Positions 1-48,322 of a DNA stretch of 48,322 nt are shown here, in pieces. Numbering within the stretch: position 1 is the stretch's first letter; every line of letters begins with the position of its first letter. The notes beneath the pieces are model-generated. The model searched no databases. It saw only the letters and a program-made list of their open reading frames with translations, and was not told the origin of the DNA. Position numbers and translations under genes: made by a program. Origin of the DNA: Candidatus Raymondbacteria bacterium RIFOXYA2_FULL_49_16 (GTDB lineage: Bacteria > Fibrobacterota > OXYB2-FULL-49-7 > XYB2-FULL-49-35); NCBI GenBank assembly GCA_001789205.1, contig MFYT01000049.1, positions 1 to 48,322 of the forward strand, given 5' to 3'.

Positions 1-56
1 GGACAACGTTCTGGTTTACAATACCAGCCCATGGCATGACAGACAGTCTTTTATAA
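1..56 (+). CDS. C-terminal end of a histidine kinase (partial)
   Basis: Only the last 17 codons and the stop are in the window, read from position 3 to the TAA at 54-56. They give TTFWFTIPAHGMTDSLL, preceded by a codon ending in GG that would suit Gly. The G-T-T-F-W-F-T-I-P pattern is the usual final beta strand of the HATPase_c domain of sensor histidine kinases. The gene ends 25 bases before the two-CW gene, so the two are probably co-transcribed. The call rests on a very short stretch but the motif is characteristic. Confidence 0.7.
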   Translation, partial: TTFWFTIPAHGMTDSLL

Positions 57-81
57 GAATTAAGGAAAGCGAGGTCAATGA

Positions 82-396
82 ATGTCAAAAAGAAACTGTT
101 GGGAAGTCAAAAAGTGCGGCCGTGAACCGGGTGGCGCAAGGGAACATGACCTTGGCGCATGTCCGGCTGCTGTTAATATCTACGCTGAAGGAATAAACCA
201 TGGTAACAAGGGAGGCCGCAGTTGCTGGGCGCTTGCGGGAACAATGTGCGGAGGTAACATACAAGGCTCATTTGCAATAAAATATAGTGATTGCTCTCAA
301 TGCGAGTTTTTTAACCAGGTAAAGGCTGAAGAAGGAGTCATGTATAAAACAGGAGAAAATATCAAGGATATCATAAAGAGCAGGTTAGTATCTTGA
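82..396 (+). CDS. Two-CW domain Cys-rich protein
   Basis: A 104-residue soluble protein with no signal peptide. It matches the small two-CW family: NCW near the start (C6), C12, a GACPAA segment (C27), SCWALAG (C48), MCGG (C56) and a C-x2-C pair at C71/C74. Seven Cys in about 75 residues suggest a metal or redox centre, but the ligand is not established from sequence. Family members are often found beside or fused to sensor kinases and chemoreceptors, and here the gene sits between a kinase tail and a REC-kinase hybrid, so a sensory or accessory role is likely. GAGGT at 71-75 precedes the ATG by 6 bases and supports the start. Confidence 0.75.
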   Translation: MSKRNCWEVKKCGREPGGAREHDLGACPAAVNIYAEGINHGNKGGRSCWALAGTMCGGNIQGSFAIKYSDCSQCEFFNQVKAEEGVMYKTGENIKDIIKSRLVS

Positions 397-442
397 GCAG
401 TCAAACGGTTTATTGGATATTACTATTTGTCAGGAATTCAAT

Positions 443-1552
443 ATGAATGAATCAGTCGCACTTTTGCTGATCGAAGACAATCCAGGCGATGCGCGCCTGA
501 TCCGGGAATTTCTGAAAGAGATACGCAATCCTGTTATTCAGTTCAATACAACACATTGCCTGCAAGGCGGGATTGAATATATGCACCAGAATAAAACTGA
601 TATTGTATTGCTGGATATGTTTCTTCCAGACTCCAGTGGACTCGATACATTTATAAAAACCCGCGAATGCAAGCCAAACCTGCCAATCATTGTTCTTACT
701 GGTCTTGATGATGAAGAGATGGCCATGGAATCGGTAAAACGCGGGGCGCAGGATTATTTACTAAAAGGCAAAATAAATCCGGAAACGCTTAAACGAGCAA
801 TACGGTATGCGTTGGAACGCTCTAGGATTTTACAGTTGTTAATTGAAAAGGAAAAAAAGATAGTCCAATCTGAGAAAATCACAGCACTTGTAACTCTATT
901 GTCCGGAATGGCCCATAATTTTAATAATCCCCTGTGTATAGCGGGGGGGGTGATATACCAGCTAAAATCAGATAAGAACATTACTGATTCTCACAAAAAG
1001 ATGATTGAGCAGGTGGAAACACAATTGGCAAGAATTTCAAAGATAGTGCATACCCTTGATGATTTAACAAGTCAAATGGCCGCGAGAGACGACATTATTT
1101 CATTGGACGATATGGTACTTAGTGCGATCAGCGATGCGGGGCGATTTGCTGTTGGTAAAAAAGTAGTTGATATTCAAGTTGACCTGCAATGTAAGCAGAC
1201 TATACGGGGAAACGCCATGGAAGTCAGGCAGGCGCTTGCGAACTTGCTTACAAACGCCGTTGAAGCGATTGTCCAAGATGGTGTTGTCCGAATTAGAACA
1301 TACGCATTGGAAAAAGGATGCGTATTAGAAATCACGGACAATGGAAAAGGGATTTCAAATGAAATACTCAAAAATATTTACGACCCCTTTTTTACAACAA
1401 AAGAAGGCGCCGCGGCAATAGGTTTAGGATTGTCAGTGGCCCAGCGAATCGTAGAGCGGCATGGCGGTACAATAGAAATCCAGAGCGAAAAAAACCAAGG
1501 CACCCGCGTAACAGTGTTCTTTCCAAAACCGGCCGGAATAAGGAATATATGA
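443..1552 (+). CDS. Hybrid response regulator / histidine kinase (REC-HisKA-HATPase)
   Basis: 369 residues if started at ATG 443, which has AGGAA 7 bases upstream; an in-frame TTG at 413 is less likely. Residues 3-125 are a receiver with acidic pair E11/D12, phosphoacceptor D58, T86 and K108. A helical linker leads to an H-box around H158 (GMAHNFNNPL), then HATPase_c with N-box NLLTNAVEA, G1 DNGKGI, F-box PFFTTK and G2 GLGLSV. There is no membrane segment, so it is a soluble kinase that could receive phosphate at its own N-terminal receiver. The residue after the H-box His is Asn where Glu or Asp is usual. It is organised like the hybrid at 4427-5611, and the two flank the 7TM kinase and the two single receivers. 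Confidence 0.88.
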   Translation: MNESVALLLIEDNPGDARLIREFLKEIRNPVIQFNTTHCLQGGIEYMHQNKTDIVLLDMFLPDSSGLDTFIKTRECKPNLPIIVLTGLDDEEMAMESVKRGAQDYLLKGKINPETLKRAIRYALERSRILQLLIEKEKKIVQSEKITALVTLLSGMAHNFNNPLCIAGGVIYQLKSDKNITDSHKKMIEQVETQLARISKIVHTLDDLTSQMAARDDIISLDDMVLSAISDAGRFAVGKKVVDIQVDLQCKQTIRGNAMEVRQALANLLTNAVEAIVQDGVVRIRTYALEKGCVLEITDNGKGISNEILKNIYDPFFTTKEGAAAIGLGLSVAQRIVERHGGTIEIQSEKNQGTRVTVFFPKPAGIRNI

Positions 1553-1683
1553 AACAAAATTCTGATGCTAAGTGTATTGTATTCGCAGCTTTCACTATTA
1601 ATGCGGACGTGAGTGTTCCCATTGATGACAACAGCAGCGTCAAAGCGATATGGGGACATACATATCAGGCAGGCCTGCATTAG
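1549..1683 (+). CDS. Possible 44-residue hypothetical protein
   Basis: This small ORF fills the gap between the hybrid kinase and the 7TM kinase. Its ATG overlaps the upstream stop as ATGA (1549-1552), with AAGGAA just before it (spacing tight, about 3-4 bases). It ends at TAG 1681-1683, inside the ribosome-binding site of the next gene. The product starts MKQNSDAKCIVFAAF and has no recognised domain. The exact fit with coupled start and stop hints at a real gene or a translational-coupling leader, but chance is possible at this length. Confidence 0.35.
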   Translation: MKQNSDAKCIVFAAFTINADVSVPIDDNSSVKAIWGHTYQAGLH

Positions 1684-1692
1684 GAGAAAACA

Positions 1693-3453
1693 GTGAATCC
1701 ATTCGCCCTGGTTTCCTTATCAAGCTTTATTGTGTGCCTTTTTATTGGGACCTTTGTTCTTGCCAGGCAGCCAAAGGGAAAGGAAAACCAGCTTTTTTTC
1801 CTGTATTCGATGATTGTTGCATGGTGGGGATTAACTGAATACGGTTATCGCCAGGCAGAAAGCCTGAAAACAGCGGCTTTCTGGATGCAGATTACAGCTA
1901 TATGGCCGTTTTCTATTTCAATATTTTCGCACCTTTTATTGCTTCTCACAGAAAAACTAAAGGAAAAAAGAAAGGCCATGGTATTCAGCGGTCTTTATGG
2001 CCCGGCTGTCTTTTTCACAGTATATTCGATTATGGATCCAAAAACCATCGGAAACATAATGCCAGTGCTATGGGGCTGGACGTATGGAATTCCCGAAAAT
2101 AGATGGTATTTCGCCGCGACCACGCTATGGGCCTCCTGCACTTTGTTTGTTCTTCTTTTTATTTGTGTTCAGACATACAGAAAAACAATCAATAGAAGAA
2201 AAAAAGGCCAGTTAAAATACGTGGCTGTCGGCCTTTCTTTTACCATATTGCTAGGTATAATTTCTGAAGCAATACTGCCTATTCTTAAAATCCGGTTGCC
2301 TGAATTTACCACAATCGGATTTACCATAAGCTCCTTTTTCTACGCTTATGGAATATGGAAATATGAGTTATTTGTCATTACCCCGGCAAAAGTGGCTGAA
2401 GAAATCATTGCCACGATGGCCGACCCATTATTTTTGCTGGACAGAAACGGGAGCGTCGTTGAGACCAACCAGGCAGCAATGGATTTATTTAAATACAGGA
2501 AGGACGAAGTATTGAACAGGCCAATTGCCGGGATAATGCCGTTAACGTGGTTTCAGCCGGATTCACCAAACGCTTTTCAGGAGGACATCAAGGACCGGGA
2601 AATACATGCGCGCACAAAAAAGAATGATGAGCTATTCCTGCTCGTCTCGACGTCTATCCTCCAGCAGTCGACTGAAGGGACCGTGGGCTATGTCTGCATC
2701 GCGCACGATATCACTGCACTGAAAAAAACGGCAGAGCAGGCAAAACGATATAATGTTGAATTAAAAAGGATCGTGTATTTGGCAACGCATCATCTGCAGG
2801 AACCATTACGTATGGTGGCAAGTTTTTTACAGTTGATTGAAAAAAAGATCGCCGGGTCCCGAGACGAAGATACGCGCGAATACATGCACTATGCGGTTGA
2901 TGGTTCAGTTTGGATGAAGCACATGCTCAATGATCTGACCACTTATTCGGCAATAGACCCGCTGGCAAGGACCCGGGGATTCGTCGACAGTGAAGAAGCG
3001 CTGAAACAAGTCCTTGCGGATCTGGGTCCAAAAATCCGGGGTGTGAATGCGCGGATAACGCATGACCCATTTCCCGGGATATGGGCCGCTAAGGATGAAT
3101 TCATCCTTCTTTTGAAAAATCTAATAGGCAATTGTCTGAAATTCCGCGGATCAGCCGCTCCGGAAATCCACCTGTCCGCCAGACAAGAAGAGAAGGCAAG
3201 CAATATGCCAACTGAAAAGGATTCAGGCCAGTGGGTATTTTCAGTAAAAGATAATGGCATAGGCATTGCGCCGGAATATCATACGCGTATTTTTGAACTT
3301 TTTGAAAAGTTGCATCCGCGTTCGAAGTACTATGGAACGGGTACGGGACTTGCCGTGTGTAAAAAAATCGTGGAAAACCATGGCGGCCGCATCTGGGTTG
3401 AGTCAGAGGAGGAAAAGGGAAGCATATTTTATTTCACGATACCGATAGCATAA
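1693..3453 (+). CDS. Membrane histidine kinase, 7TM-PAS-HisKA-HATPase
   Basis: 586 residues, GTG start with AGGAG at 1682-1686. About seven hydrophobic segments lie in residues 5-222, matching the seven-TM N-terminal sensor module of many histidine kinases. A PAS domain follows at about 235-345, beginning with the LFLLDRNGSVVETN pattern. The dimerisation region contains ATHHLQEPLR, the LQEPLR subtype associated with phytochrome-like kinases, with the presumed phosphoacceptor at H366 and His at 367 where Asp is usual. HATPase_c has KDNGIGI, an F-box-like FELFEKL and GTGTGLAV. It lies 15 bases upstream of two Rcp1-like receivers, which are its probable partners. The signal sensed is unknown. 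Confidence 0.88.
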   Translation: MNPFALVSLSSFIVCLFIGTFVLARQPKGKENQLFFLYSMIVAWWGLTEYGYRQAESLKTAAFWMQITAIWPFSISIFSHLLLLLTEKLKEKRKAMVFSGLYGPAVFFTVYSIMDPKTIGNIMPVLWGWTYGIPENRWYFAATTLWASCTLFVLLFICVQTYRKTINRRKKGQLKYVAVGLSFTILLGIISEAILPILKIRLPEFTTIGFTISSFFYAYGIWKYELFVITPAKVAEEIIATMADPLFLLDRNGSVVETNQAAMDLFKYRKDEVLNRPIAGIMPLTWFQPDSPNAFQEDIKDREIHARTKKNDELFLLVSTSILQQSTEGTVGYVCIAHDITALKKTAEQAKRYNVELKRIVYLATHHLQEPLRMVASFLQLIEKKIAGSRDEDTREYMHYAVDGSVWMKHMLNDLTTYSAIDPLARTRGFVDSEEALKQVLADLGPKIRGVNARITHDPFPGIWAAKDEFILLLKNLIGNCLKFRGSAAPEIHLSARQEEKASNMPTEKDSGQWVFSVKDNGIGIAPEYHTRIFELFEKLHPRSKYYGTGTGLAVCKKIVENHGGRIWVESEEEKGSIFYFTIPIA

Positions 3454-3468
3454 AAAAGGAGCCTGTAT

Positions 3469-3912
3469 ATGGACAAGGAGTTTGGCATGCCTATAGAAAT
3501 ACTTTTAGTTGAAGACAATCCGGGAGACGCCCGGCTTACGCAGGAAGCGTTCAAGGAAGGGAAGATCACAAATAATTTGCACGTGGTCCAGGATGGCGTT
3601 GAGGCGCTCGCTTTTCTTCGCAAGGAAGGTGCCTATCAGAATATGCCGCGGCCCGACATCGTTCTACTCGACCTAAACCTTCCAAAAAAAGACGGACGGG
3701 AGGTGTTGTCGGAAATGAAACAGGATCTGGTATTGAAGCGCATTCCCGTGGTGATTTTAACGACATCAAAGGCCGAGGAAGATATTCTCAAGACGTATAA
3801 CCTGCATGCAAATTGTTATGTTACAAAGCCCGTGGAGCTGGAGGAATTCCTGGCAGTGATAAAATCCATAGAGAATTTCTGGCTTACTTTCGTGAAACTG
3901 CCGCCAAAATGA
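3469..3912 (+). CDS. Single-domain response regulator, Rcp1-like
   Basis: 147 residues consisting only of a receiver: acidic pair E15/D16, phosphoacceptor D68 in [19 protein letters not shown] after the conserved Thr, and TKP with the conserved Lys. The long loop before D68 and the S-K-A-E-E-D segment are typical of Rcp1-type receivers that serve LQEPLR-class kinases. There is no output domain, so it probably acts as a phosphorelay intermediate or by protein contact. AAAGGAG precedes the ATG. It lies directly after the 7TM kinase and is followed 29 bases later by a close paralogue, so the pair looks like a tandem duplication. Confidence 0.88.
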
Positions 3913-3941
3913 TTTAATCGATAAAAAAGAAGGAGGAGCGG

Positions 3942-4415
3942 ATGGATGGAAAAGAGAATGTGAATAGCGGCCCGTTGCGGTCCGGTACCGTCGAAATCCT
4001 GCTGGTCGAGGACAATCCGGGTGATGTACGTTTAACAAAAGAAGCATTCAAGGAGTGCGGCCATGTGTTTCGGTTGCATGTGGTCGATGACGGTGTGAAG
4101 GCCATGTTGTTTCTGCGCAGGCAGGCGCCATATGCGGCGGCACCGACGCCGCACATGGTCCTTCTTGACCTAAATCTTCCTAAAAAAGACGGTAAGACCG
4201 TTCTTGCGGAGATAAAGAAAGACAAAGACTTGCGGCGTATTCCGGTCATCATCCTCACTACTTCAAAAGCCGAAGAAGACATCCTTCGTACCTATGATCT
4301 GCATGCAAATTGCTATTTAACAAAGCCTGTTGAACTTGAAAAGTTCATCACAATGATACGATCACTGGAGGAATTCTGGTTTTCATTCGTGCATATTTTG
4401 AATGAGAAAGAATAG
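3942..4415 (+). CDS. Single-domain response regulator, Rcp1-like (paralogue)
   Basis: 157 residues with strong AGGAGGAG immediately upstream of ATG 3942. The receiver has E23/D24, phosphoacceptor D76 in [11 protein letters not shown], the conserved Thr in [12 protein letters not shown] and the conserved Lys in LTKPVELE. It shares long stretches with the preceding receiver, such as YDLHANCYLTKP against [12 protein letters not shown], but has about eight extra N-terminal residues and a different C-terminal tail. No output domain. Two near-copies after one kinase suggest divergent partner choice or a phosphate sink. Confidence 0.87.
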   Translation: MDGKENVNSGPLRSGTVEILLVEDNPGDVRLTKEAFKECGHVFRLHVVDDGVKAMLFLRRQAPYAAAPTPHMVLLDLNLPKKDGKTVLAEIKKDKDLRRIPVIILTTSKAEEDILRTYDLHANCYLTKPVELEKFITMIRSLEEFWFSFVHILNEKE

Positions 4416-4426
4416 AGGTGGTTTTT

Positions 4427-5611
4427 ATGGGCATGTCCAACACCGGTCCAGGGGGAACAAAGAACATTTCCGTCCTTATGATTGAGGACAATCCGGGTGA
4501 CGCGAGACTCATTAAAGAGGCCTTGACCGATTTACGAGACCCGGATTTTGAATTAGAGTGGGCGAAATGCCTTTTGGAAGGCATAGAAAGCCTTAAAAGA
4601 AAAACGCCCGGCATGATTCTTCTCGATCTTTCCCTGCCAGACAGCCACGGTTTTGATACCATAGCAAGGGTCCGGAAAGAATTTCCCATTGTTCCCCTTG
4701 TTGTCTTAACAGGCCTGAACGATGAGAATGTTGGATTAAAGGCGGTCCAGTTGGGAGCGCAGGATTATATTATCAAAGGAACGGTCGAGGGTGTTGCGCT
4801 GTCTCGCATAATAAGATATGCCATTGAAAGAAAGCGTATTGAGGAAGCGCTCAGGGAATCTGAAGAAAGATTGAAGCGCAAGAACCATGAAATACGCGAA
4901 TTCACGGATGTTGTCACGCACGATCTTAAAAAGCCGCTCGCAAGCATTAAAACGATACACGATCTGGTAGCAAAAGAGGCCTTTGGCAAATTGAACGATC
5001 AAGGCAGTGAAGCCATGGGCATATGCAAGGACGCAATAAACTATATGCAAGAACTGCTCCAAGATCTTCTTACCTGCGCAAGCCTTGAAGCGGAAACAGT
5101 AAGCCTGGAAAGAGAAAAACTTGACATGAAAGACATAGCGGAGCAGGTGTTCCGCAGGTTCAGCCGCCAGATGGAGGAAAAAGGCATTCGGCCGTTCAAT
5201 AATGCCGAAACGTATGCATGTGCGGACAGAAAAGCGGTCATGAAACTCATGATGAATCTTATCGGTAATTCAATAAACTACATAGGAGAAGGCGGCAAGC
5301 GCGAAATAACCGTAGGATCAATGCAAAAAAACGGGACCGCAGTCTTTTTCGTAAAAGACACGGGAATAGGCATACCCGAAGAATCGCAAGGGGAGATTTT
5401 CCAGAAGTTTAAACGCGGTAAAAATGCGCTTGCTATAAGCGGAACAGGGCTTGGGTTGGCCATTGTCAAAGGCACGGTGCTGGCGCATGGAGGTGAAATA
5501 TGGATAGAAAGCAAGGTGGATGATGGAACAACGGTGTATTTTACGCTGCCAGACGGGGCCAAGGCGCAAAACGGAGAAAACGCCATGCCTGGGTCTGATA
5601 CTTTGCCGTAA
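4427..5611 (+). CDS. Hybrid response regulator / histidine kinase (REC-HisKA-HATPase)
   Basis: 394 residues from ATG 4427, chosen because AGAGGTGG lies 6-7 bases upstream; GTG 4418 and ATG 4433 are in-frame alternatives. The receiver (about 14-135) has E20/D21, D67, T94 and K116. A coiled segment leads to the H-box VTHDLKKPLASI with H164 followed by the expected Asp. HATPase_c has N-box LIGNSINYIGE, G1 KDTGIGI, F-box FQKFKRG and G2 GTGLGLAIV. It is soluble. It has the same architecture as the 443-1552 hybrid and closes the kinase cluster. Confidence 0.88.
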   Translation: MGMSNTGPGGTKNISVLMIEDNPGDARLIKEALTDLRDPDFELEWAKCLLEGIESLKRKTPGMILLDLSLPDSHGFDTIARVRKEFPIVPLVVLTGLNDENVGLKAVQLGAQDYIIKGTVEGVALSRIIRYAIERKRIEEALRESEERLKRKNHEIREFTDVVTHDLKKPLASIKTIHDLVAKEAFGKLNDQGSEAMGICKDAINYMQELLQDLLTCASLEAETVSLEREKLDMKDIAEQVFRRFSRQMEEKGIRPFNNAETYACADRKAVMKLMMNLIGNSINYIGEGGKREITVGSMQKNGTAVFFVKDTGIGIPEESQGEIFQKFKRGKNALAISGTGLGLAIVKGTVLAHGGEIWIESKVDDGTTVYFTLPDGAKAQNGENAMPGSDTLP

Positions 5612-5662
5612 TTTCTATCAGGCATAGCTTGTCATTCCCTCAATTATATATTTTACTTTATC

Positions 5663-7309
5663 ATGGTTGAGCCAGTCAATAATCTTGAACAGGAAATCCA
5701 GCGCAACGCCCAATTAGTTGCCCACATCCAATTTATGGAATGCCTGTCCGCGCGCATGTACGGCCGCGAGACCCAGGACAATATTCTCACAGCCTTGCTT
5801 GAAGGATTTTCACAGTCAAAGAACATACGTGCCGGCATTGTGCTTTGTTCTCCAAAGCCCGGCTATATCCATACGTTTGGCACTTCTGAATTGACGCGAA
5901 AGATCAAAAAGCTGGAAAAGATGACAGGTCTTTCTCTTAAAGCATATCTTATCAGTCTGGAGCGGGCGAAGAGTTATCGAATGGTCATTGAAAAAGGCGA
6001 TACCTTATGCGTCACAACCGAAGACTTGATCCGGGAGATGCTGCCGCGCGCCCTTGCTTCCATGGTTTGCTTTGTCATGGGATATCAAAAAACAAAAGAA
6101 CGAACAATTATTACCCCGATCTATAAAAAAGGCGCGGTCATTGGCGCGCTTGCGGTCACGGCGTCACAACAACCCGAATATATCATCCCTTCATTTATCA
6201 ATTTGAGCAGGCATATTACTATCGCTATTGAAGGCGCTGAAGAACTTTGTGCGCGGAGGTTCGCTGAATACCAGGCAAAGGAAATTTTAGAGGCGCTGAG
6301 CGAACCGGTCGGGATTTTTACCATGGAAGGAAAAGTCCTCCAGATAAACAGGCAGTTTGAGAAATCCATGGGTGTTAAAAGGGAACAGGTTATTGGAAGA
6401 ATGGCGCGCGATGTTGGCATTATTTCCCCGGAGCAGGCAATGTTCATCGAGAAAACCATTGTGCCCCGTCTCCTGAAAGAAGGGCGCGTGCAGGACATTG
6501 AAATGGTGGTCCGCAAACCAGATAAAAGCGTATCGTATGTTTCCATGAGCTGGTCCATGCTTTTCGACAACAGCAACAACCCAATGGCTGTCATCAATAT
6601 GGCGAAAAACATTACCAGGCTTAAAGAGGCTGAGACGCAAATCACGGATTTTTCCCGGAAAATGCTGGCATTGCGAGAGGAGGAAAAGAGGCGGATAGCC
6701 GCTGATCTCCATGATGAGATCGGCTCATTCGCGGTTGCCTGCAAGGCGCAGCTTGCGCTTGCCGAGGATGAAGTTGGCAAGGGCCGGATAGCCCCGGCGC
6801 TCCAGGCAATACAACAGACCCGGCTTGGCATGGACAATGCCATTGCCGCGCTCAAGCGGATCGCCACGGACCTTCGTCCGCCGCCGCTCGATATCACCGG
6901 CCTGCCTGAGGCGCTTCGCGAGCTGTTTGTCCTTGCGTCAAAACAGCATGGCTTAAAGATACGATTTTCCCTAGAAACGGAAACCGCGCTTATTTCCAAT
7001 GAATTGGCAACAGCCTTTTATCGGGTTGCGCAAGAGGCGCTTACTAACATTATACGCCACGCGAATGCGTCCAAAGTTGAGGTCAGGCTCACTATTGAAA
7101 ACAACAGGATGCTCTTGGCTATCAAGGACAATGGCGTGGGATTTACGGTCACCGGCACTGGTGCGCCTGTTGCGCAGCAGGGCATTGGCCTTTTGGGCAT
7201 GCGTGAGCGCATGGAGTGGTTTGGCGGCGAATTTGCCGTTTTATCCCAACCGGGCAAAGGGACTGAAGTGCTGGCCCAGGCGCCATTATCAGGAGTAAAA
7301 AAACCGTGA
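5663..7309 (+). CDS. NarL-type sensor histidine kinase (GAF-like, PAS, HisKA_3, HATPase)
   Basis: 548 residues with no clear membrane segment. Residues about 15-195 look like a GAF domain, including the strand IITPIYKKGAVIGALAV. A PAS domain follows at about 200-325. The HisKA_3 dimerisation motif EEKRRIAADLHDEIG has phosphoacceptor H350 with the normal following Asp. HATPase_c shows ITNIIRHANAS-type N-box, KDNGVGF and GIGLLGMRERM, the signature of kinases that partner NarL/FixJ regulators. The stop overlaps the start of the next gene as GTGA, confirming a cognate pair. No good Shine-Dalgarno is seen before ATG 5663. Confidence 0.9.
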   Translation: MVEPVNNLEQEIQRNAQLVAHIQFMECLSARMYGRETQDNILTALLEGFSQSKNIRAGIVLCSPKPGYIHTFGTSELTRKIKKLEKMTGLSLKAYLISLERAKSYRMVIEKGDTLCVTTEDLIREMLPRALASMVCFVMGYQKTKERTIITPIYKKGAVIGALAVTASQQPEYIIPSFINLSRHITIAIEGAEELCARRFAEYQAKEILEALSEPVGIFTMEGKVLQINRQFEKSMGVKREQVIGRMARDVGIISPEQAMFIEKTIVPRLLKEGRVQDIEMVVRKPDKSVSYVSMSWSMLFDNSNNPMAVINMAKNITRLKEAETQITDFSRKMLALREEEKRRIAADLHDEIGSFAVACKAQLALAEDEVGKGRIAPALQAIQQTRLGMDNAIAALKRIATDLRPPPLDITGLPEALRELFVLASKQHGLKIRFSLETETALISNELATAFYRVAQEALTNIIRHANASKVEVRLTIENNRMLLAIKDNGVGFTVTGTGAPVAQQGIGLLGMRERMEWFGGEFAVLSQPGKGTEVLAQAPLSGVKKP

Positions 7310-7962
7310 AAATCCGCGTCTTTCTGGCCGACGACCATGCAGTGGTGCGCGATGGCCTCAAATCAATTATAGAAAAAAAAGCCCCTGATATTATTGTCGC
7401 AGGAGAGGCGTGTGACGGCCAGGAAGCGTTATGTCTTTTAAAAACAGCGCAGGCGCATATTGCTGTTTTTGATATTGCCATGCCGCGGCTGAATGGCCTG
7501 GAAGCGGCCTCACGGCTTCTCAAACGCGACCCAAAAGCGCTGATAATCCTTCTGAGTATGTACGACAACAAAACTTTTATTGAACAGGCGTTTTCAATGG
7601 GCGTACGGGGATATGTGCTTAAGGAAAGCGCGCCGGACGAGATTATCCGGGCTATACGGACTGTTTATACGGGCCAGTACTACCTGAGCCCCCGTATTGC
7701 GCATTATGTGGTGCGCGGGTTTGCGGCAAAGCAGGGCAGGCAGCGGACTGTACAACGGCCTGCGTGCACCCTTACCCCGCGGGAAAAAGAAGTGCTCCAG
7801 CTTGTGGCCGAAGGTAACAGCACCAAGGAGATTGCCGCAAAGCTCCAGCGGTCGGCAAATACCATCCATGTGCATCGGAACAGGATCATGGAAAAGCTCA
7901 ATATACACAACCAGGCTGAGCTCGTGCGTTTTGCGCTCAAGGAAGGCATTTCAGCGCTCTAA
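7306..7962 (+). CDS. NarL/FixJ family response regulator
   Basis: 218 residues, GTG start overlapping the kinase stop, with AGGAG about 10 bases upstream. The receiver (1-120) has D9/D10, phosphoacceptor D56, the conserved Ser in LLSMYD and K105-region LKES. The C-terminal LuxR-type helix-turn-helix (about 150-213) shows LTPREKEVLQLVAEG and STKEIAAKL followed by NTIHVHRNRIMEKL. It should be a DNA-binding transcription regulator phosphorylated by the kinase encoded just upstream. The target promoters cannot be deduced from the window. Confidence 0.93.
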   Translation: MKIRVFLADDHAVVRDGLKSIIEKKAPDIIVAGEACDGQEALCLLKTAQAHIAVFDIAMPRLNGLEAASRLLKRDPKALIILLSMYDNKTFIEQAFSMGVRGYVLKESAPDEIIRAIRTVYTGQYYLSPRIAHYVVRGFAAKQGRQRTVQRPACTLTPREKEVLQLVAEGNSTKEIAAKLQRSANTIHVHRNRIMEKLNIHNQAELVRFALKEGISAL

Positions 7963-8047
7963 TTTCCGGTAACACAATGTTTCCCCAAGATAATCCTTTT
8001 AGGTTATTCCCCCAGGCTTCGCTTATTAGTATACTATACGTTGTAAA

Positions 8048-8476
8048 ATGCCTAATACAGAGAAATATGAATATGTTGATGGCCGGGAAACGCCTCTTAC
8101 GAAAAAAGAGGGGAAAAGCAGCGGTTTTTTCAATTGGCGTCAATGGGCGGACTGCATTATTATCGACATGCCTGAAAACATTGTCAAATGCGGGAACGAC
8201 GGTGTATTCAAGGAGACGCTTGTCCGTGCATGCGAGACAGGGAAACATATGGGCATCAATTTCAAGAAAACAAAGTTTATTGATACCAGCACAATCACCG
8301 CGCTTATCACCATATACGACAGGACATGGCAGCGTGGCACTATTGTGGGCATCATAGGGCCTGCTGAAAGCGTGCGCGAGGTATTTGCCACAACACACCT
8401 TGACCGGATTTTCCAGGAATTCGAATCTGAGGCGCGTTTTCTAAAACACTGTGAGGGCCACAAGGCCACACGCTGA
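8048..8476 (+). CDS. STAS-domain protein (anti-sigma-factor antagonist-like)
   Basis: 142 residues with a STAS fold at about 34-135: strand DCIIIDMPENI, then NFKKTKFIDTSTITALITIY around the position of the SpoIIAA phospho-site. Aligned to the D-S-S-G of SpoIIAA it reads D79-T80-S81-T82, so the phosphorylatable Ser is kept. It may be a partner-switching regulator, but no kinase of the SpoIIAB/RsbW type is adjacent. No Shine-Dalgarno is visible before ATG 8048. A TATACT box at 8030-8035 raises the possibility of a very short leader. It is followed 18 bases later by a receiver-like gene. Confidence 0.75.
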   Translation: MPNTEKYEYVDGRETPLTKKEGKSSGFFNWRQWADCIIIDMPENIVKCGNDGVFKETLVRACETGKHMGINFKKTKFIDTSTITALITIYDRTWQRGTIVGIIGPAESVREVFATTHLDRIFQEFESEARFLKHCEGHKATR

Positions 8477-8494
8477 AACAACAGGACAGACACC

Positions 8495-8860
8495 ATGGGA
8501 AACAGCATCCTGATTATAGATTCAGTGCCCGCATTGGCTCGAGCACTAGAGAATATGCTCAAAACAGCGGGGTGCGAACTGGTGTGCGTAAAAGCATATA
8601 AGTCCTCTGAAGGGTTGAAAAGCCTTGAACAAGAACAACAAATCTCAATGGTCATCTGCGAATGGGACATGCCTGAAATGCCGGGTCCCGATCTGTTTAA
8701 TGAAGCAAAATCAAAAGGCCTGTTAAATGGCAAAAGGTTTTTTCTTACGTTCAAGAAAAAAACGCGCGAGGAAATACTCGCGGCCTCGAATGCGGGGGTC
8801 AGCGGCTTTCTGGTACGGCCAGTGACCCTTGTCTTGGTACAAAAAATAGTATCAACGTGA
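8495..8860 (+). CDS. Pseudo-receiver protein, Asp-to-Glu at the phosphorylation site
   Basis: 121 residues with the overall receiver pattern (ILIIDSVPALARALENML, then the strand MVICEWDMPEMPGPDL). Key residues are altered: the N-terminal acidic pair is D9 followed by Ser, the site aligned to the phosphoacceptor Asp is E56, and the conserved Lys near the C-terminus is Arg in LVRPVT. Glu at this site can mimic the phosphorylated state, so the protein may be constitutively active or regulated otherwise (inference). AGGA lies about 8 bases before the ATG. It sits between the STAS gene and the glycosyltransferase and may be co-transcribed with both. Confidence 0.75.
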   Translation: MGNSILIIDSVPALARALENMLKTAGCELVCVKAYKSSEGLKSLEQEQQISMVICEWDMPEMPGPDLFNEAKSKGLLNGKRFFLTFKKKTREEILAASNAGVSGFLVRPVTLVLVQKIVST

Positions 8861-8867
8861 TGGTATC

Positions 8868-10163
8868 ATGAATGTACTCATGTTCGGGTGGGAGTTCCCG
8901 CCATTTATCAGCGGCGGCCTTGGGGTCGCCTGCCGCGGCATTGCCGAAGGGCTTACGCAACAGGGAGTGAAGCTTTCTTTTGTGCTTCCTACCACGCGGG
9001 GGCAGGCGATTGAGGCGGGTTTCAGGATACTTGCGGCAGATGAAGTGCGGCTTTCCGCCATTTCAAAAAAGGCGCTTCAGAAGCTCTCTTCACGGTTGGA
9101 GGAATTCGAGGCCCATTTCTCAGGGGCTTCTCCGTATGCCACTGGCTCTTATTCCCCGGCAGGCCAGGCGGCCATGCTTCGCGAAGAACAGATACAAAGG
9201 GTCTTTGGGCCGGGCAACAGGTCCAGTGTACTCGATTTTTCCGGTAATTATGGCCGCAACCTCAACGCTGAGGTTGCGCAATATAGCGTTATTGGCGAAT
9301 TCCTGGGCCTTACCGAGGAGTTCGACATTATCCACGCGCACGATTGGCTTACCTTTCCCGCGGGCGTACGCGCGAAAATGGCCTCTGGGAAACCCCTGGT
9401 TGTGCATGTGCATGCCACGGAATACGATCGTAGCGGCGATTCCATGAACATGGCTGTGTATGATATTGAAAAAAACGGCATGGACCAGGCAGATAAGATC
9501 ATCGCGGTAAGTTATTATACCAAAAACATTATCGTCAACAGGTATGGCATTCATCCGGACAAGGTCGCGGTTGTGCACAATGCCGTTGATCGCGAACGCG
9601 GGGCAGCGCGTGGTAATGTGCGCAAGCCGCTGAACGAGAAAATAGTCCTTTTTTTGGGCCGTGTGACCATGCAGAAAGGCCCCGACTATTTTCTGGAGAC
9701 CGCGCACCGGGTGCTGCGCGTGCTGAAAAATGTCAGATTTGTCATGGCAGGGAGCGGGGACATGCTTCCCCGGCTCATTACGCGCATGGCAAGCCTAAAG
9801 ATCGCGGACCGTTTTCATTTTACCGGTTTTTTGCGCGGCATTGATGTTGAAACCATGTATGCCATGAGCGATCTCTATGTCATGCCTTCGGTCTCAGAAC
9901 CGTTCGGGCTTACCGCATTCGAGGCTTTGCTCTACGATGTTCCCCTCATTCTTTCCCGGCAATCAGGCGTATCCGAAATTCTGAAAGACGCGGTGTTGGT
10001 CGATTTCTGGGACGTGGACAAGCTTGCCGACCGTATTGTCCAGCTTCTCACCAACGAGACCCTTGCGCGTACCATTGTGGACCGGTGCAAGGAACAGGTG
10101 CGTCATATTGGATGGGAGAACGCTGGGTACAGGATCAAGCAGGTATACGAATCGTTGTTGTAG
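8868..10163 (+). CDS. Glycosyltransferase, glycogen/starch synthase-like (GT-B)
   Basis: 431 residues of a two-domain GT-B enzyme. The N-terminus MNVLMFGWEFPPFISGGLG matches the synthase-type ADP/UDP-sugar binding loop, with Ser where the classical K-x-G-G-L has Lys. The mid region HAHDWLTFPAGV is typical of starch-synthase catalytic domains. The C-terminal GT4-type domain has FLGRVTMQKGPDYF, MAGSGDMLPRL and the E-x7-E motif in SEPFGLTAFE (about 344-352). It is probably cytosolic and transfers a sugar from a nucleotide-sugar; the acceptor is unknown, and glycogen is only one possibility. The start is fixed because the ATG at 8860 runs into an immediate stop. Confidence 0.85.
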   Translation: MNVLMFGWEFPPFISGGLGVACRGIAEGLTQQGVKLSFVLPTTRGQAIEAGFRILAADEVRLSAISKKALQKLSSRLEEFEAHFSGASPYATGSYSPAGQAAMLREEQIQRVFGPGNRSSVLDFSGNYGRNLNAEVAQYSVIGEFLGLTEEFDIIHAHDWLTFPAGVRAKMASGKPLVVHVHATEYDRSGDSMNMAVYDIEKNGMDQADKIIAVSYYTKNIIVNRYGIHPDKVAVVHNAVDRERGAARGNVRKPLNEKIVLFLGRVTMQKGPDYFLETAHRVLRVLKNVRFVMAGSGDMLPRLITRMASLKIADRFHFTGFLRGIDVETMYAMSDLYVMPSVSEPFGLTAFEALLYDVPLILSRQSGVSEILKDAVLVDFWDVDKLADRIVQLLTNETLARTIVDRCKEQVRHIGWENAGYRIKQVYESLL

Positions 10164-10310
10164 GCCGCTGCCTTCGGCTACGCTCAGGCAGCGGCTATGT
10201 GATAAAACGCTCAGGCAGCGGCTATGTGATAAAACGCTCAGGCAGCGGCTATGGCCAATGATTATGCTGGGACCGGCCCGTTTGTTGAGCGTAGTCGAAA
10301 TGAACGGGCC
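10164..10310. repeat. Palindromic repeat cluster with a 27-base tandem repeat
   Basis: Directly after the glycosyltransferase stop there is a hairpin with arms GCCGCTGCC (10164-10172) and GGCAGCGGC (10188-10196). From 10182 a 27-base unit (GCTCAGGCAGCGGCTATG plus TGATAAAAC) repeats twice and then for 18 more bases. A second hairpin follows, GGCCCGTT (10275-10282) against AACGGGCC (10303-10310). Its loop contains TTGAGCGTAGTCGAA, the reverse complement of a core found in the first hairpin loop with one or two changes. These look like members of an interspersed palindromic repeat family; they may also act as a transcription terminator. Confidence 0.75.
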
Positions 10311-10464
10311 AACACAACTCTCCACAAAATAATTGTATATTATTCCTAATGGAATCGCTGCATTCGGGAGTATTGTGAACAGACGGTTTTTTACTGCGGG
10401 AACTGCTCTTTGTCTTACATCCCTCGCTTTTTCCCGGAAAATACGCATGAAAGGAGGTTCAGCC

Positions 10465-11313
10465 ATGGTCCAGGATGTTTTTCCCTGCAATGGAGCTGGC
10501 CGCTGGTTTCCGGCCGACAAGGCGGGACTCCAGAGCGTGGTGGATAATTTTCTCGCACAGGCAAAGGTGCAATCGCATAATCCGCTTGCCGTTGTCGCCC
10601 CGCACGCTGGATACGCTTATTCAGGCGCTGGCGCAGGCCTTGCCTATAAGGCCCTGGCAGGTCACGAGGACATACGCCGCGTTATCATTATTGGGCCAAG
10701 CCATAGCGCGAGTTTCGAGGGCGTATCGGTTTTATCGGGTTTCAAAAACTATGAAACGCCATTGGGTCTCATTAAAATAGATACGGATGCTTGCGAGGCG
10801 CTGCTCGATAAGAAGCATTTCTGCTACAAAAAAGAAGCGCATGCTCCCGAACATTCGGTTGAAAACCAGATTCCCTTTATTCAGCGGGCATTGCCGGGCG
10901 CGTCAATTGTTCCCTGTGTTGCGGGTTTTCTTTTTCCCGATGATTTTGCCGAAATTGGAGCAACTTTTCGTACAATGCTCGATGGAAAGACCGTGATTGC
11001 GGTCAGTTCTGATTTTACCCACTATGGGGCCTCTTTCGGGTATGTGCCTTTTGCAGGCGATATTAGGAACAATCTCGAAAAACTCGACGGCAAGGCCATA
11101 CAGAAGATAGAGGCTGCTGACACTGCGGGATTCCTCGAATATATTGAAAAAACCGGAGCAACAATCTGCGGCAGAATTGCCATTGGCGTCATGTGCAGCG
11201 CAATCGCGGGCATGGCAAAAGGTAGATTATTGAAATACTACACTTCGTCAGACGACTCAGGCGACTTTTCACACACTGTATGCTATGCGTCCATTGTGAT
11301 GGAGAAGGTATGA
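10465..11313 (+). CDS. amrB: AmmeMemoRadiSam system protein B (MEMO1 family)
   Basis: 282 residues from ATG 10465, chosen because GGAGG at 10453-10457 is correctly spaced and the length fits the family. Hallmarks are APHAGYAYSGAGAG, IIGPSHSASFEG, the segment HAPEHSVENQIPF and SSDFTHYGASFGY, whose His, Asp and Cys residues form the dioxygenase-like metal site of MEMO proteins. The biological role of the bacterial protein is unsettled; it co-occurs with AMMECR1 and a radical SAM protein. The AMMECR1 gene follows, but no radical SAM gene is in the window. An in-frame GTG at 10375 would add MNRRFFTAGTALCLTSLAFS, which looks like a twin-arginine signal, so export cannot be excluded. Confidence 0.88.
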   Translation: MVQDVFPCNGAGRWFPADKAGLQSVVDNFLAQAKVQSHNPLAVVAPHAGYAYSGAGAGLAYKALAGHEDIRRVIIIGPSHSASFEGVSVLSGFKNYETPLGLIKIDTDACEALLDKKHFCYKKEAHAPEHSVENQIPFIQRALPGASIVPCVAGFLFPDDFAEIGATFRTMLDGKTVIAVSSDFTHYGASFGYVPFAGDIRNNLEKLDGKAIQKIEAADTAGFLEYIEKTGATICGRIAIGVMCSAIAGMAKGRLLKYYTSSDDSGDFSHTVCYASIVMEKV

Positions 11314-11394
11314 TCCCCCCTAAGAAACTGCTCTACTTGCACGCCCCCCTTAGCAAGGGGGGAAAGCCGTCGTGTAGAAATTTTCGGGGGGATC
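11312..11394. repeat. Nested inverted repeat, copy 1
   Basis: The outer arms are GATCCCCCC (11312-11320) and GGGGGGATC (11386-11394). Inside is a second hairpin, CCCCCCTT (11344-11351) against AAGGGGGG (11355-11362). The element begins inside the stop codon of the MEMO-family gene. A very similar copy lies 13 bases downstream, with GCCGTCG shared after the inner hairpin, so the two are a tandem pair of one repeat type. It could act as a terminator or RNA-stability element; no transposase is nearby. Confidence 0.75.
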
Positions 11395-11407
11395 GTGATG
11401 CAGCCCT

Positions 11408-11489
11408 GATCCCCCCAAGGGATTCCTCCGTATCGACACCCCCCTTAACAAGGGGGGGGGGCCGTCGAATGGTTGGTTTCGGGGGGATC
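11408..11489. repeat. Nested inverted repeat, copy 2
   Basis: Outer arms GATCCCCCC (11408-11416) and GGGGGGATC (11481-11489) enclose an inner hairpin, CCCCCCTT (11439-11446) against a long AAGGGG tract. It shares the inner hairpin, the following GCCGTCG and the TTTCGGGGGGATCG end with copy 1. The stretch of G at 11452-11461 is longer than in copy 1. The space between this element and the AMMECR1 gene is short, so the pair makes up nearly the whole intergenic region. Confidence 0.75.
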
Positions 11490-11531
11490 GTGGCGATCCT
11501 CTTTTCCCTTTCCTTTGCCAAGGAGCCTGCT

Positions 11532-12077
11532 ATGGAGCTTTCCAAAGAAGAAAAAACCCTCTTGCTGCATATGGCGCGCGCATCGTTTGAATCATGCGTA
11601 AAACGGGAAAAAATGCCGGCCTTCACTGTCCTGGACAAGTTCAAGCAGGAGTGCGGCGCCTTTGTGACGCTCAAGGAACAAGGTGAATTGCGCGGTTGCA
11701 TTGGCCATATCTATCCGGTCTCACCCCTTTTCCAGACAGTGACGGAAATGGCAGAGGCTGCGGCGCTCCACGATACCCGCTTTTCCCCAGTGGAGCCATC
11801 TGAACTAAAGACAATTGACATTGAAATCTCAGTTTTAACACCGCCTGTCCAGATACCGTCGCTCAAGGAATTCGTGATAGGTAAACATGGGATAATAATT
11901 AATCTGCGTGGAAGGCAGGCTGTTTTTCTTCCTCAGGTTGCGGTTGAACAGAAATGGGATAAAGACACTACACTCAGACATTTATGCATTAAAGCAGGGT
12001 TGCCTGCAGATGCCTATCTGGACAAGACAATGGAATTCAGGGTTTTTGAGGCAATTGTGTTTGGAGAAACAGAATAG
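11532..12077 (+). CDS. amrA: AmmeMemoRadiSam system protein A (AMMECR1 family)
   Basis: 181 residues from ATG 11532, preceded by AAGGAG. The family signature LRGCIGHIYP is present, with CGAFVTLKEQGE before it, AALHDTRFSPV after it and DIEISVLTPP further on. This is the AMMECR1/PH0010 fold with a conserved Cys in the LRGCIG motif. The function is unknown, but pairing with the MEMO-family gene upstream is the standard arrangement. An in-frame upstream extension through the palindromic repeats exists and would give a hydrophobic stretch (IVAILFSLSFA) just before Met; it is probably non-coding. The gene ends 8 bases from a convergent STAS gene. Confidence 0.88.
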   Translation: MELSKEEKTLLLHMARASFESCVKREKMPAFTVLDKFKQECGAFVTLKEQGELRGCIGHIYPVSPLFQTVTEMAEAAALHDTRFSPVEPSELKTIDIEISVLTPPVQIPSLKEFVIGKHGIIINLRGRQAVFLPQVAVEQKWDKDTTLRHLCIKAGLPADAYLDKTMEFRVFEAIVFGETE

Positions 12078-12085
12078 GGGACTGG

Positions 12086-12511
12086 TTACTTTTTCTTTTT
12101 TGACTTTTTTGGCAATACCTTTTTAGCTGCTTTTTTCTTTTTTGGTTTCTTTATTTTTCCAAGCGCCTGGTTCAGCTGGGTCTGTGTCTGGCACACCTGG
12201 ATGAGCATGGCAAGGCCTGTTATCTCAAAAAGTTTTTCAATATAGGGTTTTGGCCTATACACAATGATTCGGCGGTCCTGCCGCTGGTAGAGCTTCACCA
12301 GTTTAACAAAAACGCTGATTGTGGCGCTGTCCATATAGTCGATGTGCTGCATGTTCATAACCAGCATGGTTTTTTCGCTTGAGAGTTCGAGTTTTTGGGC
12401 GGTACTGCTGAAAACGTTGACAAAATCAACATCAGCATCGCCTTCCATGGTGATATAGCAGACGTTTTCTTCGAATTTTACCTGGATCTGGGCCTGCGGA
12501 AGACTGGACAT
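12086..12511 (-). CDS. STAS-domain protein with Lys-rich tail
   Basis: 141 residues. The STAS domain spans about 8-115, with VCYITMEGDADVDFVNVF, the hydrophobic strand TMLVMNMQHIDYMDSATIS and a long helix. At the SpoIIAA phospho-site it reads D61-S62-A63, so the Ser aligned to the phosphorylated residue is Ala, suggesting a form not switched by phosphorylation. The last 23 residues contain 15 Lys, a strongly basic tail that could bind nucleic acid, membrane or polyphosphate (inference). It is the only minus-strand gene in the first 27 kb and is convergent with the AMMECR1 gene, with almost no space for separate terminators. Confidence 0.8.
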   Translation of the reverse strand: MSSLPQAQIQVKFEENVCYITMEGDADVDFVNVFSSTAQKLELSSEKTMLVMNMQHIDYMDSATISVFVKLVKLYQRQDRRIIVYRPKPYIEKLFEITGLAMLIQVCQTQTQLNQALGKIKKPKKKKAAKKVLPKKSKKKK

Positions 12512-12605
12512 GATAGTTCACCCATTTTTAATAGTTCGCTGCAAAACCAAAGTATATAAATATAACAAATAAGTGCTATAAAAGAAAGATAAATTTTAAT
12601 TTTTA

Positions 12606-12635
12606 TTGACTCGGTATTTGAAGGCGATGTATTTT
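12606..12635 (+). promoter_or_regulatory. Putative sigma70-type promoter for tRNA-Arg
   Basis: TTGACT (12606-12611) and TATTTT (12630-12635) are separated by 18 bases. Transcription would start near 12642, about 6 bases before the tRNA 5' end. The surrounding region is AT-rich. This is a motif match only. Confidence 0.5.
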
Positions 12636-12647
12636 ACATGTACTTAT

Positions 12648-12721
12648 GTGCCCATAGCTCAATTGGATAGAGTATCTGGCTACGGACCAGAAGGCTCGGG
12701 GTTCGACTCCCTGTGGGCACG
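12648..12721 (+). tRNA. tRNA-Arg (anticodon ACG)
   Basis: The cloverleaf folds completely by eye: acceptor GTGCCCA/TGGGCAC, D arm beginning GCTC, anticodon stem TCTGG/CCAGA with loop CTACGGA (anticodon ACG, normally with A34 modified to inosine to read CGU/CGC/CGA), and T arm CGGGG-TTCGACT-CCCTG. G at 12721 is the discriminator base. CCA is not encoded. A promoter-like sequence lies just upstream and a terminator just downstream, so it is a single-gene transcript. Confidence 0.97.
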
Positions 12722-12723
12722 TT

Positions 12724-12756
12724 AAAAAATCCCTGCTTATGGCGGGGATTTTTATT
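12724..12756 (+). terminator. Rho-independent terminator after tRNA-Arg
   Basis: An A-run followed by ATCCC-TGC, a TTAT loop, GGC-GGGGAT and a T-run forms a GC-centred hairpin ending in ATTTTTATTT. It starts two bases after the tRNA discriminator. Confidence 0.85.
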
Positions 12757-12868
12757 TCATAGAACCTCATAACGCAATAGAAATCAGCTTATCCCTTACA
12801 TTTTTTAGGCTTTTATATTATATTTCCATCATCCAGGACATAAAATTTTGTTATTAGAGGAGTTCTTT

Positions 12869-14560
12869 TTGCGCGAAGAAGATCTGATTATTGATCCGGA
12901 CATGGAGGAAATTGTCCAGGGTTTTGTTATTGAGTCCACTGAGTATCTTGAACACCTGGACCAAGACCTGGTAAGTCTCGATGAAAATCCCGGCGACATG
13001 GAACTGGTTGGCAAGGTTTTCCGCGCCTTTCATACGCTCAAGGGTAATTCGCGCGCGCTCGGTTTCTTAGACATGGAGACAATGGTCCACCGGACCGAGG
13101 ACGTTATACGCAAGGTGCGGGACGGTGAAGCACGGGTAGTTCCCGCAATGATGGACGTTTTACTGGCCTCGGTCGATATGGTCAAGGCCCTGCTCAACGA
13201 TATTAGCGAGAAGAAAAAGCGGGAGCGCGACCTGGCGCCGCTTATTGCACAGCTTCAGGCGGTAAATGAAGACGGACCTGCGCCTGGAGCCGAACCTGCG
13301 GCCGCTGCGACTGAACCTTCGGTTGCTGCAGGAACCAGTACCGAGAAAAAGACCGCCGCACCCACCATCCGTGTCGATACGATCAAACTCGACAAACTTC
13401 TGAGCACAGCGGGCGAACTGGTGCTCAGCAAAAACCGGCTTCTTAACTTTACCCAGCGCCTGGAGCAGGGGCAGGCTGTTGCAAGTCCGGAAGAATTCCT
13501 CAATGAAATAAACGCGCAGCTTGGTTTTTTGGTCTCTGACATGCAGGTCGATGTCATGTCAACGCGCATGCAGCCCATTAGCCGCGTTTTCAGCAAATAC
13601 CCGCGCGTGGTTCGCGACCTTGGACGCGAAACCGGCAAAGAGATCGAACTGGTCATTACTGGCCAGGAGACGGAACTCGACAATGCTATTATCGAGGAGA
13701 TCGGCGATCCACTTATCCATATGGTGCGCAACTCGTGCGACCATGGCGTTGAAATGCCCGATGCGCGCGTTGCCGCAGGCAAAAACCCAAAGGGTCGTGT
13801 TGAACTTTCCGCCTATTACGAGGGCAATTTTGCCATTATCTCCATCCGCGACGATGGCAAAGGCATTGATACCGAGGTCATTAAACGCAAAGCCATTGAA
13901 AAGAAGCTTATTTCACCGGAGCAGGCCGCGACCATGGCAAAGAGCGACATCCTTAACCTCATTTTCCTTCCCGGTTTTTCCACTGCTGAAAAGGTGACCG
14001 CTGTCTCGGGACGCGGCGTGGGCATGGATGTGGTTAAAAACAGCATAGGAAAACTCAAGGGCATTATTGAGATGGACTCTGAAAAAGGCAAAGGCACGGT
14101 GCTCAAGATCAAGCTTCCCCTTACCCTTGCCTCCATGATAGGTCTGGAGATTGAAGTGGGCGGCATCCGGTATCTTGTGCCCCAGGAGGCCATTGTCGAA
14201 ATTGTGCGTCTGCCAGCTTCCGGATACGCGGCCGCGGTCAAGGACAAGACTTTTCTTTTCCGGGGAAACTATACCTTGCCCGTGGTCAATGTGCGGGACA
14301 TGCTTATTAATGGAAACAAGAACGCAGCGCCGGTACAGCAGGGATATCTTATAGTTACCAGTGAGGTTGAAAAGCGGACCGGACTTCTGGTCGACAATGT
14401 GCTTCAGCAGCATGAAGTGGTGGTCAAACCGCTGGGAAAATATCTCTCCCGGTTTCATCTCAGCGAGATTAATGGCGCCACTATCATGGGCGACGGCTCA
14501 ATTGAACTGGTGATTAACGCCAGTGTCATCGCTGGTTTTCAGACGCAGGGGGCCGCATGA
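12869..14560 (+). CDS. cheA: Chemotaxis histidine kinase CheA
   Basis: 563 residues from TTG 12869, selected because AGAGGAG (12856-12862) is 6 bases upstream. P1/HPt at about 10-120 carries FRAFHTLKGNSRALG with phosphorylated H55. A short acidic/Ala-rich linker replaces a P2 domain. The dimerisation domain begins around IRVDTIKLDKLLSTAGELV; P4 HATPase has LIHMVRNSCDHGVE, DDGKGID, FLPGFSTAEKVTAVSGRGVGMDVV; P5 is the CheW-like domain at the C-terminus. No receiver is fused. It would be a cytosolic kinase coupled to chemoreceptors through CheW. It opens an eight-gene operon, and its stop overlaps the CheW start. No cheR, cheB, cheD or cheC lies in the window. Confidence 0.95.
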   Translation: MREEDLIIDPDMEEIVQGFVIESTEYLEHLDQDLVSLDENPGDMELVGKVFRAFHTLKGNSRALGFLDMETMVHRTEDVIRKVRDGEARVVPAMMDVLLASVDMVKALLNDISEKKKRERDLAPLIAQLQAVNEDGPAPGAEPAAAATEPSVAAGTSTEKKTAAPTIRVDTIKLDKLLSTAGELVLSKNRLLNFTQRLEQGQAVASPEEFLNEINAQLGFLVSDMQVDVMSTRMQPISRVFSKYPRVVRDLGRETGKEIELVITGQETELDNAIIEEIGDPLIHMVRNSCDHGVEMPDARVAAGKNPKGRVELSAYYEGNFAIISIRDDGKGIDTEVIKRKAIEKKLISPEQAATMAKSDILNLIFLPGFSTAEKVTAVSGRGVGMDVVKNSIGKLKGIIEMDSEKGKGTVLKIKLPLTLASMIGLEIEVGGIRYLVPQEAIVEIVRLPASGYAAAVKDKTFLFRGNYTLPVVNVRDMLINGNKNAAPVQQGYLIVTSEVEKRTGLLVDNVLQQHEVVVKPLGKYLSRFHLSEINGATIMGDGSIELVINASVIAGFQTQGAA

Positions 14561-14988
14561 ACGGGAATGGGAACAGCCAATATCTGGGCTGCGCCATCAA
14601 TGGTTTTCCAGTGGCAATACCCGTGGCAAACGTGCAGGAGGTCTTTGAAACGCGGTTCCTCGCAAAGGTGCCCAAGTGTCCGGCATTCATCGCCGGGCTC
14701 GTTAATATCAGGGGCGCTATAGTACCGGTACTCGACCTCTGGCAGGTTGAACGCGAAGGCGCGGACCTGTTTACCATGGCCGTGCTTTCTACCGCGGAGG
14801 GAAACGTGGGTCTGCTTATCAGCCGGCTTGACGACCTGGTGCGTTTTACCCGCATTGGCCCGGCGGACGCGCTGCCGTCGGAGCTTGCGGTGGCGCCCTT
14901 TTCCGGCGCGGGCCTGGACGAATCGGGAAAAATGTATTTTGTGCTTGACGCGGAACAATGTATTGCCGGCACAATCCCTAGGGAATAA
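14557..14988 (+). CDS. cheW: Chemotaxis coupling protein CheW
   Basis: 143 residues made up entirely of a CheW domain. QYLGCAINGFPVAIPVANVQEV at the start and PAFIAGLVNIRGAIVPVLDL in the centre are the standard signatures (the latter the N-I-R-G-x-I-x-P-V-x-D motif). ATG overlaps the cheA stop as ATGA, indicating translational coupling. It bridges chemoreceptors to CheA at the inner face of the membrane. Confidence 0.95.
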   Translation: MNGNGNSQYLGCAINGFPVAIPVANVQEVFETRFLAKVPKCPAFIAGLVNIRGAIVPVLDLWQVEREGADLFTMAVLSTAEGNVGLLISRLDDLVRFTRIGPADALPSELAVAPFSGAGLDESGKMYFVLDAEQCIAGTIPRE

Positions 14989-15001
14989 AGGCGGTTTTAT
15001 T

Positions 15002-16264
15002 ATGATCATGTACCGTGAAAAAAACAGGAAGTTTCTCGCGGTTTTCCTTGTGTGCGCCACGGCCATTGCGGTGGTCACATGGACACTGAGCGAAAAATTC
15101 ATTGGCGGAGGCGTTCTGGCCCTGGCGGTCAATCTGGCGGTTGCCCTGGGTATAGCCTTTCTTTTTGAACGCTATCTCGAGAGTATGCTCAATCGGTCCA
15201 TTGATTTCATTATGGAAAAAATCGCCCGTGTTGCCGAAGGCGACCTTACCCAGCGCTTCAAGGAAGACCCGGATGACTGTCTTCCCTACGGGCTTTCGTT
15301 CCATCTCGAGGAAATGATGCGCTCGTTCCGCGAAAACGTAGGCGGCTTGTGGAAATCCTCGGTCCAGTTGTCGCGACAGCTCTCGCAGTTCATCGGCGAT
15401 ATACAGGAGGCGCTCCGTGAATTCAGGGCTGAGGTGGAGTATCTTACCAATATTGTCCGTAATTTCGAGGCAGTACGTATTGAGACGCTTGAAGTGGCCA
15501 AGCAGGTGGCAGGCCTCAAGGTGAACGTGGCCCACGACTCCGGGGTCATGGGGCAGTCGCTTCAGGTGACGCAGAACATGCAGGAAGAAATAGACAGAAA
15601 CTGGGAACGGATCCGGGCGATCAGCGGCAATATCGAGGAAATTTACAAGCTTTCAGGTCATTACACGTCAATGCTTCACGAGTTTCAGGCGGTTTTTCAG
15701 GGGATCAAATCAGTGGGCAAGACCCTGGCCGAGATTTCAACCGAATCGAGTCTGATCAAGCTCAATGCTTCAATCGACGCGGCGAACGAACAAACAAGCG
15801 CCGAGAATTATACTAAAATAACCGAGGAGTTGCAGACCTTGCTTGGACGGTTGAACGACCTTGTCCAGGAGAGCAATGCGGTTTCGGCCATGGCAAAATA
15901 CCAACTGAGCGTGGTCTCCGGACGGCTTGAGGCGGGCGAGAAGAACCTGAAAATAGGTCTTGCCGATAATTCGCGTATCGACGATCTCATGCGCGCAATC
16001 AGCGAAAGCTGCAGGACTTCAGCGGGCAATTTCAGCGCGGTTTTCGACGATATAAAACGTATTGACGCGCTTATCGGGTCTGTTGACGGAAAAATCGGGG
16101 AATTTGGCCGTTCAATCAAGCTTTCAACCGATAATTTTGACAAACTCAAATCGAGCGCGCAGATGACGCTGCTCAAATTCAACCAGATCGAGGAAAAGGC
16201 GGGCTCAATCGGCAAAGGTCTTGATCAGCTCGATTCGTTTTCACAGCGTTTTAAAATCGGATAA
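15002..16264 (+). CDS. Degenerate chemoreceptor-like membrane protein
   Basis: 420 residues from ATG 15002 (AAAGGCGG 7 bases upstream; ATG 15008 is an alternative). Two membrane helices (about 11-28 and 37-57) are joined by a very short loop, so there is no external sensor domain. A HAMP-like segment (EKIARVAEGDLTQRFKED) follows, then a long helical domain. Where a chemoreceptor has the E-I-A-x-Q-T-N-L-L-A-L-N-A-A-I-E-A tip, this protein has LAEISTESSLIKLNASIDAA (about 240-260), and the trailing R-G-F-A-V-V-A segment is lost. It may scaffold or modulate the array rather than signal normally. It lies between cheW and a complete receptor gene. Confidence 0.78.
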   Translation: MIMYREKNRKFLAVFLVCATAIAVVTWTLSEKFIGGGVLALAVNLAVALGIAFLFERYLESMLNRSIDFIMEKIARVAEGDLTQRFKEDPDDCLPYGLSFHLEEMMRSFRENVGGLWKSSVQLSRQLSQFIGDIQEALREFRAEVEYLTNIVRNFEAVRIETLEVAKQVAGLKVNVAHDSGVMGQSLQVTQNMQEEIDRNWERIRAISGNIEEIYKLSGHYTSMLHEFQAVFQGIKSVGKTLAEISTESSLIKLNASIDAANEQTSAENYTKITEELQTLLGRLNDLVQESNAVSAMAKYQLSVVSGRLEAGEKNLKIGLADNSRIDDLMRAISESCRTSAGNFSAVFDDIKRIDALIGSVDGKIGEFGRSIKLSTDNFDKLKSSAQMTLLKFNQIEEKAGSIGKGLDQLDSFSQRFKIG

Positions 16265-16287
16265 CGGAAAAACAGGGAGAACATACC

Positions 16288-18144
16288 ATGCGGAAGAAAG
16301 GTCTGACAGAAGCAAAGGCAGGGCTGCTCAGGTCGCTTAAATTTAAGCTGATTCTGGTCAGTACGGGACTCATTCTTATCGCGGTCATCAGCCTTGCCTT
16401 CTTTTTTATTCAGCGGCAGGTGGTCCAGATAAAGGAACAGCTCATTAACCGGGGTGAAACCATTACCCGGCTCATGGCCTACAACGCGCGCTACGGGGTG
16501 CAAATAGGCGACAAGCCAATCCTCGATAAAATTATCGGCGGCGTCATGGACGATCCCGATGTGCTCTATTGCATCATAAGCGACCAGCGCGGCGGCATTA
16601 TTACCAGTTACAACCAGGACAGCGCAAATCTGGTTGTTATCAAACCCGCCTTTTCGACCCAGGAGCGCCATGCCATCGAATACACAAACGCGAATGGCAA
16701 AGGCATCATCAATCTTGCCATGCCCGTGGTGCTGGCCGCTGCCGCGGAGCAAAAAGAGGAGAAATCATCGGCGCTTGAGGAGGATTTTTTCAGCGATGAC
16801 GCTGACCTCATGGCCGGGTCAAACGCGCCTGAACCAGCGGTATCAAAGGACGCGGGCCAGAACAAGCGGGTCATTGGCGCGGTACAAGTGGGTATTACGC
16901 TCAGCAATATGAAAAAGGAGATCGCGGCATCCATACGCAAAACAGTCCTGTATAGCGCCCTTATTTTCGTTGTTGGTTTTGTACTCGCCTTTTGGATAGG
17001 CAGCGTGATTTCCGCGCCGCTCAAAAAAGTGGTCACCATTCTCAATGATATGTCCGAGGGCGAGGGAGACCTTTCCCAGCGTATTCATCTCAAGTCCAAC
17101 GACGAGGTGGGCGATTTGGCGAATGGTTTTAATACTTTTATGGACAAATTTCAAGAAGTCAAAAAAATATCGGTGTTTCTCAATGGTCTGGCCGACGGCG
17201 GCGGCGACCTTACCAAGCGGCTCAACATTGCGTCCCAGGACGAAATCGGCATGCTGGCAAAGGGCTTTGACCGGTTTACGGACAAACTGCACGACATAAT
17301 CAAGCAGGTCGCGGCGAACACGGAAAAAATATCAGCCGCCTCGCAGTCTGTTTCCGATACCATTATCAAGCTCGCGCGTGAAGTCGATGAAGTGGCCCAT
17401 CAGTCCACTGAAGTGGCTGATTCAACCGGAAAGATGTCGCACTCAATCGAACTCACTTCGCGCAATGTTTCTGACGTGAACGAACTTATGAATAAGACCG
17501 AGGTGGTGTCGAACAGCGGCGTGGATGTGGTGCACGAGACGAAAAACGGCATGGGTCAGATCGCCGAGACGATCACCGCATCGTCCGATATTGTGGGACG
17601 GCTGAATGAAAGTTCGCAGAAAATCGGCGACACCATCACGATCATCACTGAAATCGCGGACCAGACGAAACTCATCGCCATTAACGCCGCGATCGAGGCG
17701 TCACGCGTGGGCGCGCAGGGCAAGGGCTTTGCCGTGGTTGCCGAGGAAATCCGGCGCCTGGCCGCGCGTGTCACCAAGGCCACACAGGAGATTAGCCAGC
17801 GCATACGGGCCATTCAGGATGAATCGTTGCGAGTTGTGGAAGCCATGAAAAAGGGCCGTGACGAAGCAAACCGCGGACTCGAGCTCTCCAGCCGTTCGGA
17901 ACAGTCATTGGAAAACATTTCAACCTCTGTGCGTGACGCCAAAGGTCGCATCAGTCAGATCACTGTCGCGGCAAACGAACAGACTTCCACCATAGGCATT
18001 ATTTCACGGAATATTTCCAGTATTTCAGGATCGTCAAAGGAGAGTTCTGAGGGCGTGAGTAAAACAGCCCAGGCCATGCAGGAGCTCAACCGCGAGGTCC
18101 AGGAATTGCGGCAATTGGTGGGCCGTTTTGTCATAAACCGGTAG
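16288..18144 (+). CDS. Methyl-accepting chemotaxis protein
   Basis: 618 residues. TM1 at about 19-41, extracytoplasmic sensor region about 45-215, TM2 about 219-241. HAMP follows at 240-292, and a second HAMP-like unit (GGGDLTKRLNIASQDEIGML) runs to about 345. The signalling domain has an intact tip, EIADQTKLIAINAAIEASR, then GKGFAVVAEEIRRLA. The sensor region is like single-Cache receptors but is interrupted by an acidic insert with LEEDFFSDDADL (163-174), a motif also repeated in the large coiled-coil protein of the same operon. GGGAG precedes the ATG. It presumably feeds the CheA/CheW of this operon. Confidence 0.93.
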   Translation: MRKKGLTEAKAGLLRSLKFKLILVSTGLILIAVISLAFFFIQRQVVQIKEQLINRGETITRLMAYNARYGVQIGDKPILDKIIGGVMDDPDVLYCIISDQRGGIITSYNQDSANLVVIKPAFSTQERHAIEYTNANGKGIINLAMPVVLAAAAEQKEEKSSALEEDFFSDDADLMAGSNAPEPAVSKDAGQNKRVIGAVQVGITLSNMKKEIAASIRKTVLYSALIFVVGFVLAFWIGSVISAPLKKVVTILNDMSEGEGDLSQRIHLKSNDEVGDLANGFNTFMDKFQEVKKISVFLNGLADGGGDLTKRLNIASQDEIGMLAKGFDRFTDKLHDIIKQVAANTEKISAASQSVSDTIIKLAREVDEVAHQSTEVADSTGKMSHSIELTSRNVSDVNELMNKTEVVSNSGVDVVHETKNGMGQIAETITASSDIVGRLNESSQKIGDTITIITEIADQTKLIAINAAIEASRVGAQGKGFAVVAEEIRRLAARVTKATQEISQRIRAIQDESLRVVEAMKKGRDEANRGLELSSRSEQSLENISTSVRDAKGRISQITVAANEQTSTIGIISRNISSISGSSKESSEGVSKTAQAMQELNREVQELRQLVGRFVINR

Positions 18145-18162
18145 CTATAATATAGGATCAAT

Positions 18163-19404
18163 GTGCACATTATGGGCGTGAAGCATATCATGGCTTTGTT
18201 TTTTATTTTTCCCGCCATTGGTCTCTGCGCAAAACCAGCAGCACCCGACTCGGGAGAAACGTTCATGTATAATAAGCGTTTTTTTGAGGCCGCGACATGG
18301 TACAAGGCGCGTATCGACAAGGGCGGCAACGTATTTGACATGCATCGCGCCTACCAGGACGCCCTGTACGCTGGTAAAGATTCAATGGCCCTGCGTACGC
18401 TTGAACAGGCATATGCGGACCTTCACCGTGAAGCGCCGGACAATCAGGAATACACCTATTTGTACGCGCGCTGCCTTCCGTGCAGTACAGGCAAGAAGTA
18501 TTTTACCCAAGCGCTTGAAAAAGATTCCTGTTATGCTTGGGCAATGAACGGCATGGGTGCGTGCGCGTTTGAGTCCGCTGATTTTGAGAACGCCAAGACC
18601 TATTTTCTCAGGTCTATCCAATGCAATCCTGATTTTTATCTTGCGTATAATAATCTGGCCCTTGTTTATAAAGCTGAGGAGAACGAGCAAAAAACCAAGG
18701 CTGTTTATAAAAAAATGATAGCCAGGAACCGCAGGCAACCCCAGGGATACGAATGGATCGGCAATTTCTATCTCGAAAACAAAAACTTTAATGAAGCCAT
18801 ACAAGCCTATGAGAAATCAATACAATACGGCAATGATGGTCCGGGAGTTTATTTCAAACTCGGCTATGTGTCGTTTCAGCGCAAGCTTTACCAGAAAGCA
18901 ATTTCCGCCTACCAGAAAAGCATTGCCGCGGGAAACAGCACATACGAGGTTTATTATAACCTTGGCACTGTGCTTGAACTGACAAATTTTCCAGAGGAAG
19001 CGCTTGGGAACTATGAGAAAGCCTGCGCCACGGAAAAAAACTACCGGGTGCTTTATGCCATGGGAAACTGCGCAGTGCTTCTGGGACTTTATTCAAAGGC
19101 CATTCAGTGTTATGGCGATTTTTTAAAGAGCGAACCGGAAAATACCGAGGCGCTCTTTGGCCTGGCAAACGCGTATCACATTAAAAAGGACTTCCAGGCC
19201 GCCATTGATATGTATCTGCGCATCATAGCCATAGACAAGAATTTCACCAAGGCGTACTACAACCTTGGCTCAATCTACGCCTATCATCTAAAAGACAAAA
19301 TAAAAATGGCGTTGTATTGGCAATCGGTTGTTTCACTTGCGCCGGGCAGTGATGACGCTGCTTTTGTATCGCGTGAAATGAAAAAAAACGGACTCGAACA
19401 ATAA
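18163..19404 (+). CDS. Secreted TPR-repeat protein
   Basis: 413 residues from GTG 18163 (AGGA 5 bases upstream; ATG 18172 is an alternative). A Sec-type signal peptide (MALFFIFPAIGLCAKPAA region) suggests periplasmic location; the Cys has no proper lipobox. About eight tetratricopeptide repeats run from residue 35 to the end, with clear units around NPDFYLAYNNLALVYKA and the NGPGVYF-, TYEVYYNLGTVLE- and FTKAYYNLGSIYA-type helices. TPRs are protein-binding scaffolds, so this could be an assembly factor for the envelope proteins encoded downstream. Spacing is 18 bases from the receptor gene and 10 bases to the next gene. Confidence 0.85.
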   Translation: MHIMGVKHIMALFFIFPAIGLCAKPAAPDSGETFMYNKRFFEAATWYKARIDKGGNVFDMHRAYQDALYAGKDSMALRTLEQAYADLHREAPDNQEYTYLYARCLPCSTGKKYFTQALEKDSCYAWAMNGMGACAFESADFENAKTYFLRSIQCNPDFYLAYNNLALVYKAEENEQKTKAVYKKMIARNRRQPQGYEWIGNFYLENKNFNEAIQAYEKSIQYGNDGPGVYFKLGYVSFQRKLYQKAISAYQKSIAAGNSTYEVYYNLGTVLELTNFPEEALGNYEKACATEKNYRVLYAMGNCAVLLGLYSKAIQCYGDFLKSEPENTEALFGLANAYHIKKDFQAAIDMYLRIIAIDKNFTKAYYNLGSIYAYHLKDKIKMALYWQSVVSLAPGSDDAAFVSREMKKNGLEQ

Positions 19405-19414
19405 CGGAGGCCCC

Positions 19415-20323
19415 ATGACCAGGTGTATTTTTCTGATAAACGCGCTGTCGCTGCTTTTTTTATCAACAGCGCTGCCGGCCGCTTCAATCGCCATACTCAT
19501 GCAGCAGGAAAAGGAGGGCGCCTTGAGCGAAGGGCCGCTTGCCGGATTCAAGGCCATTGCGGGTCCCGATGTCGCACAATTTGAAATAACCGACCCTGGA
19601 GCGGCACAAGCGATATGCGCAAAAATAAAGGCCTCGGGCGCCAAGGTGGTTTTTACCATTGGCAAGGACGCGACCAAAGCCGCCATGCAAGAATTGCCCG
19701 GCATGCCCATTGTCTATTGCATGGTCATGTCGCCCCAGGAAGACGGTATTGGCGGCGGGTCGGTGACCGGTGTCACCCTCGATATTCCCATGGTCAAACA
19801 GTTCACCTCATTCAAGTCAGTAGTGCCCAACCTCAAGAAAATCGGCATTGTCTACAGCGACGAAACCAGCGGCATTATTGCCAAGGAGATGAAGGCCGCT
19901 GCCGTAAAAACCGGGGTTACAGTGATTGAAAAGAAGGTGGCAAGCGACAAAGACGTGCCCAATGCCATTCGTGAGCTTAAAGGCAAGATCGACGGTCTGT
20001 ATCTGCCGCCGGACCGTACTGTGGCCAACAGGGACGCCTTTCAATTCATCGCGCTGTTCACGTTTGAAAACAATCTTCCCTTTATGGCGCCTGCCGGGCG
20101 CTTTGTAAAAAAAGGCGCCCTGGTCGCCCTTATGATCGATTTCGAGGAATTGGGAAAACAGGCGGCTGCCATGGCTAAGAAAATCGTTGGCGGCGCCTCG
20201 CCATCATCGATCCCCGTGGAGCCGCCGCAGGCCACCATCCTGGTGCTCAACCAAAAAACAGCACAGACCATTGGCATAAACATACCGCCAAGCCTGCTCG
20301 AGACAAGCCAGATAATCAAATAA
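19415..20323 (+). CDS. ABC-type substrate-binding protein (ABC_sub_bind / DUF534 family)
   Basis: 302 residues with a signal peptide (IFLINALSLLFLSTALPAAS). The body follows the ABC_sub_bind pattern: IAILMQ start, KVVFTIGKDATKAA, PIVYCMVMSPQ, a KKIGIVYSDETSG hinge, VKTGVTVIEKKVAS, and a C-terminal ALVALMIDFEELGKQAA. Such proteins are periplasmic ligand binders, often paired with a permease and ATPase. Neither is nearby; instead the gene lies in a chemosensory operon. It may therefore present a ligand to the chemoreceptor or sense it for the envelope machine (inference). CGGAGG precedes the ATG. Confidence 0.85.
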   Translation: MTRCIFLINALSLLFLSTALPAASIAILMQQEKEGALSEGPLAGFKAIAGPDVAQFEITDPGAAQAICAKIKASGAKVVFTIGKDATKAAMQELPGMPIVYCMVMSPQEDGIGGGSVTGVTLDIPMVKQFTSFKSVVPNLKKIGIVYSDETSGIIAKEMKAAAVKTGVTVIEKKVASDKDVPNAIRELKGKIDGLYLPPDRTVANRDAFQFIALFTFENNLPFMAPAGRFVKKGALVALMIDFEELGKQAAAMAKKIVGGASPSSIPVEPPQATILVLNQKTAQTIGINIPPSLLETSQIIK

Positions 20324-20333
20324 AACGGAACAC

Positions 20334-23300
20334 ATGGGTCATATCAGGTTTTATATATTGCTGTTCTGCTGGTTTTTAGTGCACCTCTGTGCGGCTGAAT
20401 CGGTCTATTATTGCGCAGTGCCAGGGCTCAAAGTTTATCTTAAACCGTCCATTTCCTCTGAACAGCTATTTACCGTTACCTTTGGACGGCCGCTCATTGT
20501 CATTGAAGGGTTCAACAACTGGCAAAAGGTCTTTTTAAGCAAGGACAGCGTTGGCTGGGTTTCCGCGGAAAAGATAGTGAGCAAGGAGGAGTTTAATCCT
20601 GAATATTTTTCAGATACATTCATCAGCGGCCAGATACAAAACTACCAGAAGGCCTCGGGGCAGCGGCCCGAACTGCGGCAACAGAAGAAACACACTGCGC
20701 CGCGTTTGCGCACAGAGGGGCTCATTGATTCAGGAACAGTTACGGGCTCAGACATTAACATCAGGACAAATCCCGATCTCAGGAGCACCGTAATAATTAA
20801 GGCGCGCCAAAACGCCCGGCTGAAGATCATCGGCAGCAAAAACGGCTGGTACCAGGTCCAGATAGACGAATCAAAGCAGGGATGGATCTATGCCGGCCTG
20901 GTACGGATTGACCAGCAAAGTGTGGAAATTCCAGCGCAGGCCAAGGTGGGCGTGGTGACAGGAACGCTTGCCTATGTCCGGTCGGGTCCTGATGCTACCA
21001 CGCCGGTCATGTGCCTGGCCCCGGGAAACACAGTGCTCGAAATTACCGAAGACGAAGGAACGTGGTGCGCGGTCAAAATCGATTCACTCAACCGCGGCTG
21101 GCTATTTGGGTCCCGTTTATCGCGCGGAGCGCCCGCAGCTCCGGCTGTGGCTGCCGGAGAGCCCCGGTTCAAATATATCAACTGCGATGCCATGAATTTC
21201 CGGGCCGGGCCTGGTACAGGGTATGCTAAAATTGGTTGCGACTGGTTTGGCAAATTCTACGAGGTATTGGGTGAAGAGAATGGCTGGTCGCGCGTTGTTC
21301 TGGGACAGAATCAGACTGGTTGGGCGCTCAGCTCGTTTTTGTCAACAGAGGAGGAGATCGCGGTGCTCCGTGTTCAGAAGGAACAGGAGGCCGAACCGGT
21401 TGTCATCAATGTCTCGGTTGTTGCCCCGGGCGCGGGCATTGTCGCGGTGCGCGACGGGCCTGCGTTCGATTGCCAGCGAATGGGCTTTGCGGCCCAGGGC
21501 GATACCCTTTTTGTGACCCAATATTTCGGAGACTGGTTGCAGGTACGCTCTGTTAACGGAGGTAAGGGATGGATTTACGGCCCCATGCTTCGCGCTGACC
21601 CGGTTTCCACTGACCAGTTTAAAGACCAACCCTTGCCCGCGACAATTCCCGCAAACCAGGAATACCAGTGGGGCGGCCAGGGTCCCGGGGGCCAGGTGTT
21701 TTCCCAGGCAACATTGGCCCGCCGCAATGAACAGGCTGTCCGTGTGCAGGAACAGCAGCGGCTTGCCGCTGAACAGGCGCGGCTCGATAGCGCAAAGGCC
21801 GCTTTTACCCTTGAACAGCAGCGCAGCCGCGACCAGCTCAACGCGCAGGTGAAACAGAAGGAAAACGAGGTTGCCCAACGGATCGACGCTGAACGCAGGC
21901 AGCGCGCAATGGTCATTGAGGAAGACCAGCGCAGAATGGCGCTGGCCGAGAAGGAAATTGATCGTAAAAAGCAGCTGTTGGCGGATGAGATTGCGCACAA
22001 GGAAAAACTGTGGAAGCTGGAGCAGGAAAACTGGCTGAACGAGCGGAAATACGCCATGGAACGGGTGCAGGCCCAGAAAGAGGCTGAATTGCTGCAAAAG
22101 CAGACGGCTCTCGAAAAGCAAAAGCAGGAGATCCAGGCCATTTCACTCGATATGGAGAAAAAGAACCTGGCGGCCAAACAGGAGATGGACCGCATGCGCC
22201 AGGCGCTTGAGGAGCAGATACAGCGTTTTGAGGCTGCTAAAAAAGAGGCTGTTGCGTTGAAGGAAAAAGAGAAATCGCTTGAGGACGAGGATTTTTTCTT
22301 CAATGACGAGGAGACCGGGCAGATTGAACGGAAAATGGATAATGCCGACACTGAGAAGCAAAAGGCGGAAAAAGCAATTTCCGGGGAAAAGGAAGGCCTG
22401 GCAAAACAAAAGGCCGAGCTTGAACTGTATCAGAAGGTGATGGAAAAGCGGCTGCAGGGCGAGCAGGAGAAGCTCGATGACCAGAAAAGCAAGCTTGCGG
22501 CCGAAGAGCTGAGGATACAAGCCGAGATAGAGCGCGTACGGCTTGAAATGGAGGCTGATAAAAAGAAGCGTACCGATGAATTCAACCGTACACTGCAACA
22601 GGAACAGGCGCAGAACGCCGCCCGGATTCAGGAGGCGCTGGCAAAGATGGAACGCGACGCTGCTGCGCTTGCAGGCAAGCAAAAGGCGGCTGAAGACAGT
22701 CTACGCCTGCTCGAAAAGGCCCTAAAAAAAGACGTGGAAGCCGAACGAGTGCGCATGGAGGCTGACCTCAACAGGCGTGCGGCCGAGGAAACGCGCAGGT
22801 ATGCGGACCAGAAGCAGGCCTTTGAGACCGAACAGGCGCGGCTTACACGCGAACTCACGGCAAAAGACCAGGCCCTTGCCCAGGCGCTTGAGAGGGAAAA
22901 AGAGCGCCTGCGGCAGGCCGCGGCCATGGGCAAGCAGGAGGAAGCCGCGAAACTGCGCGAAATGGAACGGGTGGCGCGCGATAAAGACCGCATCGACAGC
23001 ATGAATGCGGCAATTTCGCAGCGGGAGGAAAAGCTCAACAGGGAAGCTGAGCAAAAGCTCGCGGCGCGCGAGGCCGAACTTGCCCGCCAGTTGGAACAGG
23101 AGCGGAAAAAGAATGAAGACGCCATTGCCGCGGAACAGCTTCGATTGAACCGCGAGCAGGAAGCTTTTATCGCAAAACAGCGGCAGAACGAAGAAGCGCA
23201 GAAGAAAAAAGAGGAAGTCTGGCGCAAGGAGGAGGAGACGCGGCTCGAAAGCCAGCGTGGCGAGATCGAGGCGCTCAAAGAGAAGCAGCAGCGGGAATTT

Positions 23301-26072
23301 ATGGCCCAGCAGGAAAAGCTTGAGAAGCAGAAGGGCGAGGTTTTGGCCATTGCGCGCGAAATGGAGGAGAAAAACAAAAAAGCGCAGGAGGAAATTGCCG
23401 CAATGAAAGCTGCCATGGAAGCTGAAATGAAGAAATTTGAGGAGGCCAAACAGCAGGAAGCCCGGCTGGTCAAACAGGAAGCCACAATGACTGCCGAGGA
23501 TTTCTTCTTTGACGACGAGGAGACCGAAGCGCTCGAAATTAAAATGGACGCGGTCGATTCGGTAAAGCAGGCGGCTGAAGAACAGATGAGCAGGGAAAAG
23601 GAGAAGATGGAGGAGCAGCGCAAGGCGCTTGAGACAGAACAGAAGACCCTTGCCTTGCACATGGAGCAAAAGCAGAAATCGCTTGACACGGAACGCCAGT
23701 CTCTGCAGAAAAAGCAGGAGGAAGCCAACCGGAAACTTGAGGACAGGGTGCGGCAGCTTGAGGAACAAAATACTGAACGTGAAAAGATCTTTCAGGAAAA
23801 GATAAAAAGAGAAGAAGAGGCGCAGAAAAAACGGCTTGCCGAACAGGAAGCGCGGCTTGCGGCACAGCAGGAGGCGGCTGCCAAGCGTCAGCGTATTGCG
23901 GAAGACAGTCTCCGCGCAGTTGAGATGCAGCGCCGCGAGGCCCTGGACGCTTTGCGCAGGGATATTGAAACAGGAGTAGAGCGCCAGCTTGCTGCCGACA
24001 AAGAGCGCATGGAAAAAGAACGCATTGCGCTTGAACAGAAGCAGCAGGAGGCGCTGGCACGTGTTTCACAGCGCGAGCAGGCGCTTGCGGACCGGCAGGC
24101 AAAAGATGAACGCGACCTTGCGGACCGCCGTGTCCAGTTGGAGCGTCAGGTTGTGACTCTGGTGGCCGCGCGCATCAAAACAGTGGAGGATTCCCTCAGG
24201 CGTTTTTACGATGCGCGCGAAGCCGAACGTCAGCGCGAATACGCGAACATGCGCGCTGACCGCGCGCGGGCTGACAGCATGCGCACGGCCGCTGCGACCG
24301 AGGCTGAGCGTAAGCTTAGGGACAAGGAGCAGCAGCTGGCCAAAACCGAAGAGACAACGCGTAAAAAACTTGAACAGGAACGCCTCAAGGCCTTGCAGAA
24401 CGCAGCGGATGAAAACCGCAGACTCGACAGTCTCAAGGCGCGTCAGGAACGCGAAGCGGAACGCAAGCTGGCGGAAAGGGAAAAATACCTGGCCGACAAG
24501 GAGGCCGAGGCCCAGAAACAGCTTGAACAGCAGCGGAAGCAAGCGCTCAAGGCCATGGAGGACGATCGCAAACGCATAGAAAGCGAACGCGCGGCCTTGC
24601 TGAAACAGCAGCAGCTCATGGAGAACGAGCTCAAGGCAAAGCAGGACACCTGGAAAAAGGAGGAGGAGCAACGCCTCAAAGACCAGAAGAGCCAGCTCGA
24701 CAAACTGCAGGCCGAACAGCAGCGGGCGTTGTCGCAGCAGGAGAACAAGCTCGAAACCCAGCGTAAGGAAATGGACAAGCTGGCAAAGGACATGGAGGAG
24801 AAAAACCGCAAGGCCGAGGAGGAAATCACGCGCATGCGCGAATCGCTCGAAGCAGAGATTAAGAAATTTGACCAGGCAAAAGAAGAGGCGAACAAGCTCA
24901 AGGCGGCCGAAAAGACGATGAACGACGAGGATTTTTTCTTTGATGAGGATGAAACGGACAAGCTTGAGAACCGCATGAACGCCGCGGATTCCCTGAAAAA
25001 GGCGGCTGAGGCAGAAATTGCCAAGGAGCGCGACCGCCTGACTGAACAGAAAAGTTCGTTCGAGCGGCAGCAAAAAGAAATGGAAACGCGCATTGCCAGC
25101 GAGCAGCAAAAGCTTGAAGTGGAGCGGCGCCAGGCTGAGGAGCTCAAGAAAAAGGCCGAGATGGAAATGGCCCAAGCGCAGGTAAAGATGGAAGAGGAGA
25201 AAAAACGGCGTGAACAGGAATTCGCCGAACGATTGAAACGTGAAGAGCTAGAAAACAAGCTCAAAATGGAACAAGAACAGCGCCGGATTGAACAGGAACG
25301 CGCGCTTTTTGCCGAGCGCCAGAAGGCCATTGATGACAGTTTGACGCAGGTACGTTCGGCTGAGCTCAGGAAAATTGAACTCGAACGCGAGGCAACAAAA
25401 AAGAAGCTTGAGGAAGAGGCGCGTACCGAGGCAGCGCGCATTGAACAGGACCGTTTGGCCCTCGCGGTCCGGCAGCGCCAGGCGGAGGACAGCCTGCGCA
25501 GCGCAGAGGCTGTCTCGCGCCGCAAGCTGGACGAGGAACGCCAGGCCATTGCCCTCAGCCAAAAGGCCATGCAGGACAGTCTTGCGGCCCGGTTGGCAGG
25601 CGTGGAACAGGACCGGCAGCGGTTGCAGGACGAAAAAGAGCAGCTTCTCGCTGAAAGGGAACGGCTGCGCCAGGAGCGCGAGGCTTTTGTTGCGGAAAAG
25701 GCGCGTCAGGTCGTAGCCGCCAAGGAGGCCCAGCAGGCCTCGAGCAGCAGTGAAACATCGGGTCCGGCGCTCAAGACATCGCGTAATTTCAGTGAAATCT
25801 CACGCGTCCTTTCCCAGCGTGTTTCCAAGGTAATGGCTGCCTATGGTAAAATGCTCAAAGACACGCCGGGATTGAGCGGCAAAGTCACGCTTGGGTTTAC
25901 GATACAGACATCTGGTGAAATAGCGGACCTCAAAATCGTGGCCAACACGGTGAACAACGCTGACCTCGAGAAAATGATTCTCGAAGAATTCACTTCGTGT
26001 AAATTTGTGGCAATAGATCCTTCAGCCAAGCCCGCACCCATGACCTATCCGCTGCTTTTTTTCCCAAGGTAA
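20334..26072 (+). CDS. Giant secreted SH3/coiled-coil protein with AgmX/TonB-like C-terminus
   Basis: 1912 residues. A signal peptide (about 1-21) leads to five SH3b-like domains (about 25-85, 133-192, 202-265, 277-338, 352-417), recognisable by N/V-R-x-G-P and G-W-x-x-x-x-x-L motifs; such domains often bind peptidoglycan or proteins. Residues about 440-1800 are nearly unbroken Glu/Lys/Gln/Arg-rich coiled coil with A-E-D-S-L-R type punctuation. If fully helical it would span roughly 200 nm (1360 residues at 0.15 nm). Three copies of a 100-residue unit each contain EDFFF. The last about 85 residues (KMLKDTPGLSGKVTLGFTIQ onward) match the AgmX/PglI-TonB-like C-terminal fold known from Myxococcus gliding proteins. 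It is likely an envelope-spanning or surface structural protein tied to the chemosensory genes. Confidence 0.85.
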   Translation: MGHIRFYILLFCWFLVHLCAAESVYYCAVPGLKVYLKPSISSEQLFTVTFGRPLIVIEGFNNWQKVFLSKDSVGWVSAEKIVSKEEFNPEYFSDTFISGQIQNYQKASGQRPELRQQKKHTAPRLRTEGLIDSGTVTGSDINIRTNPDLRSTVIIKARQNARLKIIGSKNGWYQVQIDESKQGWIYAGLVRIDQQSVEIPAQAKVGVVTGTLAYVRSGPDATTPVMCLAPGNTVLEITEDEGTWCAVKIDSLNRGWLFGSRLSRGAPAAPAVAAGEPRFKYINCDAMNFRAGPGTGYAKIGCDWFGKFYEVLGEENGWSRVVLGQNQTGWALSSFLSTEEEIAVLRVQKEQEAEPVVINVSVVAPGAGIVAVRDGPAFDCQRMGFAAQGDTLFVTQYFGDWLQVRSVNGGKGWIYGPMLRADPVSTDQFKDQPLPATIPANQEYQWGGQGPGGQVFSQATLARRNEQAVRVQEQQRLAAEQARLDSAKAAFTLEQQRSRDQLNAQVKQKENEVAQRIDAERRQRAMVIEEDQRRMALAEKEIDRKKQLLADEIAHKEKLWKLEQENWLNERKYAMERVQAQKEAELLQKQTALEKQKQEIQAISLDMEKKNLAAKQEMDRMRQALEEQIQRFEAAKKEAVALKEKEKSLEDEDFFFNDEETGQIERKMDNADTEKQKAEKAISGEKEGLAKQKAELELYQKVMEKRLQGEQEKLDDQKSKLAAEELRIQAEIERVRLEMEADKKKRTDEFNRTLQQEQAQNAARIQEALAKMERDAAALAGKQKAAEDSLRLLEKALKKDVEAERVRMEADLNRRAAEETRRYADQKQAFETEQARLTRELTAKDQALAQALEREKERLRQAAAMGKQEEAAKLREMERVARDKDRIDSMNAAISQREEKLNREAEQKLAAREAELARQLEQERKKNEDAIAAEQLRLNREQEAFIAKQRQNEEAQKKKEEVWRKEEETRLESQRGEIEALKEKQQREFMAQQEKLEKQKGEVLAIAREMEEKNKKAQEEIAAMKAAMEAEMKKFEEAKQQEARLVKQEATMTAEDFFFDDEETEALEIKMDAVDSVKQAAEEQMSREKEKMEEQRKALETEQKTLALHMEQKQKSLDTERQSLQKKQEEANRKLEDRVRQLEEQNTEREKIFQEKIKREEEAQKKRLAEQEARLAAQQEAAAKRQRIAEDSLRAVEMQRREALDALRRDIETGVERQLAADKERMEKERIALEQKQQEALARVSQREQALADRQAKDERDLADRRVQLERQVVTLVAARIKTVEDSLRRFYDAREAERQREYANMRADRARADSMRTAAATEAERKLRDKEQQLAKTEETTRKKLEQERLKALQNAADENRRLDSLKARQEREAERKLAEREKYLADKEAEAQKQLEQQRKQALKAMEDDRKRIESERAALLKQQQLMENELKAKQDTWKKEEEQRLKDQKSQLDKLQAEQQRALSQQENKLETQRKEMDKLAKDMEEKNRKAEEEITRMRESLEAEIKKFDQAKEEANKLKAAEKTMNDEDFFFDEDETDKLENRMNAADSLKKAAEAEIAKERDRLTEQKSSFERQQKEMETRIASEQQKLEVERRQAEELKKKAEMEMAQAQVKMEEEKKRREQEFAERLKREELENKLKMEQEQRRIEQERALFAERQKAIDDSLTQVRSAELRKIELEREATKKKLEEEARTEAARIEQDRLALAVRQRQAEDSLRSAEAVSRRKLDEERQAIALSQKAMQDSLAARLAGVEQDRQRLQDEKEQLLAERERLRQEREAFVAEKARQVVAAKEAQQASSSSETSGPALKTSRNFSEISRVLSQRVSKVMAAYGKMLKDTPGLSGKVTLGFTIQTSGEIADLKIVANTVNNADLEKMILEEFTSCKFVAIDPSAKPAPMTYPLLFFPR
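22113..22412 (+). repeat. Coiled-coil internal repeat with EDFFF, copy 1
   Basis: About 100 codons beginning EKQKQEIQAISLDMEKKN. The codon for the first F of DEDFFFNDEE follows 177-180 bases into the unit. The same offset occurs in the two other copies at 23322 and 24753. Confidence 0.8.
23322..23621 (+). repeat. Coiled-coil internal repeat with EDFFF, copy 2
   Basis: Begins EKQKGEVLAIAREMEEKN, contains AEDFFFDDEETEALEIKMD, and is otherwise charged coiled coil. It starts 1209 bases after copy 1 and keeps the same internal spacing. Confidence 0.8.
24753..25052 (+). repeat. Coiled-coil internal repeat with EDFFF, copy 3
   Basis: Begins ETQRKEMDKLAKDMEEKN and contains NDEDFFFDEDETDKLENRMN. It starts 1431 bases after copy 2. 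The intervening coiled-coil segments differ in length, so the EDFFF units are better conserved than what lies between them. Confidence 0.8.
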
Positions 26073-26084
26073 GGGAGGCCTTTT

Positions 26085-27020
26085 GTGAAAAAACTGTCGC
26101 ATGTTCTGGCCTTTTTCCTGACCATGGCGGCCTTTGGGCAGGAAGCGCTGGTATTGGAAAAGGTCGAATTAAGCAGGGACGAGGCAAATCCCGAACTGGT
26201 GCAGGCCATTTTTACTTTTAACAGGGCGCCCGAGACCCTGCCGGTCTATGCCCGGACAAAGCCCGAACGCATCGTCCTCGATCTTGCGAATACGCGCCTT
26301 CTGGAGGGGATAAAGAGCTTTAAAAGCGATATTTTGCCGGTTGATAGCATAGCGATATTTGAGATCAGGGAAAAGGACGTTCAGGGCGCCAGGGCCGAGA
26401 TTTATTTAAAAGAGAGTGCCCATTATGTGGCTCACCAGATAGGAAACAGCATTCTGGTAACTTTTACCCCTGGTGATGTCAAAGATTCGCTCCTGCTTTT
26501 CAGGTCAGAGACTGCTGCGGATTCTCAGCAGGGGACTATTACTGGAGTCAAAGTATTGTCGCGCGAAAAAAGCATTCAGACAGAGGTGAGCTTTGCTTCG
26601 CTGCCCATGACTTCGTCCATATACATGCTTGAGTCGCCGCCTCGTATCATCATGGATTTTTACGGGGCATATATTGATAATGTTTTTGAAAAAAAGGTCA
26701 CCCTTTCACCCATTAAAAGTATTTCCGTGATAAAAAAAGATGTTGATCCGCCCTATGTGGGTGTTATTCTTCATCTTAAACGCATGGCGGCTTTTAAATA
26801 TCAGGAGCTTAACGATAAATTCCTGGTCACTATTCCTGTTGGCAAAGAAGGTATTGGGGCGGGAACAAAGAGACTCATTCTTCTAGGCGCTGGTATTGTT
26901 ATTACCGGCGGGGTTGCGGCCGGACTGCTGCTTGGAGGCGATGATGGAGGCGGGGGAAATCAGGGAACGCAGCCAACAGAAGGGGATCTTGGTGCTCCGC
27001 CGCCATTGCCGGGGAATTAG
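26085..27020 (+). CDS. AMIN-domain envelope protein with glycine-zipper helix
   Basis: 311 residues, GTG start with GGGAGG 6 bases upstream. After a signal peptide (to about residue 19) come two AMIN-like beta domains (about 24-130 and 150-250), each with the hallmark R-I-V-L-D-L or R-I-I-M-D-F strand. AMIN domains localise secretins, amidases and other envelope machines to peptidoglycan. Near the C-terminus a Gly-rich hydrophobic helix (LLGAGIVITGGVAAGLLLGG) could insert in a membrane, followed by an acidic/Gly/Pro tail. It is the last gene of the cheA operon and probably anchors or positions the coiled-coil protein encoded just before it. Confidence 0.82.
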   Translation: MKKLSHVLAFFLTMAAFGQEALVLEKVELSRDEANPELVQAIFTFNRAPETLPVYARTKPERIVLDLANTRLLEGIKSFKSDILPVDSIAIFEIREKDVQGARAEIYLKESAHYVAHQIGNSILVTFTPGDVKDSLLLFRSETAADSQQGTITGVKVLSREKSIQTEVSFASLPMTSSIYMLESPPRIIMDFYGAYIDNVFEKKVTLSPIKSISVIKKDVDPPYVGVILHLKRMAAFKYQELNDKFLVTIPVGKEGIGAGTKRLILLGAGIVITGGVAAGLLLGGDDGGGGNQGTQPTEGDLGAPPPLPGN

Positions 27021-27028
27021 TTTGTTTG

Positions 27029-27168
27029 CCGGCGGCGCAGAGGCCCGCCGGTTAATCAATTTTTATTTCTTTTGTAAAGAACGGCCAGACGGCCTTTTTC
27101 GAGCCGTCACTGGCTCGGTATTAAAACATGAAACCTTGATTAACAGGCAGCCTCTGCGCTGCCTGTTA
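27029..27168. other. Highly structured convergent intergenic region (hairpins, possible alternative RNA fold)
   Basis: Four local hairpins: CCGGCGG/CCGCCGG (27029-27035/27045-27051); GGCC-AGAC-GGCC followed by TTTTT (27083-27099); CGAGCC/GGCTCG (27100-27105/27112-27117); and a perfect 11-bp TAACAGGCAGC/GCTGCCTGTTA (27141-27151/27158-27168). The outer parts also pair at long range: 27031-27044 with 27150-27163 (14 bp, one G-U) and 27051-27059 with 27136-27144 (9 bp, perfect). It separates the AMIN gene and the minus-strand cheY-like gene and probably terminates both, but the organised double fold goes beyond a simple terminator. Confidence 0.7.
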
Positions 27169-27187
27169 TACTTTGGAGAGTAGAAAT

Positions 27188-27568
27188 CTACTCCGGCAGG
27201 TTAAACTTCGTCCTTAGATCAGTCACTTTTTGATTAAATAAAGTCTTGTCCAGCGGTTTTACCATATAGTCGTCGGCGCCGCTTTCAACAGCTTCCTGTA
27301 TACTTCGCGCATGATGTTCAACCGTGAGCATGATCACCGGGATATTCTTTGTTTTTTCGTTGTGCTTGATGGATCGCAGGCAGTCGAGACCGCTCAGCGC
27401 GCCCATGTGCCAATCGAGCAGAATAAGGTTCGGGTTCTCAGTTTCAAGAATATCGAGCGCTTTTTCCCCTGAATCAGCCAGAATAAGGTCTTTGTAGCCC
27501 ATGGCCACAAGGTCTTTCTGGATAATACTTCGCATGGTCTGCGAATCATCGACTACAAGGATCTTCAT
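27188..27568 (-). CDS. CheY-like response regulator
   Basis: 126 residues from the ATG at 27568, which gives the standard start MKILVVDDSQTMRSII; an upstream in-frame extension is not supported. The receiver is complete: D7/D8, phosphoacceptor D52 in LLDWHM, T of MLTVEHH and the Lys of MVKPLDK. The D-W-x-M context resembles CheY. It is encoded on the opposite strand, convergent with the cheA operon, and is the best candidate in the window for the phosphate receiver of that CheA. It has no output domain. Confidence 0.9.
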   Translation of the reverse strand: MKILVVDDSQTMRSIIQKDLVAMGYKDLILADSGEKALDILETENPNLILLDWHMGALSGLDCLRSIKHNEKTKNIPVIMLTVEHHARSIQEAVESGADDYMVKPLDKTLFNQKVTDLRTKFNLPE

Positions 27569-27609
27569 GATTCTCAAAAAATATTCGTATGCGATGCTGA
27601 AAAGCAAGG

Positions 27610-27639
27610 TTGAAATTCGGAGAACAAAGACGCTATTTT
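27610..27639 (+). promoter_or_regulatory. Putative promoter, TTGAAA-N18-TATTTT
   Basis: TTGAAA (27610-27615) and TATTTT (27634-27639) are 18 bases apart, the same spacing and -10 sequence as the tRNA promoter. The predicted start of transcription is close to ATG 27646, so the leader would be very short. Motif match only. Confidence 0.35.
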
Positions 27640-27645
27640 AATCCC

Positions 27646-28587
27646 ATGTCAGAAATCATGCGGACCGTTTTTATCTTATGTCTGATATGTGTGATTTCAG
27701 TGATACACGCCGTGGAATTCAACGTCACGGCTGAGGCGCACTCCGGATACGAAACCGGTGTTTATGACCCGGCTGATTCCCTGTTCAATGCAAGTCCGCT
27801 GGTGTCGGTTTTAGCTGAGCCCTTGGTGGCATTCGACATTAACAGTCAATTGAGAGCACAATTGTCCACAGAGGTTTGCGCAGCATATCGCTTTTCCGCA
27901 AACAGCGATTTCAACGCTGGTCCGGCCCTTCGCATTGTCCGTGAGAGGCCTCAGGGCAGCACGGAATGGGGGCTTTCCGCGGGATACTATGCGCTGGCGG
28001 GCTCTGTTGATCCTGACCAACCCATGGATTATTGGCTGTACAGCTTCACTGCCGCATCTGTAAAAAAACAGAAGGACCCATTTAAGCTGAGTTACAGCCT
28101 GACTGTCCTTGATGGGTCAGCGGAAGCACGAACAGACATAAAGAACAAACTTAAGGTAAAAAAGACTTTCAAAATAGCCACTGCTTTTTCTCCATCGCTG
28201 GGCACAGGTATTGGCCTAAACCTGTCCAATATTGAAGGGTATTCATATGGTGAGGTTGACGCTGTATTTTCCAGTTATTCCATCTTTCACGAGCAACACA
28301 TGTTTATGACAATGCTCTATTTTACCTACAGAACATTTGGTTCTCAGGAAACAGAAAATGGGGCGCGTGTCATAAAAAACACTAAAAAATCAGGCCAGTC
28401 GCCAGCATCTACCAATTTACTTTCGACAAGAATTGTAACTGTATTTATTATATATACTTACGAGTTAAGTAAGAAGCTTGATATCGAGGTTGAGTATAGC
28501 TACAGGTCATCCAGTTCTGATTTCTCAACATTCGAACCATCTCATCAGGTTTTAGTAGGTTTTCTATGGAGACTGCGTGAACTGTAA
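27646..28587 (+). CDS. Probable outer-membrane beta-barrel protein, unrecognised
   Basis: 313 residues from ATG 27646; ATG 27658 is equally possible and gives a compact signal peptide, MRTVFILCLICVISVIHA. The mature protein alternates polar and hydrophobic residues in short amphipathic strands (for example the HSGYETGVY, WGLSAGYYALAG, YWLYSFTAAS and LDIEVEYSYRSSSSDF segments) and ends in Gly/Trp/Leu-rich strand FLWRLREL, compatible with a barrel of about 12-14 strands. No named family is recognised. No strong Shine-Dalgarno is seen. It is divergent from the cheY-like gene and may head the transcript that includes the sigma factor. Confidence 0.6.
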   Translation: MSEIMRTVFILCLICVISVIHAVEFNVTAEAHSGYETGVYDPADSLFNASPLVSVLAEPLVAFDINSQLRAQLSTEVCAAYRFSANSDFNAGPALRIVRERPQGSTEWGLSAGYYALAGSVDPDQPMDYWLYSFTAASVKKQKDPFKLSYSLTVLDGSAEARTDIKNKLKVKKTFKIATAFSPSLGTGIGLNLSNIEGYSYGEVDAVFSSYSIFHEQHMFMTMLYFTYRTFGSQETENGARVIKNTKKSGQSPASTNLLSTRIVTVFIIYTYELSKKLDIEVEYSYRSSSSDFSTFEPSHQVLVGFLWRLREL

Positions 28588-28629
28588 CCTTTTTATCAGG
28601 TCCCGCGTATATAGAGCAGGTAATGCTTC

Positions 28630-29166
28630 ATGAGTGTAATCACAGTGGAACAGCAGACGTTCTTTGAAGAGACGGTTTCAAAATATACGGGATATGCATA
28701 TGCCATTGCCTTCCGTATATTGGGGAATCGTGACGATGCAGAGGATGCGGTCCAGGAATCGTTTTTTAAAATGTACCGTCATATGGACAGATACGATTCC
28801 CGCAAGGAGATGAAAAACTGGATCGCTGTTATCACGGTCAATGCGAGCAGGGACATATACCGGAGGCAAAAACAGCACGCGCATCTCGATCTTTCCCATG
28901 CTGAGTCTGTGGCGGCCGGTATTCGGGCAGGCCAGTCCAGTATTGATACCCGGCTCACCGTCGAACAGATCATGGGCTGCCTCGACTTGAAACATCGTAT
29001 TGTGATTGTGCTTTTTTACCAGGAGCAGATGCCTACGCGCGAAATTTCCCGCATTCTCAAAGTGCCGCAGGTACTGGTAAAGGTCAGGTTGCACAGGGCG
29101 CGCAAGAAACTTATGCGGATACTCGAACGCTTGGAAAAAGAACAATCCACGGATTGCATGCCATGA
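28630..29166 (+). CDS. ECF-type RNA polymerase sigma factor
   Basis: 178 residues. Sigma region 2 contains GNRDDAEDAVQESFFKMYRH with the D-A-E-D-x-x-Q-E-x-F core and then MKNWIAVITVNASRDIYRR. Region 4 has LKHRIVIVLFYQEQMPTREI and VKVRLHRARKKL, the recognition helix. Region 3 is absent, as in extracytoplasmic-function sigma factors. The stop overlaps the start of the next gene (ATGA), which encodes a membrane-anchored protein in the usual anti-sigma position. The group to which it belongs and its target promoters are unknown. Confidence 0.93.
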   Translation: MSVITVEQQTFFEETVSKYTGYAYAIAFRILGNRDDAEDAVQESFFKMYRHMDRYDSRKEMKNWIAVITVNASRDIYRRQKQHAHLDLSHAESVAAGIRAGQSSIDTRLTVEQIMGCLDLKHRIVIVLFYQEQMPTREISRILKVPQVLVKVRLHRARKKLMRILERLEKEQSTDCMP

Positions 29167-29885
29167 AAATGAATAGTACCAAAAAGTTCGAAGATTTTAT
29201 CGCCAGGCTCAGGGAAAAGCCTCAGGAAGGCACTGTTGATCTGCTGAAGGCCATTATTCTCCAGAAGGTGCGGGAGCATGAGGAGCATGCCCGGCCAAAT
29301 GGTTTTTGGTGGTCAGGTTTTCTCCGGCCCGCATTTGCGCTTGGAGCATGCTGTCTGCTGGCATTTGGCGTGCATATTTTCTATCGTACACAACGTGTGC
29401 CTGCGCCCGAACCCGCTGCGACTGTGTCCGATACTGCTTTCCAGAGCGTGTTGCAAGCATCGCTTGATTCTGCAAGCTTGGCTAGAGTGAATAAGGTGCT
29501 CGATTCTTTTCGAGCAGAGAGCATTGTTCAAGATTCGATCAATAGACGTATTGTGCGGATGATAGCTATTGCCAGCCCGCCATCGGCCATTGCCGATTCT
29601 GCAGAGATACTTTTAACCCGGTTTCATGTTTCCCGGATGAAGCCGCACAACCCTGAGGAACTCATAGAACGCAGGATAGAGGCGGCTCGTGCTGCCACGA
29701 CTATTTCACCCGATAGTTTGACCAATACGCCGATAGCAAAGCAACCCCAATCCGTGTTCCGGCCGGAAGGTCCAGAATCTCCGGAAGCCAGGCTCCGCGA
29801 AAAAGAGGAACAAATGCAGCGAAGGGAAGAAAAAATTGAACGAAAAATGGAAGGGAAACACAAGGACAGGAAAAGTAAAATGTAA
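29163..29885 (+). CDS. Putative membrane-anchored anti-sigma factor
   Basis: 240 residues from ATG 29163. A cytoplasmic N-terminus of about 45 residues (KKFEDFIARLREKPQEGTVD region) is followed by one membrane helix (about 54-73, AFALGACCLLAFGVHIFY) and an extracytoplasmic helical domain with an Arg/Glu/Lys-rich end. No zinc-binding H-x3-C-x2-C anti-sigma motif is visible, so the call rests on overlap with the sigma gene and single-TM topology. The C-terminal basic/acidic tail resembles that of the next secreted protein. Confidence 0.6.
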   Translation: MKMNSTKKFEDFIARLREKPQEGTVDLLKAIILQKVREHEEHARPNGFWWSGFLRPAFALGACCLLAFGVHIFYRTQRVPAPEPAATVSDTAFQSVLQASLDSASLARVNKVLDSFRAESIVQDSINRRIVRMIAIASPPSAIADSAEILLTRFHVSRMKPHNPEELIERRIEAARAATTISPDSLTNTPIAKQPQSVFRPEGPESPEARLREKEEQMQRREEKIERKMEGKHKDRKSKM

Positions 29886-29943
29886 CCTTTTCCGGTTATA
29901 GTGCGTATACCTAATGAAAGAAGCGGAAAAAGGAGGTTTGCCA

Positions 29944-30426
29944 ATGTTTATCAAGATCATGGTTCTGTCCATTGGAATCGCTGCTTTTACTGTTTGGGCG
30001 CAAGATGAGGACCTTGCAGGGCTCGATAGCGCGGACAAAGAGATCAAATCGTCCAAGGTACTGGAGAAATTCGGCATTTCAGAGGATTCGCTTGCAGTGC
30101 TCCGCCAAACGTATAAGACCGGCAATGGCGGTGTGTACAAGGCCCTGGTGCTTTCACAAAAATCAGGTTTGACCGTTGAACAGATTATGCAGATGAGAAA
30201 CGAGAAAAAGATGGGATGGGGCGCAATCGCCAAAGAACTGGATCTCAAACCGGGCGAAGCATACAAGGCTGGTCCCGCGTCCGAAGAGATGCAGAAAAAG
30301 CAGATGCGGCAGGAACAGGTGCAAGGGCAAAAAATTGAAAAGCAGCAGGAAAAAGCTGATAAAAAGGCTGAAAAACAGATGGAAAAACAGGAGCGCAAGC
30401 AGGCGCGGGAAAAAGGGGAGAAGTAA
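29944..30426 (+). CDS. Small secreted Lys/Glu-rich protein, unknown function
   Basis: 160 residues from ATG 29944, which has AGGAGG 7 bases upstream. A signal peptide (MFIKIMVLSIGIAAFTVWAQ) precedes an acidic stretch. A compact helical domain (about 45-110) has GNGGVYKALVLSQKSGLTVE and a following MGWGAIAKELDL segment, reminiscent of short helical repeats with G-W-G-x-I-A-K. The last about 55 residues are Gln/Lys/Glu-rich coiled coil. No named family is recognised. The position after the sigma/anti-sigma pair suggests an envelope-stress regulon member. Confidence 0.7.
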   Translation: MFIKIMVLSIGIAAFTVWAQDEDLAGLDSADKEIKSSKVLEKFGISEDSLAVLRQTYKTGNGGVYKALVLSQKSGLTVEQIMQMRNEKKMGWGAIAKELDLKPGEAYKAGPASEEMQKKQMRQEQVQGQKIEKQQEKADKKAEKQMEKQERKQAREKGEK

Positions 30427-30429
30427 TTT

Positions 30430-31812
30430 ATGAGTCATCCAGTGAAATGGGCCATGACAGCGGCGTTTCTAACCGGTGCATTGTTCTTTCTGGACAATTG
30501 CGGAAAAGATGAACCTGCCGGACCAACAGGTCCTGGTCAGGATACTGTTACGCGGTACACTGCGGTAAGCATTCGGATATTAGACGCATCGGATTCACAT
30601 GCCATTGCCAATGCTAATGTGGTGTTGTACAATGCCAATAACAACGAACCGGTCAACCGCAAGGCGTCGGATGCTTTTGGCGAATGCTTTTTTCTTATTG
30701 ATTCCGGGAACTATTATGTTAACATTTCAGCCCAGGCATATCTGCCGTCCCCTCCGGAAAACAACACGCCGTTTCCTTTCAGCGCTATAAGGCACGATAC
30801 GACTATCCGGACCTATTATCTGGCGTCCCTGCAGACAGCGGCTGAATCGCTGGGGGTCATTTCAGGCCATGCGTACACTGGTGCGGCGATCGATGATTCT
30901 GTGCTCACGGGCATTCTCATTATTGCTGAAAACACGGACGACAGCGAACGGTATGCGGCTGTTTCGGGTCCAGACGGGTATTTTGTCATTTACAATCTGC
31001 CGTTCGGCGACTACCGTATACTCGCATTCCAGGCAGGGTTCCAGATCGATTCCATCCCCAGCGCACAGATAATGCCGGGTGCTGTTGTTGATACGGTTTC
31101 AATCATTCTTTCACCGATAACCGGCGGATCGCTCGCGGGAAGCATCACTTTTATCGCTGGAAGCGGCGGGATCGTTGATGTGTCCCTGCTCGATCCCAAG
31201 AGTCGATCCGCAATTCCCGGTCTTTCGACCATAATGACTACTGATACTGCAGGCCCGGATTACCTTGTCGAGGCAATTCCACCTGGAACTTATCTTGCCT
31301 GGGCTTCGTTTAAAAACGATGGATTTGTAATGGATCCGGACAGGTTGTTCAAATTCGGATTGCCATTGGTCACTTTCTTAGCAGATTCCCCTCAAATCCT
31401 CGATTTTGACGTGACAGGAGCGATCAACCTTGTTTCACCTACTAATCCGCCTGACTCAGTGTATCCTGTGCTTGCGGATTCCCTTATTCCCTTGTTTACC
31501 TGGACCAGGCGGTCGGCATATGCCTCTGTTAAAGAGTATATAATCGAAGTCACCGATATGAGCGGAAATATCATTTGGGGAGGGTTTGATTCAACAGGAA
31601 ATGTCGGTCATCGCCAATTACTTGCCGGTGATGCCAGACTCAACGATTCGCTTTTCGGGGCATGGTTTAATTTTGATTCGTCAGCCGTTGCGCCGCTTGT
31701 TTCCGGATCAACATATCACTGGAAAATATATGCTGACGACGATGCTCTGGCCGGTGTTCAGGTTCTTTTATCGTCGAGCGAAGATCTCATGGGTTTGTTT
31801 TTGGCGCCATAA
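30430..31812 (+). CDS. Probable lipoprotein with carboxypeptidase-regulatory-like domains
   Basis: 460 residues; ATG is 3 bases after the previous stop, with GGGGAG upstream. The N-terminus MSHPVKWAMTAAFLTGALFF ends in LDNCGKDEP, a Cys placed as in lipoproteins, though the -1 Asn is unusual for a lipobox. Residues about 42-135 and 142-240 each resemble CarboxypepD_reg Ig-like domains (for example VSGPDGYFVIYNLPFGDYRI). A third domain near the C-terminus has an Fn3-like FTWTRRSAYASVKEYIIEV strand pair. It would sit on the cell envelope, exposing beta-sandwich domains. A terminator follows, so the gene ends the sigma-factor transcript. Confidence 0.72.
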   Translation: MSHPVKWAMTAAFLTGALFFLDNCGKDEPAGPTGPGQDTVTRYTAVSIRILDASDSHAIANANVVLYNANNNEPVNRKASDAFGECFFLIDSGNYYVNISAQAYLPSPPENNTPFPFSAIRHDTTIRTYYLASLQTAAESLGVISGHAYTGAAIDDSVLTGILIIAENTDDSERYAAVSGPDGYFVIYNLPFGDYRILAFQAGFQIDSIPSAQIMPGAVVDTVSIILSPITGGSLAGSITFIAGSGGIVDVSLLDPKSRSAIPGLSTIMTTDTAGPDYLVEAIPPGTYLAWASFKNDGFVMDPDRLFKFGLPLVTFLADSPQILDFDVTGAINLVSPTNPPDSVYPVLADSLIPLFTWTRRSAYASVKEYIIEVTDMSGNIIWGGFDSTGNVGHRQLLAGDARLNDSLFGAWFNFDSSAVAPLVSGSTYHWKIYADDDALAGVQVLLSSSEDLMGLFLAP

Positions 31813-31839
31813 CGAGATATACAATTTTTAAGACTGAGG

Positions 31840-31868
31840 AAGGCTGTCCAGAAGGGCGGCCTTTTTTA
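31840..31868 (+). terminator. Rho-independent terminator
   Basis: AAGGCTG (31840-31846) pairs with CGGCCTT (31857-31863, one G-U) around a 10-base loop, followed by TTTT. It lies 28 bases after the lipoprotein-like gene. Confidence 0.8.
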
Positions 31869-31896
31869 CTTAAAAGAGACATCTATTTTGCTCAAA

Positions 31897-31939
31897 TGTG
31901 ACATAGGTCACAGTTTTTTAATAGTGGTTATTATATATT
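31897..31939 (+). promoter_or_regulatory. CRP/FNR-family site and -10 box, class II spacing
   Basis: TGTGA-CATAGG-TCACA at 31897-31912 matches the CRP consensus half-sites exactly, with flanking AAA and GTTT also consensus-like. A TATATT box lies at 31934-31939, 21 bases after the palindrome. If transcription starts near 31946 the palindrome is centred at about -41.5, the class II activator position in which the site replaces the -35 box. The first downstream gene is the HTH-PilZ regulator at 32068. The regulator that binds is not encoded in the window. Confidence 0.65.
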
Positions 31940-31996
31940 TAAGTTATGAGATAAGACCCTATAAAAAAAAGAAATGAAACACTATTATATATTTTG

Positions 31997-32025
31997 TTGC
32001 ATTTTTACTCCCATAAATATATATT
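31997..32025 (+). promoter_or_regulatory. Alternative promoter, TTGCAT-N17-TATATT
   Basis: TTGCAT (31997-32002) and TATATT (32020-32025) are 17 bases apart in a very AT-rich region. It would start transcription near 32032, about 36 bases before the HTH-PilZ gene. AT-richness makes a chance match easy. Confidence 0.35.
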
Positions 32026-32067
32026 ATTCATAGGATTAATCGTTTAATTCAAAACGGGGGAGTATCA

Positions 32068-32559
32068 ATGTTTTTCAGAAAACCCTATCTGAAAGCGTCG
32101 GAGGTTGCAAAGCTTTTTGACGTAAACCACTCAACGGTTTTTTCCTGGGTCAAGAAGGGGATCTTGCGTCCAGTGAAATCGCTTGGCCGGAATTTCCGGT
32201 TCAGGAGGGAAGACATCGAGTATCTGCTGCGTTCAAAAGATTCGGGCATGTCTCGTGTCGAGACTGACAAACGAACAGAGCCGCGTTTTGCCGTTAACTA
32301 CGATGTGTTCGTCCGCCTTGATCCTGACGATGATTCTACCGCCTGTCCCGCCTCAATCAGAGACATCAGCAGCAAAGGCCTGGGTCTGGTGCTGCACGAT
32401 GCCGGCCGCTTTGTGGAGAAATTGGCATCCGGCGCCATTGGCCGGATATCAGTGTTCAACAAAGCGACAGGGTTATTCAAGAACATGGTGCTGGGCAATG
32501 TCCGGCATTTCCACGTGCTTGAAGACGACCAGGTCGCTCTTGGTGTCCTGGTAGCCTGA
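32068..32559 (+). CDS. HTH-PilZ fusion: putative c-di-GMP-responsive DNA-binding regulator
   Basis: 163 residues with GGGGGAG just upstream. Residues 7-56 are a MerR/excisionase-type helix-turn-helix (LKASEVAKLFDVNHSTVFSW, then KKGILRPVKSLGRNFRFR, as in HTH_17 proteins). Residues about 68-160 are a PilZ domain with both c-di-GMP binding motifs: R-x3-R at R69-R73 (RTEPR) and D-x-S-x2-G at D99-G104 (DISSKG). The fusion suggests a transcription factor whose DNA binding depends on c-di-GMP. It lies 31 bases upstream of the giant adhesin-like gene and may control it. A CRP-type promoter precedes it. Confidence 0.85.
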   Translation: MFFRKPYLKASEVAKLFDVNHSTVFSWVKKGILRPVKSLGRNFRFRREDIEYLLRSKDSGMSRVETDKRTEPRFAVNYDVFVRLDPDDDSTACPASIRDISSKGLGLVLHDAGRFVEKLASGAIGRISVFNKATGLFKNMVLGNVRHFHVLEDDQVALGVLVA

Positions 32560-32590
32560 TTTTTTTTTAAACTTCAGGGTTTGTCGTAAC

Positions 32591-35500
32591 ATGGGACGAT
32601 ATTTCCTGGTGGTTCTATTTTTGTCTATTGCGCCCGTCTATGCGGTGCTCGATACCGTTTTTATTACAGACCTTGAATCCGAAGACACAACACAATGGAG
32701 CGAGTGGCCAGGCTACAGCACCCACAAACTAATGGAATGGGGTGTCCCATCCGGCACTGGCCATCCGGGCGCGCATAGCGGTTCAAAGGTATACGGTACT
32801 GTTCTTTCAGGCAACTACAATGCCAACAGCGTAAATGATTACCTTGGCACGCCTTTTTTTAAACCTGAAGGTCTGCTGACCGCTAAATTCTACATGTGGC
32901 ATTGGTATTCCACTGAACCGGGCCCCAATGACGGCGGAAGGGTATATTACAACAATGGCACTTCCACTATCTGGGCCGTCATCCCGGTAGATGGCTATGA
33001 TGGCACTGTCGCCGCATTCGCTCAGGCGGGTTTCGGTGGATCCTCAGGCGGTTGGGTGTGCGATTCGTTCAATATCACCCCCTCGCTGACTCTTGATAGC
33101 ATAAGAATGACATTCAGGTTTGGCACCAATGCCACGGTTTCCAACTATCTCGGCTGGTATATCGACGACCTTAGCATCGTGGGCAGCAACCCCACTCCCC
33201 AGATTACCGGATTGGGCGGCGCCGGAGAGGCTTATTGCTCCACGTATACCAATGGCAGCGGCAATGTCGCGATAAAATACGAGCTTTACGACAGCTCGAA
33301 CAGCAGCGCGACCGTAAGCCTGCTCTACCGCCTCAATACTGGATCATGGGATGCAGCGAATTTCAAGACAGGCGACTGGGGTGTTATACCCGCATCGGAC
33401 AAGAATACGGACCATATCATTGTGTGGACAGCAGGCTCGCAGCTCGGCGAAGTGGACACCACACTCTATTGCAGAGTGGTGGCCGTGGATAACAATAGCG
33501 CAGACACTTCGCAAACCGTCTCTTTCACATTCGATTCACGGTTACCTACCCAGTTCGCCAGTTTCTCAGCGGATGATTCAACCCAGCATTCCATCACATT
33601 GAACTGGACTGAGGTTGCGGAGAATCATTTCAGCAGATATGAGGCCTGGTACGGCACATCAGAGAGCGATGTTGGTTATGAGACCGGAGGCGCGCAGAAG
33701 TGGGACACAAACAATGATGCGAGTCTGAGTACCCGGACCACGATCTACACGACCCTTACGGGCCTTGTCGCAGCCACACGATACTATGTTAAACTGAAAG
33801 CTATCGACAGCACAGGCAATGTCCGGAACACTGCGGTCATCTCAAAATTCACAGCTCCAACGAATTCGCCTGTACTCACCGGATGGGACCCCTATCTGTC
33901 TGCCCGGGCATCTCAGGCGGCATTCGACAGCGTCAGAATCGGTTATAAGGTATCTGACGCGGACAATGGGACCGTTGCAATCTCCGCCCAGCGCCAGATC
34001 AATGCTGGAACATGGGCAAGCCTTGGTACTTCCTATGGCGATATCGGCGCTGGAATTCCAACCTCCGCGACTGAACAGGATACAATTTATTGGACAACGC
34101 TTGGCGCTGATGTTGACTCTAGCTATCGGATCCGGGTCATTGCATACGACGGCGCAAGCCGCGATACCACGACATCGTCCTATTTTACTATAGACAAACG
34201 CGCGCCTTTGGGCATGGCGAACCTGACGTTCCCTGAGACCACCGCCACTACTGTCACGGTGTCCTGGACAGCCGTGACCACAGAGAAGCACTTTCATCAT
34301 TACGAGATCTGGTGGGGCAAAAACCAAACGTATGTGCAGGAACGCACCGGTACCGCGAGTGAATGGGACTTTGCTGACGACACGGCATTACGGGACAAGA
34401 GTACGAACAGTACGATCATTACTGGCGTGAACGATGCCGCAACGTACTGGTTTAAGATCTGGGCGTATGACAGCGCGGGGAATTACCAGACATTGTCAGA
34501 AATAGTTGTAAACAAGGCCAAATCAGTTATTCAGCCGCCCCATTATGCTGACTATGAAACATCGGCAAAGAACGGCTATACGTTTAGCGCGGATGCTGAT
34601 TGGGTATGGGTCTCCGGTGCTCCCCATACGGGTACGTATTCGGTGTCTACCAACGGGTATGTGGTAAATACCAATACCAGCATGTTCTCGCCAATATACG
34701 TTGCGAACGGGTATAATAATATATGGTTCACGTTCTGGCATAGGTATTATTTTGAGCAATTCTACGACGGCGGTGTTATTGAGATAGATACAGGCGGCAA
34801 GAACGTCTGGCTGCCTCTTGTCCCCGTGAGTAATTATTACGGCCAGTCGCTTGTATCCAACGCATTCACGACCTACAATAATGATCTGGGTGACAGCCGT
34901 GCATGTTTTACCGATACATTGGCAACCTGGACAAAGGACAGCGTTGATCTTTCCGCCTACCAGGGGTGTTCACAGTTTCAGATCCGTTTCAGGATAGGCA
35001 GCGACAATTCTGGCGGCCAGGCCCTTGGCTGGATCGTTGATGACGCATATCTCTACGGCACATTGAACAGCGCGCCAACAATAACCGGGCTCAGCGCTGC
35101 AACGCGCGCTGGAGCAGCGCAGGTCAACAACGGCTCCGGGAATGTTACTCTTTCGTACGAAGTTTCCGATAACGAGCAAAGCACTGTTGCTGTTAGCGCA
35201 TATTATAAAGTGAACGCATCCGGGTGGATACAGTTGACCGATACGTCGGGTGATATTGGCGCGGTTTCCGCGACAAGCTCGACAACCGACCGGACCATTA
35301 CGTGGAACGCGGCCGCGCAGATAGGATCGACAGATTACCATACGTTCCAGGTGCGTATCGTGGCTTCTGACGGGATCCTTTCGGATACAGTGGTTTCCGA
35401 CTCGTTCCATATCGATACGCGTGCGCCCACAGGCCTTGCGAATCTTGATTCGGCCAATTCAACCACGAATTCTGCCTCGATCAGCTGGACCACGGCGACA

Positions 35501-38500
35501 GAGGACCATTTCCATTATTACGAGATCTGGTATGGCACAGATATGACCCAGGTAAACAACAGGAGCGGGGCGGCGCTGGAATGGGACCAGAACGATTATG
35601 CTCCAATGAGCAGCATTCTGACCAGTTCAACTACCATCATAGGGCTGACACCGGGAACCAAATACTATATCAGAATCTGGGCGGTGGATTCTGCGGGTAA
35701 TGAGATGTCCAATGGCCCGGACAGTTTGTCCACCCAACCAACCTCTGCGCCAGTGGTAACCGGTTGGGACCCGGCCACAGGTATCGGCCATGTTCAATAC
35801 GCGACCGATTCTCTCAACGTACAGTACGAGGTATGGGACGATGATAATGCGAACGTCACCATTACCGCGGAATATCGTCCGTTGGGCGGCGACTGGACAG
35901 CAATGACAACCCTTGGTGGTTCAGACGTGGGCAGCGTGGCGCGTGACGCTCTTGCTGACCGCAGAGTAAAATGGGACGTGAACACCGATCTGCCGGCCAG
36001 CGACACGCTTGTCGACGTTCGCATACGTGCTTCTGACGGTACGAACAATGACACGAATACCATCTCGTTCCAGGTTGACACCAAAGCACCGGCTGGACTT
36101 GCAGGCCTCGATGTGACCGATTCCACCAATACCTATCTTACCGTTCAATGGACGCCGGTAAGCACGGAAACGCATTTCAGTAAATATGTGGTTTATTATG
36201 GCGATGTCCGGGCCCAAGTACTTGCCGGGACATCTGCATACCGAGATCCGGCCACAAGTTCCAAGCTGGCGACCATGTCGACCTACAGGGATACGCTCTC
36301 CGGCCTGACGACCGCATCGCTGTATTTTGTCAAAATCTGGGCATATGATAGTATGGGCAATTTCATTGCGTCGAATTTTGACAGCGGTCGTACCAACATT
36401 GCGCCTATTACCTCGCTTCCCTGGTCTGATGGCGCTGAGAACGGAAATATCGGCTGGACAGGTAATGATCTTGGCCAGGACACAGCTTGGTCAATCCGCA
36501 GCAAGGTGGTACGTACCGGAACGTATGCCTGGAATGTTGGCAATGGGCAGTATAAAAACCTGCTGCAGGCGTGGGTGATCTCTCCCAGGTTCAATCTGAC
36601 CAGCTATGCAGGAAAGACTATAGCCCTGTCATTTTATCATGAATACGAAACCGAAGGGCCCATTTTTGACGGTGGTATTGTGCAGGTTGACACAAATGGA
36701 TCTGGAACGTGGCGCGATGTCACGCCCATTCTCAACGGCTATACCGCCACATTGAGTTCTTCGTACAGCAATCCTCTCGGTGGAAAACCTGCGTGGATAG
36801 GCACAAGCCCCTACACACGAAGCATGGTCAATTTCACTCCCTATGCGGGCAAGTCTGATGTCAGGTTCAGGTTCAATCTTGGAACGGACAATGTGAACAC
36901 GCGCAAGGGGTGGAATGTTGATGATATCAATGTCGCTGAGAACACAAAGCCTGATAACGGGATTGTGCTCAGTGCGAATATAATTAGCGGTACATCAATT
37001 GAACTGAGCTGGACCACGACAGGCGTTGATTCGACGGACGCTGACAGTCTTGCGATCTGGTACAAAAAAGGCGATCCCGCGGACAGTGCCAACGATCCCA
37101 CTGCAACTTTACTGAGCAGGTTCCCCCTCGTCGGGACCACCAAGGACACGATCTCCAACCTTACAAACGGCACCTATTACGTTTCGGCTTGTGTCCGTGA
37201 CGTACTTGCCGCATGGAGCGATACCGCGTCTGCTGCCACGGCAATAGTGACCATCACCGCTGGCGCCACTGATCTGGTGCTCAATGCTGTGAACGGGATT
37301 GATTCGGTGACAGCCACTGGCTGGACAGCATACGGGGGAGGAACGGCGAACATCGGCCGCGACCAGTCAGCCATTGAAGGAACGTACGTTTCGTCAGTCA
37401 CTGCAAACTCCAAGCTCTTTACAGCGCCGATGGCCGATACCACAATGTCCGGCGCCATCGATTCGATCCAAGTCCATGCCGTCATGATCGCATCGGCCGC
37501 AAGCAAGAATGCGTATGTCACGATCAAAAGCGGGGGAACGATCTACCAGAGCGCGAGCATAAGTCCGGGCATAGCACCGCTAGATGCTTCGAAGTTCATC
37601 TCAAAAACATGGATCACCAATCCAAACGGCAGCGTTCCCTGGACATGGACCACGATAAATGCGCTAACTGCGGGCGTTGGTACCGGATCGAATTCGACAA
37701 CATACACGGCGGATAATACGCACATTCATGTCTTTTACAGGAATACGGCCCCGCAAGTCTTCGACACAGCCGCTTCGGCGAATGGCCCCCTGGCCGTATC
37801 ACGGACCGACGGAAGCGATACCGTTGATCTTTGGTACCAGGTGCGCGATGCCGAAGACGCCAACGTTACCATTACCGCCCAGTTCCGGGATAGGATATCA
37901 GGCACCTGGGCGACGCTGACGAACGCGGCAGGCGCTCTTGGGACCGTGGCAGCGAATGATTCGAGCGTTCACAGGCAGATAAGGTGGCATGCGGCCGGCC
38001 AGGCACAGATAGGGACATCCTTTGTTTCAGACTCCATCCAATTCCGGTTATTGGCGAATGACGGTGTATTTCTTACAACATTCAGCATGACAGCAGCGAA
38101 CTTCAAGCTTGATACGCGACCTCCCGAGATCTCGACAGCCGTATCTTACACATCAGGACATCCGGCAGCGGATTCCAGCGGTATCCGGCTTGACGGAGCT
38201 TTCAATGAGAATAATCCGGGATCAAACATTTTCTGGTATAAACTTAATAACGGGTCGTACACTTCATCTGCAGGCGCATCGAATACGCAGGACCCGCCCG
38301 CCACGCTGATCGCCCTATCCCTCAACGGCGATGACAGCCTCACCGCGATCAGACTGATACATACCGATGATTTCGGCCATTCAGACACGAGCGAAGACCT
38401 TACTGTCAGATACGTCAAACCCAAGCGGCCCGACATTCCGGTTATAAACAATATAACGCTGAATTCGGCTGATATTGCAGTAGACAGCGCCAATGGCGAG

Positions 38501-41500
38501 GCTGCAGGCCTTTCCTATGCAATCAGGGTCGATTCAGCCGGGAATATCACCTGGCTCAAGGGCGATGGGACCCGGGATATTACGCCGGTTTGGAATACGG
38601 TGACAGGATGGGGTACTAAAACAGTTACAGGCCTGACATCCGGAAAGAAATATTATTTCAGGGTCAAATCCCGTCATTTGTATAACTCGGATCTGGAAAG
38701 TGATCTGAGCCCTGCTGATTCTGCCACTCCGCAGGTGAACACAGAGCCTGAGCTGTTTGATACACTTGCCGTTACTACAACACTCCAGGCCCTGCAACGC
38801 ATAGATGGCAGTGATACAGTGGATATCTATTACCAGGTCAGGGATGCTGAACAGGCAAATGTTACCATCACTGTGCAATACAGAAATGGAACAGGTGGGG
38901 CATGGACGAATCTGCTGCGAACAGCCGGTGCCATAGGTACCGTTGCGGCCAGTGACTCATCTATACACCGCCGCATCAGATGGCATATTGCAGGTCAGAC
39001 TGCCTTAGAGACAAATACCCTGCAGTTGCGGATAATTGCGTACGATGGCATTGCGCGCGATACGCTTATGCGCGCAGCGGCCGATATTGCGGTAGATTCC
39101 AAGTCGCCGCAGATCATATCATCAATTGCATATACAACAGGCCATCCAACGGCCGATTCCACTGGAATACGTATTGATGGTGCTTTCAGCGAACTGAATG
39201 CCAAGACAAATACATTTTATTACAAATACAATGGAAGCGGTTATAATTCAGTTGCTGGTACAGCCGGAGCCGCGAATCCTGATCCGGTCTTTGTGGCATT
39301 GTCCCTCGACGGCAACGACAGTCTGGATGCAATAAAATTAGTGCATATTGACAGCATTGGCCATACAACCGTGAGCGAGGATCTGACCGTCAGGTATGTT
39401 AAACCTAAAACTCCTGGTACGCCTGCATTAAGCGGTGTCACAGCTTCGACAATTGATGTTACTGTTGTTGGTGCGGCTGGTGAGGTTGCCGGGTTAAGCC
39501 ATGCGATCCAGGTCGACTCCTCGGGAACAATCTGGTGGGTACAAGCCAGTGGCGCGCGCGGGGCATCGCCGGTGTGGAATACCATTGCGGGATGGGGAAC
39601 AAAGACTGTTACAGGGCTTAACTCTCCTGTGAATCAGTATCTTTTCAGAACAAAGAGCGGAAATCTCAATAGCACCACCACGGAATCAGAACTTTCGCCG
39701 GCCGCTGCCGCGCCTTCAACACCACCTGAACTGTTTGATACTCTTGCGGTCACAACCACCTTGCAGGCAGCTCAGCGCACAGACGGTTCAGATACTTTAG
39801 ATATGTGGTACCAGGTACATGATGCTGATAACGCAAATGTGATTATTAATGCTGAATACAGAAACGGCGTTTCTGGTGCCTGGACAGCGCTGGCAGACAC
39901 GGCCGGCAATATCGGCAGTGTCGCGGCTGGCGATTCCTCTGTACATAGGCGTATCAGATGGTATATTGCAAGCCAACTTGGTACGGATTGGAACACCGAC
40001 AGCCTTCAACTGCGGATAATTGCCTACGATGGTGCAGCATGTGACACGCTAACGCGCGCGACAGCAGATTTAATTGCTGATACTAAGGCGCCTGTTGTTG
40101 CTACGGCGATCGTCTATACCTCGGGGCATCCTTCGGCTGATTCAACCGGAATCAGGCTCGATGGCGAATTCACGGAACCAAACCCCGGCAGTAATACATT
40201 CTGGTATAAACTGAATGGCGGCGCATATACATCCGCTGCCGGGGACAATAATACCCCTGCTCCGGCCGACTTGCTAATCTCTCTCGCATTGGATGGCAAC
40301 GACAGCCTGGATGCGATCAAGCTGGTGCATACGGATGATTTTGGCCATGAAACAACGAGCGAGAATACCACCATACGGTACGTAAAACCCAAACAACCTG
40401 CGCATCCATCGCTTGGTGGCGCCATGACCTCGTCGCTCGATGTCACCATAAACGAGGCGGCGGGCGAAGTTTCCGGTCTTGCCTACGCCATTCAGGTCGA
40501 TTCCGCGGGCACGACCTGGTGGGTTCAGGCAAACGGCAGCAGGGGCGGGAGCCCGGTGTGGCAGACCATTGCAGTCTGGGGCACAAAGACCGTGACCGGC
40601 CTTGCGGAAAATATGCAGTATCTGTTCAGGACCAAATCACGGAACCAGTACAATGCCGCGACAGAAAGCGACCTGTCACCAGCTGATTCCGCTAGCACGC
40701 TCACGTCGGACATAACCTACGTTACGCTCAACGCCTCGCCCGGAACGCACATTGCGAACCAGTGGACCGTAGGCGGCGCCAGTGAAGGCGACGACCAGGC
40801 AGCGGTTGGCGGCACAGCCTCGTACACGACCCTGGCGAACCAGTCGTTGGTGGTGAATATCGACGACCATGCGGTCACAGGGGCCATTGATTCAATCCAG
40901 GTGTCTGTACTCTTGAAATCATCGGTTAATCTGTCGGGCACGGGTGACGGCATCAAGATAAGAATCAAGACCCATAATGTGGCCTATACGGATTCGGTTA
41001 TCGATGAAGTGGCGACGACCTATACATACTACACCTTCTCGTGGATCAATAACCCCAATACTGATGGTGCGTGGACCTGGGGAGAGATTGACTCTCTGCA
41101 AGCGGGATGTGTTGCGGCCGTAAGCGCGCCATCTGCCCTTGATACGCTTTTTGCCGACCATGTGATGGTCAAGGTGTTTTACCAGCCTTCAGGCGCGTCC
41201 GGCGACACCGGCATGGCGCTTTACGCGGTCGCAGGCACCGGGAACGGCAATGCCTGGACAGCGGGCGGTGCTACCGTTGGCGACGACGCCATGGCAATAG
41301 ACGGCAGCGCTTCTACGGTTTCGGGATCGGGAAATCTTCTTTCAGTTCCCATTCGCGACACCACGGCGGCCGGGACAATAGATTCCGTGCGCGTTCGTGT
41401 TTATGCCAAGAACTCGATAGCCAACCAGGCCATACGACCGGCATTGCGGATATCCGCGGCAACGTACGTTCCGGGAGCAAACCAGACCGTGACAGCCTCA

Positions 41501-44500
41501 TATGCGTTTTACTCGTACGCATGGGCGCAAAATCCGGCCACATCGTTGGCATGGACATGGAACGACATCAATAATTTGGAAGCAGGGTGCGTTTCTTACA
41601 GCGCCGGAGGCAGTTTCTCCACCGATTTTGTCAGCGTCCATGTGTTTTACCAGTTCCAGAACATGCCGCCCCGGCTCTACGACACTCTCGGCGTTGGCAC
41701 AAATATGCAGGCAGTCCAGCGCACGGATGGCAGCGATACGGTCGATATATGGTATCGGATCAGAGACAATGATGATAGCGAAGACACGGTCTTTGCCTAT
41801 TATCGCAATGGTGTGTCCGGTTCTTGGACAGCGTTGACCAATACAACCGGAAATACGGGTATTGTATCAGCGTCTGATTCTACCGTAAAACAGAGTATTC
41901 GCTGGCATGCGGCCGGCCAGCTTAGCACCTCGTTTGAGAGCGACAGCGTGCAGATACGGCTTATTGCCAGGGACACTGGCTCTGTCAGAGACACGCTTAC
42001 CATGGCTGCGGCAAATCTTATTGTAGACACCAAAGCGCCTGATGTATCTGTTGCAACAGCATATTCAACTGGTTCGCCTGCTGCTGACAGCGCAGGAATC
42101 AGGTTTGACGCAGCTTTTACAGAGCCGCATCCAAACACAAACATTTTTTATTATAAGCTGAACAATGGGGCATATGATGCCGGTACTGCCGGTACCGTGA
42201 ATGCTGCTGATCCTGCCGCGCTTCTGGTCTCGGTTGGCCTAAATGGCGACGACAGCCTGAACGCGATCAAAATTATACATACTGATGATTTTGGCCATGT
42301 AACTACGTCTGAAAACGCAACTGTAGCCTATGTTAAGCCCCTGACACCAGATGCTCCGGTGCTTAGCAATCCAACAACCAACACTCTTGATATTGCCATA
42401 GACAGCGCAAATGACGAGGCTGCAGGTCTTTCGTATGCAATTTATATTTCTCCGGCAGTGAGCGGGAACAACTGGGTGCAGGCGGGCGGTTCCGTGGGCG
42501 CTGTTGAAGCGTGGCAGACCGTGGGCGGGTGGAGTACAACGACCGTTGCCGGATTATCGTCGCCTGTAAGTCAGTATTCGTTCCAGGCAAAGAGCAGGAA
42601 CAAATACAGCGCATCGGTCGAATCCGAGCTGTCCGTTTCCGCTGTTTCGGGAAGACCGGACCTGTACGACACGCTGTCCAATCCGTCCGGTTTTTCAGCA
42701 AGCCAGCGCGGGGACGGCTCGGATACGGTCGACATCTGGTACGAATTGGCCGACAACAATGCCGACGATACCATCTTAGTCTCGTACCGCAACGGAACCG
42801 GCGCCGCATGGACGGTCATCACCCATATGCTTGGCGACACGGGTGTTGTTCCCGCATCAGACCCGTCTGCGCACCGCCGCGTGCGCTGGCATGCTGCAGG
42901 TCAGCTTGGGACGTCGTTTGAGAGCGACAGCATTCAGCTGCGCATAGTCGCCCTGGACGACGACGGTTTCTCCGATACCCTTGCAATGGCCGCGGCCAAT
43001 CTGCGCATAGATACAAAGGTGCCCGCGAGCGGGTCAATTGTCATTGCCGACAACAATGGAAAGACTGCCGACAAAACGCCGTCACTCACTCTTACCTCTG
43101 CAGGCGGCGACAGCATGCGGCTTGCCGGGACCGAGGCTGCTCTTTCGTCCGCGTCGTTCATCGCCTTTGCGTCTCCCTGCACAACCTTTGACATGACAAC
43201 AGGACCCGGATGCGACGCGAATAATGGGCTCAAAAAGATATGGATTGAATTCAAGGACCAGATGGGGCATGTACAGGCATCGCATGTGTACGACAGCACC
43301 ATCTACGACGGCGCTGCGCCCGACAATGACATGACGCTCACCGCAACGAATGTGTTTTTGTCAGATACGGTATTTCTCTCATGGAACCCGGTGGTAATTG
43401 ATTCGGGGGACGCCGACAGCGTAGGCATATGGTACAAAGCCACTATTTTTCCATCTGGTCCCAATGATCCCACAGGTGTTCGTGCAGGCGTGTATTATAA
43501 AAACATAACCAAAGACACGCTTACAGGGCTTTCACCAGGCATCTATTATTTCATACTAACGGTAAGGGATACACTGGGAAACTGGTCAGATACGTTTTCA
43601 ACAGCGGTTGTTTCTGTATTGATACCGTATGTGATGGATTTGAATGCAGAAGCAGGAACAGGGGCGGGCAATCAGTTTATTCCCATGAGCGGGACTACCG
43701 CAGGTGCTGATGCAGCCGCCATAAATGGAGTGGCTGACACTATCACAGGCACAGGTAAACTCCTTTCGGTTCCCCTCCAGAACAATGTTGGCGGCAATGG
43801 GCCTATTGATTCCCTGCGGCTCGATGTCTATGCGAAGAATACGGTCGTGAATAAAACAATGGCATTGACCCTTGTTGTGGGCGGCGCCCCGTACGAGGAA
43901 GCCTCGGCGCAAACGATCACGACCAGTTATGATTATTACACGCATTTCTGGAGCAAAAACCCTGCGACAAACCAGGCGTGGACCTGGAGCGACATCGACA
44001 ATCTTCAGGCGGGCATAACCACCAAGACCGCTGGCGGCAGATACTGGGTGGACCATGCCAGGATACGGGTGCTCTACAATCCTCCGCCCGACAATGACAT
44101 GACCCTGACGGCCTCGGCGCTGAGCCCCACGAGCGTGAAGCTCGAATGGAACCCCTCGGCCATTGACAGCGGCAATGCCGATACCGTGGGCATTTGGTAC
44201 AAGACAACGGACTATCCGGACAGCGGCAACGATGTTACAGCAACTCTTGTTGGAAAATATCCAACCAATGTCATTGCCGATACACTCACTGGTCTTTCAG
44301 CAGGAACAAAATACTGGTTTGCCTTAACTGTCAGAAACAACAAAGGTGTCTATGCTGATACAACAGCGTCAGCGTGCGATACTATCAGATTAAATGCGCC
44401 GCCTGTTGTTGAGGGTTGGGACGAGGCTGTAAACATTGTGGCGGCTGAACGGACAGACGGAAGCGGGCTGGTTGATATCACCTACGAAGTGGATGACAAT

Positions 44501-47500
44501 ACCGAGGCAAATGCGATTATAACCGCGCAGTACTATAATGGAAGCACGTGGCAAGATATCCCCGACGGAAACCTGTCCGGTGACAAGGGGAGCATTGTCT
44601 GCAGCCCCTCAACGCATTATACCCTTGTCTGGGACGCAAAAACACACCTTGGCTCAACTGTGGAAGCGTCAAACTACAATGTCCGCATCATAGCCAATGA
44701 CCAGCAGAGCAATAACAATTTTGATACCCTTGCATTGGCTGCAAGCAATCTTGTTGTTGATACAAAGGCGCCGGTTGTCGCCACAGCCATAATTTATACC
44801 ACAGGGAATCCTTCGGCCGATTCGACCGGCATCCGGCTCGATGGTGCATTTACCGAGACAAATCCAGGCAGCAACACCTATTGGTACAAACTTAATGGAA
44901 GCGCGTATGTATCAGCCGCGGGAGATAATAATATTGCTAATCCTTCGGCACTTTTGATAAATCTCGCGTTGTTGGGCAGCGATAGTCTTGATGCAGTCAA
45001 AGTGGTGCATGCCGATGATTTTGGAAATACGACAACTTCAGAAAATACAACGGTCAGATATGTGAAGCCTATGCGCCCAGACAAGCCAGTGCTTTCAAAT
45101 GCCACGGATAATTCCGTTGATGCAGCGGTGGATAGTGCAAATGACGAAGGCGAAGGCCTTTCGTATGCCATCCAGGTTGATTCTGCAGGGGCATTAACAT
45201 GGGTTCAGGCTGATGGAAGCAGGGCAGGATCAGTTATATGGAACACGGTTGGCGGATGGGGGACAAAGACCGTGACCGGGCTTTCGCAGGGGACAAAATA
45301 TCTATTCAAGGTCAAGTCACGGAACGTGAACAATGCCGCCACAGAGAGCGATTTGAGCGTTGCTGATTCATTGACAACGGCATTGACGGATTACAGTATC
45401 CTGACCTGGACCGGGACTGCTGATACGGCCTGGGGGAATGCGGCCAACTGGACTCCTGCCGCAGTACCTGTTGACACCACAGAGGTCGTTTTCAATACCG
45501 GTTCGGTGAATTGCGCGCTTGCGGCAAATGTTACGGTTCGTTCATTGACCACGACATCGGGCTATTCAGGCACGTTTGACATTGAGACGTTCACGCTGAC
45601 CGTCAGCGACAGTCTTGTTCTTTCAGGCGCTTCTTTCAACGCGGCTGACGGAGCCATAGACGTCAACGGCAAGGTGGTAATGACCGGCGGTACCTTTACT
45701 GCTCCGGCTGTCGGATCTTTCACCATGGCCGGTGATTGGATAAAGAGCGGCGGCGATTTTATACCTTCATCGGGTACTATTACGTTTGACGGCACTGCGG
45801 GTGGTAAGGCCCTTACAATGTCTGCGGACACCTTCTGGAATGTCACGCTGAATGGTGCAGGCGGGGAGTGGATAAGTGGCGACAGGCTGGTTGTTGATGG
45901 CAAACTTGCACTGCTTGCCGGAACATTGGATATCTCGGTTGGCTCTGATACGCTGCATGTTGGGGACAGTCTTATTGTCGATGGCGGAACACTCGCCGTG
46001 GTCAACGGCGGTCTTGATGCCAATGGCGATGTGGTCATCTCATCAGGAACACTCTCCGGACCCACGGGGCACAGGCTCTGGGTCGCGGGCAACTGGAAAC
46101 AGAGCGGCGGAACCTTTACCCACACGGGAATTTTCCGGTTTGACGGCACCACATCGGGCAAGACCATTGATCCCGGTGGCACGTCCTTTGTAAATGTTTA
46201 TTTTGCAGGTACGGGAAGTGACTGGACCCTGCTTTCCGATTTTACCTCGGCGCAATTATATGTTAATCAGGGTACGCTCAAACTGGGCGATGGATTGACC
46301 CATAACGTCGGCATGTTCGGCTGCGGGAGTCCCGGGGCCATTGATTTTGACAACTCAACCCTCCGTGTAACCTCCGGTTTGGCGAATTTTACCTCGTTGA
46401 CCACAGTGACGCCGTCTACTGGTACACTTGAATTTGCAGCAGCCGGTCTCCAGACCTTTACGCCAAAGGATGGTTCTACCTTCCCGCAAATCAACCACAC
46501 TGGCACTGGTATTGTAAAACTGGCCACAAACAAGCTTCTGTGTAATGGTTTTAATCAAACCGCGGGAAGACTTGACCTCAATAGCATAGATCTTGAAGTA
46601 GTCAACGGCGGCGATTTCTCGATAACCAACGGGACGGCTAGTTCTATTGCAGACACCAGCCTCGACGGTACAACCATCACTGTTGCCGGAAATGCTTCGT
46701 TCAATGGCCAGGACGCCAACCTGCTTACTTTGAATCCAACCGCCGGCTGGACCCTTGCCGTGACCGGTAATCTAACAGCAAGTTACGCAAATATCGGGAA
46801 TAGTAATGCGTCGGTTGCTCAAGGATTGGCCGCATTGAGCACGGACAGTGACAACAACAGCGGATGGATATTCGGCATTGCCGTATACGACACCAGCCTT
46901 GCTAAAACCACGGTGTATGGTGAGGAGCGGACAGACGGCAGCGATACCGTGGATATTTATTATCAGCTCCTTGATGCGGCTGGTAATGATGATACCATGA
47001 GCGTGCAGTATCGGAACGGCGCCTCAGGTACATGGACAGCTTTGACCAATACTACGGGAGATATAGGCGTGGTCTCCGGTGGTGATTCGTCGGTCCACCG
47101 TTTGGTACGCTGGCATGCGGCAGGTCAACTTGGAGCATCGTTTGAGAGTGACAGTATGCAGGTGCGGGTTATCGGCAGGTGCGCCGGCGGTGAATACGAT
47201 ACTTTGACCATGGCAGCCGCAGATATTGTTATTGATACTAAAACACCTGGATCAGCGTCTATTGTAATTTCAGACAACAGCGGTTTTACAAACAACGCAA
47301 CGCCTGCGCTCACCATCGGCGCTTCTGGCGCAGATAGCATGCAATTCAATGTTAATGGCGGCGCATGGACATCGTATATGGTTTATACTACCTCCAAGAA
47401 TGATCTTGATATTTCCACCGGAGGGGAAGAGCAAAAGAATGTGTTTGTCCGCTTCAGAGACATTGCGGGTCATGAGACCAGCGCGTTGCTGTACGATAGT

Positions 47501-48322
47501 ACTGTGTACGATATTTCAGCGCCAAACACGCTCTCCCTTTCGGTTACGGATAACAGCGGATATACGAATGATGTAACACCTTCACTTACGATTAACGCTC
47601 TTGGTGCTGACAGCATGGCATTTCAGGTTGACGCTGAGGGATGGACTGCTTATCAGGCGTATGCTGTTTCCAAGACAGATCTGGATATTGCGAGCAATGG
47701 TGTTGGCCTTAAGAAGATATATGCTAAATTCAAGGATATTGCAGGAAACGAGACAGATGGCAGTCTCTATGATTCGACAATAGTTGATACCACGATCCCG
47801 ACCGTTGCCATACAGAATGCGCCTGCCTATAAGAACAGCACAAGTGCCTTTAACGTCACAATCGAGTTCAGCGAGAATGTTACTGGCTTTGTGGAAGGGG
47901 ACATTGGTCTTGCCAATGCTTCTACCAGTAACTTTGTTGCTGTTGATGGCAATACTTACACAGTGGATATCACACCCGATGCTGGTGGAAATATCACAAT
48001 CGATGTTGCAGCTGATGTTGCCCAGGATGTGGCCTCAAACAACAATACAGCTGCTTCTCAGGTCTCTGTGACCTATGATGCTACGGTGCCGACCGTTGCT
48101 ATCCAGAACGCACCAGCCTATAAGAACAGCACAAGTGCTTTTAATGTAACAATCGAGTTCAGTGAAAATGTAACCGGTTTTGTAGAAGGGGACATTGGTC
48201 TTGCCAATGCTTCAACCAGCAACTTTGTCGCAGTAGATGGTAATACTTATACCTGCGATATCACACCTGATGCTGTCGGGAATATCACCATTGATGTTGC
48301 AGCTGATGTTGCTCAGGATGTG
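32591..48322 (+). CDS. Giant secreted multi-domain adhesin-like protein (continues past window)
   Basis: The frame is open from ATG 32591 to the last base: 5244 codons with no stop seen; the C-terminus is missing. Signal peptide MGRYFLVVLFLSIAPVYA is at residues 1-18. Three MAM/jelly-roll-like domains (32645-33190, 34536-35062, 36400-36945, each ending G-W-x-x-D-D) alternate with Fn3-like units (W-T and Y-x-x-K/R-I-W-A-x-D motifs). Then come eleven or so Ig-like A modules (Q-R-T-D-G-S-D-T-V-D core), five in A-B-C triads, four E modules (about 37265, 40707, 41186, 43622), a beta-solenoid segment, three further Ig-like units and Big_12-type repeats. No catalytic domain is evident. Such proteins act in surface adhesion or biofilm; the secretion route cannot be judged without the C-terminus. 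The PilZ gene upstream suggests c-di-GMP control. Confidence 0.88.
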   Translation, partial: MGRYFLVVLFLSIAPVYAVLDTVFITDLESEDTTQWSEWPGYSTHKLMEWGVPSGTGHPGAHSGSKVYGTVLSGNYNANSVNDYLGTPFFKPEGLLTAKFYMWHWYSTEPGPNDGGRVYYNNGTSTIWAVIPVDGYDGTVAAFAQAGFGGSSGGWVCDSFNITPSLTLDSIRMTFRFGTNATVSNYLGWYIDDLSIVGSNPTPQITGLGGAGEAYCSTYTNGSGNVAIKYELYDSSNSSATVSLLYRLNTGSWDAANFKTGDWGVIPASDKNTDHIIVWTAGSQLGEVDTTLYCRVVAVDNNSADTSQTVSFTFDSRLPTQFASFSADDSTQHSITLNWTEVAENHFSRYEAWYGTSESDVGYETGGAQKWDTNNDASLSTRTTIYTTLTGLVAATRYYVKLKAIDSTGNVRNTAVISKFTAPTNSPVLTGWDPYLSARASQAAFDSVRIGYKVSDADNGTVAISAQRQINAGTWASLGTSYGDIGAGIPTSATEQDTIYWTTLGADVDSSYRIRVIAYDGASRDTTTSSYFTIDKRAPLGMANLTFPETTATTVTVSWTAVTTEKHFHHYEIWWGKNQTYVQERTGTASEWDFADDTALRDKSTNSTIITGVNDAATYWFKIWAYDSAGNYQTLSEIVVNKAKSVIQPPHYADYETSAKNGYTFSADADWVWVSGAPHTGTYSVSTNGYVVNTNTSMFSPIYVANGYNNIWFTFWHRYYFEQFYDGGVIEIDTGGKNVWLPLVPVSNYYGQSLVSNAFTTYNNDLGDSRACFTDTLATWTKDSVDLSAYQGCSQFQIRFRIGSDNSGGQALGWIVDDAYLYGTLNSAPTITGLSAATRAGAAQVNNGSGNVTLSYEVSDNEQSTVAVSAYYKVNASGWIQLTDTSGDIGAVSATSSTTDRTITWNAAAQIGSTDYHTFQVRIVASDGILSDTVVSDSFHIDTRAPTGLANLDSANSTTNSASISWTTATEDHFHYYEIWYGTDMTQVNNRSGAALEWDQNDYAPMSSILTSSTTIIGLTPGTKYYIRIWAVDSAGNEMSNGPDSLSTQPTSAPVVTGWDPATGIGHVQYATDSLNVQYEVWDDDNANVTITAEYRPLGGDWTAMTTLGGSDVGSVARDALADRRVKWDVNTDLPASDTLVDVRIRASDGTNNDTNTISFQVDTKAPAGLAGLDVTDSTNTYLTVQWTPVSTETHFSKYVVYYGDVRAQVLAGTSAYRDPATSSKLATMSTYRDTLSGLTTASLYFVKIWAYDSMGNFIASNFDSGRTNIAPITSLPWSDGAENGNIGWTGNDLGQDTAWSIRSKVVRTGTYAWNVGNGQYKNLLQAWVISPRFNLTSYAGKTIALSFYHEYETEGPIFDGGIVQVDTNGSGTWRDVTPILNGYTATLSSSYSNPLGGKPAWIGTSPYTRSMVNFTPYAGKSDVRFRFNLGTDNVNTRKGWNVDDINVAENTKPDNGIVLSANIISGTSIELSWTTTGVDSTDADSLAIWYKKGDPADSANDPTATLLSRFPLVGTTKDTISNLTNGTYYVSACVRDVLAAWSDTASAATAIVTITAGATDLVLNAVNGIDSVTATGWTAYGGGTANIGRDQSAIEGTYVSSVTANSKLFTAPMADTTMSGAIDSIQVHAVMIASAASKNAYVTIKSGGTIYQSASISPGIAPLDASKFISKTWITNPNGSVPWTWTTINALTAGVGTGSNSTTYTADNTHIHVFYRNTAPQVFDTAASANGPLAVSRTDGSDTVDLWYQVRDAEDANVTITAQFRDRISGTWATLTNAAGALGTVAANDSSVHRQIRWHAAGQAQIGTSFVSDSIQFRLLANDGVFLTTFSMTAANFKLDTRPPEISTAVSYTSGHPAADSSGIRLDGAFNENNPGSNIFWYKLNNGSYTSSAGASNTQDPPATLIALSLNGDDSLTAIRLIHTDDFGHSDTSEDLTVRYVKPKRPDIPVINNITLNSADIAVDSANGEAAGLSYAIRVDSAGNITWLKGDGTRDITPVWNTVTGWGTKTVTGLTSGKKYYFRVKSRHLYNSDLESDLSPADSATPQVNTEPELFDTLAVTTTLQALQRIDGSDTVDIYYQVRDAEQANVTITVQYRNGTGGAWTNLLRTAGAIGTVAASDSSIHRRIRWHIAGQTALETNTLQLRIIAYDGIARDTLMRAAADIAVDSKSPQIISSIAYTTGHPTADSTGIRIDGAFSELNAKTNTFYYKYNGSGYNSVAGTAGAANPDPVFVALSLDGNDSLDAIKLVHIDSIGHTTVSEDLTVRYVKPKTPGTPALSGVTASTIDVTVVGAAGEVAGLSHAIQVDSSGTIWWVQASGARGASPVWNTIAGWGTKTVTGLNSPVNQYLFRTKSGNLNSTTTESELSPAAAAPSTPPELFDTLAVTTTLQAAQRTDGSDTLDMWYQVHDADNANVIINAEYRNGVSGAWTALADTAGNIGSVAAGDSSVHRRIRWYIASQLGTDWNTDSLQLRIIAYDGAACDTLTRATADLIADTKAPVVATAIVYTSGHPSADSTGIRLDGEFTEPNPGSNTFWYKLNGGAYTSAAGDNNTPAPADLLISLALDGNDSLDAIKLVHTDDFGHETTSENTTIRYVKPKQPAHPSLGGAMTSSLDVTINEAAGEVSGLAYAIQVDSAGTTWWVQANGSRGGSPVWQTIAVWGTKTVTGLAENMQYLFRTKSRNQYNAATESDLSPADSASTLTSDITYVTLNASPGTHIANQWTVGGASEGDDQAAVGGTASYTTLANQSLVVNIDDHAVTGAIDSIQVSVLLKSSVNLSGTGDGIKIRIKTHNVAYTDSVIDEVATTYTYYTFSWINNPNTDGAWTWGEIDSLQAGCVAAVSAPSALDTLFADHVMVKVFYQPSGASGDTGMALYAVAGTGNGNAWTAGGATVGDDAMAIDGSASTVSGSGNLLSVPIRDTTAAGTIDSVRVRVYAKNSIANQAIRPALRISAATYVPGANQTVTASYAFYSYAWAQNPATSLAWTWNDINNLEAGCVSYSAGGSFSTDFVSVHVFYQFQNMPPRLYDTLGVGTNMQAVQRTDGSDTVDIWYRIRDNDDSEDTVFAYYRNGVSGSWTALTNTTGNTGIVSASDSTVKQSIRWHAAGQLSTSFESDSVQIRLIARDTGSVRDTLTMAAANLIVDTKAPDVSVATAYSTGSPAADSAGIRFDAAFTEPHPNTNIFYYKLNNGAYDAGTAGTVNAADPAALLVSVGLNGDDSLNAIKIIHTDDFGHVTTSENATVAYVKPLTPDAPVLSNPTTNTLDIAIDSANDEAAGLSYAIYISPAVSGNNWVQAGGSVGAVEAWQTVGGWSTTTVAGLSSPVSQYSFQAKSRNKYSASVESELSVSAVSGRPDLYDTLSNPSGFSASQRGDGSDTVDIWYELADNNADDTILVSYRNGTGAAWTVITHMLGDTGVVPASDPSAHRRVRWHAAGQLGTSFESDSIQLRIVALDDDGFSDTLAMAAANLRIDTKVPASGSIVIADNNGKTADKTPSLTLTSAGGDSMRLAGTEAALSSASFIAFASPCTTFDMTTGPGCDANNGLKKIWIEFKDQMGHVQASHVYDSTIYDGAAPDNDMTLTATNVFLSDTVFLSWNPVVIDSGDADSVGIWYKATIFPSGPNDPTGVRAGVYYKNITKDTLTGLSPGIYYFILTVRDTLGNWSDTFSTAVVSVLIPYVMDLNAEAGTGAGNQFIPMSGTTAGADAAAINGVADTITGTGKLLSVPLQNNVGGNGPIDSLRLDVYAKNTVVNKTMALTLVVGGAPYEEASAQTITTSYDYYTHFWSKNPATNQAWTWSDIDNLQAGITTKTAGGRYWVDHARIRVLYNPPPDNDMTLTASALSPTSVKLEWNPSAIDSGNADTVGIWYKTTDYPDSGNDVTATLVGKYPTNVIADTLTGLSAGTKYWFALTVRNNKGVYADTTASACDTIRLNAPPVVEGWDEAVNIVAAERTDGSGLVDITYEVDDNTEANAIITAQYYNGSTWQDIPDGNLSGDKGSIVCSPSTHYTLVWDAKTHLGSTVEASNYNVRIIANDQQSNNNFDTLALAASNLVVDTKAPVVATAIIYTTGNPSADSTGIRLDGAFTETNPGSNTYWYKLNGSAYVSAAGDNNIANPSALLINLALLGSDSLDAVKVVHADDFGNTTTSENTTVRYVKPMRPDKPVLSNATDNSVDAAVDSANDEGEGLSYAIQVDSAGALTWVQADGSRAGSVIWNTVGGWGTKTVTGLSQGTKYLFKVKSRNVNNAATESDLSVADSLTTALTDYSILTWTGTADTAWGNAANWTPAAVPVDTTEVVFNTGSVNCALAANVTVRSLTTTSGYSGTFDIETFTLTVSDSLVLSGASFNAADGAIDVNGKVVMTGGTFTAPAVGSFTMAGDWIKSGGDFIPSSGTITFDGTAGGKALTMSADTFWNVTLNGAGGEWISGDRLVVDGKLALLAGTLDISVGSDTLHVGDSLIVDGGTLAVVNGGLDANGDVVISSGTLSGPTGHRLWVAGNWKQSGGTFTHTGIFRFDGTTSGKTIDPGGTSFVNVYFAGTGSDWTLLSDFTSAQLYVNQGTLKLGDGLTHNVGMFGCGSPGAIDFDNSTLRVTSGLANFTSLTTVTPSTGTLEFAAAGLQTFTPKDGSTFPQINHTGTGIVKLATNKLLCNGFNQTAGRLDLNSIDLEVVNGGDFSITNGTASSIADTSLDGTTITVAGNASFNGQDANLLTLNPTAGWTLAVTGNLTASYANIGNSNASVAQGLAALSTDSDNNSGWIFGIAVYDTSLAKTTVYGEERTDGSDTVDIYYQLLDAAGNDDTMSVQYRNGASGTWTALTNTTGDIGVVSGGDSSVHRLVRWHAAGQLGASFESDSMQVRVIGRCAGGEYDTLTMAAADIVIDTKTPGSASIVISDNSGFTNNATPALTIGASGADSMQFNVNGGAWTSYMVYTTSKNDLDISTGGEEQKNVFVRFRDIAGHETSALLYDSTVYDISAPNTLSLSVTDNSGYTNDVTPSLTINALGADSMAFQVDAEGWTAYQAYAVSKTDLDIASNGVGLKKIYAKFKDIAGNETDGSLYDSTIVDTTIPTVAIQNAPAYKNSTSAFNVTIEFSENVTGFVEGDIGLANASTSNFVAVDGNTYTVDITPDAGGNITIDVAADVAQDVASNNNTAASQVSVTYDATVPTVAIQNAPAYKNSTSAFNVTIEFSENVTGFVEGDIGLANASTSNFVAVDGNTYTCDITPDAVGNITIDVAADVAQDV
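37742..38737 (+). repeat. A-B-C triad, copy 1, in giant protein
   Basis: Three consecutive beta modules: A with SRTDGSDTVDLWYQVRDAED; B with HPAADSSGIRLDGAFNENN and a closing LTVRYVKPKRP; C with DSANGEAAGLSYAIRVDSAG and a TKTVTGLTSGKKYYFRVKS end. The triad is 332 codons long. Confidence 0.8.
38738..39715 (+). repeat. A-B-C triad, copy 2
   Basis: Same order as copy 1 and directly adjoining it. Starts NTEPELFDTLAVTTT; B has HPTADSTGIRIDGAFSE; C has TKTVTGLNSPVNQYLFRTKS. Length 326 codons; the next triad restarts with ELFDTLAVTTT exactly 978 bases later. Confidence 0.8.
39716..40703 (+). repeat. A-B-C triad, copy 3
   Basis: Third adjoining triad: AQRTDGSDTLDMWYQVHDAD in A, HPSADSTGIRLDGEFTEPN in B, and TKTVTGLAENMQYLFRTKSR in C. 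It is followed by two E modules instead of a fourth triad. Confidence 0.8.
41660..42645 (+). repeat. A-B-C triad, copy 4
   Basis: Starts NMPPRLYDTLGVGTN; contains QRTDGSDTVDIWYRIRDNDD, then SPAADSAGIRFDAAFTEPH and AYVKPLTPDAPVLSN. An unpaired A module follows it. Confidence 0.78.
44393..45385 (+). repeat. A-B-C triad, copy 5
   Basis: A module is more diverged (ERTDGSGLVDITYEVDDNTE); B has NPSADSTGIRLDGAFTETN; C has TKTVTGLSQGTKYLFKVKSR. It is the last triad before the beta-solenoid segment. Confidence 0.78.
45386..46880 (+). other. Beta-solenoid / autotransporter-like segment of the giant protein
   Basis: About 500 codons unlike the rest of the protein. It opens with WTGTADTAWGNAANWTPAAV, the W-x-N-x-x-N-W-x-P pattern at the head of many autotransporter-type beta-strand repeats. 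Then come repeated short strands of G-T-L/F and D-S-L-V-V-D-G-G-T-L type, as in parallel beta-helix passenger domains. It probably forms a rigid rod between Ig-like regions. Confidence 0.65.
47801..48091 (+). repeat. Big_12-type Ig-like repeat, copy 1
   Basis: 97 codons: TVAIQNAPAYKNSTSAFNVT, IEFSENVTGFVEGDI, then ITPDAGGNITIDVAAD. This pattern is typical of Bap-like bacterial Ig domains that occur in long tandem arrays. Confidence 0.85.
48092..48322 (+). repeat. Big_12-type Ig-like repeat, copy 2 (cut by window end)
   Basis: First 77 codons of the next copy, exactly 291 bases after copy 1. By eye 75 of 77 residues are identical (differences V to C and G to V) while about 32 of 231 bases differ. 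More copies are likely beyond the window. Confidence 0.85.

Follow-up and report, generated by a model that had tools for sequence, protein, structure and literature searches.

A conserved Fibrobacterota operon suggests a chemosensory receptor through which the cell may monitor its own envelope

We wanted to understand what a chemosensory operon does with four secreted proteins of the cell envelope. Most chemosensory systems have been studied via their outputs, and here the conserved partners encoded together with the signalling core are periplasmic. The locus lies in a window, the whole stretch of 48,322 nucleotides that was analysed, and domains were called on it with Pfam and NCBIfam profiles at the family cut-offs. 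All eight open reading frames were confirmed on the + strand between positions 12869 and 27020, collinear and tightly packed in the order cheA, cheW, degenerate receptor, receptor, TPR, ABC-type binding protein, SH3/coiled-coil and AMIN. They are given below with the receiver gene that adjoins them.

12869..14560, + strand: cheA, 563 aa, with Hpt (P1), H-kinase_dim (P3), HATPase (P4) and CheW-like (P5) domains by Pfam
14557..14988, + strand: cheW, 143 aa, PF01584 at 61 bits
14978..16264, + strand: degenerate receptor with two N-terminal TM helices, a cytoplasmic coil and an altered signalling tip, LIKLNASIDAANE
16288..18144, + strand: methyl-accepting chemoreceptor (MCP) with periplasmic sCache_4, tandem HAMP and MCPsignal at 126 bits
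18163..19404, + strand: secreted TPR protein, 413 aa, Pfam TPR, N-terminal hydrophobic segment
19415..20323, + strand: orphan periplasmic binding protein PF04392 (ABC_sub_bind), 302 aa, 129 bits (cut-off 25.9)
20334..26072, + strand: secreted protein of 1912 aa with five SH3_3 stretches, a long coil and an AgmX/PglI-type C-terminus
26085..27020, + strand: AMIN protein, 311 aa, two AMIN-like domains, AMIN at 31.6 bits
27191..27568, - strand: stand-alone CheY-type receiver, convergent with the AMIN gene, Response_reg at 87 bits

The intergenic distances, in gene order, are -4, -11, +23, +18, +10, +10 and +12 bases, which bears out the eight same-direction genes with overlaps or gaps under 25 bases described in the sequence-only reading; counted from an internal ATG at 15002 as the start of the degenerate receptor, the distance of -11 would be about +13. 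Between a tRNA-Arg (12647-12722) and cheA lie, in this order, a hairpin resembling a terminator, an AT-rich stretch and a ribosome-binding-like site of the GAGG type, so that the operon could plausibly start here. Further upstream on the same strand, window positions 413-8860 hold a dense run of histidine kinases and receivers, and at 10333-12077 the Memo and AMMECR1 genes overlap, with a glycosyltransferase adjoining.

The signalling core has the parts of a CheA-type system, all over their Pfam cut-offs: a CheA with Hpt, ATPase and CheW-like domains, a CheW, and an MCP whose signalling domain is canonical with an intact tip. No P2 domain was found in the CheA product by Pfam. TM helices predicted at residues 21-39 and 223-241 of the MCP would place its sensor domain in the periplasm; the AlphaFold model of this sensor was unusable (mean pLDDT 41). 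The degenerate receptor has a receptor-like coiled coil that scores under the MCP cut-off (21.3 vs 34.6 bits), and its periplasmic domain is absent. The gene at 27191-27568, overlooked by the sequence-only reading, supplies the CheY-type output receiver. Pfam detected neither cheR, cheB, flagellar or pilus genes nor motor genes of the AglQRS/ExbB-TolQ type within the operon, and no pilus genes in the window. The earlier statement that cheR/cheB and flagellar or pilus genes are missing holds for the operon but not for the genome, where other che clusters carry CheB and CheR and where eight flagellin matches and five T2SSE-type ATPases over the cut-off (PilB/PilT/GspE-type) were found elsewhere. 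The adaptation enzymes CheR and CheB, encoded only outside this cluster, are not a universal requirement for the CheA-type class.

Whether such a gene arrangement is fortuitous can be judged from its relatives. A further Fibrobacterota genome (G021), belonging to another family, carries the complete eight-gene block with its gene order unchanged; its contig matches JANQEN010000206.1 of a Chitinivibrionales MAG of the lineage Fibrobacterota. Identity to G021 is 59% for CheA, 37% for CheW, 40% for the degenerate receptor, 70% for the MCP, 44% for the TPR protein, 56% for the PF04392 protein, 28% for the long protein (1239 aa in G021) and 34% for the AMIN protein. Since the order is identical, the linkage is conserved and the arrangement exceeds chance. 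Both the degenerate receptor and the sensor half of the MCP gave strong matches (hundreds of bits) in just 2 of the 168 phylum genomes, the source genome and G021. The block is absent from G001, a genome of the same order as the source; its AMIN-like match has unrelated genes around it, and its degenerate-receptor match is on a short contig, again beside unrelated genes. A scan of named genomes, reaching beyond the phylum, with two short exact peptide patterns returned G021 and HAMP-only matches. The linkage of che and envelope genes, on which the sequence-only reading depended, therefore survives in G021, the sole relative carrying the genes. In the same pair of genomes, DapA is 50% and DapB 44% identical, and the GC content of the operon follows each host; both indicate that the block is old or long resident and not freshly shared, and recent transfer was rejected as its source. 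We conclude that the chemosensory operon is real, conserved and unusual.

The TPR, PF04392, 1912-aa and AMIN proteins all carry N-terminal signal-peptide-like segments, and the compartments given here for the operon proteins are predictions based on such segments and on TM helices. The coil of the 1912-aa protein runs for about 1340 residues without proline. Its tail (residues 1820-1909) matched the AgmX/PglI profile NF033768 at 52.7 bits (cut-off 40), the GltG profile reached only 30 bits (cut-off 650), and no clear membrane anchor was seen in the protein beyond the signal peptide. SH3 and AMIN domains are families known to bind peptidoglycan or the wall. The AlphaFold model of the AMIN protein has two AMIN-like domains (mean pLDDT 65), and its Foldseek match to the PilQ chain of a type IVa pilus model (E 2.6e-7, low TM-score) would suit a wall-binding role, a pilus not being implied by the match alone. 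The C-terminus of this protein (window 26877-27017) holds a glycine-rich hydrophobic segment, then a conserved DLGxPPxLP tail.

On the output side, G021 has a receiver in the matching place and orientation downstream of its AMIN gene, 47% identical to ours, and a second receiver directly precedes its cheA. The G021 CheA (L036 15291-18347, - strand) has a CheX phosphatase domain at its N-terminus and three Hpt domains in tandem; such a kinase, with a CheY-P phosphatase-type domain built in, is unusual. As a CheY is conserved beside the operon and CheX is present in the G021 CheA, the output would most simply be a diffusible CheY. Another receiver, RR8495, was rejected as the cognate CheY, being 23-28% identical to the G021 receivers vs 47-49% for the 27191-27568 gene. 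The CheY target could be, among other candidates, a flagellar or pilus motor, to judge from the genes encoded elsewhere in the genome. Among Fibrobacterota, Chitinivibrionia have been reported to carry flagellar and chemotaxis genes, and the phylum as a whole type IV pilus genes (PMC4704652).

A short motif was found to be common to the MCP and the coil. The pattern [DE][DE]FFx[DN][DE], searched genome-wide as the DNA pattern GANGANTTYTTYNNNRAYGAN, has four matches in the 5.43-Mb genome, and all are inside the operon; the reversed control and the window shuffles gave 0 matches.

16780..16800, + strand: FF motif EDFFSDD, periplasmic loop of the receptor, residues about 164-170
22287..22307, + strand: FF motif EDFFFND, coil unit 1 of the 1912-aa protein
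23496..23516, + strand: FF motif EDFFFDD, coil unit 2 of the 1912-aa protein
24927..24947, + strand: FF motif EDFFFDE, coil unit 3 of the 1912-aa protein

The peptides are LEEDFFSDDAD in the receptor and LEDEDFFFNDEE in the coil. Conservation within the coil is highest in blocks about 100 residues long that have [DE]FFF at their centre; there are three such units here and two in G021. The receptor loop varies between the two genomes, except that L-E-x-x-F-F-x-D is kept; the G021 receptor has SEFFDDP at the aligned site, outside the strict pattern, and in G021 likewise the motif is common to receptor and coil. Scored with a matrix derived from nothing but the five coil copies, the two receptors ranked first and third among 171 other proteins examined. 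Whole-protein shuffles equalled the receptor scores 5 and 9 times in 3000, and when only the acidic receptor loop was shuffled, 0.1% and 1% of the trials did so. We defined the motif once the repeats had been noticed, and its conservation is that of two sequences in the two genomes carrying the operon. Because the acidity of the loop explains part of the score and the motif was defined post hoc, we take it as a strong lead for an interaction between receptor and coil, not as proof.

The PF04392 protein lies next to this coil gene. It is the single member of its family in the source genome as well as in G021, and no permease or ATPase partner is encoded in the operon. The best three solved relatives bind tyrosine, tryptophan and phenylalanine, and in CD0873 the selectivity positions are E263 and Y279 (PMC6816091). 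The operon protein has A227 and F243 at these positions, as read from the alignment with the numbering offset of 21 checked on Val-235/Pro-236, and is nearest to the phenylalanine binder. It thus resembles CD0873, VC_1101 and SP1069/TrpX in family and, for the phenylalanine binder, in selectivity positions, but differs from them in having no transporter partner and in the residue that follows the conserved binding-site Asp, an Arg replacing the conserved Asn in the proteins of both genomes. The combination of a putative phenylalanine-type pocket with Phe-rich motifs close by is suggestive. That the pocket accepts an internal peptide is conjecture, and a cleft built for free amino acids may refuse one.

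Altogether, we propose a chemosensory pathway in which the receptor takes its input from a periplasmic assembly of its own, with a strut-like sensor, a reading of the FF motif and a CheY output; we consider this reading about evenly balanced between right and wrong. The wall binding and the contacts that we infer would work as follows. The SH3 domains and the AMIN protein would anchor the assembly to peptidoglycan, and the long coil would be a strut bearing several docking units with the FF motif. As one continuous helix, the coil would reach up to about 200 nm, and it would therefore lie along or around the wall. The receptor would present the same FF motif in the loop of its periplasmic sensor domain, and a periplasmic reader, most likely the PF04392 or the TPR protein, would bind FF motifs. 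Strut and receptor would then compete for the reader, or the receptor would dock on the strut via the reader, so that the state of the wall, or a ligand in the binding protein, sets the amount of reader on the receptor. The degenerate receptor may be an array partner without a sensor of its own, acting with the receptor to control CheA, which would phosphorylate the neighbouring CheY for a cytoplasmic target, e.g. a flagellar or pilus motor. A more specific version, in which the array senses the giant strut directly, receptor and strut compete for one reader, and CheA/CheY read an envelope tension or length gauge, is tentative and on balance doubtful.

The operon could instead serve the chemotaxis towards a solute, with the PF04392 protein presenting the receptor with an aromatic amino acid or a comparable solute, much as maltose-binding protein acts on Tar; the TPR, coil and AMIN proteins would then do no more than position the complex. 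We regard this as rather unlikely. An orphan binding protein, alone of its family in both genomes and without an operon transporter, would fit such a role, as would the aromatic ligands of its solved relatives and the resemblance of A227/F243 to the phenylalanine binder. The Arg found in place of Asn in both genomes speaks against it, however, and it leaves unexplained the size of the coil, its conserved units and a motif that receptor and coil have in common and that is matched nowhere else in the genome.

It has also been proposed, in the sequence-only reading, that the envelope structure is itself the output, with the che core governing how a TPR-coil-AMIN structure for surface motility or adhesion is assembled or moves. 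What stands of this proposal is that a conserved operon couples a che core to an SH3/coiled-coil/AMIN module. Their conserved co-location, the AgmX/PglI tail and the AMIN match to PilQ agree with control of such a structure, but the four envelope proteins are predicted to be secreted and so cannot be direct targets of CheA, the operon lacks a motor gene, and the CheY that adjoins it in both genomes could act on flagella or pili. The tail had been taken to recall Myxococcus gliding. The AgmX-type domain occurs in 156 of the 168 phylum genomes, mostly in far shorter proteins, and is therefore uninformative on gliding; the lack of an operon motor and of a further membrane anchor weakens the resemblance as well. 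The sensor of the receptor is in the same compartment as the coil and shares a rare motif with it, so the envelope proteins fit more naturally as input, and we hold control of an envelope structure to be improbable. Finally, the genes might be co-transcribed yet functionally separate, with the FF motif a coincidence of acidic, disordered linkers. Across the phylum there is about one motif match per genome, in unrelated proteins at all loci inspected, and the receptor loop is acidic, as a coincidence would have it. Against this, the eight-gene order is kept between families at 28-70% identity, the genome has no other match, and FF is kept in both receptors within a variable loop, and we consider this reading very improbable.

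Among known systems, Pil-Chp has an MCP array that is thought to read an envelope-spanning structure, and the proposed periplasmic input resembles it in this respect. Contrary to Pil-Chp, the operon has no pilus genes and no CheR/CheB homologue, and its partners are SH3, coil, AMIN, TPR and PF04392 proteins. Like the Myxococcus Dif, Frz and Che3 clusters and the Geobacter alpha and beta clusters, it combines a CheA/CheW/receptor core with non-flagellar genes, the Geobacter beta cluster having been reported to affect the extracellular matrix (PMC2577667). It differs from these clusters by the absence of cheR/cheB, by a degenerate second receptor, by four secreted partners and by a motif that the receptor has in common with one of them. 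The resemblance to the Myxococcus Glt/AgmX/PglI proteins resides in the C-terminal domain over the NF033768 cut-off, a domain near-universal in the phylum and here part of a secreted protein without membrane anchor or operon motor. In YfiBNR, periplasmic sequestration via an aromatic anchor can gate an inner-membrane sensor (PMC4887326). A periplasmic protein that is sequestered between a partner anchored in the envelope and a sensor in the inner membrane is a possible parallel, used as a working analogy only and not as a family assignment, since by Pfam the operon has no YfiR, no YfiB (OmpA-like) and no GGDEF diguanylate cyclase and its output would be CheA/CheY. No published operon combining a chemoreceptor, CheA and a periplasmic coiled-coil/SH3 protein was found in our literature search.

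These results suggest that the operon may let the cell monitor the state of its own envelope. If so, receptor arrays would also serve to sense the structure or mechanics of the envelope, and the operon would be a compact candidate system in which to test it. The motif common to the receptor and one periplasmic partner has no match elsewhere in the genome, so defined peptides and point mutants can be used to take the sensing side apart. Downstream of the operon, window positions 32068-32559 (+) encode a small protein with a MerR-type helix-turn-helix and a PilZ-like domain, PilZ being just below the cut-off. Beyond it, a giant open reading frame of >5244 aa with Fn3 and Big_12 repeats (32591-48322, +) runs off the window; a giant open reading frame also lies beside the operon in G021 (L037 1-5173), with 44% identity over 202 aa.
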